Shown piece by piece: positions 1 to 64,000 of a stretch of DNA of 64,000 nucleotides. The notes beneath the pieces were generated by a model. That model saw only the letters and a list, made by a program, of their open reading frames with translations. It was not told where the DNA came from and ran no database searches. The first letter of the stretch is position 1. Each line of letters starts with the position of its first letter. The stretch is from contig JAYKXP010000019.1 of assembly GCA_037176845.1 (NCBI GenBank), forward strand, positions 1-64,000. The letters run 5' to 3'. The DNA is from Paramarasmius palmivorus (lineage: Eukaryota; Basidiomycota; Agaricomycetes; Agaricales; Marasmiaceae). A program made the position numbers and the translations under genes.

Positions 1-2341
1 TTTCTGTGTCACCCAAGTCAGGGACCACGTATGGGTTGTCTTTGGATACGCCATTCTCCCAGTCAGCAACTGATTTTGTCCATTCGGCAACATGCTCCTG
101 CTGGGATTCACAAAATCTTGTGAACTCCTCAGCATGCACTTTTTCCTGCTTCTCCGCTTCGTACAGACGCCTGCCAAGGAGATCTCCTAATCAAGGAATC
201 AGTATAGTCACAAATGAAGTACGAATACGATACTCACCAAGCCCAATCCTTTTCTGATGCGAATAACTTTGGAAATGATCATCGATTGTATCTCGCCGAT
301 GCCCTGGACCCATTTCCCGAGTGCTAGTGGCAACAGGTCCTTCATTACCCCAATGTCTTTCGCTGCCTTCACCGTCGCTTTGCCCCATGCCCTTTTGCAA
401 GTGCAGTGAGAAGTTCTGTTGACAGTCTACACCATGCCCTCGTATATGAAGCTTTGGAACTGCGAATTCCCAGCGGTCTTCATGAACTGGCATTTGAACT
501 GAGTCGGGTGAATTAGGAATGCGGCGGAAAAAAGTTGCGGTGGTACTGGCAAGCGATGTCATAGCAGAGGACGCGGGTGAGACGTTCGTCGGAGAGCGTT
601 TGGGAAGCAGATATTGCGTAGTCTGTCAATGCATATCTAGTTTGAAGTACGTCAGTCTTTACTCTCAAATGGCCGAATATGCACTTACTTTTCGCCTTTG
701 TCAAGATCCACAGCGCCGTTAGGTTCTACCACCTCGTGCCGAGCACATATACACAAAACTACGCCAGTTGTAGCATAGTCTTTGCTGTACTTTGTATTGG
801 CCTGCGATATTGCTGCCAGGTCACTGAGACAGTGGCTAACCTAGAGAACGGTGAGCAATCCAAACGACCGGTTGATCACAAGAAACCAACCTCTTTCTGC
901 TCCCCAGAATTTTTTTGAAACGGGCGATATTCGTCTTGCGGTACGAAGTAGGTGTAGCCTGTCCCAAGCCCTGGATCTTGTTCCTCGCTCGAGATGAGCC
1001 TTCGTTTCAATCGAAAACATGCATCCACCGCAATGAATTTGCGATAAATGAAACTGGAAGTAACCTTTAGTGAGAAAGCGGTTACAAAGTCGAGGAGACA
1101 CACCTTTGTGAAGACGCAGCCAGCTGCCAGTCATCAGGAAGATTCACAGCTGGATTTGGGCATGCTAAACAGCGTACTGCCAGCCCTCCTCGCTTGATGC
1201 TTTGCAGTGAACTTTCCGCCATGTTACCCATTCCTCCCCTCTTCAAAATCTTGAGGTGCCTCCATAGTCGGATTACTCGAGTGAAGGCCTCATAACGATT
1301 CTAAGGCATGTCAGTACTATAGTAGACATTAAAAAAGAAGCTTCCCACCTTCAGGTCGCCGAGATCCACACCGTCCGTTCGTTTGTGTATCGCGTAGTAG
1401 AAGTCGTACGCGGTGACCTTGCCTTGCAGGGTGAGGGTGTGAAAGAAACGGAGGAGTCGAAAGGTGAAGGCAGTGTGCGGTTGATGCGTGGTTGCGGGAA
1501 AGAGCTCGTATCGGATGAGCTGCTGCCAGTGTTCACCAACATGTTCAGGCTCCTGGCACATGCAAAACTGAACATCGACCTCTTGGATGGAATCGATGTC
1601 CACGACGACGAACCCAGACCTGGAAGATTGAGGCATGAGGCACATGTGCCCCTGAGGGTGTCCGAGTTGAATTTTGAGACCGAGTTGCTTCAAGGTAGTC
1701 CTCTGGAAGAAGGCGCCGTTCCACATCTGAAAGAGATAGGTCAACATGATGAAAACTTCGAGAAAGATAGGAACGCACCTCAACATAGTGGAATGGCCGA
1801 CAGCGGTGTTCCTTCAGCAGGCATGGCTTGCATGAGAGACGACCACTACTGCAGTCTCGACACCGGTAGACTGCTTCTTCCGTTTGTCCACACAGACAGG
1901 GCCGCAATTCAGAGCCTCGGCCTTCAAGCTGCATGAACTCCTTCAAGTAGTCGAAAATCTTTCCTTTGAACTCCGCTAGTGGATTGTCCTGGGTAGGTAT
2001 ATTAGCATGGTGTCTACAATAGCAATAGATATCATCCATACCGCGACGTTTGACCGACGAGCTGGAACATCTTCTGTATCGTCCAATTCGTCGTCAGAAT
2101 TGTTGATTTCGTTTGCACCGGGCATGGCAATGTCATCCTGAAAGTTGGTGAATTGTTCTACTTGCAACCTGGATCCCCTATGCTTGACGGGAGAAGGCGG
2201 TGTGAAGTCAATCCTTCGTTCCTTGACGCGGCGACCATCTGCGCTGAGGGATGCGACGCGGAGATGAGGGGTGTCTTCAATTGCGAAGGATAGTTCGGGA
2301 ATAGACTTGAGGACTCGACCGCGTTTCCGAGGATTAGACAT
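1..2341 (-). CDS. KDZ-superfamily transposase with CxC2-type cysteine cluster (copy 1, 3' end cut by window edge)
   Basis: DNA transposase of the Kyakuja-Dileera-Zisupton class, expected to act in the nucleus on its own element ends. The start codon is at 2341 (MSNPRKRGRV). In order there are a basic N-terminus, a cysteine cluster (CLCGQ..CRDC..CKPCLLKEHRC, about 1810-1890), and the three putative catalytic acidic sites: D in VDACFRLKRR (about 1000-1040), D in LCYDIACQY (about 550) and E in DGEGSERHWG (about 350-380). Introns of about 50-60 nt separate the exons. Reading frames connect without a stop up to the edge, where RLYEAEKQEKVHAEEF matches the same point of the complete copy at 21646-25331, so about the last third is missing from view. 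It is divergent from the dioxygenase gene beside it. The family assignment is confident; activity is not shown. Confidence 0.9.
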
Positions 2342-2413
2342 GGAAGTAAAAGGAAAGAGTTATGAATAAACAAAGTAACGTGACTGTCGCGACACGCGCT
2401 CACCGTGACCTCA
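2342..2413. promoter_or_regulatory. Short divergent promoter between KDZ transposase 1 and TET/JBP gene 1
   Basis: Only about 70 bp separate the transposase ATG (2341, minus) from the first plausible dioxygenase ATG (2414, plus; that start is uncertain). The gap holds a perfect 10-bp palindrome, TGTCGCGACA (2385-2394), flanked by GTGAC at 2380-2384 and 2405-2409. The equivalent gap in the second element also carries repeated GTGAC/GTCAC. Shared regulation of the two genes is an inference. Confidence 0.45.
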
Positions 2414-4372
2414 ATGTCACCTGCTCTGAACTTCGTTGATTGCGCAACACGCAATCTCTTCTCCACCTCTGACCATCGCGACATCCACTCCAATGCTTGG
2501 TCTTGGTATCCCAGGTGGGTGATTTCACTCAATCTTTTCATTTTTGTTCCTACATATCTTCCTTTGTCCCCTTTCGGCCTGGAATGCCCATCGACGTTCA
2601 TCGTGCAGTACTCAAACCAGGGAACAGCGCGCTATGGTGAACAGGGCAGTCTTACCTACCAAGGGGGCTAGTTTTTTGAACATTACAACCTTTTCTTCCC
2701 ATTTACTGCATTTACATGAGCTAATTTCAACTTCACGCGTCCAGATTCACTCCGCCATCTTTTCGGTAGCCGAAAGGTAGCCTTCCTCATACCTTAAGTA
2801 CTCCAAATACTAACTACCACCAGACGCGGAGTGGATCCACGTTCTCGCCTTACATTGTCGAGACGGATGTTCACTTGGACAGCTTGATTTTCGACGCGAT
2901 CTCTCGTGAACACCCAGACCCTCTTGGCTCTCCGCTGACAACACCACCATCAAGCCCGGTCCCCTCACGTCTACCATCTCCAGAACCCACCGACATCATA
3001 AACGAGTCCTCGTATCAACCCCCAGAACCATCCAAGGCCGAGAGTTCGACCAAGAGAAAGCGACGGCCAGAGAAGGACAAGAAGCACAGTCACGCTAATC
3101 GGGCCAAGAAAAGGCGCCTTGAATTGGCAGCAATTTGCAACAACGAGCGCAATGTCGAAGAACACCGGAAGCATCCAAAGGTTTTTGAATTAGCCGTTCC
3201 CACCAAGCAGCTCGACCCCTCCTCCCTGCCAACCTGCTCCACTGGCTATGTGGGCACCGCATCTACCTCACCGGCGACACGTATCTATCGACTGGAAGAT
3301 CTCGTACATTCGGGAGAAGATAGCTTTCAATTAATCGAGTTCGTTCCTGGGTGAGTAGATAGCCAAGTCTCTTGTAAATCCGCCCAGCTGATTCCCGATT
3401 CCTGCATACCTTAGAGTTACTCGCTACGTACCATGCTGCGAATCAGGAAAGATCATGGTAGTCATGACACCTGGTCCTATCGGCGACAACAGTTGGACAG
3501 CTACATGCAAGGAGGCAGCGGACGTCATTCGAACTTTACGACCCAAGTGTCGTTTCAAGCCTCATGATAACAAGAAGGGTCGTTCTCGCGGGGACGTTAA
3601 CGCATTACATTTTGGAATCTCCATTGGCAACGGACAGCAGGTACGCGGTTACCTTAACGAAATGTATTCGCAGATTGACATCCGTCTAGAAACCCCAGGT
3701 ATTGAGGAATTTGGGTGTCGGCAATCGCAAAGTGATGGATACCGTTCGAGGCCATCGGGCCTTCAAACGGATCGTTGGATTCATGACCAGTAAGTACTCT
3801 AACTACCTCTTCATCATCTGCTGAGACCATTGTTAGGCATTTTTCTGACTTGGGCCCCCCAGCTTTTCCTTTACTATGTGCAAACCATGGCACTTCTTCT
3901 CGAATCCGACAACCAGCTCTTCCGACCTTTCGATAACTCACCCTTTGCCGCGTTCACCGTCAACTTTGGCCCGACTACTGTATGTCTTCCCCATCGAGAC
4001 ACAAAAAACCTTGCTTTTGGATGGTGCGCCGTTTGTGCGCTCGGAAATTTCGACTACAAGAAAGGCAGTCATTTGGTACTCTGGGACTGTAAGCTTGTAA
4101 TCGAATTCCCCCCTGGTGCCGTCGTCTTCATTCCTTCCTCGGTCTGCTGTCACTTCAATACCGCAATCCAAGCGGGCGAGGAACGATTTTCGTTTACAAC
4201 GTATTCGGCTGGCGGGTTGTTTAGATGGGTAGAACATGGGTTTCAACTCGAGGGCCCTTACCATCAGACGGAGCAAGTGGTAAAGGATGCGCAACTGAAC
4301 AAGACACGCTGGCTTAGGGGATTGAATCTCTTCTCGACATTTGAGGAATTACAAACATCTGTAGAGTTGTAG
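2414..4372 (+). CDS. TET/JBP-type 2-oxoglutarate/Fe(II) dioxygenase (copy 1)
   Basis: Predicted nuclear dioxygenase of the fungal TET/JBP family, whose members oxidise 5-methylcytosine or thymine in DNA. The catalytic core is in the last exon (from 3838): metal ligands H and D in LPHRDTKNLAFGWCAV, the distal H in VCCHFNTAI, and the 2-oxoglutarate-binding R in RFSFTTYSAGGLFRWVEHG. The N-terminus is disordered (SPLTTPPSSPVPS) with a lysine/arginine-rich stretch. Exons are about 2822-3352, 3414-3641, 3690-3789 and 3838-4372, judged by splice signals and by alignment to the copy at 19562-21555. The 5' exon is unresolved: the ATG at 2414 with a donor at 2515 does not join in frame to 2822, so a further small exon is likely. 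The core looks intact. Confidence 0.85.
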
Positions 4373-4618
4373 TTAGCTTATTTTGATTCAATGATAGTCA
4401 TCCTTTGCAAACTCTTTTGTTGTGAATCAAGTGAGCGCTTATGTGTAACGAAATTCTGGAATGTAAGTAAAGGGATTATCTCTCGAAATAGGTAGCTTCG
4501 TTTCAAATATTTCCGCTGAATTGTTTACTAGTATCCGATACATGAAATCTATGTACTCAAGCTAGCAGTAGAATTCTAAAATGTTGTGTTATTGAAGTCG
4601 ACGACCAACCAACGAACA

Positions 4619-5242
4619 ATGACGGAGTTTGTGCGAGAAGCGCCCAAACAAGCTTCTCCCTCTGACCATCAACATCACTCCTGCTCTATGTTTTCCTCTA
4701 ACCTATCCCGAAAGCTAGACGAAGACCACCGTTTTGATCTTACCGGCCACGATGAAATACTCTTTCTCTGCCAGCGTATAGGCAAGAATCTCGAGGACGA
4801 AGATACAATGGAGCGTATAGAATCGTTGCAAAGAGCTCGAAAGATTGGACGAAAACGTTGGCAGAATCGTCTAAGTGCAGCTAGACACTACTCTCGGTAC
4901 GTTATGGGATTCTACTCTACTGACACAAGCGACACTGACGACGACCGTTGGACAGAAACCAGGACAGCAAGAAAGCCTACTCCCGGAACCGTGGTGCTCA
5001 GAAGCGCGCTGAGTTCTCAACACTCACTCCGGACCTGCAGGAGGATATCAGGGAGAGGAAGCGAGAGCAGCAGAGACTTTGGCGTCAGGGAAACGCAGCG
5101 AAGTTGGCCATGAAGCAGAGGGAGCGTCGAGCACGAAAAAGGTATATTGTCCCGACATAACATCTAGCAACCCGAGTTCACGTTGTTTCTTTCCAGCACT
5201 TGCACACCTATTCCATCTCCTCTCGCTCCGGACTCCAATTGA
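4619..5242 (+). CDS. Small basic cargo protein, family unknown (copy 1)
   Basis: Three exons (4619-4896, 4956-5141, 5197-5242) give a protein of about 170 residues starting MTEFVREAPKQ. The middle is strongly basic and probably helical (RERKREQQRLWRQGN, KLAMKQRERRARK), preceded by KKAYSRNRGAQKRAEFS. The same kind of N-terminal region (NREKSAKYYQKHRSKILAKK) is found in the gene at 17798-18608, which occupies the equivalent place in the second element but has an extra C-terminal exon of about 140 residues. This copy is therefore shorter or truncated. I do not recognise a named domain; nucleic-acid binding is only suggested by charge. It lies between the dioxygenase and the RNase H1-N-like gene. 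Confidence 0.6.
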
Positions 5243-5721
5243 CCACCATCCTTTCCCCTCTCACTTCAATTTCGTTGGTCACAACGGCATGAGCAACCCA
5301 CGTCGAATGAAACGCCAACTTGAATTTCTGCCGATGAATTGAGGACGGAGCTTGATTCGATAGCTTTTTGGATAATGCTATGCCATTTTAGATGCTCTTC
5401 ATCGTGTATACATACATTGAACTTACGCTTCAACCTGGTTTGCATAGTCCCTTCTGAGCGGCGTATTCTTTGGCAAGCTCAAGGATCCATTGTTCTCCAA
5501 CAGGTCGGGCCCAATTTCTTCAAGTCTAGGCATACTGGGGGAAGCTGGTGGTGAGGACATATCTTTACGTCGTATTCGTTGAATTGAAGGGGCTTAGCGA
5601 TTCATGCGTGAGTCGTCCTTTCTGGGTCATCGTAATCGTTCTCAGTATGGTTCCATTCCCACCAGGGTCCAGGCTATATTACGATCAAGGCGTTGCGTTT
5701 GACCGTTCCCATATTCCAACA

Positions 5722-6634
5722 ATGCCCCCCAATCCCAATCCCATGCCTGCTATACCTGAAGACTCTACTACCGATTTCTCGAATCTTTTTCATCCTGAGA
5801 AGATTGTCTGGACCTTCAACAAGGCGATAGATGCCGTACAGTCAATCAACTTTGTTGGAGTGGCTCACTATATCTGCAAGGCTCACTACTGCGAGCCGCG
5901 TGTCATTCCGAGTTCTCAACATGGATCCGACAACCCTAGCAATACATTTTTCGTCGTAATGGACTACGCATGGCCGCCGAGGTTTATTGAAGGAATCTAT
6001 GAATCTATTGAGTAAGTGAAACGACGTTGCCGGCAGAACTTGTGCATTGACATCGCGTATAGAGACGTTCGGTCAGCCTTCGACCAGGCCAAGGAGAGCA
6101 CCCTGCATACGTTGAGAGAGTTGAAGGCTTGTATGTTCGGTATAGAGCTACAGAGTGCCTTCCCTCTTATCGTCCAACAAAAGCCTGGATACCCGAGGAG
6201 TTGGGTCAATCACAAAGGGCTTCAAGCGCCACGAGCCATGAATCCATGTGATCGGCAGGAGAAAGTTCTCGTCATTGTAAAGGCAACCAGCTACCACAAC
6301 AATCAAGTTTCGGAGGCTTACCAACTTGCCAACAACAAACCTCGCGTAGGAGATATCCCCCCTGGCATTACTGAAGATGTCGAGCCTATTCTTCCTTGGG
6401 AAGGATGGAATTATTGGGTCGTAACACCGGAGAAAGAGGAAATGCATTGTGAAATGTAGGCTGTTTCCCCATAACAAGTTGCCTTATCTCATACCGTTTC
6501 GTCGTTACAGGAAGCCGGCCTATCAGGCTCTATGGGATCTTCGTCGGCAGCTGAAGGAAGCAGATTTATTCCTCGCTAGATCCAATATCCAGGCTCGTTG
6601 CGCGTACATGATTACACATTCCAGAAATAGATAG
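5722..6634 (+). CDS. Cargo protein with two RNase H1-N/viroplasmin-like modules (copy 1)
   Basis: Exons are 5722-6011, 6063-6455 and 6511-6634, with stop TAG at 6632. The first module (FFVVMDYAWPPRFIEGIYES...HTLRELKA) has the layout of the RNase H1 N-terminal/viroplasmin fold: a short beta strand, a GIY turn, then a helix after an FxTxxEA-like step. The last part (YWVVTPEKEEMHCEM...AYQALWDLRRQ) resembles a second, weaker module. The gene at 16382-17375 has the same two-module plan and aligns at DNPSNTFFVVM / DNPNKNYYVFM. This module is known to bind RNA:DNA hybrids or double-stranded RNA in RNase H1; no RNase H catalytic domain follows here. The start at 5722 was chosen to match the paralogue; an ATG at 5647 is also open. 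Domain assignment is by eye. Confidence 0.6.
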
Positions 6635-6676
6635 ACATATGTTTTACACCGCCTTCTTGTAACCGACGTCTTGACA

Positions 6677-7041
6677 ATGTTTCTTGTGTATGTCAACATC
6701 ATCCAATCCCAAGTCAAATCCAATGCTAATTTGCTGTACAGAATCCCAAGCACCTATACATCCAACCTATCTCACCAAACATGTGGCCATAGCTCGAGAT
6801 GTAGAAGCCCCCAGTATGTGAAAGAGTTGCCTCGCTATGCTCGCTTGACACTGACTTAGCCGCTGTTCTTGGTAGTCAGGGTGCCTCAATATGTGCCGTT
6901 CGAAATGGCCTACGATCTCCGTCTCTCCGATCTGCAGTCCTGGATCATGTCATGGGAAATTCGTTTGTCATGTCAGGCCATTGTCAGCTGCCTTTCTTGC
7001 TACATTATCAGACGCGTCTACTTTGCACAAACCATCTTGTG
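6677..7041 (+). other. Possible small coding exons between cargo genes, unproven
   Basis: Between the RNase H1-N-like gene and the large cargo gene, two stretches read as protein when joined across a plausible intron: IHPTYLTKHVAIARDVEAP (about 6750-6810), then VPQYVPFEMAYDLRLSD continuing to about 7041. Splice-like GT and AG signals lie at the junction, but no start codon joins cleanly in frame. No counterpart was recognised in the other clusters. It may be a degraded gene or chance. Confidence 0.2.
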
Positions 7042-7094
7042 AGTACACTTACACTTTCTTTTTTGACTAGCTCGACTAATTGTTTCTGATAAGC

Positions 7095-10011
7095 ATGGCT
7101 CGGACTACCACCCAGAAGATCAAAGTCACTAAGAAGGCCGCGACGCCACATGGGAAGGCCAAAACGCCTCAGACCATGGAGGCACGCAGCAACAAAGGCC
7201 ATTTTACCGGCGACCGTCTTCGAACTTTGAAAGACGCCCTGCCAACATTCTTGAAGTTGGGGAAACGAAGCAGGGAACGTTCAGCATTCTTTGCTAGTTT
7301 CATGCTTAAATTCCTCGCACTGTATCCTCTTGCCGACTACCCCTTACCACCTGACACCATGAAGCCACTTCAGCCGCTGACTCCCGAAGAACGTGCGGCT
7401 CTATCACCTAGCGAGAAAGAGAGACGATGTAAACAGGAAGGACGAAGAAAGGACCGTAGTGACGAAAACCGTTTACTGGTGGTGGGTGTCGTTCATTTCC
7501 AGCTTTAGCCCTAGCCTGATGTCTTTCTCTAGTTTGTCAAACAGTGGTTCGTTTACCAAGAGCAATTAGGTGAAAAGGATAAGGCAAACCTTTTCGAGTG
7601 CTACCTCTCTGAATTGAACGAAAATGTTCAGCGACCCCGCCGACGACAACTTCGCCAATTCGTTGCCACCCATCCCTCATATATAACACGCGTTACCGAG
7701 AAATCTCAAGAGACCGGAAAGCGAAATCGTTTGAATTGCCGAATGGATGCTGCCTTGAAGGTGATCCAAGAGCTATCGGAGGAGGAAAAAGCCAGTCTAG
7801 AGAACGAGCTTGAGGAGGAATACCAGGCGCTTCTGGAGGAGTACAACGAAGCGAAAGAAAACATGGAGGTGGAAGATGGCGACATCTCAGATGAACAGCA
7901 GGCAGTGTAAGTATTTTATTTGATTGTTCGACGTCAAATTCCTTTCTAACGCGCTCTCTTATAGCTGTCGAGCTAATCTACCTTGTGTCCTCCAACCGTT
8001 CCTACATCAGATTCGGAAATACACGGGCCTAAACGTCATGCTCACTGTTGGCCGTTTCAAAGGAGTAATGGACAATCAGGAGAAATATGACTTCGTCTCG
8101 TGAGTATGTTAATGATTACATACTACCCTTTCTAATAGCCGACCTTTAGCCTGTTCTCAGTACCAGAAGGTGCGCCCGAATGGGATATATATCGCACCGA
8201 CGAGTACAGGGACTTTGGACGGAGATGGTGTTCATGGGTACGTGCCGTGCGCACGTTTCAGGACAACCAAAGTGCCGATAATCCTGAATCCTCGTCAACT
8301 CCAAATGCCGCCTCTACTTCTATTCCTGGCCCAAGTGATGTCTCCAGAAAGCATGCTAGAAAAGCTCGTCGCAAAAATGACGATTCGGATTCGGATTCGG
8401 ACGAGACCGAGGAAGAGTTGGACGAGTCGGATGAGATGGACGAAATGGACGAAATGGACGAAATGGACGAAATGGACGAATTGGATGGCGAAGACCCGAA
8501 CATTGATACCGGTGCTTCGAATGTCATAAACAAGCGACCACCCACATTCCAACTCCGAGTCCCTGACAACCCAACATCTGAATATGATGACCAACGAATC
8601 AGGAACATCAAAGCCAACAATGCTGTACTCGCGAAACTCTTCGAATCTATCCCCCAGGAGGATTGGCCCTCCAGGCCTCAAACAAAGAAGGCTAGAAAGG
8701 TGAAGGTTAGGGAGAAACGGCCTGAGGTATTGAGAAGGTCGAAACGAATCTCTAATGTATGTCTTCAAGAATTTATCTCAATTTTGTCTTGCTCACATAT
8801 GATTTACATCTAGGTACTGGTTCCGGATACAAGGCAGCTTGACGAAGAGAGCACGACTATCTCTACGTCTTCTTTGCCACCTAGAGCAACAGCCAATTCA
8901 CCCCCTTCACAAACGGCAAATACATCTTCATGTACCTCGCCACCAACTGCACCTCATTCCACTGCAAATCCACCTTCTATTCCACCAGCAGTTGCTCCAG
9001 CAAAGGACTCGTCCCCTTCTCATCCTTTGCTGGAGTTGAACTCGCTCGCTACAGCACCAACTACTCCCGATGCCGGTGTGAACCATGACAATGTTCCACC
9101 AGCAGTTACGAATGATCGGGTCGTTTATCTCTTGCCAGAGTCAAACCTGCCGGCTACTGCATCGGCTTCTCTAGATGTTAGTGTGAACGGTGAAGGTGAT
9201 GATACCGAGATTGACAACACGTTTCGCAAGCTCTGGGCCGAAATTAAAACCGGAAATATTGCGGATGCGGGATATCCTTTCGAAGCATGCGAGATCTCTT
9301 GGGTTCAGGACTACGCTGAGTTCCTGATGGCTATACCGCCTGACTTCGACTTGGAGGAACGGCCGAAGGAGTTCGTTGATTGTATCTATCTTTGGATTTC
9401 AGTGGAGGAGAGGTGGGCTTTGAAGCTCGAACACTGTGCGTTGCCCCACAGGTATAGAGTTGATGGGCTTGCCTATTGGTTCAAGGCACACAGGACAAAG
9501 ATGGTTAAGCCACCATCTGACGTTAACTTGGAGGGAATCCGTGGTCAGTTCTGGAGATGGCTGGCAGACTGTGCGCCTACGTGGATGGAGAAGGATCAGA
9601 AGGGCCGGTTACTCCCAAGCGGGCCATCTACCAATGGTAACGTTGAAGCTCTTATGTGCCCTGGAATGTCTGGCTTTGTCCTCCTTCTCATCGCTCTTCG
9701 ATGGTGGTGCGACTGCGGCGGTGCTACGGATGACTCTGGATTCTGGATGGAAGCAGTGAAGTGTGTTCATTCTTTGCTTTCCGGTCTTTTGGTAGCCCCG
9801 TAAGTGTTTTTCTGATGGTTTGGGTGCCTGTAACTTATTCGAACTTCTTAGTTTTCCCGATTCCTCGAGCGACGACTCTTCAGAGAGGTCACCGTTGCCG
9901 AAACGGAAGCTGGCAACACCTACGACGCCTGCAGCTAGGAAACGACCTGGACCAGCTTCTCAATCAAGCACTCGTGATTCTCGTCGTTCAAACAGGAGGA
10001 GCCGTAGATAG
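7095..10011 (+). CDS. Large cargo protein of unknown function, LRWW family (copy 1)
   Basis: Six exons (7095-7481, 7533-7906, 7965-8099, 8150-8756, 8814-9799, 9852-10011) join in frame to about 880 residues. The N-terminus is basic, with a helical block (KLGKRSRERSAFFASFMLKF). A TGLNVML..GRFKGV segment follows, then an acidic run with a DEM triplet repeat (about 8430-8485), a basic patch, a Pro/Thr-rich linker, and a C-terminal globular region ending IRGQFWRWLAD...LLLIALRWWCDCGG. A lysine/arginine-rich tail resembles a nuclear localisation signal. Two paralogues in this window (11403-15188 minus; 35497-39424 plus) share the N-terminal helix, the TGL/TGF segment and the WW..LRWW region, and each lies near a TET/JBP gene. 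I know no named domain for it. Partnership with the dioxygenase is an inference from that co-occurrence. Confidence 0.75.
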
Positions 10012-10324
10012 GTGCTGGGATGTCTGGATGCCTTTCATTGGTTTTTGGTGCCTTCTTGATGATTTTCACTTGTGTAAGTCGATAGAGTACCTAATATTTC
10101 ACTCGTTTTTTGTCCTAAAAGGGATTAACCCCGGAAAAAAAGGTAAAAATGTCTGGAATGGGTTGGTAGCCTCATTTTGTAGTGCGCGGCATCAATGCCG
10201 CAGGTGCCGGGGTGCGGGAGGCTTTTAAGCATTTGTGAACCTAGCATTAGACCGCAGCCTTTGTAAAGGTGTCTTCGTTAAGTTAACGACCGCCTTTACA
10301 AAATCCGTATAAGGTCGGCTGTGG
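10012..10324. other. Gene-free stretch with inverted repeats, probable right boundary of the first cargo cluster
   Basis: No coding sequence is seen. Two perfect inverted repeats are present: GCGGCAT/ATGCCGC (10186-10201) and TTTGTAAAGG/CCTTTACAAA (arms 10260-10269 and 10293-10302), the latter enclosing GTTAAGTTAAC. Clathrin-coding sequence begins abruptly just beyond, near 10333. The stretch may therefore hold the end of a second inserted element whose other end lies left of the window. No match to the terminal repeats of the element at 10653-25619 was found. Confidence 0.4.
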
Positions 10325-10652
10325 CCTCAGCATGCTGTTCATACTTCTTGTAGATCGTGAGGGCTTCCTCGTACAGGCCATGCTCAATAGCGATCCTGGC
10401 AATTTCACCAGTATCGTAGTTCTGGAGCTTGTTGATATAACCTACGACTTTCCCTTTGTCCGCCCGGATGGCGGTGAGGAGAAGCAAATTCTGGAGGTTC
10501 TTGTTGTCACTGAACGGAGAAGGCTTGATGACAATCTTCTCAAGAAGCTCGATAAGCTCGATGGGGAGGTCGGCGGTGAGGAGAAGCAAATTCTGGAGGT
10601 TCTTGTTGTCACTGAACGGAGAAGGCTCGATGACGATCTTCTCAAGAAGCTC
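10325..10652 (-). pseudogene. Clathrin heavy chain fragment downstream of the transposon insertion
   Basis: Reading minus from 10652 the frame gives LLEKIVIEPSPFSDNKNLQN...LLTA, then DLPIELIELLEKIVIKPSPF..., IRADKGKVVGYINKLQNYD and LYEEALTIYKKYEQHA. This is the clathrin heavy chain leg region, around residue 1010-1120 of a protein normally near 1,680. It continues in frame from the main pseudogene body at 25620-29075 if the intervening element and one 8-bp repeat are removed. A 34-residue (102-bp) in-frame tandem duplication is present. Homology stops abruptly near 10333, after YEQHA, so about 560 C-terminal residues including the trimerisation region are absent. The fragment is non-functional as seen. 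Confidence 0.85.
10645..10652. repeat. Left target-site duplication (8 bp)
   Basis: AGAAGCTC, identical to 25620-25627. Both copies lie in the clathrin codons for IELL, and removing one copy plus the element restores a continuous frame. Confidence 0.85.
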
Positions 10653-10720
10653 AGCCGATCTTGTTGGGCCATTGCAAGGACCAAGGAGTATAAATCCAGT
10701 ATGACATTGCAAGGTACTAG
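10653..10720 (+). repeat. Left terminal inverted repeat of the KDZ element
   Basis: It pairs with the reverse complement of 25552-25619 over about 68 nt with one 1-nt offset. The best blocks are CATTGCA near 10670 and 10693-10715, which matches 25557-25579. The outermost dozen bases match poorly. Confidence 0.75.
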
Positions 10721-11402
10721 GGGAGTTTTTGGGCGATTTTTTAACCTAAAGAATGTCCAGATAACCTAGGATAACCCTATTCCACGGTCCTGCTAAGTAT
10801 TTACTATGTCCTGCTAACCCACGGAAAGTACTTAGTATCTCTGCCAACACCGGATAACCTATTGCAAGGTCCCACTAACCATTTACTATGTTTGCTAACC
10901 TGTACTAACCAGCCGAGACATGGCTCAATGCCTACTAGGTTCTTGCACAAATCACACCTGGAACTAGGGGATTACCACCTAGCGTGGGGTACTCACTGGA
11001 ATAATCACCATTTGGTGTAATCCTCTCATTCAAACCACACATGACACCAACTACGACAAACGCAGCAAAGTCCAACCTGCTGTCATTGCAATGTTCCCGG
11101 TATAGTCCCAACTACGACAAAGACAACAATGTCCTGCCCACTGTCATTGCAATGTTCCAGGTATAGTTTCCGAAACATTGTAGACACAGCTCAACAAGTC
11201 CATACCCCGATAGATACACGCCAGAGTTTACACCTCAGTGATTACAGAACAATATAGGATATTTTATTCACATGAACACATCAAACACATCAAACACAAC
11301 GAAGTCTGAGACAAAACCATTGCAACGTCCCGGAGCTTGTAATTGCCCGGGTCATTGCAATGTCCTCGACACGTATCTCGTGATCATAGTAACTCTACCA
11401 AG
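10666..11402. repeat. Subterminal repeat array of the KDZ element (CATTGCAAGGT-like), no gene
   Basis: Between the left end and the large cargo gene no coding sequence is seen. Copies of a motif close to CATTGCAANGTCC lie near 10670, 10705, 10861, 11093, 11144, 11318 and 11352, all in the same orientation. Four inverted copies lie on the right side (25332-25600). Two of the left copies sit in a degenerate tandem repeat of about 58 bp (about 11048-11166). Dispersed subterminal motifs of this kind are commonly transposase-binding sites; that role is inferred here. Confidence 0.6.
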
Positions 11403-14400
11403 TCACTTACGTCTCGGCTTCTTCGACTGTGTACTATCCTTGCTTGGTTTGCGCCTCTTAGTGCCTCTCACATCCGTTGAAATTGTCTCTTCGTCCTCCG
11501 TCGAGTCTGAGGGGGACGGATTGCATCTAAAATCCATGTGAACAACCTGCCGGAGATAAACGAAACGCGACCTACAGGTCTTTGAGTAAACGCTGAAGTG
11601 TACACTCTACACTCTTGAGTGCCTCCATACACATCCCGCGTTCGTCCGTCTCGCCGCACAGGTCGAACCACCACCTCAAAAGCACCAAGGTGAGGACTAT
11701 CCCGTCCTTTCCCGGTGCCTTCCCGTGCAATTCGTCCAGATCTTCTTCTAGTTTCGGCAAGACATAGCCGTCGTGACGTTCCCTTGAAGAGGGGTTAATG
11801 TCTGACCACCAGTTCCAGAACTGCGACCGGATTTCTTCCAATTTGCAACTCGGAGGAGGGGTGCCATTGCCGCGCATGCGTCCCTGCCTCATCCACCAGG
11901 TAAGAGAGTCTGGCCTGCTTGATGTAGGAAGCCGCTAGTACGGTGATGTCAGCACGTTCAAACATATCTGACTTGAGGAGAACTCACCCCAGCCTTATAT
12001 TCCAACTTGGCATATGTTTCTTGGACATCAGCCCAAAGGTAAACCACTGAATCCCATTCGCCGGGCCTTCTGGGATACTCAGGGCCCAGGTCGGCTCTCA
12101 GGTAGGTTATCATGTCGGTGATAAATGACGATGAGGCCCCCGCCGGTGCATATTTCCTCATTTTTCCAATCGCAAGTCCAGCATAGGCCTCAACAACGCT
12201 AACCGAGCGGGCGCAGGGACTTTCATCCAGAGCTTGGGGTGTGGGGTCTTCCTCGTTCGCAGCATTCTTGACTTCAGCGGGAGACGCCAAGCCCATGGTT
12301 GTCGTCGTTGTAACAGCCTCTACTTGTTCCGTTGTCGGAGCAGAGCATTCAGGTGTCTCTGCCGATGCCATTCCTATGTCGTCGACATCAGTATCGGTAG
12401 TAACAGCAGCAGAGGTCGAATTGTTGGTAGTTTCGCTGCTGGGACTTTCGTTGAGGTTGGTATCATTTGTGTCGTCGACATAGGTATCGGTAGTGACGGC
12501 GGCAGAAGTCGAATTATTGGTAGTTTCGCTGTTGGGACTTTCGTTGAGGTTGGTATCCAGAGGCAATGATGTCGAGGTTTCCAGTGTCGAATGAAGGGCG
12601 GTAGTAGGACCCGTAGATGGCACTGGATTCTCGAGACTAGAAGAGACTGAGACTAGCGACGAGGTACAATCCAATGGTGGTGACCTCGGCGGAAGGGGAT
12701 TTAGTGTGGGAGTTTCTTCTGCTGGTTCGCCTGAATCTCCATAAATAGCTGAGTTGATGTTAGGAATCTACAGTTCAATCAACGTAAGTATTCATACAAA
12801 CAATGAGAACATCATTCCACGCACCTCTGGACAATCCCCCTCTCCCATTACAAGCCACTCGCTCAGTAGCGACACATGTCGTATCCAATCCGCATGCTCC
12901 TCTGAGTCTTTTGGTAGAGTTTTATTCACCAGCTCTACAAACTCGGGAATCTCCATGGTTGTTGACATGAACTTTGTACGGGCATCAATAAGGATTTGAG
13001 CCTTATCACCCAAGCCGGCCTTGGAATTGACCTCGCCACCGTTGGAATTGGAATCTTCGGCTCCGTGGAGCTCTGTATCTGCATACTGAAGAAAGAGTCA
13101 TCAGCAAGCAAGATCCAGATTTCTGCAGCGCGTCGAGAAACCTTACCGTCGTCACCTCGGTTTTTTTCCTTGTCGAACGTCTCAGTTCTTTGGGTTGTGT
13201 TGTCGTTTTCGGGTTTCGCTTCTTGACTGGTCTCTGGGCCTTCTTGCTTTCGATGAAGGGCTTGTCAAGACCTAATTCCTTCAACATCATCTTGTTCCTA
13301 GCAATATTATTGGCACGTTCCACCTCGTAGCTCGACAGTCCGGATCTCGACGACGACTCCAGCTCCCCACCTATTCCAGCGCCCACGGCTTCTCCATCTT
13401 CGTCTTCATCGCCCAAATCTTCCTCATCTTCTGTTGGCCCCTCGTGGTCTTGGCTATCACTGTCGGTGCTGAGCTCGTCGTCGTCGTCGGTCTCGATGTC
13501 TTCTGACTCATCCGTCACAGCCTTGCCTCGTGCCTTTTTTCCTTTACGGGACTTTCCTTTCTCGGACTTTCCGCTCCGCGCTGGTTCGGAACTTGGACCC
13601 GGCTCTGAAGCGTTCGAGTCCTTGGACTCTTGAGACTGCGCGAGATGATTAAGCCAAAGGTAAAAAAATCCCATGAAGTCTTCGAGTTTCTCCGGGGAAA
13701 AATTGACCAACTTGGTGGTACCTTCAGGCTGGGAGCTGTACCTATACGAACATGTCAATCTTACAGAAATCAAAAAACAAACTCGAAATTGGCGTACATT
13801 GCAGAATCAAAATGACCCTTTCCATCTGCATCCAATCCTGCTAATAGCGCAAAATTGAGGCCAGTACGAACGTGAAGCTCGTCCAACAATGGCTGTACAA
13901 TTCGTCCTATGCTACTTTGATAGCTGTGAATAGGTAAGGAAACAGAATGGCAACATGAACGGTTCTCGAACTGACCGGAGTTTTTCGTCCTCGTCACCCT
14001 TGAGTGACGCCTTCCACTCCTCTACTCGCTTCCTGTGGCTCTCGTTGACTTCTGAAGACAATGCCACCTTATCTTCTTCTGGCATGTCTTTGAGTAGACC
14101 TTGAGCAGCCTTGTTCCTTGCTACTAAACGATTTGCCGAGCTCGTCTCCTCCGACTTCTCTATGACGCTCAAACGGTGCTGGGGATGCTTGATCAACGCC
14201 TGAGCTAACGACGGCTTTTTCGGCGCTTTCTCTTTACTCTTGACTGACGACAAAAACTTCCCCACCGAAACTTTTCCAGCACCTCGAACGTCTCCCCCAT
14301 GCCACTGGAAATAGTTTGTTAACGACTGCGGATCTCAGGTTAGTCGCACTGTAAAGTAAATGGATTCATACTCACATCTCGAAGATACTCATCTTCCCCG

Positions 14401-15188
14401 CGACTCCTCAACTTCACTTTCCTCTTCCATGCCTTCCGCTCGTTTGCCGTCATAGCAAGAATATCAGCCTCCGTCTTCTCAGGTAGCGGTGGCTGAGGTT
14501 TGTGACCAGGCACAGGATACTTGTCTGTGGGAAACTTCTCGATGAACTCAACAAACGTCTCGCGAAACAATTCGGAGCGAGCCTTGCTGCGTTTAGGCAG
14601 CTTCTTGTAGATTTTCAGCTTCTCCTGGAGGTATTCCTCGCGTGGCCCATCGAAGTTGCTAGGTGCGCCTACCCGCTTCTTTTTGGGTATCTTGCTCGGA
14701 GACAGAGCCACGATGCCACGCGGACTTTTGAGCTTCAACTTCTTGGTCGCTGAAGAGGACGGCGTGCTTGGAGTCGATACCTCTGTGGACTTCTCGGTCG
14801 ACGCTTCCACTGCAGGCTCCGAAGTCAACGTGGTCGTGTTTGAATCGTTGGATGGGCCCAGTGAAGATGAAGGAGTGGGAGAGGTGTTTTGCATTTTTTT
14901 AGAAGGGTCAGGAGCGGGATCGGAGACAGGAGTATCATCAGCATCGGTTGCTGTGGGTGAAACAGTCGACGGAGAACCATTCGGTATGGCTGTTGTAGGT
15001 ATTGATGACTCGCTCATTTCGCCAGGGACCTTGTCGACAGAAGCCGCCAATACAGGTGGTGCAGGAGACGGTGAAAAAGACGAATGGCGTGAGGCTGGAA
15101 GTACAGAGGAACCAGCTATCGTCGGGATTGCCGTGTCGGTTTTCCCGGCAGTATTGCTGGGTGAGAGGATATCCTGGTCAAGCGGCAT
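11403..15188 (-). CDS. Large cargo protein of unknown function, LRWW family (copy 2)
   Basis: Minus-strand multi-exon gene; stop TGA at 11403-11405, preferred ATG at 15188 (MPLDQDILSPSNTAGK). The N-terminus is a long Ser/Thr/Pro-rich region. Next comes a conserved block (YLQEKLKIYKKLPKRSKARS...FRETFVEFIEKFPTDKYP), then a RTGLNFALLAGLDADGKG segment, a strongly acidic and Ser-rich part with basic KSEKGKSRKGKKARGK, and the C-terminal IRSQFWNWWSD...VLLRWWFDLCGE region. The short last exon is basic (KRRKPSKDSTQSKKPRRK). It shares block order with copies at 7095-10011 and 35497-39424, while the low-complexity linkers differ completely, so it is an old paralogue rather than a recent duplicate. It reads toward the left end of the element. 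The function is unknown. Confidence 0.72.
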
Positions 15189-15569
15189 GGGCGTAGAGGT
15201 ATGTACCACTTGTCTGGCCAGTCGCAAATGGGTGATAGCTCAAGCGTTCAGGAAGGGGGATAAATTCCAGGACCTTGCAATTGCGCCACGTGCGTATATT
15301 TCCTCAAGATCGGGCAATCCGGATGGTAACAATCGGCCAAATTGTTACTCCAGCGATCCAAAGCAATATGGCCGCCGACAGTCTGGGACGTCCATGGCAT
15401 GTCAGTTATCGTTCTCGTTGGATATTGCTCTATTTCGAGTTGGATGAACTACGGCTGACTATAGACAGGTAACGAATTTTTCAACAATGATAATTCCAAT
15501 ACAAAATACTGTACCAAGCCAAATCACGCTCTGCGGAATTCGAAATACCTTAACATCTATCATCTCAGG

Positions 15570-16034
15570 TCAGCGTTTCATTCCTATCTCTAATTCACGC
15601 GTACCTTCCTGGTTAGTCAATCGCGCCGAGTGACGCCTGTAATTTCAGATCTGTACGCTGGTAAGATTAAGAGAAGCCTGAAGGTAAGGTGCACATACCG
15701 CATCGCTTCTCTCTCTTTCAATGTCTTGCGGATGTATCGGCGAACGTCCATCAGCTTGTCGATTAAGTCTTGCGTGTGCGCTAGGCGATTTCCAGGCCAT
15801 TTCGAATTGACCTCTTCCCCCTTGCTGGGAAATATGGGTGAATCATCGTTATCAACAACGTCAAGACATTCATACGTACCAGTTTGTCATTTCATCTTTG
15901 TATTCCTGTCCGACTTTATGCTTATCATCCATCAGCTTGTCAATCAAATTCTCTACGACCTCCAGGCGGTCACGAAGATACTGGGAATCATTCTCTTCGT
16001 CGAATGGCAACGTAGGTTCGTGCACCGTCTGCAT
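15570..16034 (-). CDS. Small coiled-coil protein with duplicated LIDKLMD motif
   Basis: Three exons (16034-15880, 15824-15699, 15636-15570) join in frame to 115 residues beginning MQTVHEPTLPFDEEND. Two similar helical segments occur, one per exon: DRLEVVENLIDKLMDDKHKV and RLAHTQDLIDKLMDVRRYIR, so it probably arose by internal duplication and forms a coiled coil. An extra 5' exon upstream of 16034 cannot be excluded. It lies between the large cargo gene and the RNase H1-N-like gene of the element. No counterpart was found in the first cluster. The function is unknown. Confidence 0.5.
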
Positions 16035-16381
16035 GATTGTCAAATAGAGCTAATTACTTTGTCAGAAGAATATCTATCGGAAATTAAAACACTCACTCTT
16101 CAATTGGACCAATGAGCTCCCGGATATTGAGTTAATTGCTGTTGCTGAATCGCAAAGGTGGCGGATGGAGGTGAAGGTAATGGATCCGGAGCGACGGTGA
16201 GCATCTGACTAATCCCCAAGAGGAACACCGGCGGACCGCTGATGTTCTGATCTGATATCACTGAGCCTGGACCTACGTTATCAGATCCACATGCGCCACC
16301 TAACCGTGGCTTTTCTTTCTTACCCTTTCCCCATCAAAGACTTCACCTTTCAGTTTTTCCTTCACTCGTCTTCGCCATACC

Positions 16382-17375
16382 ATGCTCATCAGCGACGAAT
16401 ATACCACCGACAGGCAGGACTGGGATATCGACCAGCTTTGCGAGGCTTCCAGCCTCATTTATCCGGTTTTACCTCCTCGTGATACCTGGGCTTGCACGCC
16501 GACCTTTTACAACGTTACCACCCTGCCGTTCAAGAGCAAGAACGACAATCCAAACAAAAACTACTACGTCTTTATGGAGGCTCGTCGGGAAGGCAAAGAA
16601 CCTCGGTTTCGTGAGGGTATCTATCGTCACTTTTCGTGAGTTTTGTCTTTTTGTATCTAGATATATCTGACAGTCGCTTTTCATTAGTGACATTGAACGT
16701 CAAGTCCCCCTTGAGGATATGAAGAAGAACAACGTTTTCACCAAAGGCTTCCACACACTCGACGAAGCTCGCGAGTTCTGGAAGGAACGTTGCCCGCAGG
16801 TTCATTCTGGGTGCAGTGAGCATAACCGTCGGAGGGATGCTTCGTACGTTAAGCAGGTGAACAACTCAGCCTCGTATGCCAAGTCGTTGCTGGTCATGCG
16901 AGAGCTACTGTCACTTCACCCCAGCCTCGCCAATAAGGCCCAAGAATTGGTTTCTGAAGCTGCCCGCACATCTGAACCATCGACGTCGACAGCTCCGCGC
17001 ACTCCAAGGGCGACTCGTTTCCTTCGTCCTAGGGATTCTCCTCTATCTCCCTCAGCTTCAACTTCTCGTGTCTCAACTCCGTCGAAGAAGGTCACTGGCG
17101 TGCCTTTGCCTTTCCCCGATCCAACTTTCAGCCTTTACGTTGTCAATGGAGACGACAACTCCATCGTCGAACGATTTGATGGGTTGTAAGTGCTACTTGC
17201 TGGCGAACTCATTGAATACTGAATGTTTTTCAGGCGCGAGGCCTTTTTTGCTGCCCTCGAAGCTCGAGGAAGGATTGCGATACTTCTCGCTTCTAACGAG
17301 GACCAAGCAGTGGAGCAATGGGTGAAAATGCGCGGTGGAGATGGGGACGTTTACGAAACTAGTTATCGTGGTTAG
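16382..17375 (+). CDS. Cargo protein with two RNase H1-N/viroplasmin-like modules (copy 2)
   Basis: Three exons (start ATG 16382, introns at about 16638 and 17187, stop TAG 17373-17375) give roughly 290 residues. Module one reads YYVFMEARREGKEPRFREGIYRHF, then a helix-forming FHTLDEAREFWKERC, the typical pattern of the RNase H1 N-terminal domain. A Ser/Pro-rich linker (about 16960-17110) follows. The C-terminus has LYVVNGDDNSIVERFDGL, then EAFFAALEARGRIAILLASN and EDQAVEQWVKM, a second module-like unit. It is a paralogue of 5722-6634. Its strand is opposite relative to the dioxygenase when the two clusters are aligned, so this gene pair has been inverted in one element. No catalytic RNase H part is present. 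Confidence 0.62.
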
Positions 17376-17797
17376 ATAGAATATGTACGCTGAAGTTTTC
17401 GAAACGAAATTGATGTTGTTCAATGTACCTCCCGGGACTTGACTAGTATCACCAGATCTAGTGAACGTGAAGCTTTCGACCGTGCGCTGCTCAACGACCC
17501 GAGGATGTCTTGAGACTAACACAAATGAAATGATGTGAAGGTGATTGAAACGAAGAGTTTGGCGCCTACCGTTGAGGCGAGTGAGGACAAAGACACCATT
17601 CGCCGTTGCTATATGTCACTGGAAGCTTAGATATTCAGTATACATGCTAAGGACACCAAATCGTCACTTATTACTGAATTCTGGGACAAACTAGGGCCAA
17701 ATGAAAAAGTAAGAAAATTGGATCTGTAAACCCTCGAATTCCAGATTTATCACAGTCCTTAGAGCGCTCGCGTCTTGTCACTCTTTTCCTCACTCAA

Positions 17798-18608
17798 ATG
17801 CCTCGCCGCAAGATTTACATCAGCAAAGAGCAGGTCAAGAATGCCAATCGGGAGAAGTCAGCCAAATATTACCAGAAGTATGAATTTATTTTGCGACTGT
17901 ACTACATATAACATACAATTCATGTTACGACCTCTAGGCATCGTTCGAAAATACTAGCCAAAAAACAGGCGGAACGCGATGAACAGCGCCGACAAGACGA
18001 CATCAAATTGTGAGTGCAGTTCTTTATGTCAGGGCTGTTACTCATATTCTTCAAGCATTGAACGAATGAGAAGGAAACGGATAAGGAAGTGGGAAGACGA
18101 TCAGAAGGACCTACGAGGACCAGTTGACAGCTGGTGCGTTTCTATCTTTTCGATGATTATTTAACAGTACAAAAGACCTTCACGTAGTGACCCGCTATCC
18201 CGAATCAAAGCTCTCAACCACTCCCTCATTCGCATAACCCAGCCTCAACCAAGTCAGTATTTGGACGGCGTCTATCACAGCTATGTCAGGTCTTGCAACA
18301 CTCCTCGGACCACGGCCCCACAACTCTGTCCAGTCGAGAACGCTATCACAGCAATAAATTCGGTGCTTCGCGGTGCCGATGTATTCTCTAATCGTATTCT
18401 TCAGAGTTATGGTGTTACCGACCATTATCGCAGAGCTAGCCAGTTTTGCAAGAGGCTTCGGTGGATAGTTCGATGCCTGGAGGACATGCAGTATAAATTC
18501 ATGGATCCAGACGATGACCTGGAGAAAGCGTATGCGGATAGGCGACTCTCGTTTCAAGACCCACAAACAAGGGATTGGATTGATGGTTCCGCTTCCATCC
18601 CTGACTGA
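17798..18608 (+). CDS. Small basic cargo protein, family unknown (copy 2)
   Basis: Four exons (17798-17877, 17938-18009, 18056-18133, 18188-18608) join in frame to about 216 residues. The first three encode a basic helical region (MPRRKIYISKEQVKNANREK, HRSKILAKKQAERDEQRRQD, ERMRRKRIRKWEDDQ). The last exon encodes a more globular part with GVYHSYVRSCNTPRTTAPQ and DHYRRASQFCKRLRWIVRCL. The basic half resembles the gene at 4619-5242; the globular half is missing there. Nuclear nucleic-acid binding is plausible from charge only. It follows the RNase H1-N-like gene on the same strand, the same order as in the first cluster. Confidence 0.62.
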
Positions 18609-18680
18609 CGGAGTACATAGGATATATTGTTCACTATTCAATGCTAGGTACCTCGTTACAAATAATGTTCGTTTCAAATA

Positions 18681-19435
18681 TCACAACTCTGATGCCTCGT
18701 CTGATGCCTCCTTGTCCGACGCCTCGTCCTTCGACGCCTCGTCCTTCGATGCCTCCTTGCGCTTCTCGTATAAATACACCGTTCGATATGGGACGGTGAC
18801 AACCTTGCTTTGGTCCGGAAAGAAGACTGCGCGAAATCTGGGATCATGAATGATGCGAATGGTGTTCTCGACAGTTTTCATATCTGAACAAAGGAGGAAC
18901 AATCGGTCAACATATGGCATATGGTTAGGCAGGGAATGGTGGACCTACCAAGATTATGACCATCTGGAATAAAAATATCCATGGCAATAGTTGAGGAATC
19001 GACGACTGTGCCGACAATTTCACCGTAAGGGGCGGCGGGTTCAAACCCCTGCCAAGTAATGTTAGTGATGTTCAGGCAAAAAATTTAAAAGAAACGAGAG
19101 AACGACCCACGTCTTGGAATGTAATTTTGACTTTAATTCCATCGCATGACTGCATTAACCCATGATGGGCAATCTCGTTCACCTGCTCTGAGTTAGTCAC
19201 TGAGTGATCAAGACTGACAATGAAGGGCTGGATTTACAGAGAGAATACGTCCGACAAGACGAACGCGTTTGCCGACAAACTGCTCCATTTGTTCTGCGAG
19301 TATAGGAGGCGCCGGAATGATCGGTTCCTCTGGCGTAGTTGAACCAGGAGCACTTTCCTCGTTGTTTGTAACGACGGCTGCAGAGCCTTCTTGAGAGATA
19401 TCGTTCGAATCCATTGGGATATCCACAGTGGCCAT
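18681..19435 (-). CDS. RPA3/RPA14-like OB-fold protein carried by the KDZ element
   Basis: Minus gene in about four exons, ATG at 19435. After an acidic leader comes APPILAEQMEQFVGKRVRLV then GRILS, like the start of the RPA small subunit (hydrophobic helix, then a GK/RxVRLVGRI strand). Further on are KVKITFQD, GEIVGTVVDSSTIAMDIFIP, and MKTVENTIRIIHDPRFRAVF, matching the C-terminal D-NLxxxNxxIxIIHD-F helix of that family, which packs in the RPA trimer. The tail adds a KDEAS repeat (about 18690-18760) not usual for RPA3. RPA3 normally helps hold single-stranded DNA-binding RPA together; a role in transposition or repair after base oxidation would be inference. Assignment is by pattern only. 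Confidence 0.5.
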
Positions 19436-19561
19436 GATGGACAAAGAAAAGGAGTGGTGACTATAAACTCGTTGATGCCTCGATACGATGCGAGAACCCT
19501 AAAATACTTTTTGTGATGATCAGAAAAACATGGAAAATAAATTTGAATTGACTAAATACAG

Positions 19562-21555
19562 CTAAGATACGGTGCGACGAGTATGTAATTGTAATTCCTC
19601 CATAGTTGAGAACATAGCAAATCCCGACGCCCACCGTTTGGAACCATCAGCAGCTACGCGTGCAGCTGAGACTGTTTTCTTGTAGTTCTGTTCAGCTTGA
19701 TAACCATGTTCTACCCACCGAAATAGTCCTCCTGCACTGTACATGGCAAACGAGTACCGTCGTTCATGGGGCGACACCTTGGTGTTGAGGTGACAAACCA
19801 GTGCGGAAGGGATGAAAATAGTTGTTCCGGGTGGGAATTCGATGATAAGCTTGAGATCCCATAAGACCAGATGACCGCCCTTGGTCCAATCGTAATCGCC
19901 GAGTGCGGTGATCGCACACCAACCAAACGCCAAATTCTTGATGTCACGATGCGGGTAACAGACCGTGGTGGGACCGAAATTGACGGTAAACGCAGCGAAT
20001 ATACACCTCTGAAATGGCAGGTGTAGATTTGGGTATCGAGCTAACAGCGAAGCTGTTATCTCAGCATAATACAGGAAGAGTTTGGGCGCCCAGGTAAGGA
20101 ATACCACTATGAGACTTCATGAGACTAAGTGACAGACTGTACAAGGTCAACATACCAGAAATAAATCCGGCCAAACGTTGGAAAGCCTTCATGGATCGTA
20201 TTTCTTCCAAAACGGCGGTGTTTTTAGGGTCTTGTGCCATTACCCGGGGCATCTGCCAAGAGGAGGTGAACAACGTTGAGTAATTTGCGACGACAAGGCT
20301 CACCTTTTGCCCATTTCCGAAGGATATACCGAAGCTGAGATGGTCAAACCGGCCACGACGAGGATCCAGCACATGCGGTCCTCCTAGACCCATACGAGCT
20401 AAGCGGCGTTGACGAACGGTGAGCCTGGGTTTCTTGAAAGTGCAATGAGCGCGCAGGCGCTCAATCGCTGAGTTCATTTCTCGGACGTTTTGAGACCATG
20501 TGGAATCGTGCCTGGGACCGGGTACTATCAGGCCGATGACCGACGCTGACTGTGAGTGCAGAAGAGGACATGTGTCGCTACAGAAGATGTGACTGAGAGG
20601 TGATCGAAGAAAATAATAGTACTCACTGAGGGTTGTGCCTGTGCACACGGAAACGGAATTTGGGGCCTACAAGCTCGTCGTAGCTGTACTCGCGACGCGG
20701 TGGAAGATCTCGTTCAACCCCGAGATAGCCTGAAGCACCATGCGGCAGATGTTGATCCTCAAATTGCGGCTCCAAAGGTTGGGCTTGGGTGATGAGTTTG
20801 GGGTCTGGCTGATGGGATTGGATGGCCTTGACGTCCTGGCATAACGCAATGGACTTCAGAGAACGCTTGATTTGCCTATTTTGTTTACTCCGCAGCTTGT
20901 CACGGCTCTTGTTGATGCGTCAGCTACGTCCTGAGTGTTTGCGACGCGAGGCATGGTCTTCTGGGGGAAGCTGGTTGGTGGATGGTGACCATAAAGTTGG
21001 ATCCTGGCTGAAAAGGGACTGAGAAGAATCGGCATTCGGTAGTGGCTGAGTGCTAGGATTTGGGGCTGCGGCAGAGGCGAGGAGCGGTGAACCAGGAGGT
21101 GTTTGCGGCGGGGTGTCAGGTGGTGTCGTCAAAGGTGAATCAGTCTCGACGGTGGGATGCTCGGCAATTTGTAACGCCCGTAGCAGAAGACTATCGAGTT
21201 CTCCTTCAGCGGCTACGACAGGAGTTTGGTTTGAGTCAATGGTGTCCTGTGTAAGAGTCAATAGCACCCAGGGATTGAGAAGTGATCACTCACAGGGTCC
21301 CTGATAAAAAGTCCCTTCAGCCTATCTTCGTAAAAATGAGTAAAATTGAATCAAACATGCTCAACAGAGGGCGAAAAGGGTAAATGAAAACCGGACGGTG
21401 ACTAGGTGTTCATGCTTTCACAGGTTCCCGGGCATCGAGTACACATGAAAGCCTTACAGAGCAAATAGTCAAGACGTCACCTGGGAGAAACAAGAGAAAT
21501 ACAGCCAATCAAGTTCGTACTCACCTGGGATTCGAGTGATGAACTCGAAGGACAT
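19562..21555 (-). CDS. TET/JBP-type 2-oxoglutarate/Fe(II) dioxygenase (copy 2, with one in-frame TGA)
   Basis: The start MSFEFITRIP at 21555 is followed by a 32-nt exon (21325-21294) that joins in frame to exon three at 21246. The N-terminus is disordered (SPLTTPPDTPPQTPPGSPLL). The catalytic domain is complete: H and D in YPHRDIKNLAFGWCAI, distal H in LVCHLNTKV, and R in RRYSFAMYSAGGLFRWVEHG. Predicted to oxidise modified bases in DNA. The oddity is a TGA (20922-20920) inside the basic linker (RRKHSGRS-stop-RINKSRDK) with continuing homology in the same frame; no nearby intron removes it cleanly. It is either a nonsense allele, a sequencing error or an unrecognised splice. Divergent to the KDZ transposase 90 bp away. 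Confidence 0.8.
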
Positions 21556-21645
21556 GAGAGGGGAGAGTAAATTTTGAAAGTCACAGTGTCACATGGTGAC
21601 TCAACGCGTCAATCAAGTGACCTTGTTTATCCTTACACCACCATC
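21556..21645. promoter_or_regulatory. 90-bp divergent promoter between TET/JBP gene 2 and KDZ transposase 2
   Basis: The two ATGs (21555 minus, 21646 plus) face away from each other across 90 bp. The gap contains GTCAC at 21580 and 21588, GTGAC at 21596 and 21617, with the palindrome GTCACATGGTGAC at 21588-21600. The first cluster's shared promoter also repeats GTGAC. This tight arrangement suggests co-expression of transposase and dioxygenase. Confidence 0.55.
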
Positions 21646-24600
21646 ATGTCGAAGAAAGCGAAACCCCCAGAACTGAAACGCGTCTTTTTCCCAATCCGCA
21701 AACAACAAGCTATTATCTCTGCTCCCTCTCTCTCTCTCGATGGTCGCCGGATGATCAACACGGAAAAGAAGGTCCTCCCGCCGTCTCCAGAGAAGCACAA
21801 ACGACCGAAGGTTCTGGACACGATCATCAACGACCTAGGTGGATTCCCCAAAGAGAACGAATTCAACGATTTTATGGACGACTCCTTGTCGGGTGATTCG
21901 CCAATGTCCGGAGATATCGAGACCCAAGAAGATATTGAAGAAAGGGAGGTCAGAGGCAAAACAGCGGCGCGTCGTTCGTTTGCGACAGTGAGTTACGAGG
22001 ACCTAGCGCTGGTGTTCTGTTCTGATAATCTCCAGGATTCAGCAATGTCCGCTTGGCGCGAGTTGATACCCGACTTTCTCTCAGAACTCATGGCACTGGA
22101 AGGAAGGCTCGGCGGCGGCGTGTCCAAGTGCTCTAAATGCCAGACCGAGGCTCCCCAGCCGATACGGTGTCGAAGCTGCTCTGGAGGTAGCCTTTTCTGT
22201 GCGCCATGCATTGTTGAGTGTCACGGGAACCGGCCATTCGATTTTGTTGAGGTGTGTTGACTCTTCGATACAATCTAGATTAGGTACTAATGATTAAAGC
22301 AGCATTGGAATGGGGAGTTCTTCGAACAATGCACCCTCCAATCACTGGGTCTCGTCATTCAACTTGGGCATCCGACTGGCGAGAAATGCAAGGGCAGGCT
22401 GGTCCCAAGAAGTGGATTCGTCGTCGTCGACGTTGAAGGCGTTCAAGAGGTTACCCTTCAATATTGTGGCTGCCAACGCTTGGAGGAAGTCGGTCGGGAA
22501 TGGCAACAACTAATGCGATTCTCTCTATTCCCGGCGACTGTCGAGGAGCCTCACACGGCGTTCACATTTCGAGTTCTCAACCACTTCCACGTTCTTACCC
22601 TTAAGGGCAAGGTTACACTTTATGATTATTACGCTGCCTTGGAGTCGTTAACAGACGGTTCAGGTACTCGAAGTGTGAAGGTACGCGCTTTGTTGTGAAT
22701 CTATTACTGCTCGAGCTGACAAAAGGCACAGGACCGTTACGAGGCCTTCATTAGAGTCATGCGTGAATGGCGCGCTCTAAAACTCCTGAAACGTAGCGGA
22801 ATTGGGAACCAGCCAGGGCGTGCTATCTCCGACATCAAACCAGGCGAGCTCGCTGTTCCCTGCGTGGCATGTCCTCGACCAGGAATCAACATGCCGGATG
22901 ATTTCCAGACATGTTCGCCGCTATCGAAACAGTAAGTATCGGTGACTGAATATGGTCTATATGTTGATATTTCGCCCTCTAGATTCTTATACCACAAGTT
23001 CATTAGTATTGATGCCTGTTTCCGGCTGAAAAGACGGAAGATTTCCAGCGAGAAGAAAGACCCAGGACTTCTCACTGGTTTGGCTTACTACGTCCCTCAG
23101 GATCATTACCAGCCATGGTTGAAGAGCGTCGGTGAACAGAAAGAGGTGATGTACAATGCTGATCTGGTCGTTGCTGAGTTCTGACTGGATCTAGACAAGT
23201 ACGTGTAGCGGCCTAGCAGCAATGCAGCAGGCGAACACCAAGTACCATCGTGGCTATGCGACGATGGGAGCGATACTTTGCCTTTGCGCGAGACATGAGA
23301 TGGTCGAACCAAATGGAGCAGTGGACTTGAATCGTGGTGAACGGTACGTATTTACTTCATCTTTTGCGGACACATGTTGACTGGTGTTATAGGTTTGGTT
23401 TGACTGATTACGCAGTCGGTGCATCACAGCGACACTCCGACAAACGTCTCCTTCGAATTCTTTGCTACGACATAGCGTGCCAATACTTCAAGAAATTTTT
23501 TGAACGCATGGAACGTTTACCGGCTGCCGCTCGTATTGGTCTCTATCGCGACAGATGGAAGTTTGCTGTGCCTAAACTCCACATACAAGGCCATGAACGA
23601 CACTGTCAAGAGAATTTCGCACTCCACTTCATTCTGGGCGCTGGCCAGACGGACGGCGAGGGCATTGAGCGCCATTGGGCTAACCTTGGACCAGTTGCGA
23701 CTAGCACGCGTGAAATGGGACCGGGTCACCGTCGAGACACGCTTGATGATCATCTAGGGTCATGGAACTGGATGAAGATCATACGTCTAGGTATGTAATT
23801 CGGCCTCATGAAATTTCCCGAGGTGCTGACTTTCATGGATTAGGTTTCCTTCTGCGAAAGCGGCTATGGAACGCACACGAACAAGTGAAGAGGCAGCAGG
23901 CGGAGCTTTATGACTTCAGCATAGGCTTACCGGACTCTAGCATCGAGCTGTGGAAATCTATGGTTGAAGAATGGGAATATGGAAGGACGGATAAGAATCC
24001 GTACACGGTAAAACATTCAGGTGAGCATGGTTTGGTGAACGGTATTCTATTGAACTAAACCACGTTTATAGGTAAAACGGAACATGACGTTCGGTTGCAA
24101 TACGCAGAGAAGGAGGCACAACAACAGAAGCTAGGGATCCCGTCTTTGCATGAGGTGACACCTAGTGCATTCATGATGCTTGGTCTGGACATCGAGGAAC
24201 TGCAGTACGTAGTATGGTCATTCCATTCTTGATGATGTTGCTAATGTGATACTCTCTAGACGATCACCCGCATTAGACATGGAGGACAGCGAATTCAATA
24301 CTGTAAACCAACAAACCGATCTGCTCGACCGTCGTGCCCGCATTTCGAGGGGTATATCTCGTCTGCGTACCCTTCAGGAGGTTTACACACCTCTTGCATT
24401 GTCATGCATTGCAGAAGGCGCCGACGGGGAGGATGAAGAAGATATTGGGGTGGAAAAGGTGGCATTAATGCTGCCATCGCAGTTGCCGGAGAACATCCGA
24501 GGAGCCGAGTCTATGACCTCCTGGGTCAAAATGGAGGCCGACTTCCGCCAAGGACAGCTTAGGAGCAGCCTTGATTCCATCTGCATCCATCTCTTTATTC

Positions 24601-25331
24601 GGACGCGGCTACATACCGAGCGGGCGCTTCATATTCGACATCAACAAGAATCTACTCGAGCACGGAAACGGCTTGCTCAGAACGACAGGAAGATCGAGGC
24701 TTTGAAGAGACGGTATCGAGCTGCGTGGAAGGCTCTAGAGGTATTGGTGGGGCAGGCGAATATTGGGTGGAGGGAGCTACTGGATTCGGACATTCGCTCC
24801 TTCGACGAGGTAGATAGCCATGCCTACAAGAATGCTAGGAAGGTGTTGGGGAAGAAGCGAAGGGTAGGAGAGGATGAGGACGGTGATCAACCTCTCATCC
24901 GGCCTGGTGAATCCACAAAGACTGTGTCATGGATTTGGAAGGTTGTAGATCCCAATGGAGGTGATGAAGCAATGCAGGAAGCGGTCCGGGTGGAATGGCA
25001 GAAAGCATGGGCTAGGCAAAAGCGGTGGAAGGAGGAGATAGAGCTGTTGAAGGAGGAGATGAATAGAGCCGTGGCAAGCCTGCAGTATGAAGCGTCGCGC
25101 TGGCGATCGCTTGCTGCAACTACGGTCAATGGACGCAGTGCGGAAGGCTGTAAAGCCTATGCACTGCGTCAAGCATCCATACGGCAGGGGTTGGCAGTTA
25201 GGTTCAAGGTGCTATGGGCCCAGGGTCTGCCCAAGAAAAGGGCCAGACGACAGCTACCAAGTATGGACCAGATTCCAGAGCTAGACGTCGAGGAGGAGCA
25301 GGAGCAGGAGGAGCCCGAAGAATACTTCTAG
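21646..25331 (+). CDS. KDZ-superfamily transposase with CxC2-type cysteine cluster (copy 2, complete)
   Basis: Start MSKKAKPPELKRVFFP at 21646, stop TAG 25329-25331, about ten exons, no disabling stop found, roughly 1,000 or more residues. The cysteine cluster is CSKCQTEAP..CRSC..CAPCIVECHG (22125-22235). Putative catalytic residues are D in SIDACFRLKRRK (about 23010-23040), D in LCYDIACQYFKK (23462-23500) and E in DGEGIERHWANLG (about 23650-23690). A conserved stretch PVATSTREMGPGHRRDTLDD follows. The C-terminal 360 residues (24270 on) are helical and charged (QNDRKIEALKRRYRAAWKAL, RWKEEIELLKEEMNRAV), ending in an acidic QEQEEPEEYF. The gene abuts the right terminal region of the element and is its likely mobilising enzyme. 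It differs much in sequence from copy 1, so the two elements are not recent copies. Confidence 0.92.
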
Positions 25332-25551
25332 GACCTTTGCAATGTCCTTGCGTTTCCTACACCGGAACCTTGCAATGTGCGCACTGCTGGACGTTTCGTG
25401 GAATAATTTATGAATTATTTATGGGATTTATGGGCGATGTATGTTATGTCCTGATTTGGTATGAGATAAGTGCTTTTAAATATTTAAATATCTATAATTT
25501 CGAGCCGGATTCACTAGCTTAATAGGTTATACAGCTTGTATATAGATTGCC

Positions 25552-25619
25552 CGGGGACCTTGCAATGCCACCCTGGATTAGAATGCCGGGACACTGCAAT
25601 GACCCAGTATGAGCGGGTG
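25552..25619 (-). repeat. Right terminal inverted repeat of the KDZ element
   Basis: Mirror partner of 10653-10720, holding two TTGCAAT/CTGCAAT cores (the reverse complement of the left-end ATTGCAA motif) at the same distances from the end. Confidence 0.75.
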
Positions 25620-25627
25620 AGAAGCTC
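25620..25627. repeat. Right target-site duplication (8 bp)
   Basis: AGAAGCTC, partner of 10645-10652, immediately outside the right inverted repeat and at the start of the clathrin heavy chain pseudogene body. Confidence 0.85.
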
Positions 25628-28600
25628 GATAAGCTTGATGGGGAGGTCGGCGGTAAGGAACGCCTTGACGGTCATGGATACGTCATCGGGATCTGTACAT
25701 TCCACGAGTGCAGTGGCCACCAACTAACAGTGATATGAGTACTAGATATTTTGAGGAAAGGAGGACGGGTACCTGATCTATGAGCTGTCTGCGGTACATG
25801 TTGTCCGGTACCAGGACTTGGGCCCAAAGTTCGGGTTGCCTGCACTTCACAAGGTACCTGGCTTGCTGTTTGAACATCAAGTTTTCGTTGGTCAATGTGA
25901 TCAACTCCTCATCGCAGAATCCCTTTGCATATGCAATGAACGCCAATGATGGGTTGCGGGCAGCACAGAACTTTCCAACAACCAAAGGCTCGTACAACTG
26001 TAAGGAGAAAATCCATATGAGAAACTGTATAGCATTAAAACAAGGAAATCACTAACATTGTTCTCCTTCAGGAACGCTTCAGGGTTGTTGTTGCTATCGA
26101 TGTAAATCTTGGCGATAGCATTGTAAATGGCAGTATCCTGGCTACCAGCCTGGACACGAGCCTCAAGCCATGGAAGGATGAGTTTAAGCCTGTTGCGTTG
26201 CTCGACCTCTTCGACCAGCTCATCGATAGGGAAGTTGCCTGGGACGGATGCAAGCAGACTCTTGATGGTAGACTCGTCACAGTCCACGTCCAAGAGGCCA
26301 CCGACAACTTGAGGCGTGCGCACCGAGTTCACGCGTTGCACGTAAACCTCGATGAAGTTGATCAAGTTGTTTTGATATAGGTAGAGGACGAGATCATGGA
26401 CAAAGTCGAAACGATCACAGACGATGATGAGCGGCAGCTGATCAGAGAGCCTTGCCTCCTTGAGGAAGTTCTTGACTTTCTCGGGGTTGTAGTAGTTACT
26501 CTCGCGACAGATATGCTCGACTTCCCTGATTTGGCCTGTACGCGTGGCCGCTTGGATGTACTTGAAGTGCACCTCAGGGTCGGTACTGAGATTAACAATG
26601 GAGCCAAGGTAATAGTAGAGACCTTCAAACAATTAGCTATAAATCAAGTCGCAAAAGCTCGACAATACATACCTTCGAAGGTTTTAAAGCTCTCGAACAT
26701 CTCAATCAATGACACGGGACGCAGGATGTCAGAATACTTGGTGGCGATCTGAACAACAACCTGAAGATTCTGGCGCATGTTCACCCGAAGCATCTCTTGC
26801 AAGCAAGCCATAGCCTGCTCCTTTGTCAAGCGTGAGAAGTAGTTGATGAGCCACTGAAGAACGAAAGTGAGACAATGAACTTCAAGTATGTTGGCAATCA
26901 GAGCTTACATCTGGAGGAAGAGTGGTGGCATGGACGATGACTTGTTTGATATCGGCGAGGTCTTCATAGTGCTCGAGTGCCTGTGGCAATGCTTAAGATA
27001 GATATGCATGATTGAGAACAAGATGCTTACACAAATTGGCTATGCGCGGGCGATCATAGTGGGTGAACATCTCGTTGCCAAGGATTGCATCTGCAACTTG
27101 AGGGGCGTGCATAAGGTTCATCTCAAGCAGTCGAGTCTGGAGAGGTCCCTGCTCCGGCTTGTTCTCCTTGAGTGCATCCAAAAGGAAGGATACTGCCGGC
27201 TGAATCATGTTCTGCGACATGAAAGTGACCACAACCGTTTCGACGTCAACCAAGGGACCCATCTCATTGTTGACAAGTTGTGATGCAAACTCGGCACCTT
27301 TGTCAGGGTTGGTCCGCATGATGTGTTGCAAGAGTGCGACATAATCCGGAGTATAACCAACTTTCTTCGCGTAAAGAACGATCTTCTCAGTCTGACCAGT
27401 CTCTGCGAAGCAAGCAATGACTTTGTTGGGAACGTTAGCCCTTAGATAGACACTCAACGCCAGTGTCATATCGTGGAGTCGGACAATGTCACCCAGCTCC
27501 TCGCTGCAAGTAAGCTTCAGGAATCATTAGCAGGAGATATCAACCAACCAAAGACAAGGGTACTTACTTTTTGCTCCTTCAACCACTTCTCCAACAGTTG
27601 CTTGCGGCCCTGCTGTAATACAGGCCGTGCCAGCTCAAGGGACTCCAGATGATTGAGTTCGCCTTTTTCGAGGAGAATACCGAAGTACTGGAGAATGGGG
27701 GAGAGTCCACCGGGTGGCGTCGGAGCAGACTTGAAGGACTCGATGACTTGCACTGTTCGTAGAATACCCTATACGGCACAGCATGGTCAGTCAAAGAAAG
27801 CCGACAATATAAGCACGTACCCTTGGGGAATTGGCGGCAATCTTGGCGGCCTCTGAATACTGACCGCTCTGGAAGAGTTGTTGATATTGCTTGATGTATA
27901 GGTCATCAGCCCCCGGCAAATTGGCACGACTAGCCATCTTGAACGCGAGCTTAGTATTGTTCAGCGTGTTCAGAACGTATGGGACGATTGTTTGCTCATC
28001 CACATTCACGCTGAGCACCTGTCCCTTCTTGTTGACACCAATGATACCGTTTGTTGCCTCGTGCTCTGCAGTGACGAAGATGGTCTCTCCTGATATCCGG
28101 TTCATGTAGACGCAAGCTCCGGATTCGAGGTCGTATAGGTGAATAAACCCATACTTGGTCACAAGATATACGATTCCGTGTTTCTTCGAGACCTGCATTG
28201 CAACAGGGAAGTCATTGGTAGCTTCGGGAGGGAAATAGACGTCGACAGCCTTCTTTGCAAACGGAGGATCGGGAGCAGTGTGGTCTATTTCGACGATGTG
28301 AAGCTGTACAGGGTCACCTCAGTGAATGTTTTCCGGATAAACGAATAAGGGCGTACCTTGGCACCAGTTGCAGTGCGTACTGCGAATGTGAAGAGTTTGG
28401 TAGGCTTCTGATGTCCGTCAAGCTTCAACTTTGCAAATGCAGCTGCATGGCCCTCAATAGGTTGACTGACGCCTCGATCTCTGCTATACAGCTGCATGGA
28501 ACCCTTCACCTTGAAGGCAGAGGGGTTGTGTCGCCAATAAGAACTAGCCACTTCTCGTCCCCAGATACGCGATAGTTGATAATTAGAGCGCCTAATGATG

Positions 28601-29075
28601 TAGGATGACGGTCGAGGACTTTGAGGCGCCGAAGTCTAGCCAAAGACCAATGCTAGACGGATGCGTCGGTGACAGTTCCGACGGCTGGGTCAGACACTCG
28701 TTTGCAAAACGCATGGTGAAATCTGAGGTGTTTAGCTGGCTATAATTAGACACGTTAGAGATGGAATTGAGCAAATAGAAAGATGAAAACAAACCCTTTA
28801 AGTCACCAGAATTTGCTGGTATAAGTGCATGAGAGCAGAATCCGCTGAGATGGGCGATGCAGCACACTGTTCGCGTTTGTAGGCCCTATGACGACAACTT
28901 GGTTCTGCTTCTGGACCTTTTTCTGCAACGAAACAAAACCTGGACGGAAAAGAAGCCATTGTTAGTACTACGTCAACAAGCATGTTTCACAGGGCACATA
29001 CCTGAAAGTTTATTGAAGCTAGCTGTACACCACAACTAGAGAGCCGCAATGCTCGCAAAAGGCGATTGGTTCGGA
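25620..29075 (-). pseudogene. Clathrin heavy chain pseudogene, main body
   Basis: Clathrin heavy chain forms the triskelion legs of coated vesicles. From about 29075 (EPIAFCEH) the minus strand carries the N-terminal propeller, linker ([20 protein letters not shown]) and leg repeats down to [12 protein letters not shown] at the transposon border. Middle exons are open. The N-terminal part is broken: after EPIAFCEH the frame shifts; TAG at 28655-28653 replaces the expected Y of a VYHW motif; and another shift lies near 28525-28545 before [11 protein letters not shown]. The gene is interrupted at 25620 by the 15-kb element, with a further piece at 10325-10652. It is either a dead second copy or a disrupted allele; an intact copy should exist elsewhere in the genome or in the partner nucleus. 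Confidence 0.88.
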
Positions 29076-30280
29076 AGCACCCGGCTTGACAAGAGGTGTG
29101 AAGGGATGGAATTGGATGGAAAGAGAGGTGAGTGTTTGCCTCGTGCCAGCAGGCCCATGCTGACTAAGCGCGCATAACCAAGTAGTTCGCGACAACGCTG
29201 GGTCTGAATAGGTCTGAACCGGCTTTTGACCCATGAACTCCTCTTAGAGACTCTGACAGCTCCTCTTGCGACTCGTGCGCCGTCCTATACGTCAAACGTT
29301 TTGCCGAGAACGAATTTTCCTAGCAGCTGCGAGTGTAATGTCACTATGAATAAAGCTGCGTGGGCGGGTGTCATGCCTACGTCGAATGTTCAGAGGTGTT
29401 TCAGGATGCGTGAGGTTCTTGGAAACGTACAGTTTACGGTCTTGTTTTCTCTGTTTGGGTCGTGAAGGTATGGACACTTGAGCGTTTTGGCAAGACCAAA
29501 ATTTTCCTAACAGCCGAGAGTTTTACGTCCTGATGGATAAGTTGCGTGAGTGGGTGTTGTGCCTACTTGAGCTTTTTGGAAATGTACCGTTCTTGTTTTC
29601 TCTGTATGGGATGTACAGTTCTAGGGTTTTCGAACCTTCAATTTTCGCGATACAGAAAGTTGCTTGGCTGTCTTGTGCGTAATACAAGATGGGTAAAGCT
29701 GCGAGAGTGGGTGTACTGTACACGTCGGATGTGAATGTGTGTTTCGGGATCCCTGAGCTTCTAAGCGAGACCGAATGTTTCCAATGGCTTTGGGTGTAAT
29801 GACACGATGGATGAAGTTCTGTGAGCTGATCTATGTATGGCTGATAAGTTTTGGACATTGTTGAGTAAAATATTTGACCGAAACGCACCTGGACCATTTC
29901 TTGTTCGTCTGAGTCTTTTACTCCAACAAACTCGTTCCTTCCAACTCCGAACTACATCTTCGCAATTCCCAGCTGAAGTACATGATGGATTAGTATCCAG
30001 TGAGAGTGAGGTAGTAGGAAACTCTCACCTTGCTGCAGTCTCAACGAGACACCTAGTCGTGGTTCGGTCGTGGTTGCGCTGGCGAAGCCCGGTATCTGGG
30101 CGCTTATTCGGGATCACGGAAACTCAGACAATTTCTCAGGATTCGTTTCGGGCTGAATATAAAGATGTGTGAATTCATTATACATTGAGGAAGTGGTATA
30201 AGAGCATAGCACGATAACAAGCAAGAAATATTATCAACCCAGTCACCAAGAACTTCACGACCGACGTAACCCAAAACCAT
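29076..30280. repeat. Gene-free region with degenerate tandem repeat of about 180 bp
   Basis: Three to four divergent units lie at about 29290-29830. Each contains, in order, a TTTTNCNAGACC-like start, a TTTTCNTANCAGC-like step, GATGNATAAAGCTGCGNGNG, a GGGTGT.GTGCCTAC step and CTTGTTTTCTCTGT. The units have diverged by substitutions and indels. No credible gene was found on either strand from the clathrin pseudogene start to the Ras-like gene. Confidence 0.45.
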
Positions 30281-31132
30281 TCACATAATGATGCATCTCC
30301 TGAACGGCTTCAGCTTGGTGAGCTTACCTGGCTCAGATGTTGACCTCTCCTCGAGTTCTTTCAACAGCCTGAGCCTACGAGCCAAGTCGAAAAACACACC
30401 CTCGACGTTTTTGCCCGTCTTTGCTGATGTTTCGACATATTTGCACCCATAACTCCTTGCCAAATCCTCACCGTCTGCTCGTGATACTTCCCGTTCACCG
30501 ACCTTGTCGGCTTGGTTTCCAGCAAGCGAAAATACTGGTCTCTTGTTGGTGTCCGAATATAGTGATCGACGAAAGCCATCGATTCGGTCGAAGGAGTCGC
30601 GTGAAGCAACGGAATATACAAGAATGAAACCTTGAGCTTGGCTGAGCGAATGTCAGTGGCGTAAGTTCATGACAAAACTGTGTTAACACACCGGATCCAT
30701 AAATCCCTTAAAGTGGAAAACTCCTCTGCTGTCTATGAGCATCTAAACGTCAAGAGTACCGTGCTTTAAGCTCACCCTGTCCTGCTGTATCTATTACCTC
30801 GATGCAGCACATTCGTCTGTCAAGAACTGTTTGTTTTCGATACGAGTCTTCAATGGTGGGATCGTATGTCTGGCAAACAGACATTGAGTAACGAGCATAT
30901 GATCAGAACATCCGTACATACCTCTAGATTGCGACAGATGGTTCCAAGGCTAAGTCAGAATACGGATTAAGAAATAGATATGTCCTCCCACTAACCCACA
31001 AAGCAATTGAGCGTAAACTGCAACGAAATAAGGCCCATAAAGCGCAGTAGAACTAGGACGACTCACTTGAACGGATAATGCAGTCTTGCCGACACCGCCA
31101 TCGCCGACTACGGCTATCTTCCACTTGTCCAT
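30281..31132 (-). CDS. Ras-like small GTPase with CIIM prenylation box
   Basis: Membrane-anchored signalling GTPase. Start [20 protein letters not shown] at 31132 includes the P-loop GDGGVGKT. Switch I is [13 protein letters not shown], switch II DTAGQEEFSTLR, G5 ETSAK, and the C-terminus is KPFRRCIIM, a CaaX box for prenylation after a basic patch. The G4 motif reads GNQADKVG, so the usual NKxD lysine is Q. Several introns of 45-75 nt interrupt the gene. Between the exon ending 30996 and the one starting TYDP, the only junction that keeps the frame and gives the expected FVETYDPT is a 2-nt exon AG at 30922-30923. The Ras superfamily call is firm; assignment to Ras, Rsr1 or Rheb is not made. 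Confidence 0.9.
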
Positions 31133-31607
31133 TTTTCAAGGAAACTCACAGAGGTTGCTGGGGTTATTCTGGCAATGATCGGGTGCAGATGAAGGATTGA
31201 GGCAAGTTCGAATTTGTCCGTCAAACCACAACTCGAAGAAGGTTATACTTTAGCGATGTCTATTCTAGGCAAGTACGTAAAGAAATTAGTGTCAGACCTA
31301 TCCAGCGCATAAATGACCATGTCCATGGGTGTTAGAAGTCAAAACAAAAGAGCAAGGAAAACAAGCACGAGTGACGAGGTATAAGAGACAAAATAAAGCG
31401 AGGTAAGAGTAAAATCTGCGCGGGTGAGATAAAGGAAGCGTAAGATGCGATGGGGAGTTCTTGTTTGTCGGAAACAGGGATGCTCTGAAAACTCATCAAT
31501 GACTCCCAAGAAACTGGTTACGAGGAAGAGCCGATAACACCAAATGAGCAAGGACTGATTTACATCCGTCGGCTACTGCTGAGATCCGGGTACGTTGTCG
31601 ACATTCT

Positions 31608-31975
31608 TAGTCGACGTTCTGCAATGATTCCACTACCGGCTGAGCTGAGCTTTGAATGTCTTCGCTGTTGGCCTTAGGGTGGGACGACTCCTCGGCGCCT
31701 TCCAATATCATGTCTCCTGGTTGACTTTCACATACAGAGGATTCGACGTCGGATTCCCAATGCCTATAGCCTGTGTATAGAAAGGTGTGGAATTACCCTT
31801 TGAGCTTGAAGCCTTGGCATACAATTTCGTCGTTGTCCGAATCGTTTGATGACGAGGGCATGAGATGGGCGGAGAGAGCAAGAAATATCGTGAGAATTGT
31901 GAACATCGCTGCGTCTTTCTCTCCCAAATCTTCTTCGTTAATATCACCACTCGGTACACTCAACACGGCAAAGCA
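31608..31975 (-). CDS. Possible exons of a hypothetical gene
   Basis: On the minus strand, an open segment (LSVPSGDINEEDLGEKDAAM...SSSNDSDNDEIVCQGFKLKG) is followed after a possible very short 33-nt intron by HWESDVESSVCESQPGD and EGAEESSHPKANSEDIQ, with stop TAA near 31610. The composition is acidic and Ser-rich. A start codon was not established. It could belong to the neighbouring gene at 32067-32877, but no in-frame join was found. From 31133 to 31600 nothing else is seen. Confidence 0.25.
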
Positions 31976-32066
31976 TCGTCAATGTTACGGATTCAATTAG
32001 AATGAAGGTATGTACTTGTTCATACTACTGTTCAGAAGGCGATAATATGTAATAAAATGCAGGCAT

Positions 32067-32877
32067 CTAGGTAAGGAAGGCGTCGTTGTCATCATCGGCG
32101 ACGATCTGATACATATCCAGAAATCGGTCCCCAAGTTTGACGTGTTTGGTTTCGGCTGGTACGTCGTGGGCCTCGGTGACACGCTTTCCAGCCTTTCGAT
32201 GGGTTTTCTGGCCAAGTTCAGCATCCCCCTTGAAGCAATAAACCACTTCCTTACCTTCCATTCACCCTGCGTGATCTCCTCAACGTCGCTCGAACGTTCG
32301 CGAGTTATCCTGGACGCGGTGGAACCAGGACGTGCTAAGGCGGCGTTGGAAGAGGTACCGCAGATAGAAGAGCTGTTATCCGTTCGAAAGTTGAGGCCGA
32401 CAGCACCCCGGACATCGTTTACAAGGCGTTTTGAAGATCCAGCAGTGGCGGCTACGGTATCTTTGTTGGAAGAAGATGCAGTAGGAGTACCGGAGGTCTT
32501 TGCGCAACGAAATTGACGAGCAAACCGCTTGAAATGGGTCGGCTTCCGTATTCGAAGGTCGCTAAATCAAAAAATAACTCAGATATAGTCTCATTTCGGC
32601 AATCCATATGAAAGACGCGCCTTTTCATTCGAAACCCAACCATTTCGACTTCATCGCTCCAGCTCTCTTCTGAGTGAATGCTGCTCACTTCGATATCATT
32701 GTTGCCGCACCCCTCAGAATCGTCGTTTTCGAAGACACGCTCGTTGCCGTCGTGGGAATCGTTGTGGCCGTTGGAGGTATCGTTGCCAGCCAGGTTGTCG
32801 CTGGAGAGTTCGGGTGCGGGGCTAGGGCTTCCATACATCAGCACCAGTTGAAGTGCTCTGCTATTTGGTTGCGCCAT
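32067..32877 (-). CDS. Hypothetical acidic protein, divergent from TET/JBP gene 3
   Basis: Start MAQPNSRALQLVLMYGSPSP at 32877; an acidic, Asn/Ser-rich N-terminal exon (NDSHDGNERVFENDDSEG, SEESWSDEVEMVGFRMKRR). After an intron near 32570 comes a Ser/Thr-rich exon (KDTVAATAGSSKRLVND). A probable 47-nt intron (GTAAGG..GCCAG, with branch-like CTGAAC) leads to KTHRKAGKRVTEAHDVPAE, GDRFLDMYQIVADDDNDAFL and stop at 32067. No domain recognised. It is divergent from the TET/JBP gene starting at 33113, 235 bp away, so the two could share a promoter region; the role is unknown. Confidence 0.5.
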
Positions 32878-33112
32878 TTAGTCCAAGGTCCTCGTTTACG
32901 AGGGTTAGAGGTCGGGGAAGGAAAGGGAAAAGAGAGAGACAGACAGACAGACAGAAAGGGACAAGGAAAGGGGAAATCGCGCCGATGCCGTGAAAATACG
33001 CGACACAAGCGAGAGGCTGCGTGCCCATCACATGCCACGCACCTCTCTCTCTCTTACCTAACCCCTTCCTTTCTTTCCTTCCACTACGTGCAACGCTTTC
33101 CTCAAATAAAGA

Positions 33113-35272
33113 ATGGCCGCTGAAGGTGCGTCAATCTTGTATGTTTCTTTTTTCGATGGGCTTGTATACGCAGGTGCCGTGATCGTGGGGGTACAAGCGC
33201 CGCTCAGTCACGTCCGTTCTCCAGACTAGACGAGCTGGCTGCTATGCCCCAACTGTCGGCCACCTTTGAAATCAAGCTTTCTTTTACGCGTTGTGTGATT
33301 ATGGTGCATGCGCCGCTCAGTCACGTCCGTTCTCCAGACTAGACGAGCTGGTCGCTTCGCTTCAACCCACGGTGCCATGGTTTCGTTTATTCACTTCTTT
33401 TCTTTACATATTGAACTTCTTTTGCTTTGTTAGAGTATACTAACGGTGGCTTTTTAGAACCTAGCCAAGGCCGTAATTTTATAGCTTACCGTTTCCTTAC
33501 GTTCGATATAGAGGCCGTTCTCGACGAAGAGAATGCCTTTCGAATGTCGTGCGAGAACCAGGGCGACTTCTTGGACGAAGACATCGACGTCGAGGGATCG
33601 CAGGAAATCGAGGAGGTGACTGATGCCAATGTACTGGATGCACTGGAAGCCCAGCTCAATTCAGAACGGCTGAATCCCGATGGTGGTGACGAAACTCCTT
33701 TACAACCTTCTCGTTCCCCATCTCCTTCTCCTTCACGTTCAAAGGGTTCTACATTCCAGCCGAAACCTCCAAAACGCCGTTCAAAACGCGGTGGCAAATC
33801 CAGATCGAAATCCGCCACGTCACGTTCGAAGCCTGTACAGACCAAGGTGCCCAATAGACCGGCGCCTTTGGAGACGAAATCGATGGAAGGCTCCTCGCGT
33901 TTGCAGCGAAAGAAGTGGAGCTATACGTCAAAAAAGCGTACGGAGAGAGCAAAAGAGGCAAGGGCTAGGGATGCTGCCTCGAGCCTAACCTCCGAGGCCC
34001 TAGAGCGATCTCTTGAGGCCGATCATGCCTTGGTTGACTTCAACTCAGAGGCCTTGCCTGCGTCGATACCCGGGTGGATCGGTACCAAAGAGATACCGCC
34101 GGGTAGGTTGCCGCCGGTATCAAAATTAACAAAGCTGAACTGGAACGGAAAGTAAGCGCCCAAACACAGCTCTGTACCTTTTGTTTTACTCCGGCTCACA
34201 TGTTCTCGACAGGAAAACAATCGTTCTAATCGATAAACTCGATCGTATTTGGGCTGTTCTTGGCGCGCCGCCAAAGGACCCAAAATGGTACTCAGAGGTC
34301 GTCCCTGAGTGCACAAAAGCCATCCAAAAATTTCACCAAGACTCTCATTTTACACCGGAAGACCGCAGTAACCGCCGCTCTGGCAAAAGATACGTCGCTA
34401 CCAACGTTGGCGTTTCCGTTGGAGGTGGTCAAAAGGAGCCCAGTAACATTGCTATTCGAAAGGCCGGGGTCAAATCGTCCATGGCAGTCCTTCAGCAAAA
34501 CAAGTACATAATGCGGCTTATGGGGCATACTGGAAGTACGCGCTTTCTTTTCAACTACAATCGCTTTCTTCAACAACTAACCATCTTTTGTCTAGCCCTA
34601 TACAAGACGTTTGGTCACAAACTCGCTGTCGAAAGCCGGGATAACATACGAAAGCTTAAGGAGCAGTTTCCTCACCTAAAGCCTTTCCCTTATCCAACAT
34701 CTGACGGCCCCTACTGGGCATCAGCGACTGTCAACTCTGCTGAGCCTGGCGAAGGGCCTCAAGTTGTCACCGTCAGTCATACAGACTACGGAAATTACGC
34801 TCGCGCCTGGTGCGCTGTCACACCGTTCGGAGATTTCAATCCAGATCTCGGAGGGCATCTGGTCTTCTGGAACCTTGGAATTGCTATACGGTTTCCTCCT
34901 GGCTGCACCATCCTTTTTCCTTCAGCTCTAATCACTCATTCAAATCTCTCGGTTCAGCCAGGAGAAACTCGGTATTCTTTTGTTCAGTATTCTGCTGGGG
35001 GTCTGTTTCGCTGGGTACACAATGGAGGAATGTCCGACAAAACGTTTCTCGGAGAAGCAACGCCAGAACAGGTAGCGAAGAGAGAGGAGGACAGGTTGAA
35101 TAGGCCAAAGGCTGCGCTTCGAAAGTATACCAAGCTTTACGAGCTTGAGAGGGGTGACTATAAAGGAGAAGAGCTGGGCGATTTAAGCGAGCTCACAGAC
35201 TTTGAAGAGACAGATGAAGAGATCGAGGATGATCGACCTGGGAAACGACGAAAAATCGATGCTTTTGTTTAA
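33113..35272 (+). CDS. TET/JBP-type 2-oxoglutarate/Fe(II) dioxygenase (copy 3)
   Basis: The proposed first exon (33113-33125, MAAE) joins across a 332-nt intron to 33458, then exons 33458-34151, 34213-34535 and 34596-35272 give 568 residues without a stop. The N-terminal half is disordered with acidic and Arg/Ser-rich parts (PKRRSKRGGKSRSKS). The catalytic domain has H and D in VSHTDYGNYARAWCAV, distal H in ALITHSNLSVQ, and the 2-oxoglutarate arginine in TRYSFVQYSAGGLFRWVHNG. The C-terminus is acidic then basic (PGKRRKIDAF), a likely nuclear signal. No KDZ gene is adjacent; downstream, 225 bp away on the same strand, is the third large cargo protein. The core is intact, so it could be active. 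The first exon is the weakest part. Confidence 0.85.
33197..33238. repeat. 42-bp direct repeat, copy 1 (in probable first intron of TET/JBP gene 3)
   Basis: Identical over about 42 bp to 33310-33351, 71 bp apart. It starts GCGCCGCTCAGTCACG and ends GACGAGCTGG. Lies inside the proposed 332-nt first intron. Confidence 0.8.
33310..33351. repeat. 42-bp direct repeat, copy 2
   Basis: Partner of 33197-33238; the flanking bases (TTTT-rich leads and a GGTGC/GTGCATG context) are only loosely similar, so the duplication unit is short. Confidence 0.8.
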
Positions 35273-35496
35273 TAGAAAAAACGTTGCTATTTTGTTATAC
35301 TACGTCGTTCTGTACAATATGGGTTACAAAAAGGATCTATTAGAAAAAATACCACTGAATTAATCAAAAAAGAGAGACGTTCAACGCCCAGCTCTACCTA
35401 ATTGGGGTAAGACAACGGCTTTATGTAGAAAATGAATCCTTACGTGTCTTTCAGCTCTTGCCAGCGAACCACCACTTCGAGTTTTTGCTACGACAT

Positions 35497-38400
35497 ATGT
35501 CCTGCTCGTCGAACCCCCAGCCCACTGCGCCTGCTGCAAAGCAGAAGCGTGGTGCCAAGAGCTACTTCAACGACCACGAATCCGTCTTTCTCGAAGGACG
35601 AGTATCAGAATATCAGAGCATTACGGGGCCCAAAGGCGACTTCTGGGACAGGCTGATGGGTGATTTATACCATGCCTTTCCCTACTACCAGGCAGCAGAA
35701 GCCATGCTACATCGAGGGGAACCAAGCCCGCACCTCGAAGGAAACGCTTCTGCCAAAGCACCCGCGAAGAAAAGGAAGCCAAAGAAGAAGGGTAAAGGCG
35801 AAAAGCCCATGGAAGTGGTTATCACCACGAACTTGAAGCGAGTGTTGGTCTTGGGTCTTCCCCTGAGAGAGGTGAGGTCGTATTTGTTGTCGTCCGTTCT
35901 CCGCTAACTTCTCTTTTGTAGAAGGTGAGGGGGTGGATGTACAACCATGCCAACGATGGTACAAGGTCGAGCGTGTCTGGCTGGGAAGGTTTTACCAAGA
36001 ACCTCACCAAAATGTTCAAGAAGCCAGCTCGAGTGCCGAACTACAAGTTCTATATGGGACATTCTGATCACCATACCAAATGCAGGGCCGAATTTCAGAA
36101 ACACTTCCAAGTCGAATTGGATCGTCTGAAGCAGCGATTTCCGGACCTCGAGTTTGAGCTCGACATGGAAATGATAGACGCTGCTGTACTGACCGAGGAA
36201 GACGGTGTCGAAGCTGGCCTTGCTACTGGTGACGCCAATGCCGGCAACAGGTCCATCGATGGCACTACCAATGCTGTTGCTGCCAGTGGCGATGCTAATG
36301 CTGGTGGTGGCGACGCTTCCACCGCTGTTGCTAGTGGCGCCTCCACTGCTGTCGCTGCTGGTGACGCTTCTGACGCCATTGCCAGTGATGCTGCCAACGC
36401 CGTTGCTGGTGGTAGTGATGATTCTAGCACCATTGCTGCTGCTGATACTGCCAACGCCGTTCTTGCTGGTGGCAATGTCACAGCCAACACTGCTCTTGAT
36501 GGCCCTGGTGTTGGTGGTACCGCCAGTAGCATGGAAATGGATGTCGATGTTGGCGATGAGGGTATGGGAGAGGACGAAACAAAGGAGGTGCTATTGAAGA
36601 AGTTAGTCAACCGAACGATAGCCATTCGATGTTCGGTAGCATGTACCCTTTTTAACGCGGAGCCAGAGAGTGTTCAAGAGAAGATTGCCGAAGAGAATAA
36701 AGCTGAATACCATAGGAGGCTTGAGGAATGGGGTTTGGAGGACCCAACTGCAGGCATAGACAACTCACCAGCTCAGAAAAGCATGTATGTGGTGTTTCGT
36801 TTATCAAACCTTTACTGTTTCTGACGTTTCTTCTGTCCCTAGACGTCGAAATAGCTGGAAATCGTCAGGCCAGAAGTTAATGGACCAGATTTCCCTACTT
36901 ACTGGTTTCAAGATCGTGTGCTACGTTGGCGCTCCTCCAGATAACGAAGGCGGTGAGGAATTCCCAATACATGCGTAAGTTTCTCTTTCCCCTTTCCCTT
37001 TTCCCCTTTCCCACCGTCCACTTCACCGTTCACCGCTCACTGTTCACCCTTCGTGTTTGTGTTTGTGTTCGTGTTCATGTTCGTGTTTGCTTCTGCCCCT
37101 GCTACCTTCTTTTCCTTCTGCCTTTCTCCTGTCTCTAGAACTTCTTGCTGAACGGCTTGTAAAGCATCTACAGTGGATCAGGCCCAGGTGATAAGAGGTG
37201 GCCGGAATTTGACAAGGAAGGTGCGAAGAAGTCGATGAAATACTTCTTCCGCTTCCTTCAAGCCTGCAAAGAGGATGAGGAGAAAAGGGAACAAGAGAAA
37301 GGTACGACTTTTCCACGATCCTCATTGTCATCAACATTCACCCCGGATCCATCAGCTTCTGATGCCTCGAGCTCTGTTCCGGGGAACGTGGCTTCCACTT
37401 CAACGTCATCATCAACAATCACAGCGACAACGGCAGCTAGCATACCGAGTCCAACGATAGCGGCTGATACCGCAACACTGACTGGGGCAGCAAAAGCCAC
37501 AGCTACAGCTACGACCACGACTACAAATTTGGCACCGTTAACTCCTCGATCTACACCTTCACCTATTCCAGCTCGATCTACATCTACACCCGCTTCAGCT
37601 CGATCTACACCTACACCCACTCCAGCTCCAGCTCGATCTACACCTGCACCCGCTCCAGCTCAATCTACACCTACACCTAATCCTTTCCAATGTACTCCTA
37701 CGTCCTCAACTTCAACGTTAACGACACCCCAGTCTACACCCACAGCACTTCGTTTGGCACCAGGTGTACCAAGATCCTCGCCGTCGACTGGAAGGCGCTC
37801 TGTTTCCGAGTTGGCCATGCCAATCCTTACACCCACCACACCAAGACCACGGCGTTGCGCGTCTGAGTCAGCTTCAGCAAGGTCTATGCCGTTGCCAACC
37901 GTTCAGCAGCACCGTACACCAAGTCTATTGGGAAAAAGACGAGCAGCTGAGCCAGCAGCACCCTCTCCGTTGAGGCTGTCTATGGACCCCATGCCCACCT
38001 CGTTCTTGGGAGCCCGTGATGCCTTGGATGAACGTTGCGACTCCCAAGCTTCCCCTTCTATCTCTTCCGTCATCGAGAAGCAACCCGAAACAAATGAAGA
38101 GCAGCTGAAGCGGAAGCTACTAGCTATCACAAGTGCATTGGATCGTGGAGAGTCCTTCAGTAGTTCGATGGCTGTAGAGCTTCAATCGATTCAAGTGGCC
38201 ATTCCAACGCTTGAAGGGGGCCCAGACCGAGATCCTTTCCATCCTAAAGTTCCATCAAAACGGCCTAGGGTAGCTCTACCTCCATCCCAGAGGAAGATGA
38301 GCGCACGAATGTTAGCTCGTCTTGTTGAAGAAGGAGATAGTTCAGATATCGAGGACTTTTCGGATGAACAGATTCCTGAAGATGAGGTAGAGGATGGAGA

Positions 38401-39424
38401 TGGCTTTGATGGCAACACCTCTTTTGCACCATCAGAGGCCAACCGTGGGTTTCTCTTTGACGACGACATGGACGACGACGGCGACGACCCCTTCCTAAGC
38501 ACACATGCTACTCAAAGTCTCAACGACGACGTTAACGACAGCGACAACGACGACCCCATGAACGGCACCTCTCACCATTGCAGAGTTATCCAGGAGGCAT
38601 ATAACAATCTTCCAAATGATGCCTCGTGGTTCAAGACTGCGATTGATGTCCTTTGTGATGGTGAAAGCCTTCTGAAACAGGCTGTGTACAACGACTGTAT
38701 CAACGCTCTCATCAAGCTGGAAGCATCGTATCGGTACAAAAGCCCACGGAAAGGTCTTTCCAAGAAGGGTCGACCTGTTGCTGTCGACTGGTGGTTCACC
38801 CAAGGTCGAGCGTGCAGGGATCTTCCAGAGACTATGGGCACTATGACTGAGTTCATAGCTAACTATCGAATCTGGTGGAGCAATATCAATCCTGAGTGGA
38901 GACCTCGACGAGCCGATAATACCATGGAGCGTGATGAGGATATAGGTGATTGGGAGGAACTTTATTATCCAGGGGAACGAGGGCTATTGGTCCCATTGAT
39001 GTGCTTGCGGTGGTGGTATAAACGAGATGGAGTAGAGGGTGGTTCTTCCGAGTGGAACGATGCAGCATCGGACATGCTGTGGGCTCTTCAATGTGTGCTC
39101 AAATGGCATCAAAGCCTGCCAGAGTCTGAAGATGAAGATGACGAGGACGAGCCACCAAAGAAGAAATCCAAGGTAGCCCAGCCATCGAGTTCATTGTCGA
39201 AGCCAAGGTCCACTCGGTCTGCTACTCAGTCCTCCACCTCATCAAAACCAAGGTCCACCCAATCCGCTACTCAGCCCTCCACCTCATCGAAACCAAGGTC
39301 CACCAGGTCCAATACTCAGCCTTCGGAAAAGCCGAAATCTTCCACTAGGCTATCTGCTCGTTCATTGTCACAGCCAAAGCCAGCATCGCAGTCATCAAAG
39401 CCAAAGTCCCGATCTAGGAAATGA
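35497..39424 (+). CDS. Large cargo protein of unknown function, LRWW family (copy 3)
   Basis: Exons 35497-35871, 35922-36784, 36843-36974 and 37174-39424 join in frame to 1,206 residues. The N-terminal conserved block is YFNDHESVFLEGRVSEYQ; the TGF segment is DQISLLTGFKIVCYVGAP. Two long low-complexity inserts follow: an Ala/Gly/Asp run (about 36220-36500) and a Ser/Thr/Pro run with (A/S)RSTPTP-type repeats (about 37540-37700). An acidic stretch comes next, then the C-terminal globular region (DWWFTQGRACRDL..., YRIWWSNINPEW, PLMCLRWWYKRDG). The tail is KPRST(R/Q)SATQ-type repeats (39195-39320). It belongs to the same family as 7095-10011 and 11403-15188 but is larger through the inserts. It follows TET/JBP gene 3 on the same strand. 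The function is unknown. Confidence 0.75.
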
Positions 39425-39487
39425 GGTATACTACCGCTTCATTTTCCTTCATTATATCTGTTTACCAGCTGCCTGTTGAATTTATTG

Positions 39488-39720
39488 ATTAACATTCGAA
39501 ACCTTTTAGATTAACGTTCGCAACCTTTTAAATTAACGTTCGCAACCTTTTAAATTAACGTTCACGACCTTTTGGATTAACGTTCACGACCTTTTAAATT
39601 AACATTCACGACCTTTTAAATTAACATTCACGACCATCTAGATTACCATTTTACGACCTTTTAGATTAACGTTTTATGACCTCTTAGATTAACGTTTTTG
39701 GCCTTTTCTATTAAATGGGT
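39488..39720. repeat. 22-bp minisatellite, about ten units
   Basis: Tandem units close to ATTAACGTTCACGACCTTTTA, 22 bp each, in an AT-rich spacer just after the third large cargo gene; the last units are degenerate. There are no unique spacers, so it is not CRISPR-like. The remaining sequence to about 40130 is AT-rich and holds no gene that I can see. Confidence 0.8.
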
Positions 39721-40303
39721 CCAGTCTCATTTTCTAGGACTCGATTATAGGATCAATGGTTTTGAATTAGCATAGTGCTTTTTTCTATTAAACGATTCGT
39801 TTTATATTAACGAGATGGGCACCTCTTGTAAACCTTCCTCATTAAACATCATATATGTTTTTGGTTACAGTCTTTATGTGAATTAGCTTTTACACATGAA
39901 AATTATCGGCCATTAATTGTAAATAGGGGGGGTGGACAATCTCAGAGATTTTTTATTTTATGATGTGGGACCACAGCTGCTAGACCGTTCCACAATAACT
40001 ATCCCTAAGGAACATGTAGTGGAGAAGGGGATGGCACATCGTCAGGATCAAGTGTGCAGAGTCGGCAAAACCCGAAGTCAAGCGTGGGCGCAGTAATAAA
40101 ATCCATTGGCCAAAGTAAATCACTCAAAAAGAAGCGAGGAGACCACTATTCCGAGCTTGGAAGCGGCTGTATTGGAAAGATACCTATCTACTGGAGCTAC
40201 TATACCTTTGGGGGAGCTGTTAACACTAGCTCCATCAGTCCGTAAATTGTTGGCTCTAAATGCAGGTTCAGGAACGTAAATAAAAAGCCTATCTCGTCGT
40301 TCT

Positions 40304-41089
40304 ATGCTGAGCTTACCCCAGACCCAAGTGTTTACTATGACAACGGAAGTACTGCAAGATCTTGATAGCAGTGACTTCGTGGTGAACGCATCAGAATTGT
40401 GCTCTCCAGATGAGACTTTCGAGACGTTCTTTGATATCCTTGAGACGGAGACAGATGGAATGCCCGCTGGGACCATAGTACATCGGGACATCATCGAATC
40501 TTACCTCAATGAGACCGACTCGGAAGGGAAAAAGATCATCTTGGTAGCTGCACCGTCCGAAGATCTTAGATGCATATTTCCAAGGTTAAATGGCCATCCA
40601 GATCCGATTGAAGGAATATTGGATATGGGGTCTATGATCTTGTGCATCGACAAGAGACAAGCTGTTGGAAGAGGGATTGAATGGGATCCGTCTACTGTAT
40701 TGCATATGCAAAGTGCGAATGGCAGTCTAAATCGAACCCTTGGACTAGCTAGGAATGTACTCATGGAAATTGGTGATCTACAATTCCGTGCGCAGTTGCA
40801 TGTAGTAGAAAAGGCACCTTATCAACTATTGATTGGAAGGCCCTTTGAGTCTTTAACGTGTATGGAAACTAAAGGAGCTAGGGATGGAAGCCTGGAGCTT
40901 ACCTTAACCTGCCCTAACACGGGACATAAGATTCAGATGGGAACGTATCCGAGAGGTAGAGGTGTTCGGATGGAAAAGGATGAAACTGGAGGTTTAACAC
41001 CTAGTGAACGTCCTCCCGTTAGTCAAAACGATTCCTCGGATAATGCGCAAGCGGACACAAATTTTCAGACTACCTCAATGAACTGTTAG
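40304..41089 (+). pseudogene. Retroelement aspartic protease segment
   Basis: It carries EGILDMGSMILCID, where DMG(S) corresponds to the retropepsin DTG active site with M for T, and the partner strand YQLLIGRPFESL typical of the ILG/LIG flap-side motif. The upstream stop separates it from the segment encoding LGELLTLAPSVRKLLALN. Part of the Ty3-type element. Confidence 0.75.
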
Positions 41090-41109
41090 AAGATCAGGGA
41101 GAGGTTGCA

Positions 41110-41433
41110 TTGGAGATTGTAGCTGATGAAAGGGGTGAAATCACCGTAGAATCGTACTTGGTTGCAGAAAATGGAAAATTTAGAAAAGATAAATTGGCTG
41201 AAATATATACTCAGGTGGCGAGAAAGACCCCTGAAGTGCAAGAGCACCTAGAACAGAGGTTAGAACACCTCTTAGAAAGTAATCTCACTCGATTGGAGGG
41301 TAGAGACTTCAAAGTAATGGTAGATCAGGTTAATTTACTACTCGAGGATCATGCCAGGAGCTCCGGACGGAGTGTGTGCAGTGAATACCTTTACGAAGTG
41401 AATGATCAGATACCAACTGTGAAGCTTATATGA
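41110..41433 (+). pseudogene. Retroelement linker segment between protease and reverse transcriptase
   Basis: Open frame rich in charged residues (ENGKFRKDKLAEIYTQVARK, LEQRLEHLLESNLTRLEGRD). It is preceded in the same frame by NELLEDQGEVALE and followed after a shift by PVAKKVRPVKATLPEEFH, as seen before RT in this lineage. No enzymatic motif. Confidence 0.55.
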
Positions 41434-41585
41434 CCTTGGACAAAGTCGGACTGAAGCTATTGAGGATGTGTACGATGTTTTCGGCAAATATAAGCCGGTG
41501 GCAAAGAAAGTGCGACCTGTCAAAGCTACTTTACCGGAGGAATTCCATGTTAAACGTCATATTACCGGTGATCCGTTAGAAGGAA

Positions 41586-42779
41586 ATGCCAGTACTACCT
41601 ACCAATCCACCGGAATTTATTCCTGGTGAACGCTACACCAAAGAACGTAGTGAAATTATCGAGAACAACTTAGAAACAGGTCAGATATGGCCGGAAGAAA
41701 TAAAGCTTATACACGCTATGATGAAGGGACAAGAGATGGCATTTGCGTGGGACGCTAGTGAAGGAGGAAATTTCCGTACGGACTTCTTCCCACCAGTAAA
41801 GTTCCCAGTACTACCACACGTCCCTTGGGTGGAAAAAGACATACCTTTACCACCAGGCATTAGAAATGAAGTGTGTCGTATCATTAAAGATAAAATCAAT
41901 GCAGGGGTTTACGAACCTTCTAGTTCGTCCTACCGATCGAAATGGTTTACTGTCATAAAGAAAGATGGCAAGAGCCTTCGGATCGTCCATAGTCTTGAAC
42001 CACTAAATAAGGTGACTATACAGTATTCTGGTATACCTCCAGCTACGGCTGAAGTTGCTAGTAATTTTGCTGGTAGAGCTTGTATAGGACTATTGGATAT
42101 CTGGGTTGGTTACGATGAAAGGGAAATAGATCCTGAATCAAGAGATTTGACAACGTTCCAAACTCCGTTTGGTCCGCATAGACTAGTGAAATTACCTATG
42201 GGATGGACAAACTCTGTTCCCATATTTCATGATGATGTATGCTATATCTTCAGAGATGAAATACCTGAAATTACCGTGCCTTACGTCGATGATGTTTCGG
42301 TGAGAGGACCGGCAGATGAGTACAAGTTAGAAGATGGTTCATTTGAGTGTATTCCGGAGAATCCTGGAATTAGACGCTTTGTATGGGAACATCTCAACAA
42401 TGTAAATCGTCTGTGTCAAAGACTGAAGTATGCGGGAGGTACCTTCTCGGGTCCGAAAGCGTTTGTGATACTGCGCGAAGGCGTAGTATTGGGCTTCAAA
42501 GTGGGTCCTTACGGTCACAAAGTGAATGAGAAATTCGCTAAGGTCGTATTGGACTGGGATCCTGAATCGTTTGAAAGCAAAAGTGATGTGAAATCGCTGC
42601 TGGGAACTGCTGTGCAGATGCGCATATATATACGTGATTATGCCAGTATTACCAGGCCTTTGAACAAGGTGTCAGGTGCGAATGCTATATTTAGGATGGG
42701 AGATCTAGAGAAGCAAGCTGTACGTGAACTGCAAGAAGCGGTGAGGACAGGCACCATGCTTGAAAACCATCGACTATAA
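41586..42779 (+). pseudogene. Retroelement reverse transcriptase segment
   Basis: Ty3-type RT: GVYEPSSSSYRSKWFTVIKK then RIVHSLEPLN, LLDIWVGYDEREI, FQTPFGPHRLVKLPMGWTNS, and the catalytic YVDD (42282-42293, VPYVDDVSVRG), then the thumb region VLGFKVGPYGHKV. A frameshift near 42775 separates it from RNase H (NKSLYLAVDTSWQAVGFYLY). Confidence 0.85.
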
Positions 42780-42895
42780 CAAATCCTTGTACTTAGCAGT
42801 GGATACGTCGTGGCAAGCAGTGGGCTTCTACCTATACCAGGTAGATGAAGATAATCCTAAAAGGAAGTTCTTTAATCTGTTTGGATCCATAGGTT

Positions 42896-45121
42896 TTGAA
42901 CGAGCGCGAAGCTAGATTTTCACAACCTAAACGAGAGCTATATGGACTAAAGATGGCGCTCGAAGCAACGTACTATTACACCTACGGATGTAGAGACTTA
43001 ACGGTCGAAACGGATGCAAGTTATATCAAAGGGATGTTAGACAACCCTAGTGCTGGACCTAATGCTACCATTAATAGGTGGATTGAGGCAGTACGCAAGT
43101 ATCATTTTGAGTTGGTACACGTTAAAGGAGCAACTCATGGACCAGATGGGTTATCCAGACCTCCAAAGGGTGGTGCTACTACGGAAAGACCTCCTGTGGA
43201 TGAGGATGACTATGCTGACGAAGATGATGGTGAACCTGTGAAGTTTAGAATGGGGGAAGGAGTGATTGAACCTCCTCTCGAGTTTGAAGACTTCAAGGAT
43301 CAGATTGATTCTCGTGGCGGCTATTTCCTTGAGCGTGCGACATGTGTAGATGACTTCCAGGAAGAACTGGATGATGCTAGACGAGAAACTTGGGTGGAAA
43401 CACTAGTGAGTGAACTTGCTCAGATGAAAGCAGGTGTACAGAAGGCAGATTGCTTTGCTCAGTACCAAGTGTTCCCACCACCGTTGACGAAAGACTGGAA
43501 AAAGGCGAATCCGTACATCGAATCCCATAGAACCATGCTAGGACGAAAGTTGGATAATGCATTAAGTGATATCACTAGTTACTTAGCTGATCCAGAGTGG
43601 CGTAGGCACCAGGATCTGCGATCGGACTATAGGAAATTCTTGGAGACGCAGTCGCGACATTTCTTCGTTGATGAGGAAGGAAGGCTGTATAGACGAAATG
43701 AAGAAACAGAAGGCCAACACAAATTAGTGGTATTCAAAGAGAAGCGTATGTGGATGATGTCTGCCGCACATGACTACTTAGGTCACAAAGGTATATACGC
43801 CACAGAGAAACTCTTGAAGAAGCGATTTTGGTGGCCAGAAATGGAAAATGATGTTACCTGGTTCGTAAGGTCGTGTAAAACGTGTCAGGAAAGGCAGCTT
43901 AAATTAATAAAGGCACCTCCTTCACGTACTTACACCCCTTCACTATTCCAGAAGGTTCATATAGATGTCATGAAGATATCACCAGCTAGTAACGGCTGTA
44001 AGAATGTTATACATGGACGATGTGCACTATCTAACTGGCCGGAAGCCCGAGCACTGCGAAATGAGAAAGCTAGTTCTATTGCTGAATGGCTGTTCGAAGA
44101 TATCATATGCAGATGGGGACCACCAGAAGAAATAGTGAGTGATAACGCGCCACAAATGGAAGCGGTATTGCAGTGGTTATACGACAAATATGGCATCAGA
44201 GGCATTCGGATATCACCATATAATTCCCAGGCTAATGGAAAGATTGAGCGCCCACACTTTGACGTTCGACAAGCCTTAGTAAAAGCTACGGGAGGTGACT
44301 TGAAGAAATGGTATTGGTTTTTGAAACCAGTCCTCTGGGCTGATCGTGCTACTATAAGAAGGGGATTAGGCTGTTCACCGTACTTCCTGGTAACGGGTGC
44401 AGAACCGATCTTACCTTTGGATATCGTGGAGTCGACGTGGTTAGTTCACTGCCCTGATAAGGTGTTATCCCATGCTGAGTTAGTTGGCTATAGGGCTAAA
44501 GCACTTGCCAAACACCGCTCGCATGTACAGGCCACAATTGGACGTGTTGACAAGATAAAACAAGACAATCTACGTAAATTTGAACGAGAACATAAGAACC
44601 GTATAAAGGAATATGACTTTAAACCTGGACAGTTAGTCCTCATGCGTAATTCCGGAATAGAGAGTGACCTCGACCGGAAGATGTATCCTAGATACATTGG
44701 CCCAATGATAGTAATCAGACGTACAAAGGGTGGATCCTACATCTTAGCTGACCTTAATGGTGCGGTGAAGAAAGAGAAAGTAGGCGCTTTTCGTGTACTA
44801 CCGTTTGTTGCTAGATATGAACCCCTCATACCGGCTGAAAAGATCAAAGAGATCATTGACATATCGCAGGAGCAATTGCAGAAGCTGCTGGACGATGTGG
44901 ATAGTGAACATACCTATAAGGGTGAAGATTACATCTTTAGCAAAGTACCTAAGATGAAGATTCCAAAACCTGGTCATGATCTAGTCGATGAAGAAGAGTC
45001 TAGTGATGAAGAGGAAGATGACGAAGGGGTGAATACACCGGATACCGACGATGAAACAGATCGAGTTCGAAAGAGCAAGCGCATACAGCTACTAGAAGCA
45101 TATATGCTGGGATTCTGCTAA
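42896..45121 (+). pseudogene. Retroelement RNase H-integrase segment
   Basis: It begins within RNase H (FSQPKRELYGLKMAL, LTVETDASYIKGML). The integrase zinc-binding HHCC follows (HDYLGHKGIYATEKLL...CKTCQERQ, about 43770-43895), then the core D (HIDVMKIS), D (VSDNAPQME) and E (NSQANGKIERPHFDV). The C-terminal domain has GPMIVIRRTKGGSYILADLN; no chromodomain is evident. The tail is acidic (EEESSDEEEDDEG). Confidence 0.85.
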
Positions 45122-45503
45122 GTCAGGAAGTGAATTCACTTGCCTTGCTAAGACGAAACTTCGATTGGGACCATTGTAAAAGTGAAAACACACATGACAT
45201 GCAACTTGGATTGTAAACGAGCGACTGAGTTACATGAGGCGAAGTAAATAAACCTATAAAAGTTATAAACGAGTGACTCTGGCGTTACTAAACGCTAAAA
45301 GGAGTTGAAATAAAGCACAGACACCCGTTGAAGAGATATTTTGACGGATGACGATAAGAATAATCTTTTTGGAAGTGGATAAACGACGGTCCTTTTCCTC
45401 CTTGGTACCTTTGCGAGTCCGAAGCAATTGAAGTCTCTTAGCCCATTGGACTTTGAGATGATCAATGATTCGATCCATCGTACCTAGAGCGTCAAGGAAC
45501 CAT

Positions 45504-46851
45504 TCAAGTAGAAGAAGATGAACCTGCAACTGGAGCCGCTGTAGTAGAATCAGCAGGCTGGTCCTCTGCCATTGGAGTATTTTCCAAACCCAATTTGGCG
45601 AGACGCACACGGTTAGCTTCCTCAAGCTTTGAGTAGGCCAACTTGTACTGTCCCAACATGTATTGGATGTTGTGCTCCAAGGTAGCGACCTCAGCACGAA
45701 GGTAGTTGGCAATAGACAACAACGCATCGGGCTGGAGAGTTTCCAGTTGAAGAAAGGGGATCATGACGGTCTGCTTCAGTACAGAAGTGTAACCGGCAGC
45801 GCGTAGAGCGGCTTCTTCTAAAGATGGGAGACGTTAACCACTAAAACGACTTTAATAAAGTTAATTAACTGCTTACCAGCGGTTTCCTCACGAAGATCGA
45901 CGGTAGACCTTTCGAAACGAGCGCGTTTAGCACTAGGAGGGTTACTTTTGCCTTCGACGGCAGGGGACGTAGCCTGGGAACGGTTAAATCACTTGAATAC
46001 GAAGTGATAACACTTGGAGACTTACGCGAGCGAGCTTGGAACTCGACTTGGACTTTTCCTTGTCCTTGGGAGAGTCCTTCTCTTTCTCCTTCTCCTTCTC
46101 CTTGTCCTTCTATCAAGTGGAGATATCTTAGAAATGATGAATGGATGGTGAAAACACTGGACTTACATCGGAGTTCTTCTTGAAACGCAATTTAGAGGCT
46201 TCAGACGCCTTGGGAGCGTGGACAGAGTCTTTTAGGCCTTTGGGTTCAGCCATCTAGAAGTGAGATAACTTGAGATATGATGTGAACTATAGTGAAGGAA
46301 GTGAACATACCTCTGTATCTTCGTCAGGAACCTTGTTGACGATTTGGACGTCATCCTCATCATCGGAAGGAACCTCTGGAGCAGAGCGAATGCGTCGCTT
46401 TTTCTCACCTAGTACAATGATCAGTAAATAAACCAGTAATTGAGGTGTTTACACTCACGAGCTTTAGCAGCCTGCTCCTGGGATCGGATAACTTCCATCT
46501 CGGCGACGAAGCTATCAAGAGCATCGAGAGCAGGAGGGGTCCTAGCCCCGCCGTTGACAAAGGCGTGAATAAGCTGCACACAGTCGGTGAACAACTTGTG
46601 AGCTTCATTGTCGAGTGCAACGATCTTGCAGACAAGCTTGGGACGCTGTAAACCTTCGTTAGCAAAGTGAATACACTTATTGCCATGGTGAAATCACTTA
46701 CCAGATGCTCGGCAAGCTGCAAAGAGATTGCATTACGAACAGCAGGAGGGTTGTTGGCCATAGACTTCTGAGCGTACTCATAGACGTCTTTGGTGTTGTG
46801 CACCCAAGTGTCGCGTTCAGGCCAAGAGCTGAGAGTGGTTTTTGGTGCCAT
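45504..46851 (-). CDS. Hypothetical protein A, charged, palindrome-bearing introns
   Basis: Start MAPKTTLSSWPERDTWVHNT at 46851, about six exons, stop near 45504. A conserved-looking N-terminal part (KDVYEYAQKSMANNPPAVRN, KLFTDCVQLIHAFVNGG) is followed by a lysine/glutamate run (KDKEKEKEKEKD, about 46075-46115) and a C-terminal helical part (ALLSIANYLRAEVATLEHNI, YKLAYSKLEEANRVRLAKLG). No domain recognised. Its introns carry AAGTGA..TCACTT-type palindromes, also found in gene B and just after the retroelement pol stop (45128-45141), hinting that these pieces share an origin. Confidence 0.55.
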
Positions 46852-47685
46852 TGGTAGTAAAAAGACTTAGAACAGAGGTGATAGAAGTAGAGACTTGGTG
46901 AAAGACGAATTATTGAGCAAGCTTTTATACGCTGTGGCTGATGGCGCAGGGTATGGATGGACTTGTCGAAAATTTTCTTGCCAAGTTGGACTTCTAGAAC
47001 TTTACGACATAGATTAGAAGGTGATAACACCGTTCCGTTCGAGCGGGTTAACTGGGAAGTTGACTTTCATTTTGCTTGGGGGGAGAAAGGATGCTATCAC
47101 GCGGTTCAAGCAAAAATTTCGCGATTTTCACGCCGAGATTTGTCGTTTGAGCTAAAATTGGATAACAGAAAAGCTTGGAGACGTATGGAACAGCATAATC
47201 TATAAGCCTGATACACCGGACAAGGGATAAAACGCAAGGAACAAAGTGGTAAACCAAAACTACTTCCGCGCGCGCCTAAATTGGCAATAGCCCCTGACTA
47301 CGCGTTTCGGCCGAACTCAGCTTATTTGATTATTGCGTAGACCTCACATTAGTCTCTAAGGGATCACACAGAGATAAGAAACAGTCTCAAAGAGACTGGG
47401 AAACATGTTATACATTTTTAGTACTACTAGATCTACTAGTGTACTATTACTGGTGATACAAGTCCGAATAGTAAAGTGTCTAACTAAACTACGGCTTGTG
47501 AGTATACAAGAATGTCCTCGACTACTTCTATGATATAGACAGTAGGGGACAGGGCGATATTCGATGCATCAGATAATAAAAAAAACAAAATGTCCGCGCG
47601 AAATACGACTACCAACGTCAACCAACGACGACCCAAGCAAGAGCGACCAAGAAAACACGCAACCACATCCTTGATGATGAAAGGA
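46852..47685. other. Spacer without a recognisable gene
   Basis: No coding potential, tRNA or repeat could be supported between hypothetical genes A and B, apart from short A/T-rich stretches. Confidence 0.5.
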
Positions 47686-49215
47686 TTAGGTAGATGCGGT
47701 GGTGTTTTCGGGTACGGCGGCCTTGACGTTCGAAGAATCGGCAACAGGAGGAACAGCCAACCCACTTGAATGCGATGGGGCTGGGACTGTCTTCTCTGCA
47801 CCGACTTTGACGGCAGGAGAGTCGACGACCATAGGCTCTGGAGTCGGGGGAACGACCTCGACGGTGATTTCACCACCTTTACTACCGCTGGCGGCAGTTG
47901 GAGGGTCCATCTCGTGGTCAGAATCGTGGTCGACGAGAGCAGACCGCTTGGAGGGGCCAACAACCTTGTCCTCGACGTGTGGTGCCTGTTGGTGAAGTTA
48001 AATTAGTGCTAAGAGGACAAACGAAAGTAAAATCACTTACTGGATTGACTGGAGGAAGTGACCACAGTGGTGTACTAACCGGGTTCTCGACGATCCGTTC
48101 GACGAACTTCTGTGGGACACGAGAGTTGGGTGGCATAAACATGTCGAGACCGTCCAAACGATACTCCTTGGAGTTCAAACCAGTAACGTCGATAGTGGTG
48201 TTCTTGACTAGTACACGCAGGTCTTCCATGGAGCATGTAAGCGGATCGGGGCCGAAAGGACGAACCAACTCCAGTTCCTCTTTGGTGAGAGGACAGAGCT
48301 CGTCGATCGTCCAGCCGAACGCAGCGCAGACCTTCTGGATTTCCGAGTCGCTAGCGGTGAAATTGTCGTTTTCCCAAAACAAGTGTTTGAGAAGGATGCG
48401 GGGGTCGGCAGATCCACATTCACGAAGGAGTTGTTGACGATCTTTGAGACGCGCCTCGATCTCGTCGCGAAGACGGAGTAGGTTGCTAATCTGGTCGTTC
48501 AACATGTCGAACTCTCGCATCGATTCCAAAATACTGTTTGCCTGGAAAAGGAGGCCTAAATCACCGATAAAACAAGATATTAGAACCGAATATGAAGTAG
48601 AATAACTAGTAAACTTACCCATGGGACTAGTCAATCCCTCGCCGAAGCCTTGGACCTTGCTCTTAATATAATCCCACCACCAGGTGGAGAAAGAGCATCG
48701 TTCGAAGGTTTGACGACAAGGAGCGCACTTGATGCTAGCACCGGCTGCAGGCTTGCACCTCTGTCTGAGGTTGTCGCACTGAGTGCAGGGTGTTTTCTCG
48801 CTTTGGCGGACGTCCTGTGGGAAAGAAAGAAACAATTAGAAGCTATAACTTAAGTGAGATCACTAAGGAACCACTTACGAGGGGTTGAGCTGTCAAGGCA
48901 GTCAAGACCCTGACCAGAGACAAGTCTGCGTCGCTGTTAACGTGCAGCATGTAGTTGAGCTCTAAGTGAGATCACTGGGTTGAGAAACAAAAGTATAGAA
49001 CGAAGAGAGTGAATTCACTTACTCTTGAGGGTTTTGACATGTTCTCGACGCCCCAACATGTTGTTGAGACGGTCGATGATCAAAGGATCTTCACGAGGAC
49101 CAACGCCACGCTTGCCGGCTTCGACCAGAACCTCCAAGTCCACGTTGTCGATTGAGACAGGATGCGCTGGATAGGGCTCTGCCTTGTCGTCGTCGTCGTC
49201 GTCCTCGATCTCCTA
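47686..49215 (-). CDS. Hypothetical protein B with cysteine cluster, 5' end missing
   Basis: Minus-strand exons run from an acceptor at 49215 to a stop at 47686. The first visible exon is acidic, then DPLIIDRLNNMLGRREHVKT. A cysteine cluster (TPCTQCDNLRQRCKPAAG..KCAPCRQTFERCSF, 48690-48800) resembles a fungal zinc-cluster pattern but with different spacing. A helical part (FDMLNDQISNLLRLRDEIEA) follows, then LVRPFGPDPLTCSMEDLRVL and a Pro/Val-rich tail. The upstream sequence (49260-49620) is a tandem repeat, so the start appears lost or displaced. Function unknown; introns share the palindromes of gene A. Confidence 0.5.
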
Positions 49216-49284
49216 AGAAAGGAGGTGGTTACGAGTCCGAGTTTACGAGGAATCGTCTTGTATCTTTTTTTTTTTTAAAAAAAA

Positions 49285-49612
49285 GCAACAGGCAGCAGCA
49301 AAGAACGACTGTAGTTTAAGTGTGGGAACCTGCCTTATATGGTTTTATTAAAAAGTCGGGTTTCCGCTTGACTTTTTTTTTTGTCGCTTTGCCGCACAAC
49401 AAAAAGTAACGGGCAGCAGCAGCAGCAACAGGCAGCAGCAAAGAACGACTGTAGTTTAAGTGTGGGAACCTGCCTTATATGGTTTTATTAAAAAGTCGGG
49501 TTTCCGCTTGACTTTTTTTTTGTCGCTTTGCCGCACAACAAAAAGTAACGGGCAGCAGCGGGCAGCAGCAAAAGAACGACTGTAGTTTAAGCGTGGGAAC
49601 CTGCCTTATGGC
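49285..49612. repeat. Tandem repeat of about 131-140 bp, two and a half units
   Basis: The block AAGAACGACTGTAGTTTAAG recurs at 49301, 49441 and (with one change in its final bases) 49572. Each unit includes a GGCAGCAGC run, a CCTGCCTTAT step and, in the first two, CGGGTTTCCG. It directly precedes the truncated 5' end of hypothetical gene B. Confidence 0.8.
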
Positions 49613-49959
49613 TTCACTGATATGTCAGCTTCCCGACATTACAAATACCAATTATGAACCACCTTATACACTATGGTTAATATACTCTGAACCTCAAACC
49701 CATTCTTCAATTTGAAAGGGTCTAAGATATTAGACTATCGGTATTTAAATTGAGTAATTACAGCACTCGCGTTGCGGGGGTCTGTTTGAATGTTGATATC
49801 ACTTCAATTGTATCAAACCTCGAAAAAACTTGTTAAGTGCGACCTCAGACATCAGCAAGCAATCGAACCCAGGGAACAGTTTTTGCGCGGGCCACCGGAA
49901 TAGTAAAACGGGAAGCCGGCAGATCTTCAGAAAAAGAGCTTACAAGTCAGAACACAGCC

Positions 49960-50051
49960 GTCCCAGCCAGGAATCGAACCTGGTACCTCGTTAGAAAGGA
50001 ACGTGAAATAGTACATTTGTAACGATGGCTATCCCATTAAGCCACTGGGGC
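49960..50051 (-). repeat. tRNA-like sequence (Arg-tRNA-like arms)
   Basis: On the minus strand GCCCCAG..CTGGGAC forms an acceptor-like stem with one C-A mismatch. GGCTTAATGGGATAGCC resembles a D arm, CCAGGTTCGATTCCTGG is a good T arm with B box, and TCGTT..AACGA flanks a long loop. The loop has no proper U33-anticodon layout even allowing an intron, so a functional tRNA is doubtful; it is probably a pseudo-tRNA or short interspersed element. Confidence 0.45.
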
Positions 50052-50306
50052 CTTACAGCTCGGTGCAAAAATAGCAGTAACGATGCCGTTTTTATTTCCT
50101 AGTGTAGTGAATTTTGACGGTAAACCACCAAATCATTGTTCAATGGCGTTCACCCGATTTCAATTATTTTCGACTATCAAGCAGTGCTGTACAATTAAGA
50201 GCGTCCTAGCGGAACACCGACAAGTTTGATTGAATATTATTTAGCTGCTGTTTTCAGCGGCATTTCAACGGATACCCTGTTACTGCAAACCAATTTTGGT
50301 TCCATA

Positions 50307-50389
50307 ACCTCAATGGCTGAGTGGTAAGCCCTTCAATTGTTAACAAAGACATACAACTGGAGGTCCCAGGTTCGATTCCTAGGTGAGGA
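50307..50389 (+). repeat. tRNA-like sequence
   Basis: It contains GGCTGAGTGGTAAGCC (A-box/D-arm-like) and CCCAGGTTCGATTCCTAGG (B-box/T-arm-like), with ACCTCA..TGAGG ends. The T stem has a mismatch and the anticodon loop is enlarged. Probably a tRNA-derived repeat. Confidence 0.4.
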
Positions 50390-50528
50390 ACATTGTGACT
50401 TTCTGTAAATCTTTGTTCAGATTTACCACGGCCTGCCGCATTTACTTTTTTTTCGGCTTCCGACAACAGTCCAAAATGAAACCGCCGTTCGTTGGAGTGC
50501 GGTGTTCCGCTGGGCGGCTATCGAAGGA

Positions 50529-50996
50529 ATTAAGTTGTTCTGATGTCAGTTCTTTTTTTCTGTCACCTCTGTAGCCTAGTGGAATAGCATTCAATGACTG
50601 TTGGTGATTAGTGTGCTTCGCTGAGGTCGAGGGTTCGATTCCCAACTGAGGTATAATGACTTGTAAAGCTGCATTTTTATGTCGTGGACGTCTGTCATAA
50701 GTTAGCAGTATATCATAAAAAAAAAGACGCCGACGCTATCCGTATCTCACGGACCCGATATTTTTGACGGCCAATGAAAATTTAAAACAGATGGAGACGA
50801 CAGTCAACAGTTTGAACTTAGAACCTCCGTAAATTAAACGGTAAGCTATCATACCCTAGCAGCGATACGGTGTCCCAATGTAAGTGTTCGTACGATATCA
50901 ACGTATGGTTGTCGGAAATCCGACACAATCATTCTTGATGGCGGGCTTTCAAAGCAGCGTTGAATTACTTTGCCAAGAAATACGCGTACAAGAGTA
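50529..50996. repeat. 468-bp direct repeat, copy 1, with tRNA-like head
   Basis: Nearly identical to 51000-51468. It includes a tRNA-like part (50565-50652) with A box TAGCCTAGTGG and B box GGTTCGATTCC, then an A9 run near 50718 and the palindrome CGGAAATCCG at 50913. A tRNA-headed unit of this length fits a short interspersed element, but copies elsewhere would be needed. Confidence 0.75.
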
Positions 50997-50999
50997 GAA

Positions 51000-51468
51000 A
51001 TTAAGTTGTTCCGATGTCAGTTCTTTTTTTCTGTCACCTCTGTAGCCTAGTGGAATAGCATTCAATGACTGTTGGTGATTAGTGTGCTTCGCTGAGGTCG
51101 AGGGTTCGATTCCCAACTGAGGTATGATGGCTTGTAGGCGTTGCATTTTTATGTTGTACACGTTTGTCATAAGTTAGCAGTATATCATAAAAAAAAAGAC
51201 GCCGACGCTATCCGTATCTCACGGACCCGATATTTTTGACGGCCAATGAAAATTTAAAACAGATGGAGACGACAGTCAACAGTTTGAACTTAGAACCTCC
51301 GTAAATTAAACGGTAAGCTATCATACCCTAGCAGCGATACGGTGTCCCAATGTAAGTGTTCGTACGATATCAACGTATGGTTGTCGGAAATCCGACACAA
51401 TCATTCTTGCATGCGGGCTTTCAAAGCAGCGTTGGAATACTTTGTCAAGAAATACGCGTACAAGAGTA
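51000..51468. repeat. 469-bp direct repeat, copy 2, with tRNA-like head
   Basis: Tandem partner of 50529-50996 at a period of 471 bp with few differences. The tRNA-like part is 51036-51123. Confidence 0.75.
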
Positions 51469-51659
51469 CATTACAGCTCACAGTTGTAGTTTTAAGTCCA
51501 AGAAATATCTTGCATTCCGGTCAATAGCGTGTTCTTTTTCATTCTTGGACGTTCATTTTTTTCATCCGTCTGGCAGTGTCCACTTCTATCTCACCCCAAT
51601 TCCCTATTTTCCTTTTTAGTACGTTTCTTGGAACTTGGGTTACAGGTTGTTGAGCCAAA

Positions 51660-52735
51660 GCAGCTTTCTGGGAATACAGTTTAGAAGTAACACGATTTGA
51701 AGTAAAAATCAATTACGTACCCTTGTGAAAGAAGAATCTAAGAGAGTAATAGACCTAAGCGTCGGAAAGGTCTTGAATAGCGGCTTTCCGCCTTTTCCAA
51801 TAGGCATTGTAGCTAATGTAAACTGAACTTCAACTATGTCTCCGATTCTGTATGTCGCTGGAGATGTGATGGAAAAACTGCAACTTGTCGGTATTGATAA
51901 AATAGTATCAAAATGACAGTACCTTTGCGTCTCTTTTCCAAGGTCCTGGCTTTGCCAGTATTCTACGACGTTTTCCGAAGTATATTGATATTCCGTACCA
52001 GCCAAGTTTCGAAGAACCCTGTTGGGGTCTATTTCATCCGAAAGCACCTGCGGCTCCGAAGCAAATCTTCTATGCACGAAATAACGATTGGACAGTGTTA
52101 GAGTTTCACCGTCGGCGTTCCGATCAATACACGTCATCGATGCTGCCGAATCTTGTGGTACGTTCCTTTGCAAAATTTCGTCGGCGATCCGAACCCCGTT
52201 GAGTGCTTTTTCAAAAATCGGTTCGCCGAGTCCTGACAGAACAACGGTTTGCCTCAACAGAGTTGGTTGAGTGTATCTAAACAAGTGTAAGTGGTTGATA
52301 ACTTGGTTTATGACGAATCTCACCTCGCTGGACCATTCTTGAACGGAGGCAAATCTGCACCAGTAATAATTCCTTGAATCATGAACACCAGCTCTTCTTC
52401 TGCCGCTACCAACACCCATCCCCGGTTGTCATTACTTTTGCACGTTTGTAGGTGATTGGACTAGGTGTTGGTTTACTTCTGTAAGCTTCATCGATGGATT
52501 GCAAACTTTTGCCACTAACCAAAGTCAACTGCTGAACGCTCATTTTAGCCCCTTCTGCTGTATTTCTGATTTCTGAGAGATCGCTGAGTGCCTTTCCTAG
52601 TAGTGAAATGTAAGCACGAATACGTGTAAATGCTTCATATAGATACTTACTAGCTCCTTTAACATCGTATGTGGCCTGCATGGTTTGGTAGTTATTGGGG
52701 GGTTGAAAGTGAATGCTGGTATCAATGACAGTCAT
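51660..52735 (-). CDS. Hypothetical protein of a basidiomycete family, with one frameshift
   Basis: Start MTVIDTSIHFQPPNNYQTMQ at 52735, reading without an intron to KVMTTGDG near 52410, where the frame must shift to continue as GWVLVAAEEELVFMIQGIIT and LPPFKNGP. Further exons read LLRQTVVLSGLGEPIFEKAL, YFVHRRFASEPQVLSDEIDP and YRIGDIVEVQFTLATMPIGK. The last parts (DIVEVQ..RSITLLDSSFT) recall a common unnamed agaricomycete protein family. The role is unknown. The shift may be a real lesion or a sequence error. The exact 3' end was not fixed. The upstream stretch 52736-53220 holds poly-T runs (about 53055-53120) and no gene. Confidence 0.5.
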
Positions 52736-53220
52736 GTTATCATGTAAGTCAGTTGCTGCTTCATGAAAATTTTCAATGCGCCCTGAAAATTTTTTTAATT
52801 AAAAATTTTTCTTCTGGTACCGTTGCATGAATTGTATCCAAGCAGTTCAAGTTCCGGCCTAACGATTTTTGCTAGTCTGGGAATAGTGGTTTATTGACCG
52901 ACATTGATGTGACCATGAGACCTCGACGTCATAGCAAGGGATGCTTCTTTGATACCATCAAATCCTAATTTAGTTTAATACAACCCTTTTTCAATGTTAG
53001 TTGAATTTTCGTTACTCGATTCTGGTGACATTCTGTGCCTGGTTTTACTCCTCCGTTTTTTTTTTTTTTTTTTCATGCTTCCATTTTTTTCATGCTTCTT
53101 TTTTCTTCGTGCTTCTTTTTTTTTTCGTTGCTATATTAGTCATAGGGCATTTTCGGTTTTACCATTACAGTTATAAAAGAGAACAGCAGTGTATTTTCTA
53201 TCATCCAGATCTCTTCTGCC

Positions 53221-56200
53221 ATGCCTTCTTCGCACACTAAAGCCATCAAACGCCTTTCCTCACCAGAACCTCCATTGGAGTTCTGTCTTGAATCCTCTAC
53301 CACTGATGACACTTTGCGCACAAATGCCGTTGCTCCAGGCGTCTCTGTTGAGTACGTTTCTCCATGCCTTTTGTTTCGATCTTTTAAAAGAATTTGTTAG
53401 TGACGCACTGATGCCTCTTGTCGAGACCGCTAGGCAGTCTCCACCTAGAAATTTTCTTGCAGGTTCCGAGGAACCAGAGAATTCCCTGCCCTCTAAAAGA
53501 AGGTACGTATCAGATCGTTTCTTTTATTGCCTGCTCATTGTTATCCCTAGAGCGGTCCCCACCTCAAAGGCTAAATATCTCTTGGAACAAGCCGATAATG
53601 AAGAATCAGGGTACGTCCTGTTATTTCTCCATTCTAATTTAACACTTTTTCCAGCATTGCCCGCAATATTTTGGGAGTCGAAACTGTCGATAATGAGGAG
53701 TTAGAGTAGGTTGCCTTCCATCGCCTTTGTTTCTTTGCTGATTTGTCCTAGATATGTATCGGATAGCCCGAAAGATAGCTCTAAAGTTAATCCGGATAAC
53801 AAACAGTGAGTAGTAATTTTTGATTCGAAGCAAAGCTGATTTTAGATGTCAAGACGCCCAAAGCAGTTCGGCCATGCCGACACCGACCCTTCTGCGGCAA
53901 GCCGCAAAGAAAGTACGCCTCAGTGAGTTTCCGGTATTGTTACTGTTGTGTCCGCCCATTGACTTCGTTCAGGAAGGAGACCGACCCAGTCAAGAAATGG
54001 GAAACCCCACTAGGTAATTTCCGGAAGCCGAAGGTTACTGCCGAAGCCAGTCGGTGAGTCGAGTTGTGTTTCGCAATCGATGACCATTGAATTGTTTTTC
54101 CAGATCCGATCAGCTCAAGTCCTCGACCTCCCAGATGAAGTTCGGTACACCCGAAAAACAGCAGCTGTTGCCTATGTAAGTCTTTATTTAAAAGATTGAT
54201 TTGATTTTCAATTTTCCATTAGCACGGCTTACCAAACACCACCGCCTTCAACTCGAAAGCGACCTCGATCTCCGTTAGTTTATTTTTTTTTTCTTTTTTC
54301 CCCCTTTGCTGACTCTTTTAGAATCGAACCCGATTCACCGTCTCCTGTGAAACGCAATAAATCTGACCTCGGGAGTCCTGTACCTCGAGTTCCACAGCCA
54401 AGGTATGTTTTTATTCAATCGTCTTGAGGGGGGTTTTAACAAACGTCATAGGACCTTCATGTTGACTTTGCCTAATGGAAATCAGATTCAAGTAATGGAA
54501 GTATTGCAAGAGTAGGTTTTATTTTTTCTGTTTTTTTTTTTTTTCGACGTTTACCCGTTTTCAGGTCTCCTGCTGGTCTCCCATCTCCAAGAACTGTTGG
54601 GCCCTCCATTGAAGCGGCAGCTGCCAAAGCCCCATCTCCCAAGACCGTCAAGTCTTCCGCTCAGAGCTCGCCCGCTGATGTTTCGGCGACCGCTCCCAAG
54701 AATTCGACTTCGAAGACAGTCGGCCCCTCCGTTGACATTTCGAAGACGGTCGGCTCCGTTGACACTCCAAAGACTCCTGGTTCTTCTAAGACAATGAGTT
54801 CCTCTACAACTGCCAGTTCCTCTATGTCAACGCCGTCGAAGAAGACCAATTCAACGCCTTTTGACATACCCCCACTCTTCGACTCTCCTTCACCAGAGTA
54901 CGTTCCTGCTCCAGCATGGAAGATTGAACGCGATCCTGAACATGAACGAGCTGTCGAAAGGTCCTTCACTGAGCCGACAGTTCCGGCATCCGTTCGTTTT
55001 CATGCCTCTATTCAGAAGTACGATTCAGCACAACAGAAAGTGATGGTTAACCGGTATAATGCCAAGTAAGGCCAAGCTCTTTTCCTGCCCTTTCCTGCTC
55101 AAACATCCTCTTTGCCACTAGAGCGAAATACAAGAATTTCCCGGCCAACATTAGAGCGATTTATAAGCCAAGATACCAGGACTCAATTTGGAGAGACTTT
55201 TATCTTCGATCTGCCAATCTTCTTCATGCATCCCGGTAAGCTCTTCATGTTGATCCAAACTTATTTTTTCTGACAAGTTCTTCAGTTTGAAACCAGCTAT
55301 TATCATGCCTTACTCCATCGCTATTTCTGAAGACAAAAAAGCCCGAATTTTCGCCAACTATTCGTCTCTAGGAGATGGTCACAATGCGTTGACAATGACG
55401 TAAGTAGTTTTGTTCTTAATTTGACACGTTCAATACTGAGTGGTTCTGAAGAACCGTATCTCGAATGATTCAGTTTGGGGGCTACAAAAACATCATCAAT
55501 CTTCCAAGGGCTCCTCCGTCGTTTGTACGCGTTGTCAGAGGTCGAGAATATCTTGCTGTCGGAGACGGACCTGCAGATGGTCAGAATCTTGTTGCACTTA
55601 TGACTGGTAGGGTTACAGGGGCCTTCTTGGACAAGCCCTCTGGTGGCGGTCTAGGCAATCCTGGTTCGAAGAAAATCTGGGTTCAGCCTCTCAACCAAGA
55701 AGTTCAATTAATGGAGGCTGTTCTGGGAACGGCCGTGTCCGCACAGGAGATGCAAGGTCCTATTTCAGGAGGCGCTTTTTGCATTCAAACCAAGAAGGAA
55801 AACTATGAAACAAGTAAGCCCCAGCTGTCTTCAATGGAACGTTTGTTGAATAGAATGCAGATTCTTTTCACCCGGATCCTGTTGATTTAAGCAAACACAA
55901 GAAAGGGAAAAGCAAGCAAGCTGCTTCCACTCAGAGAATTGGCACCGTTCCGTATTTGAAAGCGGAAGAAGAAGGCAAGTTTTCTGCGTACTTGTGTATG
56001 CCAAGGTCTTAATTTTCGGCAGTTCCGGTCTTTGATGGGAGTCCTGACGGTACAAAAGCAAATCAAGGTTTTCGGCCGACTGCCGACAAATGGGACGGCT
56101 TATACGATCTTCCTCCGTATCCCGACCGCGTCAAAAGGGACGATTTGGTGACTGTTGGATTTACTATCGCTTACTTTCCCGGTTCAAAGACCCTTGTTTT

Positions 56201-56308
56201 CAATTTGCTTTTTATTATTGTTCTAGGACACGCTGCCACGCCCAAAGAAGTAGAAGATGAAGACAGCGGAATCGAAACTGATACCTCTGACTCAATGGAA
56301 TTTGATTA
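53221..56308 (+). CDS. Hypothetical protein with many tiny exons
   Basis: Start MPSSHTKAIKRLSSPEPPLE at 53221; about fifteen exons, several under 60 nt, separated by 45-60-nt introns; stop at 56306-56308. The N-terminal half is Ser/Pro/Thr-rich and disordered. The C-terminal half looks globular: IRAIYKPRYQDSIWRDFYLR, MPYSIAISEDKKARIFANYS, RVVRGREYLAVGDGPADGQN, GPISGGAFCIQTKKENYET, DGLYDLPPYPDRVKRDDLV. No known domain recognised. It lies 190 bp upstream of a divergent TET/JBP gene on the same strand, a layout that recalls the other clusters, where a dioxygenase accompanies unnamed proteins. Exon joins in the N-terminal half are provisional. Confidence 0.55.
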
Positions 56309-56500
56309 AATCGTTGTTTGTACTAAAACAGTTTCGTTTCCTTTAGCCACGCTACCTTGTAACATTATTTTTTGATCGGCTTTCCGATGTAGAAACGGCA
56401 ATCAATTCTTTTTGACACAACTGATTGATTACATAAACTCTCCCAGGTTATCATACAATCTGATTGTTACATAATTTGTCCGCTCTTCCTTCTTACAACC

Positions 56501-59007
56501 ATGTCCTATCGATCTTGTTCTATAGAGGCGTCTGTATCCACAGATTTTCCTCAGGACAACTATGGGGCACTTCTTGTTACCTCATTGAAACTACCAGAAC
56601 TAGTGCTATTAAGGGCTAAACATCAGAACCCTCAGCTGAAGAACGTCGACCCTAAACACCGCTGGACAGATTCCAATCAGTATGTTTTATATTTAATTGC
56701 AGAATAGTTCTTAAAATTTGCTCTTTTAGTAGTGTGTTGGTGAATACAAAAGTCGAAAAGCCTGTCAAGGAAAGCGTGGATTTTGTGTAAGTTGTCAGCG
56801 GTCACTCTTTTTCATTGTTAATCATCTTGCTGGTCAGTGATCTTGGCATGAGAGAATTGGAATTAAATCTGGAATTGAATTTAATATCAAGGTCCTTTTT
56901 TCCTTTTTTTTATCTGGGCTACAGTAATTTTTCTATACAGAAAGAGACTATGGCAACATCGTTCAAAGTTAGAATCGGAGTCAATAACACCTCTCTACAA
57001 AAAAAGGAAGGTTGACGAATCCGAGTTGGATTTGGAGCCCAATATCAATCGGTCCCCCGACAATGTATGTTCGCCCACTACAGCTTCAGATCGAAACGGC
57101 GATAGCGTGTCATGGCTGTCTCATTTCGTTGACGATTTATTTTCGGACAACCGCTCTGATACGAGCATTAGTTCATCCGATCGGTTAGCCGATAAAGTAC
57201 GCTCTACGGGAACTTCCACTAATTGTCTATTTTTGGACAGCCGCTCCGATACAACCTCTGGCTCAGCCGGTACGACTCCATGTCGGAACACCGATAATGA
57301 GGTGTCATGGCTGTCTTGTCTTGTTGACGATTTGTTTTCGGATAGCCGATCTAGCACCAGCGGCAGCCCGTCTGATCGGTCAGCCGATGAAATCCACAAT
57401 TCATTTTCAGACGACCGCTTCGATACAACTGCCGGCTCGTCCGCTCGGTCAACCGACGCACGAATTTCAATGGAATCTGAAGAGTGCTGCCGGCTGTTGG
57501 ACGTGCTGGCCAATCTTTTTACTGACACTGATTCCGAAGAGGAAAAATGCAATGTGAGATTGTTGACAGCGTTTCTGAACAGTCCTAACACGTTGTAGGA
57601 TATGCAACCCGCTCTTAACAATGTCTTATCAGAACTACCCACATTCTTATACGGGTATGTGCATCGACTAATTCTTGACGTCTGTTCATTGTTTTTTTCA
57701 GTCATTCAAAGTTGCAAGACGGGGCGCTCCATAACCTTCAAACTCATTCAAAACAAGATTTGACCACCAAAGTTTATGTTGCCAAAAAAGGTTTCATGGA
57801 TGTTATGTCAAATAGCAGGATTTCAATACCACGCTGGTTGGGAGTAAATGCACCTAACGACCTCAGGAAAGCCATTACGGCTTATTTACGGAAAGGCGGG
57901 AAATTAAACCATTTGATTCTGATTTATTATGAAATGTGAGTGGCGTTACTTGTATCGAAAACAAGGATTAACTGGGTTCGATTAGGGAAGCTACAAAAAT
58001 TTCAGACGGTCAAAGACGTGTCGTCATTTTTCGATCGTTCATCACTCCTTACATGGAATCGATTCTACATCCTCTGGTTATATCGGAAGTCCGTCAGTAT
58101 ATGGAGAAAACTTCTACGGTGTCTAAAAAATTACGGATGAAAAACTTGAGAGGAGCTTATTGGATTGGAATGGCAGGTTGGGATAGAAACAACAAAAAGG
58201 CAAGTTGGTTTTTACTGTTTCTGCCTGTTTTTCAATTAACAATTGAGTAATAGGTACCTTCTGAATCCAACTGGCATAAGAAACATCGACGCATTATCGA
58301 AGATTTCTTTCGACCCGGTCGAATATTCAGCCAACTTACTGAGTATGGATGTTATCTTGTAGCCAAAGTATTCCCCAAAATTGCTGAGCGATACAGAAGA
58401 TGCTCAGAGGAGATGAAAAAGCAATATAACTTCTCTGCACCTTTTGGGCTTTTTTTTAATTTTTGTGTTAACGGAGTTATGTCCGGTCATCCCAGAGTAC
58501 ATTGTCTTCCACATATTGACTTTAAAAATGTAGCTTTGGGTGTTTGTATGATTTTCATTTATAGTCATTTCAACCACAAAGAGAAGTGTTGGTTGGTTAT
58601 ATGGGAAGCTGGTATTGCTGTAGAACTTCCTCCAGGAGTGTTTCTCATATATCCATCTTCACTCTTCATTCATTTCAACGTTGACTTGACCGGTAAGACA
58701 CTTTTTTATATTGAATCTTTCTACACCATTAATATCCAAAATAGATTTAAAATTTGTTGTTACCCAAGGCGACTCTCCTACTACAAACAACAGCACTCCT
58801 CTTTGCCCTTCTTGTGGAAGCCAGGATTTCCAACACATTCAAGATTGGAAAGAGGCCAATGGTAGAGGTTCATTGGTATGGTTCAATCAGGCTAGTCTGT
58901 TTCAAACGGCAGAGTTAGGGTTTAATACAATTGAAACAGCAAAAGCCCATGGAGCTTCTACAAATTGCACTTTGGAAGTAGAAGACGCCTTTGACACTTA
59001 TTGGTAA
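56501..59007 (+). CDS. Divergent TET/JBP-like dioxygenase (copy 4)
   Basis: Start MSYRSCSIEASVSTDFPQDN at 56501; several exons, stop TAA near 59007. The central region (57030-57500) repeats VSWLSxxVDDLFSDxRS-type units. A probable intron is GTGAGA..TTGTAG (57555-57599). The C-terminal domain resembles the other three: H and D in LPHIDFKNVALGVCMI, VIWEAGIAVELPPGVFLIYP, then H in SLFIHFNVD, and after an intron RGSLVWFNQASLFQ, where R would be the 2-oxoglutarate ligand. The usual YSAGGLFRW is lost and a CPSCGSQDF element precedes it, so this is a distinct branch, perhaps with changed activity. Downstream lies the Helitron Rep. Confidence 0.65.
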
Positions 59008-59463
59008 ATGACATCATAGTTAACAAACATTTGTTCCGATCAATCAGAACATCAATATAAATAAATAACAACGACATAAATAAACAGCTCTTGATGTGAT
59101 ATTTCCCACAATTCTGATCCCCTTTTATTGTCTACCCTCATGCAAAAAATACTGCTTTTCGTACTCCTTTTGACACAGGTACTATCTATAGGTAAGTAAC
59201 AACTGTCGAACTGTTTAACAAGTTTACTGAAAAAGGCATCTAGAGTTTAGAACCACTTGTGTCTTAAGTTGCAAGCGACCAATTGCTCTATCAACAAACA
59301 TTTCATTGAAAAGCCGCATTCAAACAGGTATTTATTTGCCTTCTCCAATGTCAACAAAAGCTTGAACGATGGAGTAGATTTGTCTTTTCTACATCTTCAA
59401 CAACGGTCGGCTCTGCCGTCGATCAATATATCGGAAAGCCGCATTCAAAAAGGTACTTCCGTC

Positions 59464-62400
59464 ATGCCACCGAAATTGATCCGACGCATGTTGACAATAG
59501 TGACAGGCGAACACAATGATATACTATTGCAACGCTGCTATCTGTCGCAGTCTTCTGTATACAATGCCCGCAGCGGTCTTGCTCATATTTCACAATGCTG
59601 TGAATTGACACAGTCTCCCATAATCTACAATGCCCGTCAGGGTCTCTCTCTTGCTACTCAATGCTGCGAATCAATGCAGTTTTTGCTAGTTTCTTGTTGC
59701 TATAATTGTCAATTTACAGACAATCAAAAACTAAAAAATGCCACCAACTCCCACAAATTACTAACAAACCTTTGGACTGCATTAACATTTTTACTTGATA
59801 TAGTATACAACATATCGGGCAATGGCTACTTTTTCTTGCAAAAGTCCATTTATCACTACCTCTTGATTGAAATGCTTTTTTGGCCTTTGGAGAAAAAAAG
59901 AGCAGTTTTGGTTTTGTTGCTAACTTACTTGAAATCAATTAGAAACATGCTTTCTAAGTCTAAGTATTACATGATGATTCTTAAATGCCGCCGACATTTT
60001 CGAATTTCATTGAATCCTGCAGTGTTGCTCCAATTTGTATTATGGATTTGGGCATTGCAGTCTATAGCTAATCTTTTAGTTAGTTCTTCTGATCATCCAT
60101 TTCCTGTGGGTGGAGGAGGAATTAAAGCAGTTCCTTGGAAAGTAATTGAACCATATTTAATCCAAGAGGATCCTCTTGCTTTGCTTAGTGATCGACATGT
60201 TTTCAAACTGGTAGATCACAATGTAGAATCTTCATTGAAATCGTCTGTTTCCCGTTATAAACAGACCCATCACGTTTTAGCGAAGATACCCTTGCCAATT
60301 TTACTTCCATTTGTCTCAAAAAAATCACAAAATGAAATCTTGAAGTTACATGGTTATTCAACTCGTATATGTAAAGAATCTAGCGAGGAGTGGTCTTATA
60401 AACATTACTGTGAAATTTGTCAACACGGCGTTTCCGTTTTTCATGTGAACGCTCCAAGACACTTAAGAAAGAGCTCCAAAACAAAATCCAATCCCAGCTT
60501 AAACACAGGAATCCGCTCCGGTAAGAAAAATACGGAGAACCGTTCTGTTAAGAAGAATACGGGAAACCGCAATCAAAACACGGAAAGCCGCTCCGTTAAC
60601 AAAAAAAGTCAAGTTGGATCTTTGAACCCCAAAGCTTTTTTTTCAAATGGCCCAAATGACCCATTTAATTTAAGCTCAGATCCTTCAGCTACTTCAACAC
60701 TAAACAATTCTAACCTTGATGTGAAAACTAAAGAGTCATCAACTATGTCAACTAATCAAAACCATTCCAACGTCAATTCAGAACAACCCTCCACCGTATC
60801 CGTTAATCAAAACACTGTCAGTGAACCGCTTTCAGCTATGTTGATTGATGAAAAAAAATCTGATCTTAGTTCAAACACAGAGCAGCCTTCAACTATGTTG
60901 ATTGACAAAGATGCTAGTTTAAATACAGGAATTGATGTGTCCAACAACTCTAATAAAGAACAGTTTCCACCTGTCCCCTTGACTTTGCAAGACAATCAAA
61001 GAATCATCAGAAATGGCGTTCTAAGAATGACCAAACACGCAATTGAAGAGAAGGGTTGTGCTGTTTGTGGTCAACTAGTTTCAATTGAAAACTTATCTCT
61101 TCTTTCTCATGTTAAGAACCTTTTACACTTGTTAAAAGTTCCTAATGTAACAAGAGAGGAAAGAAAATCCCCACAGGATTGCATTAGTGAATATGAAGGT
61201 CCTGTAATAGATAAAAGGTGTGATTCAATTTGTAATGACTGCCGCACACATTTAAGAAAAAACAAAATTCCTCCATTTGCATTGGCAAAAGGCTTTTGGA
61301 TAGGTGAAGTTCCCGCAGTACTGTCTAACTTAAGATATATGGAAAGGATGTTAATATCTAGAGTAAGACATACTTGTTGCTATGTTAGACTTGCAACTGG
61401 TCAAAGTAGAAGAATGAAAGCTCATGTTATGGCTTTTGCAGCTCCTATACCTAAAGTATATGCATTTCTCCCACCACATAGTTCAGAAATGGATGATGTG
61501 ATGGCTATTTTATTCACAGGCCCTTCCAAACCCACTAGAGAAGACTGGAAAAGAACACCTGTACTGGTAAGAAGAAATGCAGTACTACAGGCTTTGGAAT
61601 GGTTGATATTGAATCATCCAGATTATTCAGATGTTCAAATATCACAAAACAACCTAAATAGCTATAGTGAAGAATTGCCTCCTTGTAGTGTGGAATATAA
61701 TCAGAGTCTTACTAACAAGACCCCTGAAAGTGAAAGCATAAATGATATGGAAGCTGAAGATGGAACTACCGGGGATTGTGAATTTATAGTCCATGGAATT
61801 ATTGGTGAACAATTAGATGGTATGAGTGTAAAGGCTTTGAATGCATGGGCTTTACATCATATGAAAAACCATGGAAAAGTATTAGCAGTGGGACACAGTG
61901 ATATAAAAAATGCAGAATCAATTTGGCATAATCCTCAGTTGTATCCGAAAATGTTTCCGCACTTATTTCCCTATGGTCTTGGAGGTATTGGAACAATACC
62001 AAGGATATCTGATGACAGACATAAAAAATATTTAATGACTTATCATGATAAAAGATTTCAAACTGACCCACATTTTCCTTTTGTAGCATTTAGTCATTCT
62101 CAAGTTAAAGCTGCAACTTCTTCAGCATATCTTCTTGCTGATAGAAAACATTTTCCTCAGATAGCTGAGAGAATACTATCATTAGATCAAGATACACTTG
62201 AAAACTTAACTTTAAGAATGATCAAAGGTGAAAAAGTTAAACCTATCAATGCCAAAGAAAAGGCATGCTATCAGGCAATAAAAGATTTAGATCATGTGGC
62301 TGGAAAAGTAAAGGGATCTACTTCAACAAAGAAAAGCATGCGCCATGAAATCTGGTCACTTGTTGCACATTGTGGAGCTCCAACTTGGTATATTACTTTA

Positions 62401-64000
62401 GCACCTGTAGATGTTAAACATCCAATTTCATTATATTATGCTGGCACTCAAGAAGAATTTGCTCCCACAATTCTGGATGATAATATTAGAAAACGGCTTC
62501 TCTATTGTAATCCTGCTGCAGCTGCTAGATTTTTTCATTTTATGGTTGAAACTTTTTTGGAATGTGTATTAGGGGTAAATAGTGAAGATAGAGGAATTTA
62601 TGGACACCATTCAGCACATTATGGAACTGTAGAACAACAAGGAAGAGACACGTTGCATCTTCATTTACTACTCTGGATTAAAAATTGTTTAAACCCACAG
62701 GAAATAAGAGACAGAATTATGAACAATGAAAATGACTTTCAACAAAAGATAATTCAATATCTGGAATCTGTCTTTACTGGAGATTTTTTCACAGGCTCAC
62801 AAGCTCAAGTACAGACTAGTATTGCAACTGAAAAATCTATGAATGACAATTACATTGATCCTGTCATGTCACTTCCAGAGATGCCTCCTCCTGTTTGTCA
62901 TTTACATCAAAAGAATGAAAATATCAATTCAGAACTTACAAGTATGCCTGAGTGTTTAATGTGTGAGGCTTATGAACGATGGCATAGAAAGTTTCAATTT
63001 ACAGTAGATGACATTATTGCGAAGTCCAATATTCATGACTGCAATTATGGACTCAACAAAGATGGATCTACTAAAAAAAACATCCAATTTAAACACTGTT
63101 GTGATAATCCTCAACATAAATGTAAAGGTAGATTTCCAAGGCCTATCTCTCTGTATACTATCATAGATTTAGACACCGGAGCTATTACCATGAAAAAGAG
63201 GGAACCTATGATTAACACTTTTACTCCAGCTTTGTCTTATTTAATGAGATGTAATACTGATGTCACTCAATTGTTATCAGGAACTGCAATCAAAGCAGTA
63301 ATAGTCTATGTTTCAGATTATATCACAAAATCCTCACTTAAAACCCATGTTGTCTTCAATGCCATAACAACTACTTTTACTAAAACTCCAGAATTGATAG
63401 TAGGAGATGAAAGTCGTAGAACTAGAGCTAGGAAACTACTCACTAAAGTGGTAAATTTGCTTGGTACCAAAATGGAGATGGGAGCGCCCACAGTTTGTAT
63501 GTATCTGTTAGGAAATCCTGATCATTACACTAGTCATAGATTTCATTCTTTTTATTGGAGGCCGTATGTTCAGCACGTTCGGAGGTGTGTAGACAATGAG
63601 GAAGAGGAAGAAGAAAAGGTAATGATTCTCAAAAAACAAAATAAAATTATAGGTTTATCTCCTGTCTATGACTACATTTATAGACCATTGGAACTTGAAA
63701 AAATGAATTTGTATGATTTCATTCGGAGAGCCGAAAGAGTAAAAGCAAAAACAATTAAAGTGTCCGAAAACAAATCTAATGTTCAGGATCGGGATGCCGC
63801 TGAAGGATTAATGGATGAAGATGGACGAAATGAAAACACTTGTGACTCAAATATGGATGTCGATGACAACATTGTAATGAATGAGGAAAAGACCACCTAT
63901 GATCGGGGTGCCGACAAGCGGAACACCGCTGACACAAAAAATGCGGACAATGAAAACGGATATCAAGAGTATGAAGAAGACCCCTCTATTGACTATGACA
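59464..64000 (+). CDS. Helitron Rep/helicase protein, N-terminal and Rep part (continues past the window)
   Basis: The frame is open from 59254 to the right edge without a stop; 59464 is its first ATG. In order: hydrophobic and Asn/Ser-rich N-terminus; a Cys-containing region (CAVCGQLVS..CDSICNDCRTHL, 61050-61250); a DUF6570-like block (FALAKGFWIGEVPAVLSNLR, RVRHTCCYVRLATGQSRRMK); Helitron_like_N; the HUH motif LHLHLLLW (H codons 62656 and 62662); and the two-tyrosine motif YVSDYITK (Y codons 63307 and 63319). Such proteins nick and replicate Helitrons by rolling circle in the nucleus; the PIF1-type helicase should follow beyond the edge. An upstream exon from 59140 with a hydrophobic start (MQKILLFVLLLTQVLSI) can be spliced on but would be unusual. 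No truncation is seen within the window. Confidence 0.85.
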   Translation, partial: MPPKLIRRMLTIVTGEHNDILLQRCYLSQSSVYNARSGLAHISQCCELTQSPIIYNARQGLSLATQCCESMQFLLVSCCYNCQFTDNQKLKNATNSHKLLTNLWTALTFLLDIVYNISGNGYFFLQKSIYHYLLIEMLFWPLEKKRAVLVLLLTYLKSIRNMLSKSKYYMMILKCRRHFRISLNPAVLLQFVLWIWALQSIANLLVSSSDHPFPVGGGGIKAVPWKVIEPYLIQEDPLALLSDRHVFKLVDHNVESSLKSSVSRYKQTHHVLAKIPLPILLPFVSKKSQNEILKLHGYSTRICKESSEEWSYKHYCEICQHGVSVFHVNAPRHLRKSSKTKSNPSLNTGIRSGKKNTENRSVKKNTGNRNQNTESRSVNKKSQVGSLNPKAFFSNGPNDPFNLSSDPSATSTLNNSNLDVKTKESSTMSTNQNHSNVNSEQPSTVSVNQNTVSEPLSAMLIDEKKSDLSSNTEQPSTMLIDKDASLNTGIDVSNNSNKEQFPPVPLTLQDNQRIIRNGVLRMTKHAIEEKGCAVCGQLVSIENLSLLSHVKNLLHLLKVPNVTREERKSPQDCISEYEGPVIDKRCDSICNDCRTHLRKNKIPPFALAKGFWIGEVPAVLSNLRYMERMLISRVRHTCCYVRLATGQSRRMKAHVMAFAAPIPKVYAFLPPHSSEMDDVMAILFTGPSKPTREDWKRTPVLVRRNAVLQALEWLILNHPDYSDVQISQNNLNSYSEELPPCSVEYNQSLTNKTPESESINDMEAEDGTTGDCEFIVHGIIGEQLDGMSVKALNAWALHHMKNHGKVLAVGHSDIKNAESIWHNPQLYPKMFPHLFPYGLGGIGTIPRISDDRHKKYLMTYHDKRFQTDPHFPFVAFSHSQVKAATSSAYLLADRKHFPQIAERILSLDQDTLENLTLRMIKGEKVKPINAKEKACYQAIKDLDHVAGKVKGSTSTKKSMRHEIWSLVAHCGAPTWYITLAPVDVKHPISLYYAGTQEEFAPTILDDNIRKRLLYCNPAAAARFFHFMVETFLECVLGVNSEDRGIYGHHSAHYGTVEQQGRDTLHLHLLLWIKNCLNPQEIRDRIMNNENDFQQKIIQYLESVFTGDFFTGSQAQVQTSIATEKSMNDNYIDPVMSLPEMPPPVCHLHQKNENINSELTSMPECLMCEAYERWHRKFQFTVDDIIAKSNIHDCNYGLNKDGSTKKNIQFKHCCDNPQHKCKGRFPRPISLYTIIDLDTGAITMKKREPMINTFTPALSYLMRCNTDVTQLLSGTAIKAVIVYVSDYITKSSLKTHVVFNAITTTFTKTPELIVGDESRRTRARKLLTKVVNLLGTKMEMGAPTVCMYLLGNPDHYTSHRFHSFYWRPYVQHVRRCVDNEEEEEEKVMILKKQNKIIGLSPVYDYIYRPLELEKMNLYDFIRRAERVKAKTIKVSENKSNVQDRDAAEGLMDEDGRNENTCDSNMDVDDNIVMNEEKTTYDRGADKRNTADTKNADNENGYQEYEEDPSIDYD

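Follow-up and report, generated by a model that had tools for sequence, protein, structure and literature searches.

An apparently complete Kyakuja-like KDZ transposon, bearing a TET/JBP-like gene among others, in a spare clathrin copy of Paramarasmius palmivorus

The window analyzed here, a stretch of 64,000 nucleotides at the start of contig JAYKXP010000019.1 (C19) of the agaricomycete Paramarasmius palmivorus, contains what we interpret, with a probability of roughly four in five, as an apparently complete Kyakuja-like KDZ cut-and-paste transposon that bears its own accessory genes and sits in a spare copy of the clathrin heavy chain gene. This element (element 1) spans 10652-25619 on the forward strand (14,968 bp), begins with CA and finishes with TG, and is delimited by comparison of four elements with like ends.

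Termini and target-site duplication

Element 1 lies between the two copies of an 8-letter direct repeat, AGAAGCTC, at 10645-10652 and 25620-25627, which an earlier note had read as an 8-bp duplication around an element starting at 10653. The claim that a real element can be delimited to the base holds, but its start is at 10652 and the duplication comprises 7 bp (AGAAGCT; left copy 10645-10651, right copy 25620-25626, as judged from the sequence repeat and the sister elements). The C at 10652 is assigned to the element because the same C is present in the three other elements recovered by the left end. These three complete elements, on C258, C182 and C253, share the termini of element 1 and have their own 7-bp duplication each, so that the four complete elements display four different 7-bp duplications, with CA..TG ends in all of them. 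The search for other copies with the same ends and different 8-bp duplications, which the note had proposed, thus uncovers such copies, albeit with duplications of 7 bp. When the right end was used as the query (within 3 mismatches), C19 and C258 alone were recovered.

A second KDZ element in the window (element 2; 1-10321, reverse strand) is inverted and truncated by the contig start, and its right end is found at C244:45661. Its duplication, TGGCCTC, borders it at either end, at 10322-10328 on C19 and beside C244:45661, and its ends, too, are CA..TG. Since the neighboring bases differ, 8 bp is excluded for C253 (AATACCG) and C182 (GAGGATC), as it likewise is by the duplication of element 2; the duplications of C19 and C258 taken alone are compatible with 7 or 8 bp. 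A length of 7 bp fits all five insertions (the four complete elements and element 2), three of which rule out 8 bp, and the 8-bp duplication was accordingly rejected. The window is otherwise rich in elements, with LTR-type frames and a Helitron domain in addition to the second KDZ element.

The mirrored, imperfect terminal repeats noticed earlier are borne out: the left (10652-10681, forward strand) and right (25590-25619, reverse strand) ends match as inverted repeats at 20 of 28 bases, a score reached by none of 20,000 random 28-mer pairs from the same element, and end-base matching across the elements is 18-21 of 28. Near the ends lie two left subterminal TTGCAA motifs (10672-10712), whose first letters fall on element bases 21 and 56 in all four complete elements, and two right subterminal motifs (25560-25599) that start, counted inward from the right end, at 21 (with one mismatch) and 55. 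Among the complete elements, the right-end motif at 21 is exact in one and has one mismatch in three, and that at 55-56 is exact in 4/4.

Genes of the element and its place among KDZ transposons

Six gene models, instead of the seven genes counted earlier, are supported in element 1, as the frames at 11.9-15.2 kb merge into one 7-exon model; separate genes for these frames were rejected in favor of the single spliced model. The transposase and the TET/JBP-like gene stand as claimed, and the further genes number four, not five. All models were predicted by a home-made gene finder, partly trained on frames of these same genes.

The predicted transposase (21646-25331, forward strand; 1,088 aa, 9 exons) combines a KDZ domain (PF18758; 3.7e-54, 184 bits against a cut-off of 26.6, profile positions 2-217 of 217) with a CxC2 cysteine cluster (PF18803; Pfam 4.8e-38). 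Iyer et al. reportedly described, in 2014, TET/JBP genes adjoining KDZ transposases, along with the CxC clusters. Next to the transposase gene in element 1 lies the gene for a predicted TET/JBP-like 2OG-Fe(II) dioxygenase (19562-21035, reverse strand; 409-aa model) with an HxD..H motif, the iron-binding residues of which are invariant in all 14 aligned members. The Tet_JBP profile gives a weak match in 5 of the 14 (E up to 1), the best at 9.4e-5 and below the cut-off, and the element 2 protein scores 19.5 bits against a cut-off of 34.9; because the cut-off of this profile is not reached, we call these proteins TET/JBP-like only. The whole C19 model had no Pfam match, the TET-like proteins had none among solved structures, and the predicted fold of the TET-like exon was unusable (pLDDT 34). 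Counted from the first His, AG-type TETs are reported to have Gly/Ser at position +5 and Asp at position +11, whereas all 14 members have Asn and Cys there by an ungapped count in the 14 sequences themselves, and all 14 show HxD instead of the HxE of the PE type.

Of the four further predicted proteins, the RPA14-like one (18681-19435, reverse strand; 192 aa) matches Rep_fac-A_3 above the curated cut-off (Pfam 5e-8), with profile scores of 33.7 bits for C19, 33.1 for C258 and 24.1 for C253 against a cut-off of 23.5; its comparison with solved RPA14 chains gave E values of 0.11-0.16 at best. Gene B (16382-17375, forward strand; 297 aa) encodes a protein with a weak match to the RNase H1 N-terminal domain (Cauli_VI; Pfam 0.038). 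This match is below the cut-off in C19 and C258, and counterparts in the same place exceed it in C182 (1e-13) and C253 (4.1e-6); BLAST did not match the C182 counterpart directly with the protein of element 1, and a search of the genome with the PF01693 profile yielded two places, both on C5. Gene C (17798-18608, forward strand) is predicted to encode a small basic protein with a basic N-terminus and a conserved C-terminus, which had no Pfam match in the C258 form tested. The large gene (11572-15188, reverse strand; 7 exons), whose 1,082-aa product matched no Pfam domain, has relatives in C258, C182, C253 and element 2.

Base-exactness, on which the earlier note had partly rested its claim of novelty, does not by itself make the element new: Kyakuja-1_LB, Kyakuja-2_LB and others have been published as TET-bearing elements delimited to the base, with CA..TG termini and duplications of 7 bp (Kojima 2025, PMC12730594). 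Element 1 is like these in its 7-bp duplication, its CA..TG ends and the presence of a KDZ transposase and a TET/JBP-type gene in each element. It is unlike them in its imperfect inverted-repeat ends, two Laccaria Kyakuja families being reported without terminal inverted repeats (PMC12730594), in the Asn and Cys of its TET-like protein in place of the Gly/Ser and Asp ascribed to AG-type TETs, and in its four further genes, which go unmentioned for Kyakuja in main-text passages of that paper. The kind of element is already known. The imperfect terminal inverted repeats and the TET-like proteins without the reported AG-type residues might instead place the element in the Zisupton or Dileera branch of the KDZ superfamily. 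We consider this unlikely, given the agreement of the 7-bp duplications and CA..TG ends with Kyakuja (PMC12730594) and the 8-bp duplications reported for Zisupton and a Puccinia Dileera family, a length that C253, C182 and element 2 exclude. KDZ1-KDZ3 of Cryptococcus neoformans (about 9-11 kb, with mobility shown; PMC12810828) also have a KDZ transposase with a CxC cluster, but theirs is CxC1 as opposed to the CxC2 of element 1, and they have terminal inverted repeats of 139-241 bp. Their duplications measure 8 bp in KDZ1 and 4-8 bp in KDZ2 and KDZ3, as against 7 bp, and the passages of that paper drawn on here name no TET gene for them, whereas element 1 has a TET-like one.

Recurrence of the gene set across the genome

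The order transposase, TET-like, large gene is shared by C258, C182, C253 and element 2, and the RPA14-like gene also occurs in C258 and C253. Nine further TET loci contain relatives of gene C. When the proteins of C19 served as BLAST queries at 1e-4, there was no gene B, gene C or RPA14-like match in C182 and no gene B or gene C match in C253. Between C19 and C258, dN/dS is about 0.07 to 0.19 for all six genes, with dS over 1, which makes the ratios rough.

For the genome as a whole, we used 112 of 129 rows as TET places (leaving out 17 second or partial pieces), 78 of 85 rows as large-gene places (leaving out 7 second pieces) and, as KDZ places, 145 rows from 178 matches (leaving out 5 second pieces), each figure being a lower bound. 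Among the matches listed, 23 TET places combine a KDZ no more than 6 kb away with a large gene no more than 15 kb away; the arrangement of element 1 is seen at 16 of these, and another 5 keep its order with the TET gene turned round. The pairs of TET and large gene have fixed strands and spacing, again among the matches listed, in two arrangements (26/60 and 18/60), for which an upstream KDZ on the opposite strand is absent from those matches at 8 of 25 and 9 of 18 places, respectively. At 64 of the 112 TET places, the matches listed include no KDZ within 6 kb. Chance clustering of the genes was rejected in view of the recurring order in the sister elements and these genome-wide pairs.

Giant cargo-carrying fungal transposons are known, and the Starships of Ascomycota resemble element 1 in being large multi-gene fungal DNA transposons and differ from it in their recombinase class and variable cargo. 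Element 1 could by analogy be a KDZ transposon with captured host genes as passengers, serving the host or nothing, and genes B and C, when queried by BLAST with the C19 proteins, were indeed matched in C258 alone among the three other complete elements. Such a reading seems quite improbable against the common core order, the presence of the RPA14-like gene in two sister elements and of gene C in the further TET loci, the fixed TET-large-gene pairs and the low dN/dS of all six genes. Based on the latter and on the recurring order of transposase, TET-like and large gene, the extra genes look like a module of the transposon rather than passengers, and 'cargo', as the note had termed them, is probably misleading.

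The clathrin target and a possible mode of action

When element 1 and one copy of its duplication are removed, the flanks align gaplessly to the clathrin gene on C2 (identity at 136 of 140 bases), and the reading frame continues through the insertion site, just as had been claimed; C2 therefore provides the empty clathrin site that the note had suggested looking for. It offers a gapless empty site for the element 2 insertion as well. C358, C292 and C26 were rejected as empty sites for element 1, where a 33-bp gap spans the site; they are usable as such for element 2. Clathrin-coding sequence is thus interrupted, but, contrary to the note's suggestion of a split clathrin gene as such, the interrupted copy is a spare one, extra and damaged; the C2 copy, the model of which is without its first exons, is uninterrupted over the stretch covered, and a loss of clathrin heavy chain was rejected on the strength of it. 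The extra copy is cut at 10322 by element 2, 330 bp from element 1, and has a 102-bp tandem duplication adjoining the insertion; its exon 6 shows a gap of 1 bp relative to the C2 model. Its parts, both on the reverse strand, are an exon piece between the two elements that includes the tandem duplication (10322-10652, from comparison with C2) and an upstream part (25627-28713), which shares 95% identity with the clathrin gene on C2.

The first bases of C19 already belong to element 2, and C244 (99.9%) and C89 (99.7%) overlap this contig end, as might be expected if the split in clathrin were an assembly chimera; the exact 7-bp duplications at both insertions, the gapless empty sites on C2 and the location of element 1 entirely within one contig render this very improbable. 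Less probable still, in spite of the wealth of elements in the window, is that several nested transposons lie together by chance, since there is one pair of ends with one duplication and the same core gene order appears again in C258, C182 and C253.

Taking element 1 as a Kyakuja-like cut-and-paste transposon, the CxC2-KDZ transposase probably binds the TTGCAA-centred sites that lie in pairs at each end, about 21 and 56 bp inward, and would cut at CA..TG, with insertion by a 7-bp staggered cut, as the duplications show; in this instance the element entered a spare clathrin copy also occupied by another KDZ element. By comparison with the literature on TET enzymes, the TET-like protein most likely oxidizes the methylated DNA of the element, thereby countering silencing by methylation. 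The four other proteins (RPA14-like, gene B, basic, large) would be accessory to the element, with single-stranded DNA, RNA:DNA hybrids or chromatin as their most likely substrates, either during transposition or in anti-silencing, a proposal that is weakest for gene B.

More tentatively, many KDZ elements of this genome might carry a conserved kit for dealing with their own DNA, in which a TET-like enzyme outside the described AG and PE types is coupled to four proteins: one RPA14-like and single-strand-binding, one of an RNA:DNA-hybrid-binding type, one basic, and one large and of a nuclear type. The transposase, TET and large protein would be the fixed core. We regard this as a doubtful proposal, the more so as the RNase H1 N-terminal domain is ascribed to gene B by way of counterparts that do not match its product in the window directly. 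If true, it would mean that the transposon comes equipped with anti-silencing and strand-handling machinery of its own. On the question of why fungal transposons retain a TET-type enzyme, the recurring partner genes are candidate TET partners, each open to a separate test, for which the delimited elements supply precise termini and, as a control, an empty site. Should the pattern hold in other fungi, the extra genes would be part of the transposon life cycle and not random cargo.

Termini of element 1 and its sister elements

Element 1, the Kyakuja-like KDZ transposon at 10652-25619 of contig C19, is flanked on both left and right by AGAAGCTC. Our searches covered the 68.3-Mb, 393-contig genome, in which the window forms the start of C19; its introns, together with its KDZ and TET-like families, suggest a fungus of the mushroom type. 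With up to 3 mismatches allowed, the left end was recovered at four places: element 1 itself and one each on contigs C258, C182 and C253, whose names also serve here for three further complete elements. C precedes AGCCGA at all four, and we therefore place the element start at CAGCCG. Matches to the right end were confined to C19 and C258. The right ends of the three sister elements were located via each copy's own left-flanking 7-mer in the surrounding stretch (CAATAAC in C258, AATACCG in C253 and GAGGATC in C182, with 3, 2 and 3 occurrences, respectively), being assigned in each case at the single occurrence immediately after GAGCGGGTG. These are thus other copies with the same ends and different duplications, as the earlier note had anticipated; its 8-bp direct repeat is superseded by one of 7 bp, since the adjacent bases exclude 8 bp in C253, C182 and the second element discussed below, with C19 and C258 compatible with 7 or 8. 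The elements span 14,968 bp (C19), 14,704 bp (C258), 13,603 bp (C182) and 15,974 bp (C253).

The mirrored imperfect terminal repeats that had been proposed are borne out: over the outer 28 bases the ends share 20 identities in C19, 20 in C258, 21 in C182 and 18 in C253, values reached by 0, 0, 0 and 1 of 20,000 random 28-mer pairs, respectively. Further, each of the four elements has TTGCAA at its bases 21 and 56. Counted from the right end, a copy of the motif starting at base 21 is exact in C182 and carries a single mismatch elsewhere, and one starting at base 55 or 56 is exact throughout.

The clathrin target and a second insertion

Element 1 lies in clathrin sequence, as first described, but the window copy is an extra one, another clathrin being present on contig C2. 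The C2 model, which lacks the first exons, has 17 exons and is unbroken over the stretch examined; the window copy agrees with C2 at ~95% on the upstream side of the insertion and at 98.9% on the downstream side, and has a 1-bp gap in exon 6. C2 supplies the expected empty site, aligning without gaps to the joined flanks of element 1 (136/140 bases). Next to this insertion, at 10470-10652, the clathrin exon contains a tandem duplication of 102 bp that is in frame and absent from C2; it probably predates element 1, because its first unit runs unbroken across the insertion site.

The downstream end of the window clathrin, at 10322, adjoins an inverted KDZ element (element 2; 1-10321), whose left end, CAGCCGACC, reads downwards from 10321. 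Its right end lies at C244:45661. C89 has this junction too, and beyond it come the same 7-mer and the continuation of clathrin. The target-site duplication is the 7-bp TGGCCTC, the summed length is 11,795 bp, and the joined flanks match C2 without gaps at 146/147 bases. The last 866 bases of C244 overlap the start of C19 (1-867) at 99.9%, and this start also overlaps C89 at 99.7%; it should probably be possible to merge C244 with C19. C358, C292 and C26 show a gapless match at the element 2 site and a 33-bp gap across that of element 1.

Two KDZ insertions thus lie 330 bp apart in one clathrin copy. Clathrin copies or parts (compare 25620-28713) also occur on C358, C292, C26, C89 and C244, contigs that have KDZ or TET matches. 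These copies may reflect duplicated chromosome-end segments, since that on C2 lies ~22 kb from the contig end. Elsewhere in the window are a Ras-family GTPase gene (30281-30812, minus strand; Pfam 1.2e-29) and LTR-retrotransposon-type open frames at 40280-45121, which match integrase zinc-binding at 1.5e-17 and, below cut-off, RNase H at 9.9e-5.

Coding content, conservation and gene order

Six gene models, instead of the seven genes initially counted, are supported in element 1. They come from a splice-aware finder whose training set, nine window open frames, included portions of the genes modelled here, and a few short or low-scoring models were left out. The transposase has Pfam KDZ and CxC2 matches. 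The TET-like protein retains HxD..H in 14/14 members, with a Pfam match in 5/14 (best 9.4e-5, below cut-off); its predicted fold was unusable. This HxD is unlike the PE hallmark, and an ungapped count places Asn and Cys where the AG hallmark of TETs has Gly/Ser and Asp (PMC12730594 and PMC11040006, the latter being the source of the CcTET residues). The RPA14-like protein exceeds the Pfam cut-off in C19, C258 and C253; its top hit among solved structures, at 0.0014, is 4gnx_A, which is labelled simply as uncharacterised, and RPA14 chains come next (0.11-0.16). In C19 and C258, the match of gene B to the RNase H1 N-terminal domain falls below cut-off, and its same-place counterparts in C182 and C253 score above it; the C182 counterpart as query matched C253 and not the window gene B. 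No Pfam match was found for the basic protein of gene C (tested in its C258 form) or for the large gene.

All six C19 proteins are matched in C258, with dN/dS of ~0.11 (transposase), ~0.07 (TET-like), ~0.13 (RPA14-like), ~0.08 (gene B), ~0.07 (gene C) and ~0.19 (large gene), ratios that are rough because dS is 1.2-2.2. The transposase, TET-like protein and large gene are also matched in C182, C253 and the window part of element 2, as is the RPA14-like protein in C253; C182 and C253 yielded models of B-type genes, and element 2 models resemble genes B and C by eye only. Among further TET loci, gene C has relatives in nine (L012, L015, L018-L021, L023-L025, of which L024 and L025 are possibly duplicates) and the RPA14-like gene in two (L010, L022).

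Gene order was counted among the listed places (at least 112 TET, 78 large-gene and 145 KDZ), where an absent partner may be unlisted, lost at a contig end or truly absent, and some copies may be alleles. A listed KDZ lies within 6 kb of 48/112 TET places and the large gene within 15 kb of 53/112, with both at 23. Sixteen of these 23 show the element 1 arrangement, in which an opposite-strand KDZ lies 1.1-4.3 kb upstream of TET and the large gene follows 5.4-9.3 kb downstream, sharing the strand of TET; five have this order with TET inverted, and two match neither. The 60 listed TET-large-gene pairs within 12 kb comprise 26 (25 TET places) on the same strand 5-10 kb downstream, 18 on the same strand 2.5-4.5 kb downstream and 16 otherwise; a listed opposite-strand KDZ within 14 kb upstream accompanies 17/25 of the first class and 9/18 of the second.

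Two other TET-like loci lie in the window. One, at 33544-39424, has a large-gene relative 4 kb downstream on the same strand, and its TET is 92% identical to one on C358, which also bears a clathrin copy. The other, at 56501-63992, combines a weak TET-like match (58392-58730, 2.3e-10) with a downstream Helitron N-terminal domain (Pfam 2.3e-34), and is possibly a TET-bearing Helitron with HxD.

Known relatives and a possible mode of action

The earlier note took the base-exact composite element with its full cargo list to be new or at least worth documenting. A TET-bearing KDZ element delimited to the base is of an already known kind, because the portions of Kojima (2025; PMC12730594) examined describe such elements in Kyakuja, with CA..TG ends and target duplications of 7 bp. 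For other superfamilies these portions name additional genes, a third protein for PHISTA and an alpha-kinase for IS3EU, and they mention no RPA14-like or RNase-H1-N protein. A literature search over titles and the starts of abstracts found no such gene module, which is not proof of absence, Iyer 2014 and supplements lying outside its coverage. Related accounts cover KDZ elements of Cryptococcus (PMC12810828), intact Pleurotus KDZ transposases preceded by CxC2 (PMC7641404) and Marasmius KDZ elements whose TIR motif has been characterised (PMC8290104).

As to how element 1 operates, its ends, its 7-bp duplication, the empty site and the conservation of its coding sequences are observed directly; we infer that it would move by cut-and-paste, with the TTGCAA sites as putative binding sites of the transposase. 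The accessory proteins may have roles of their own in the element, and that of the TET-like protein probably lies in anti-silencing.
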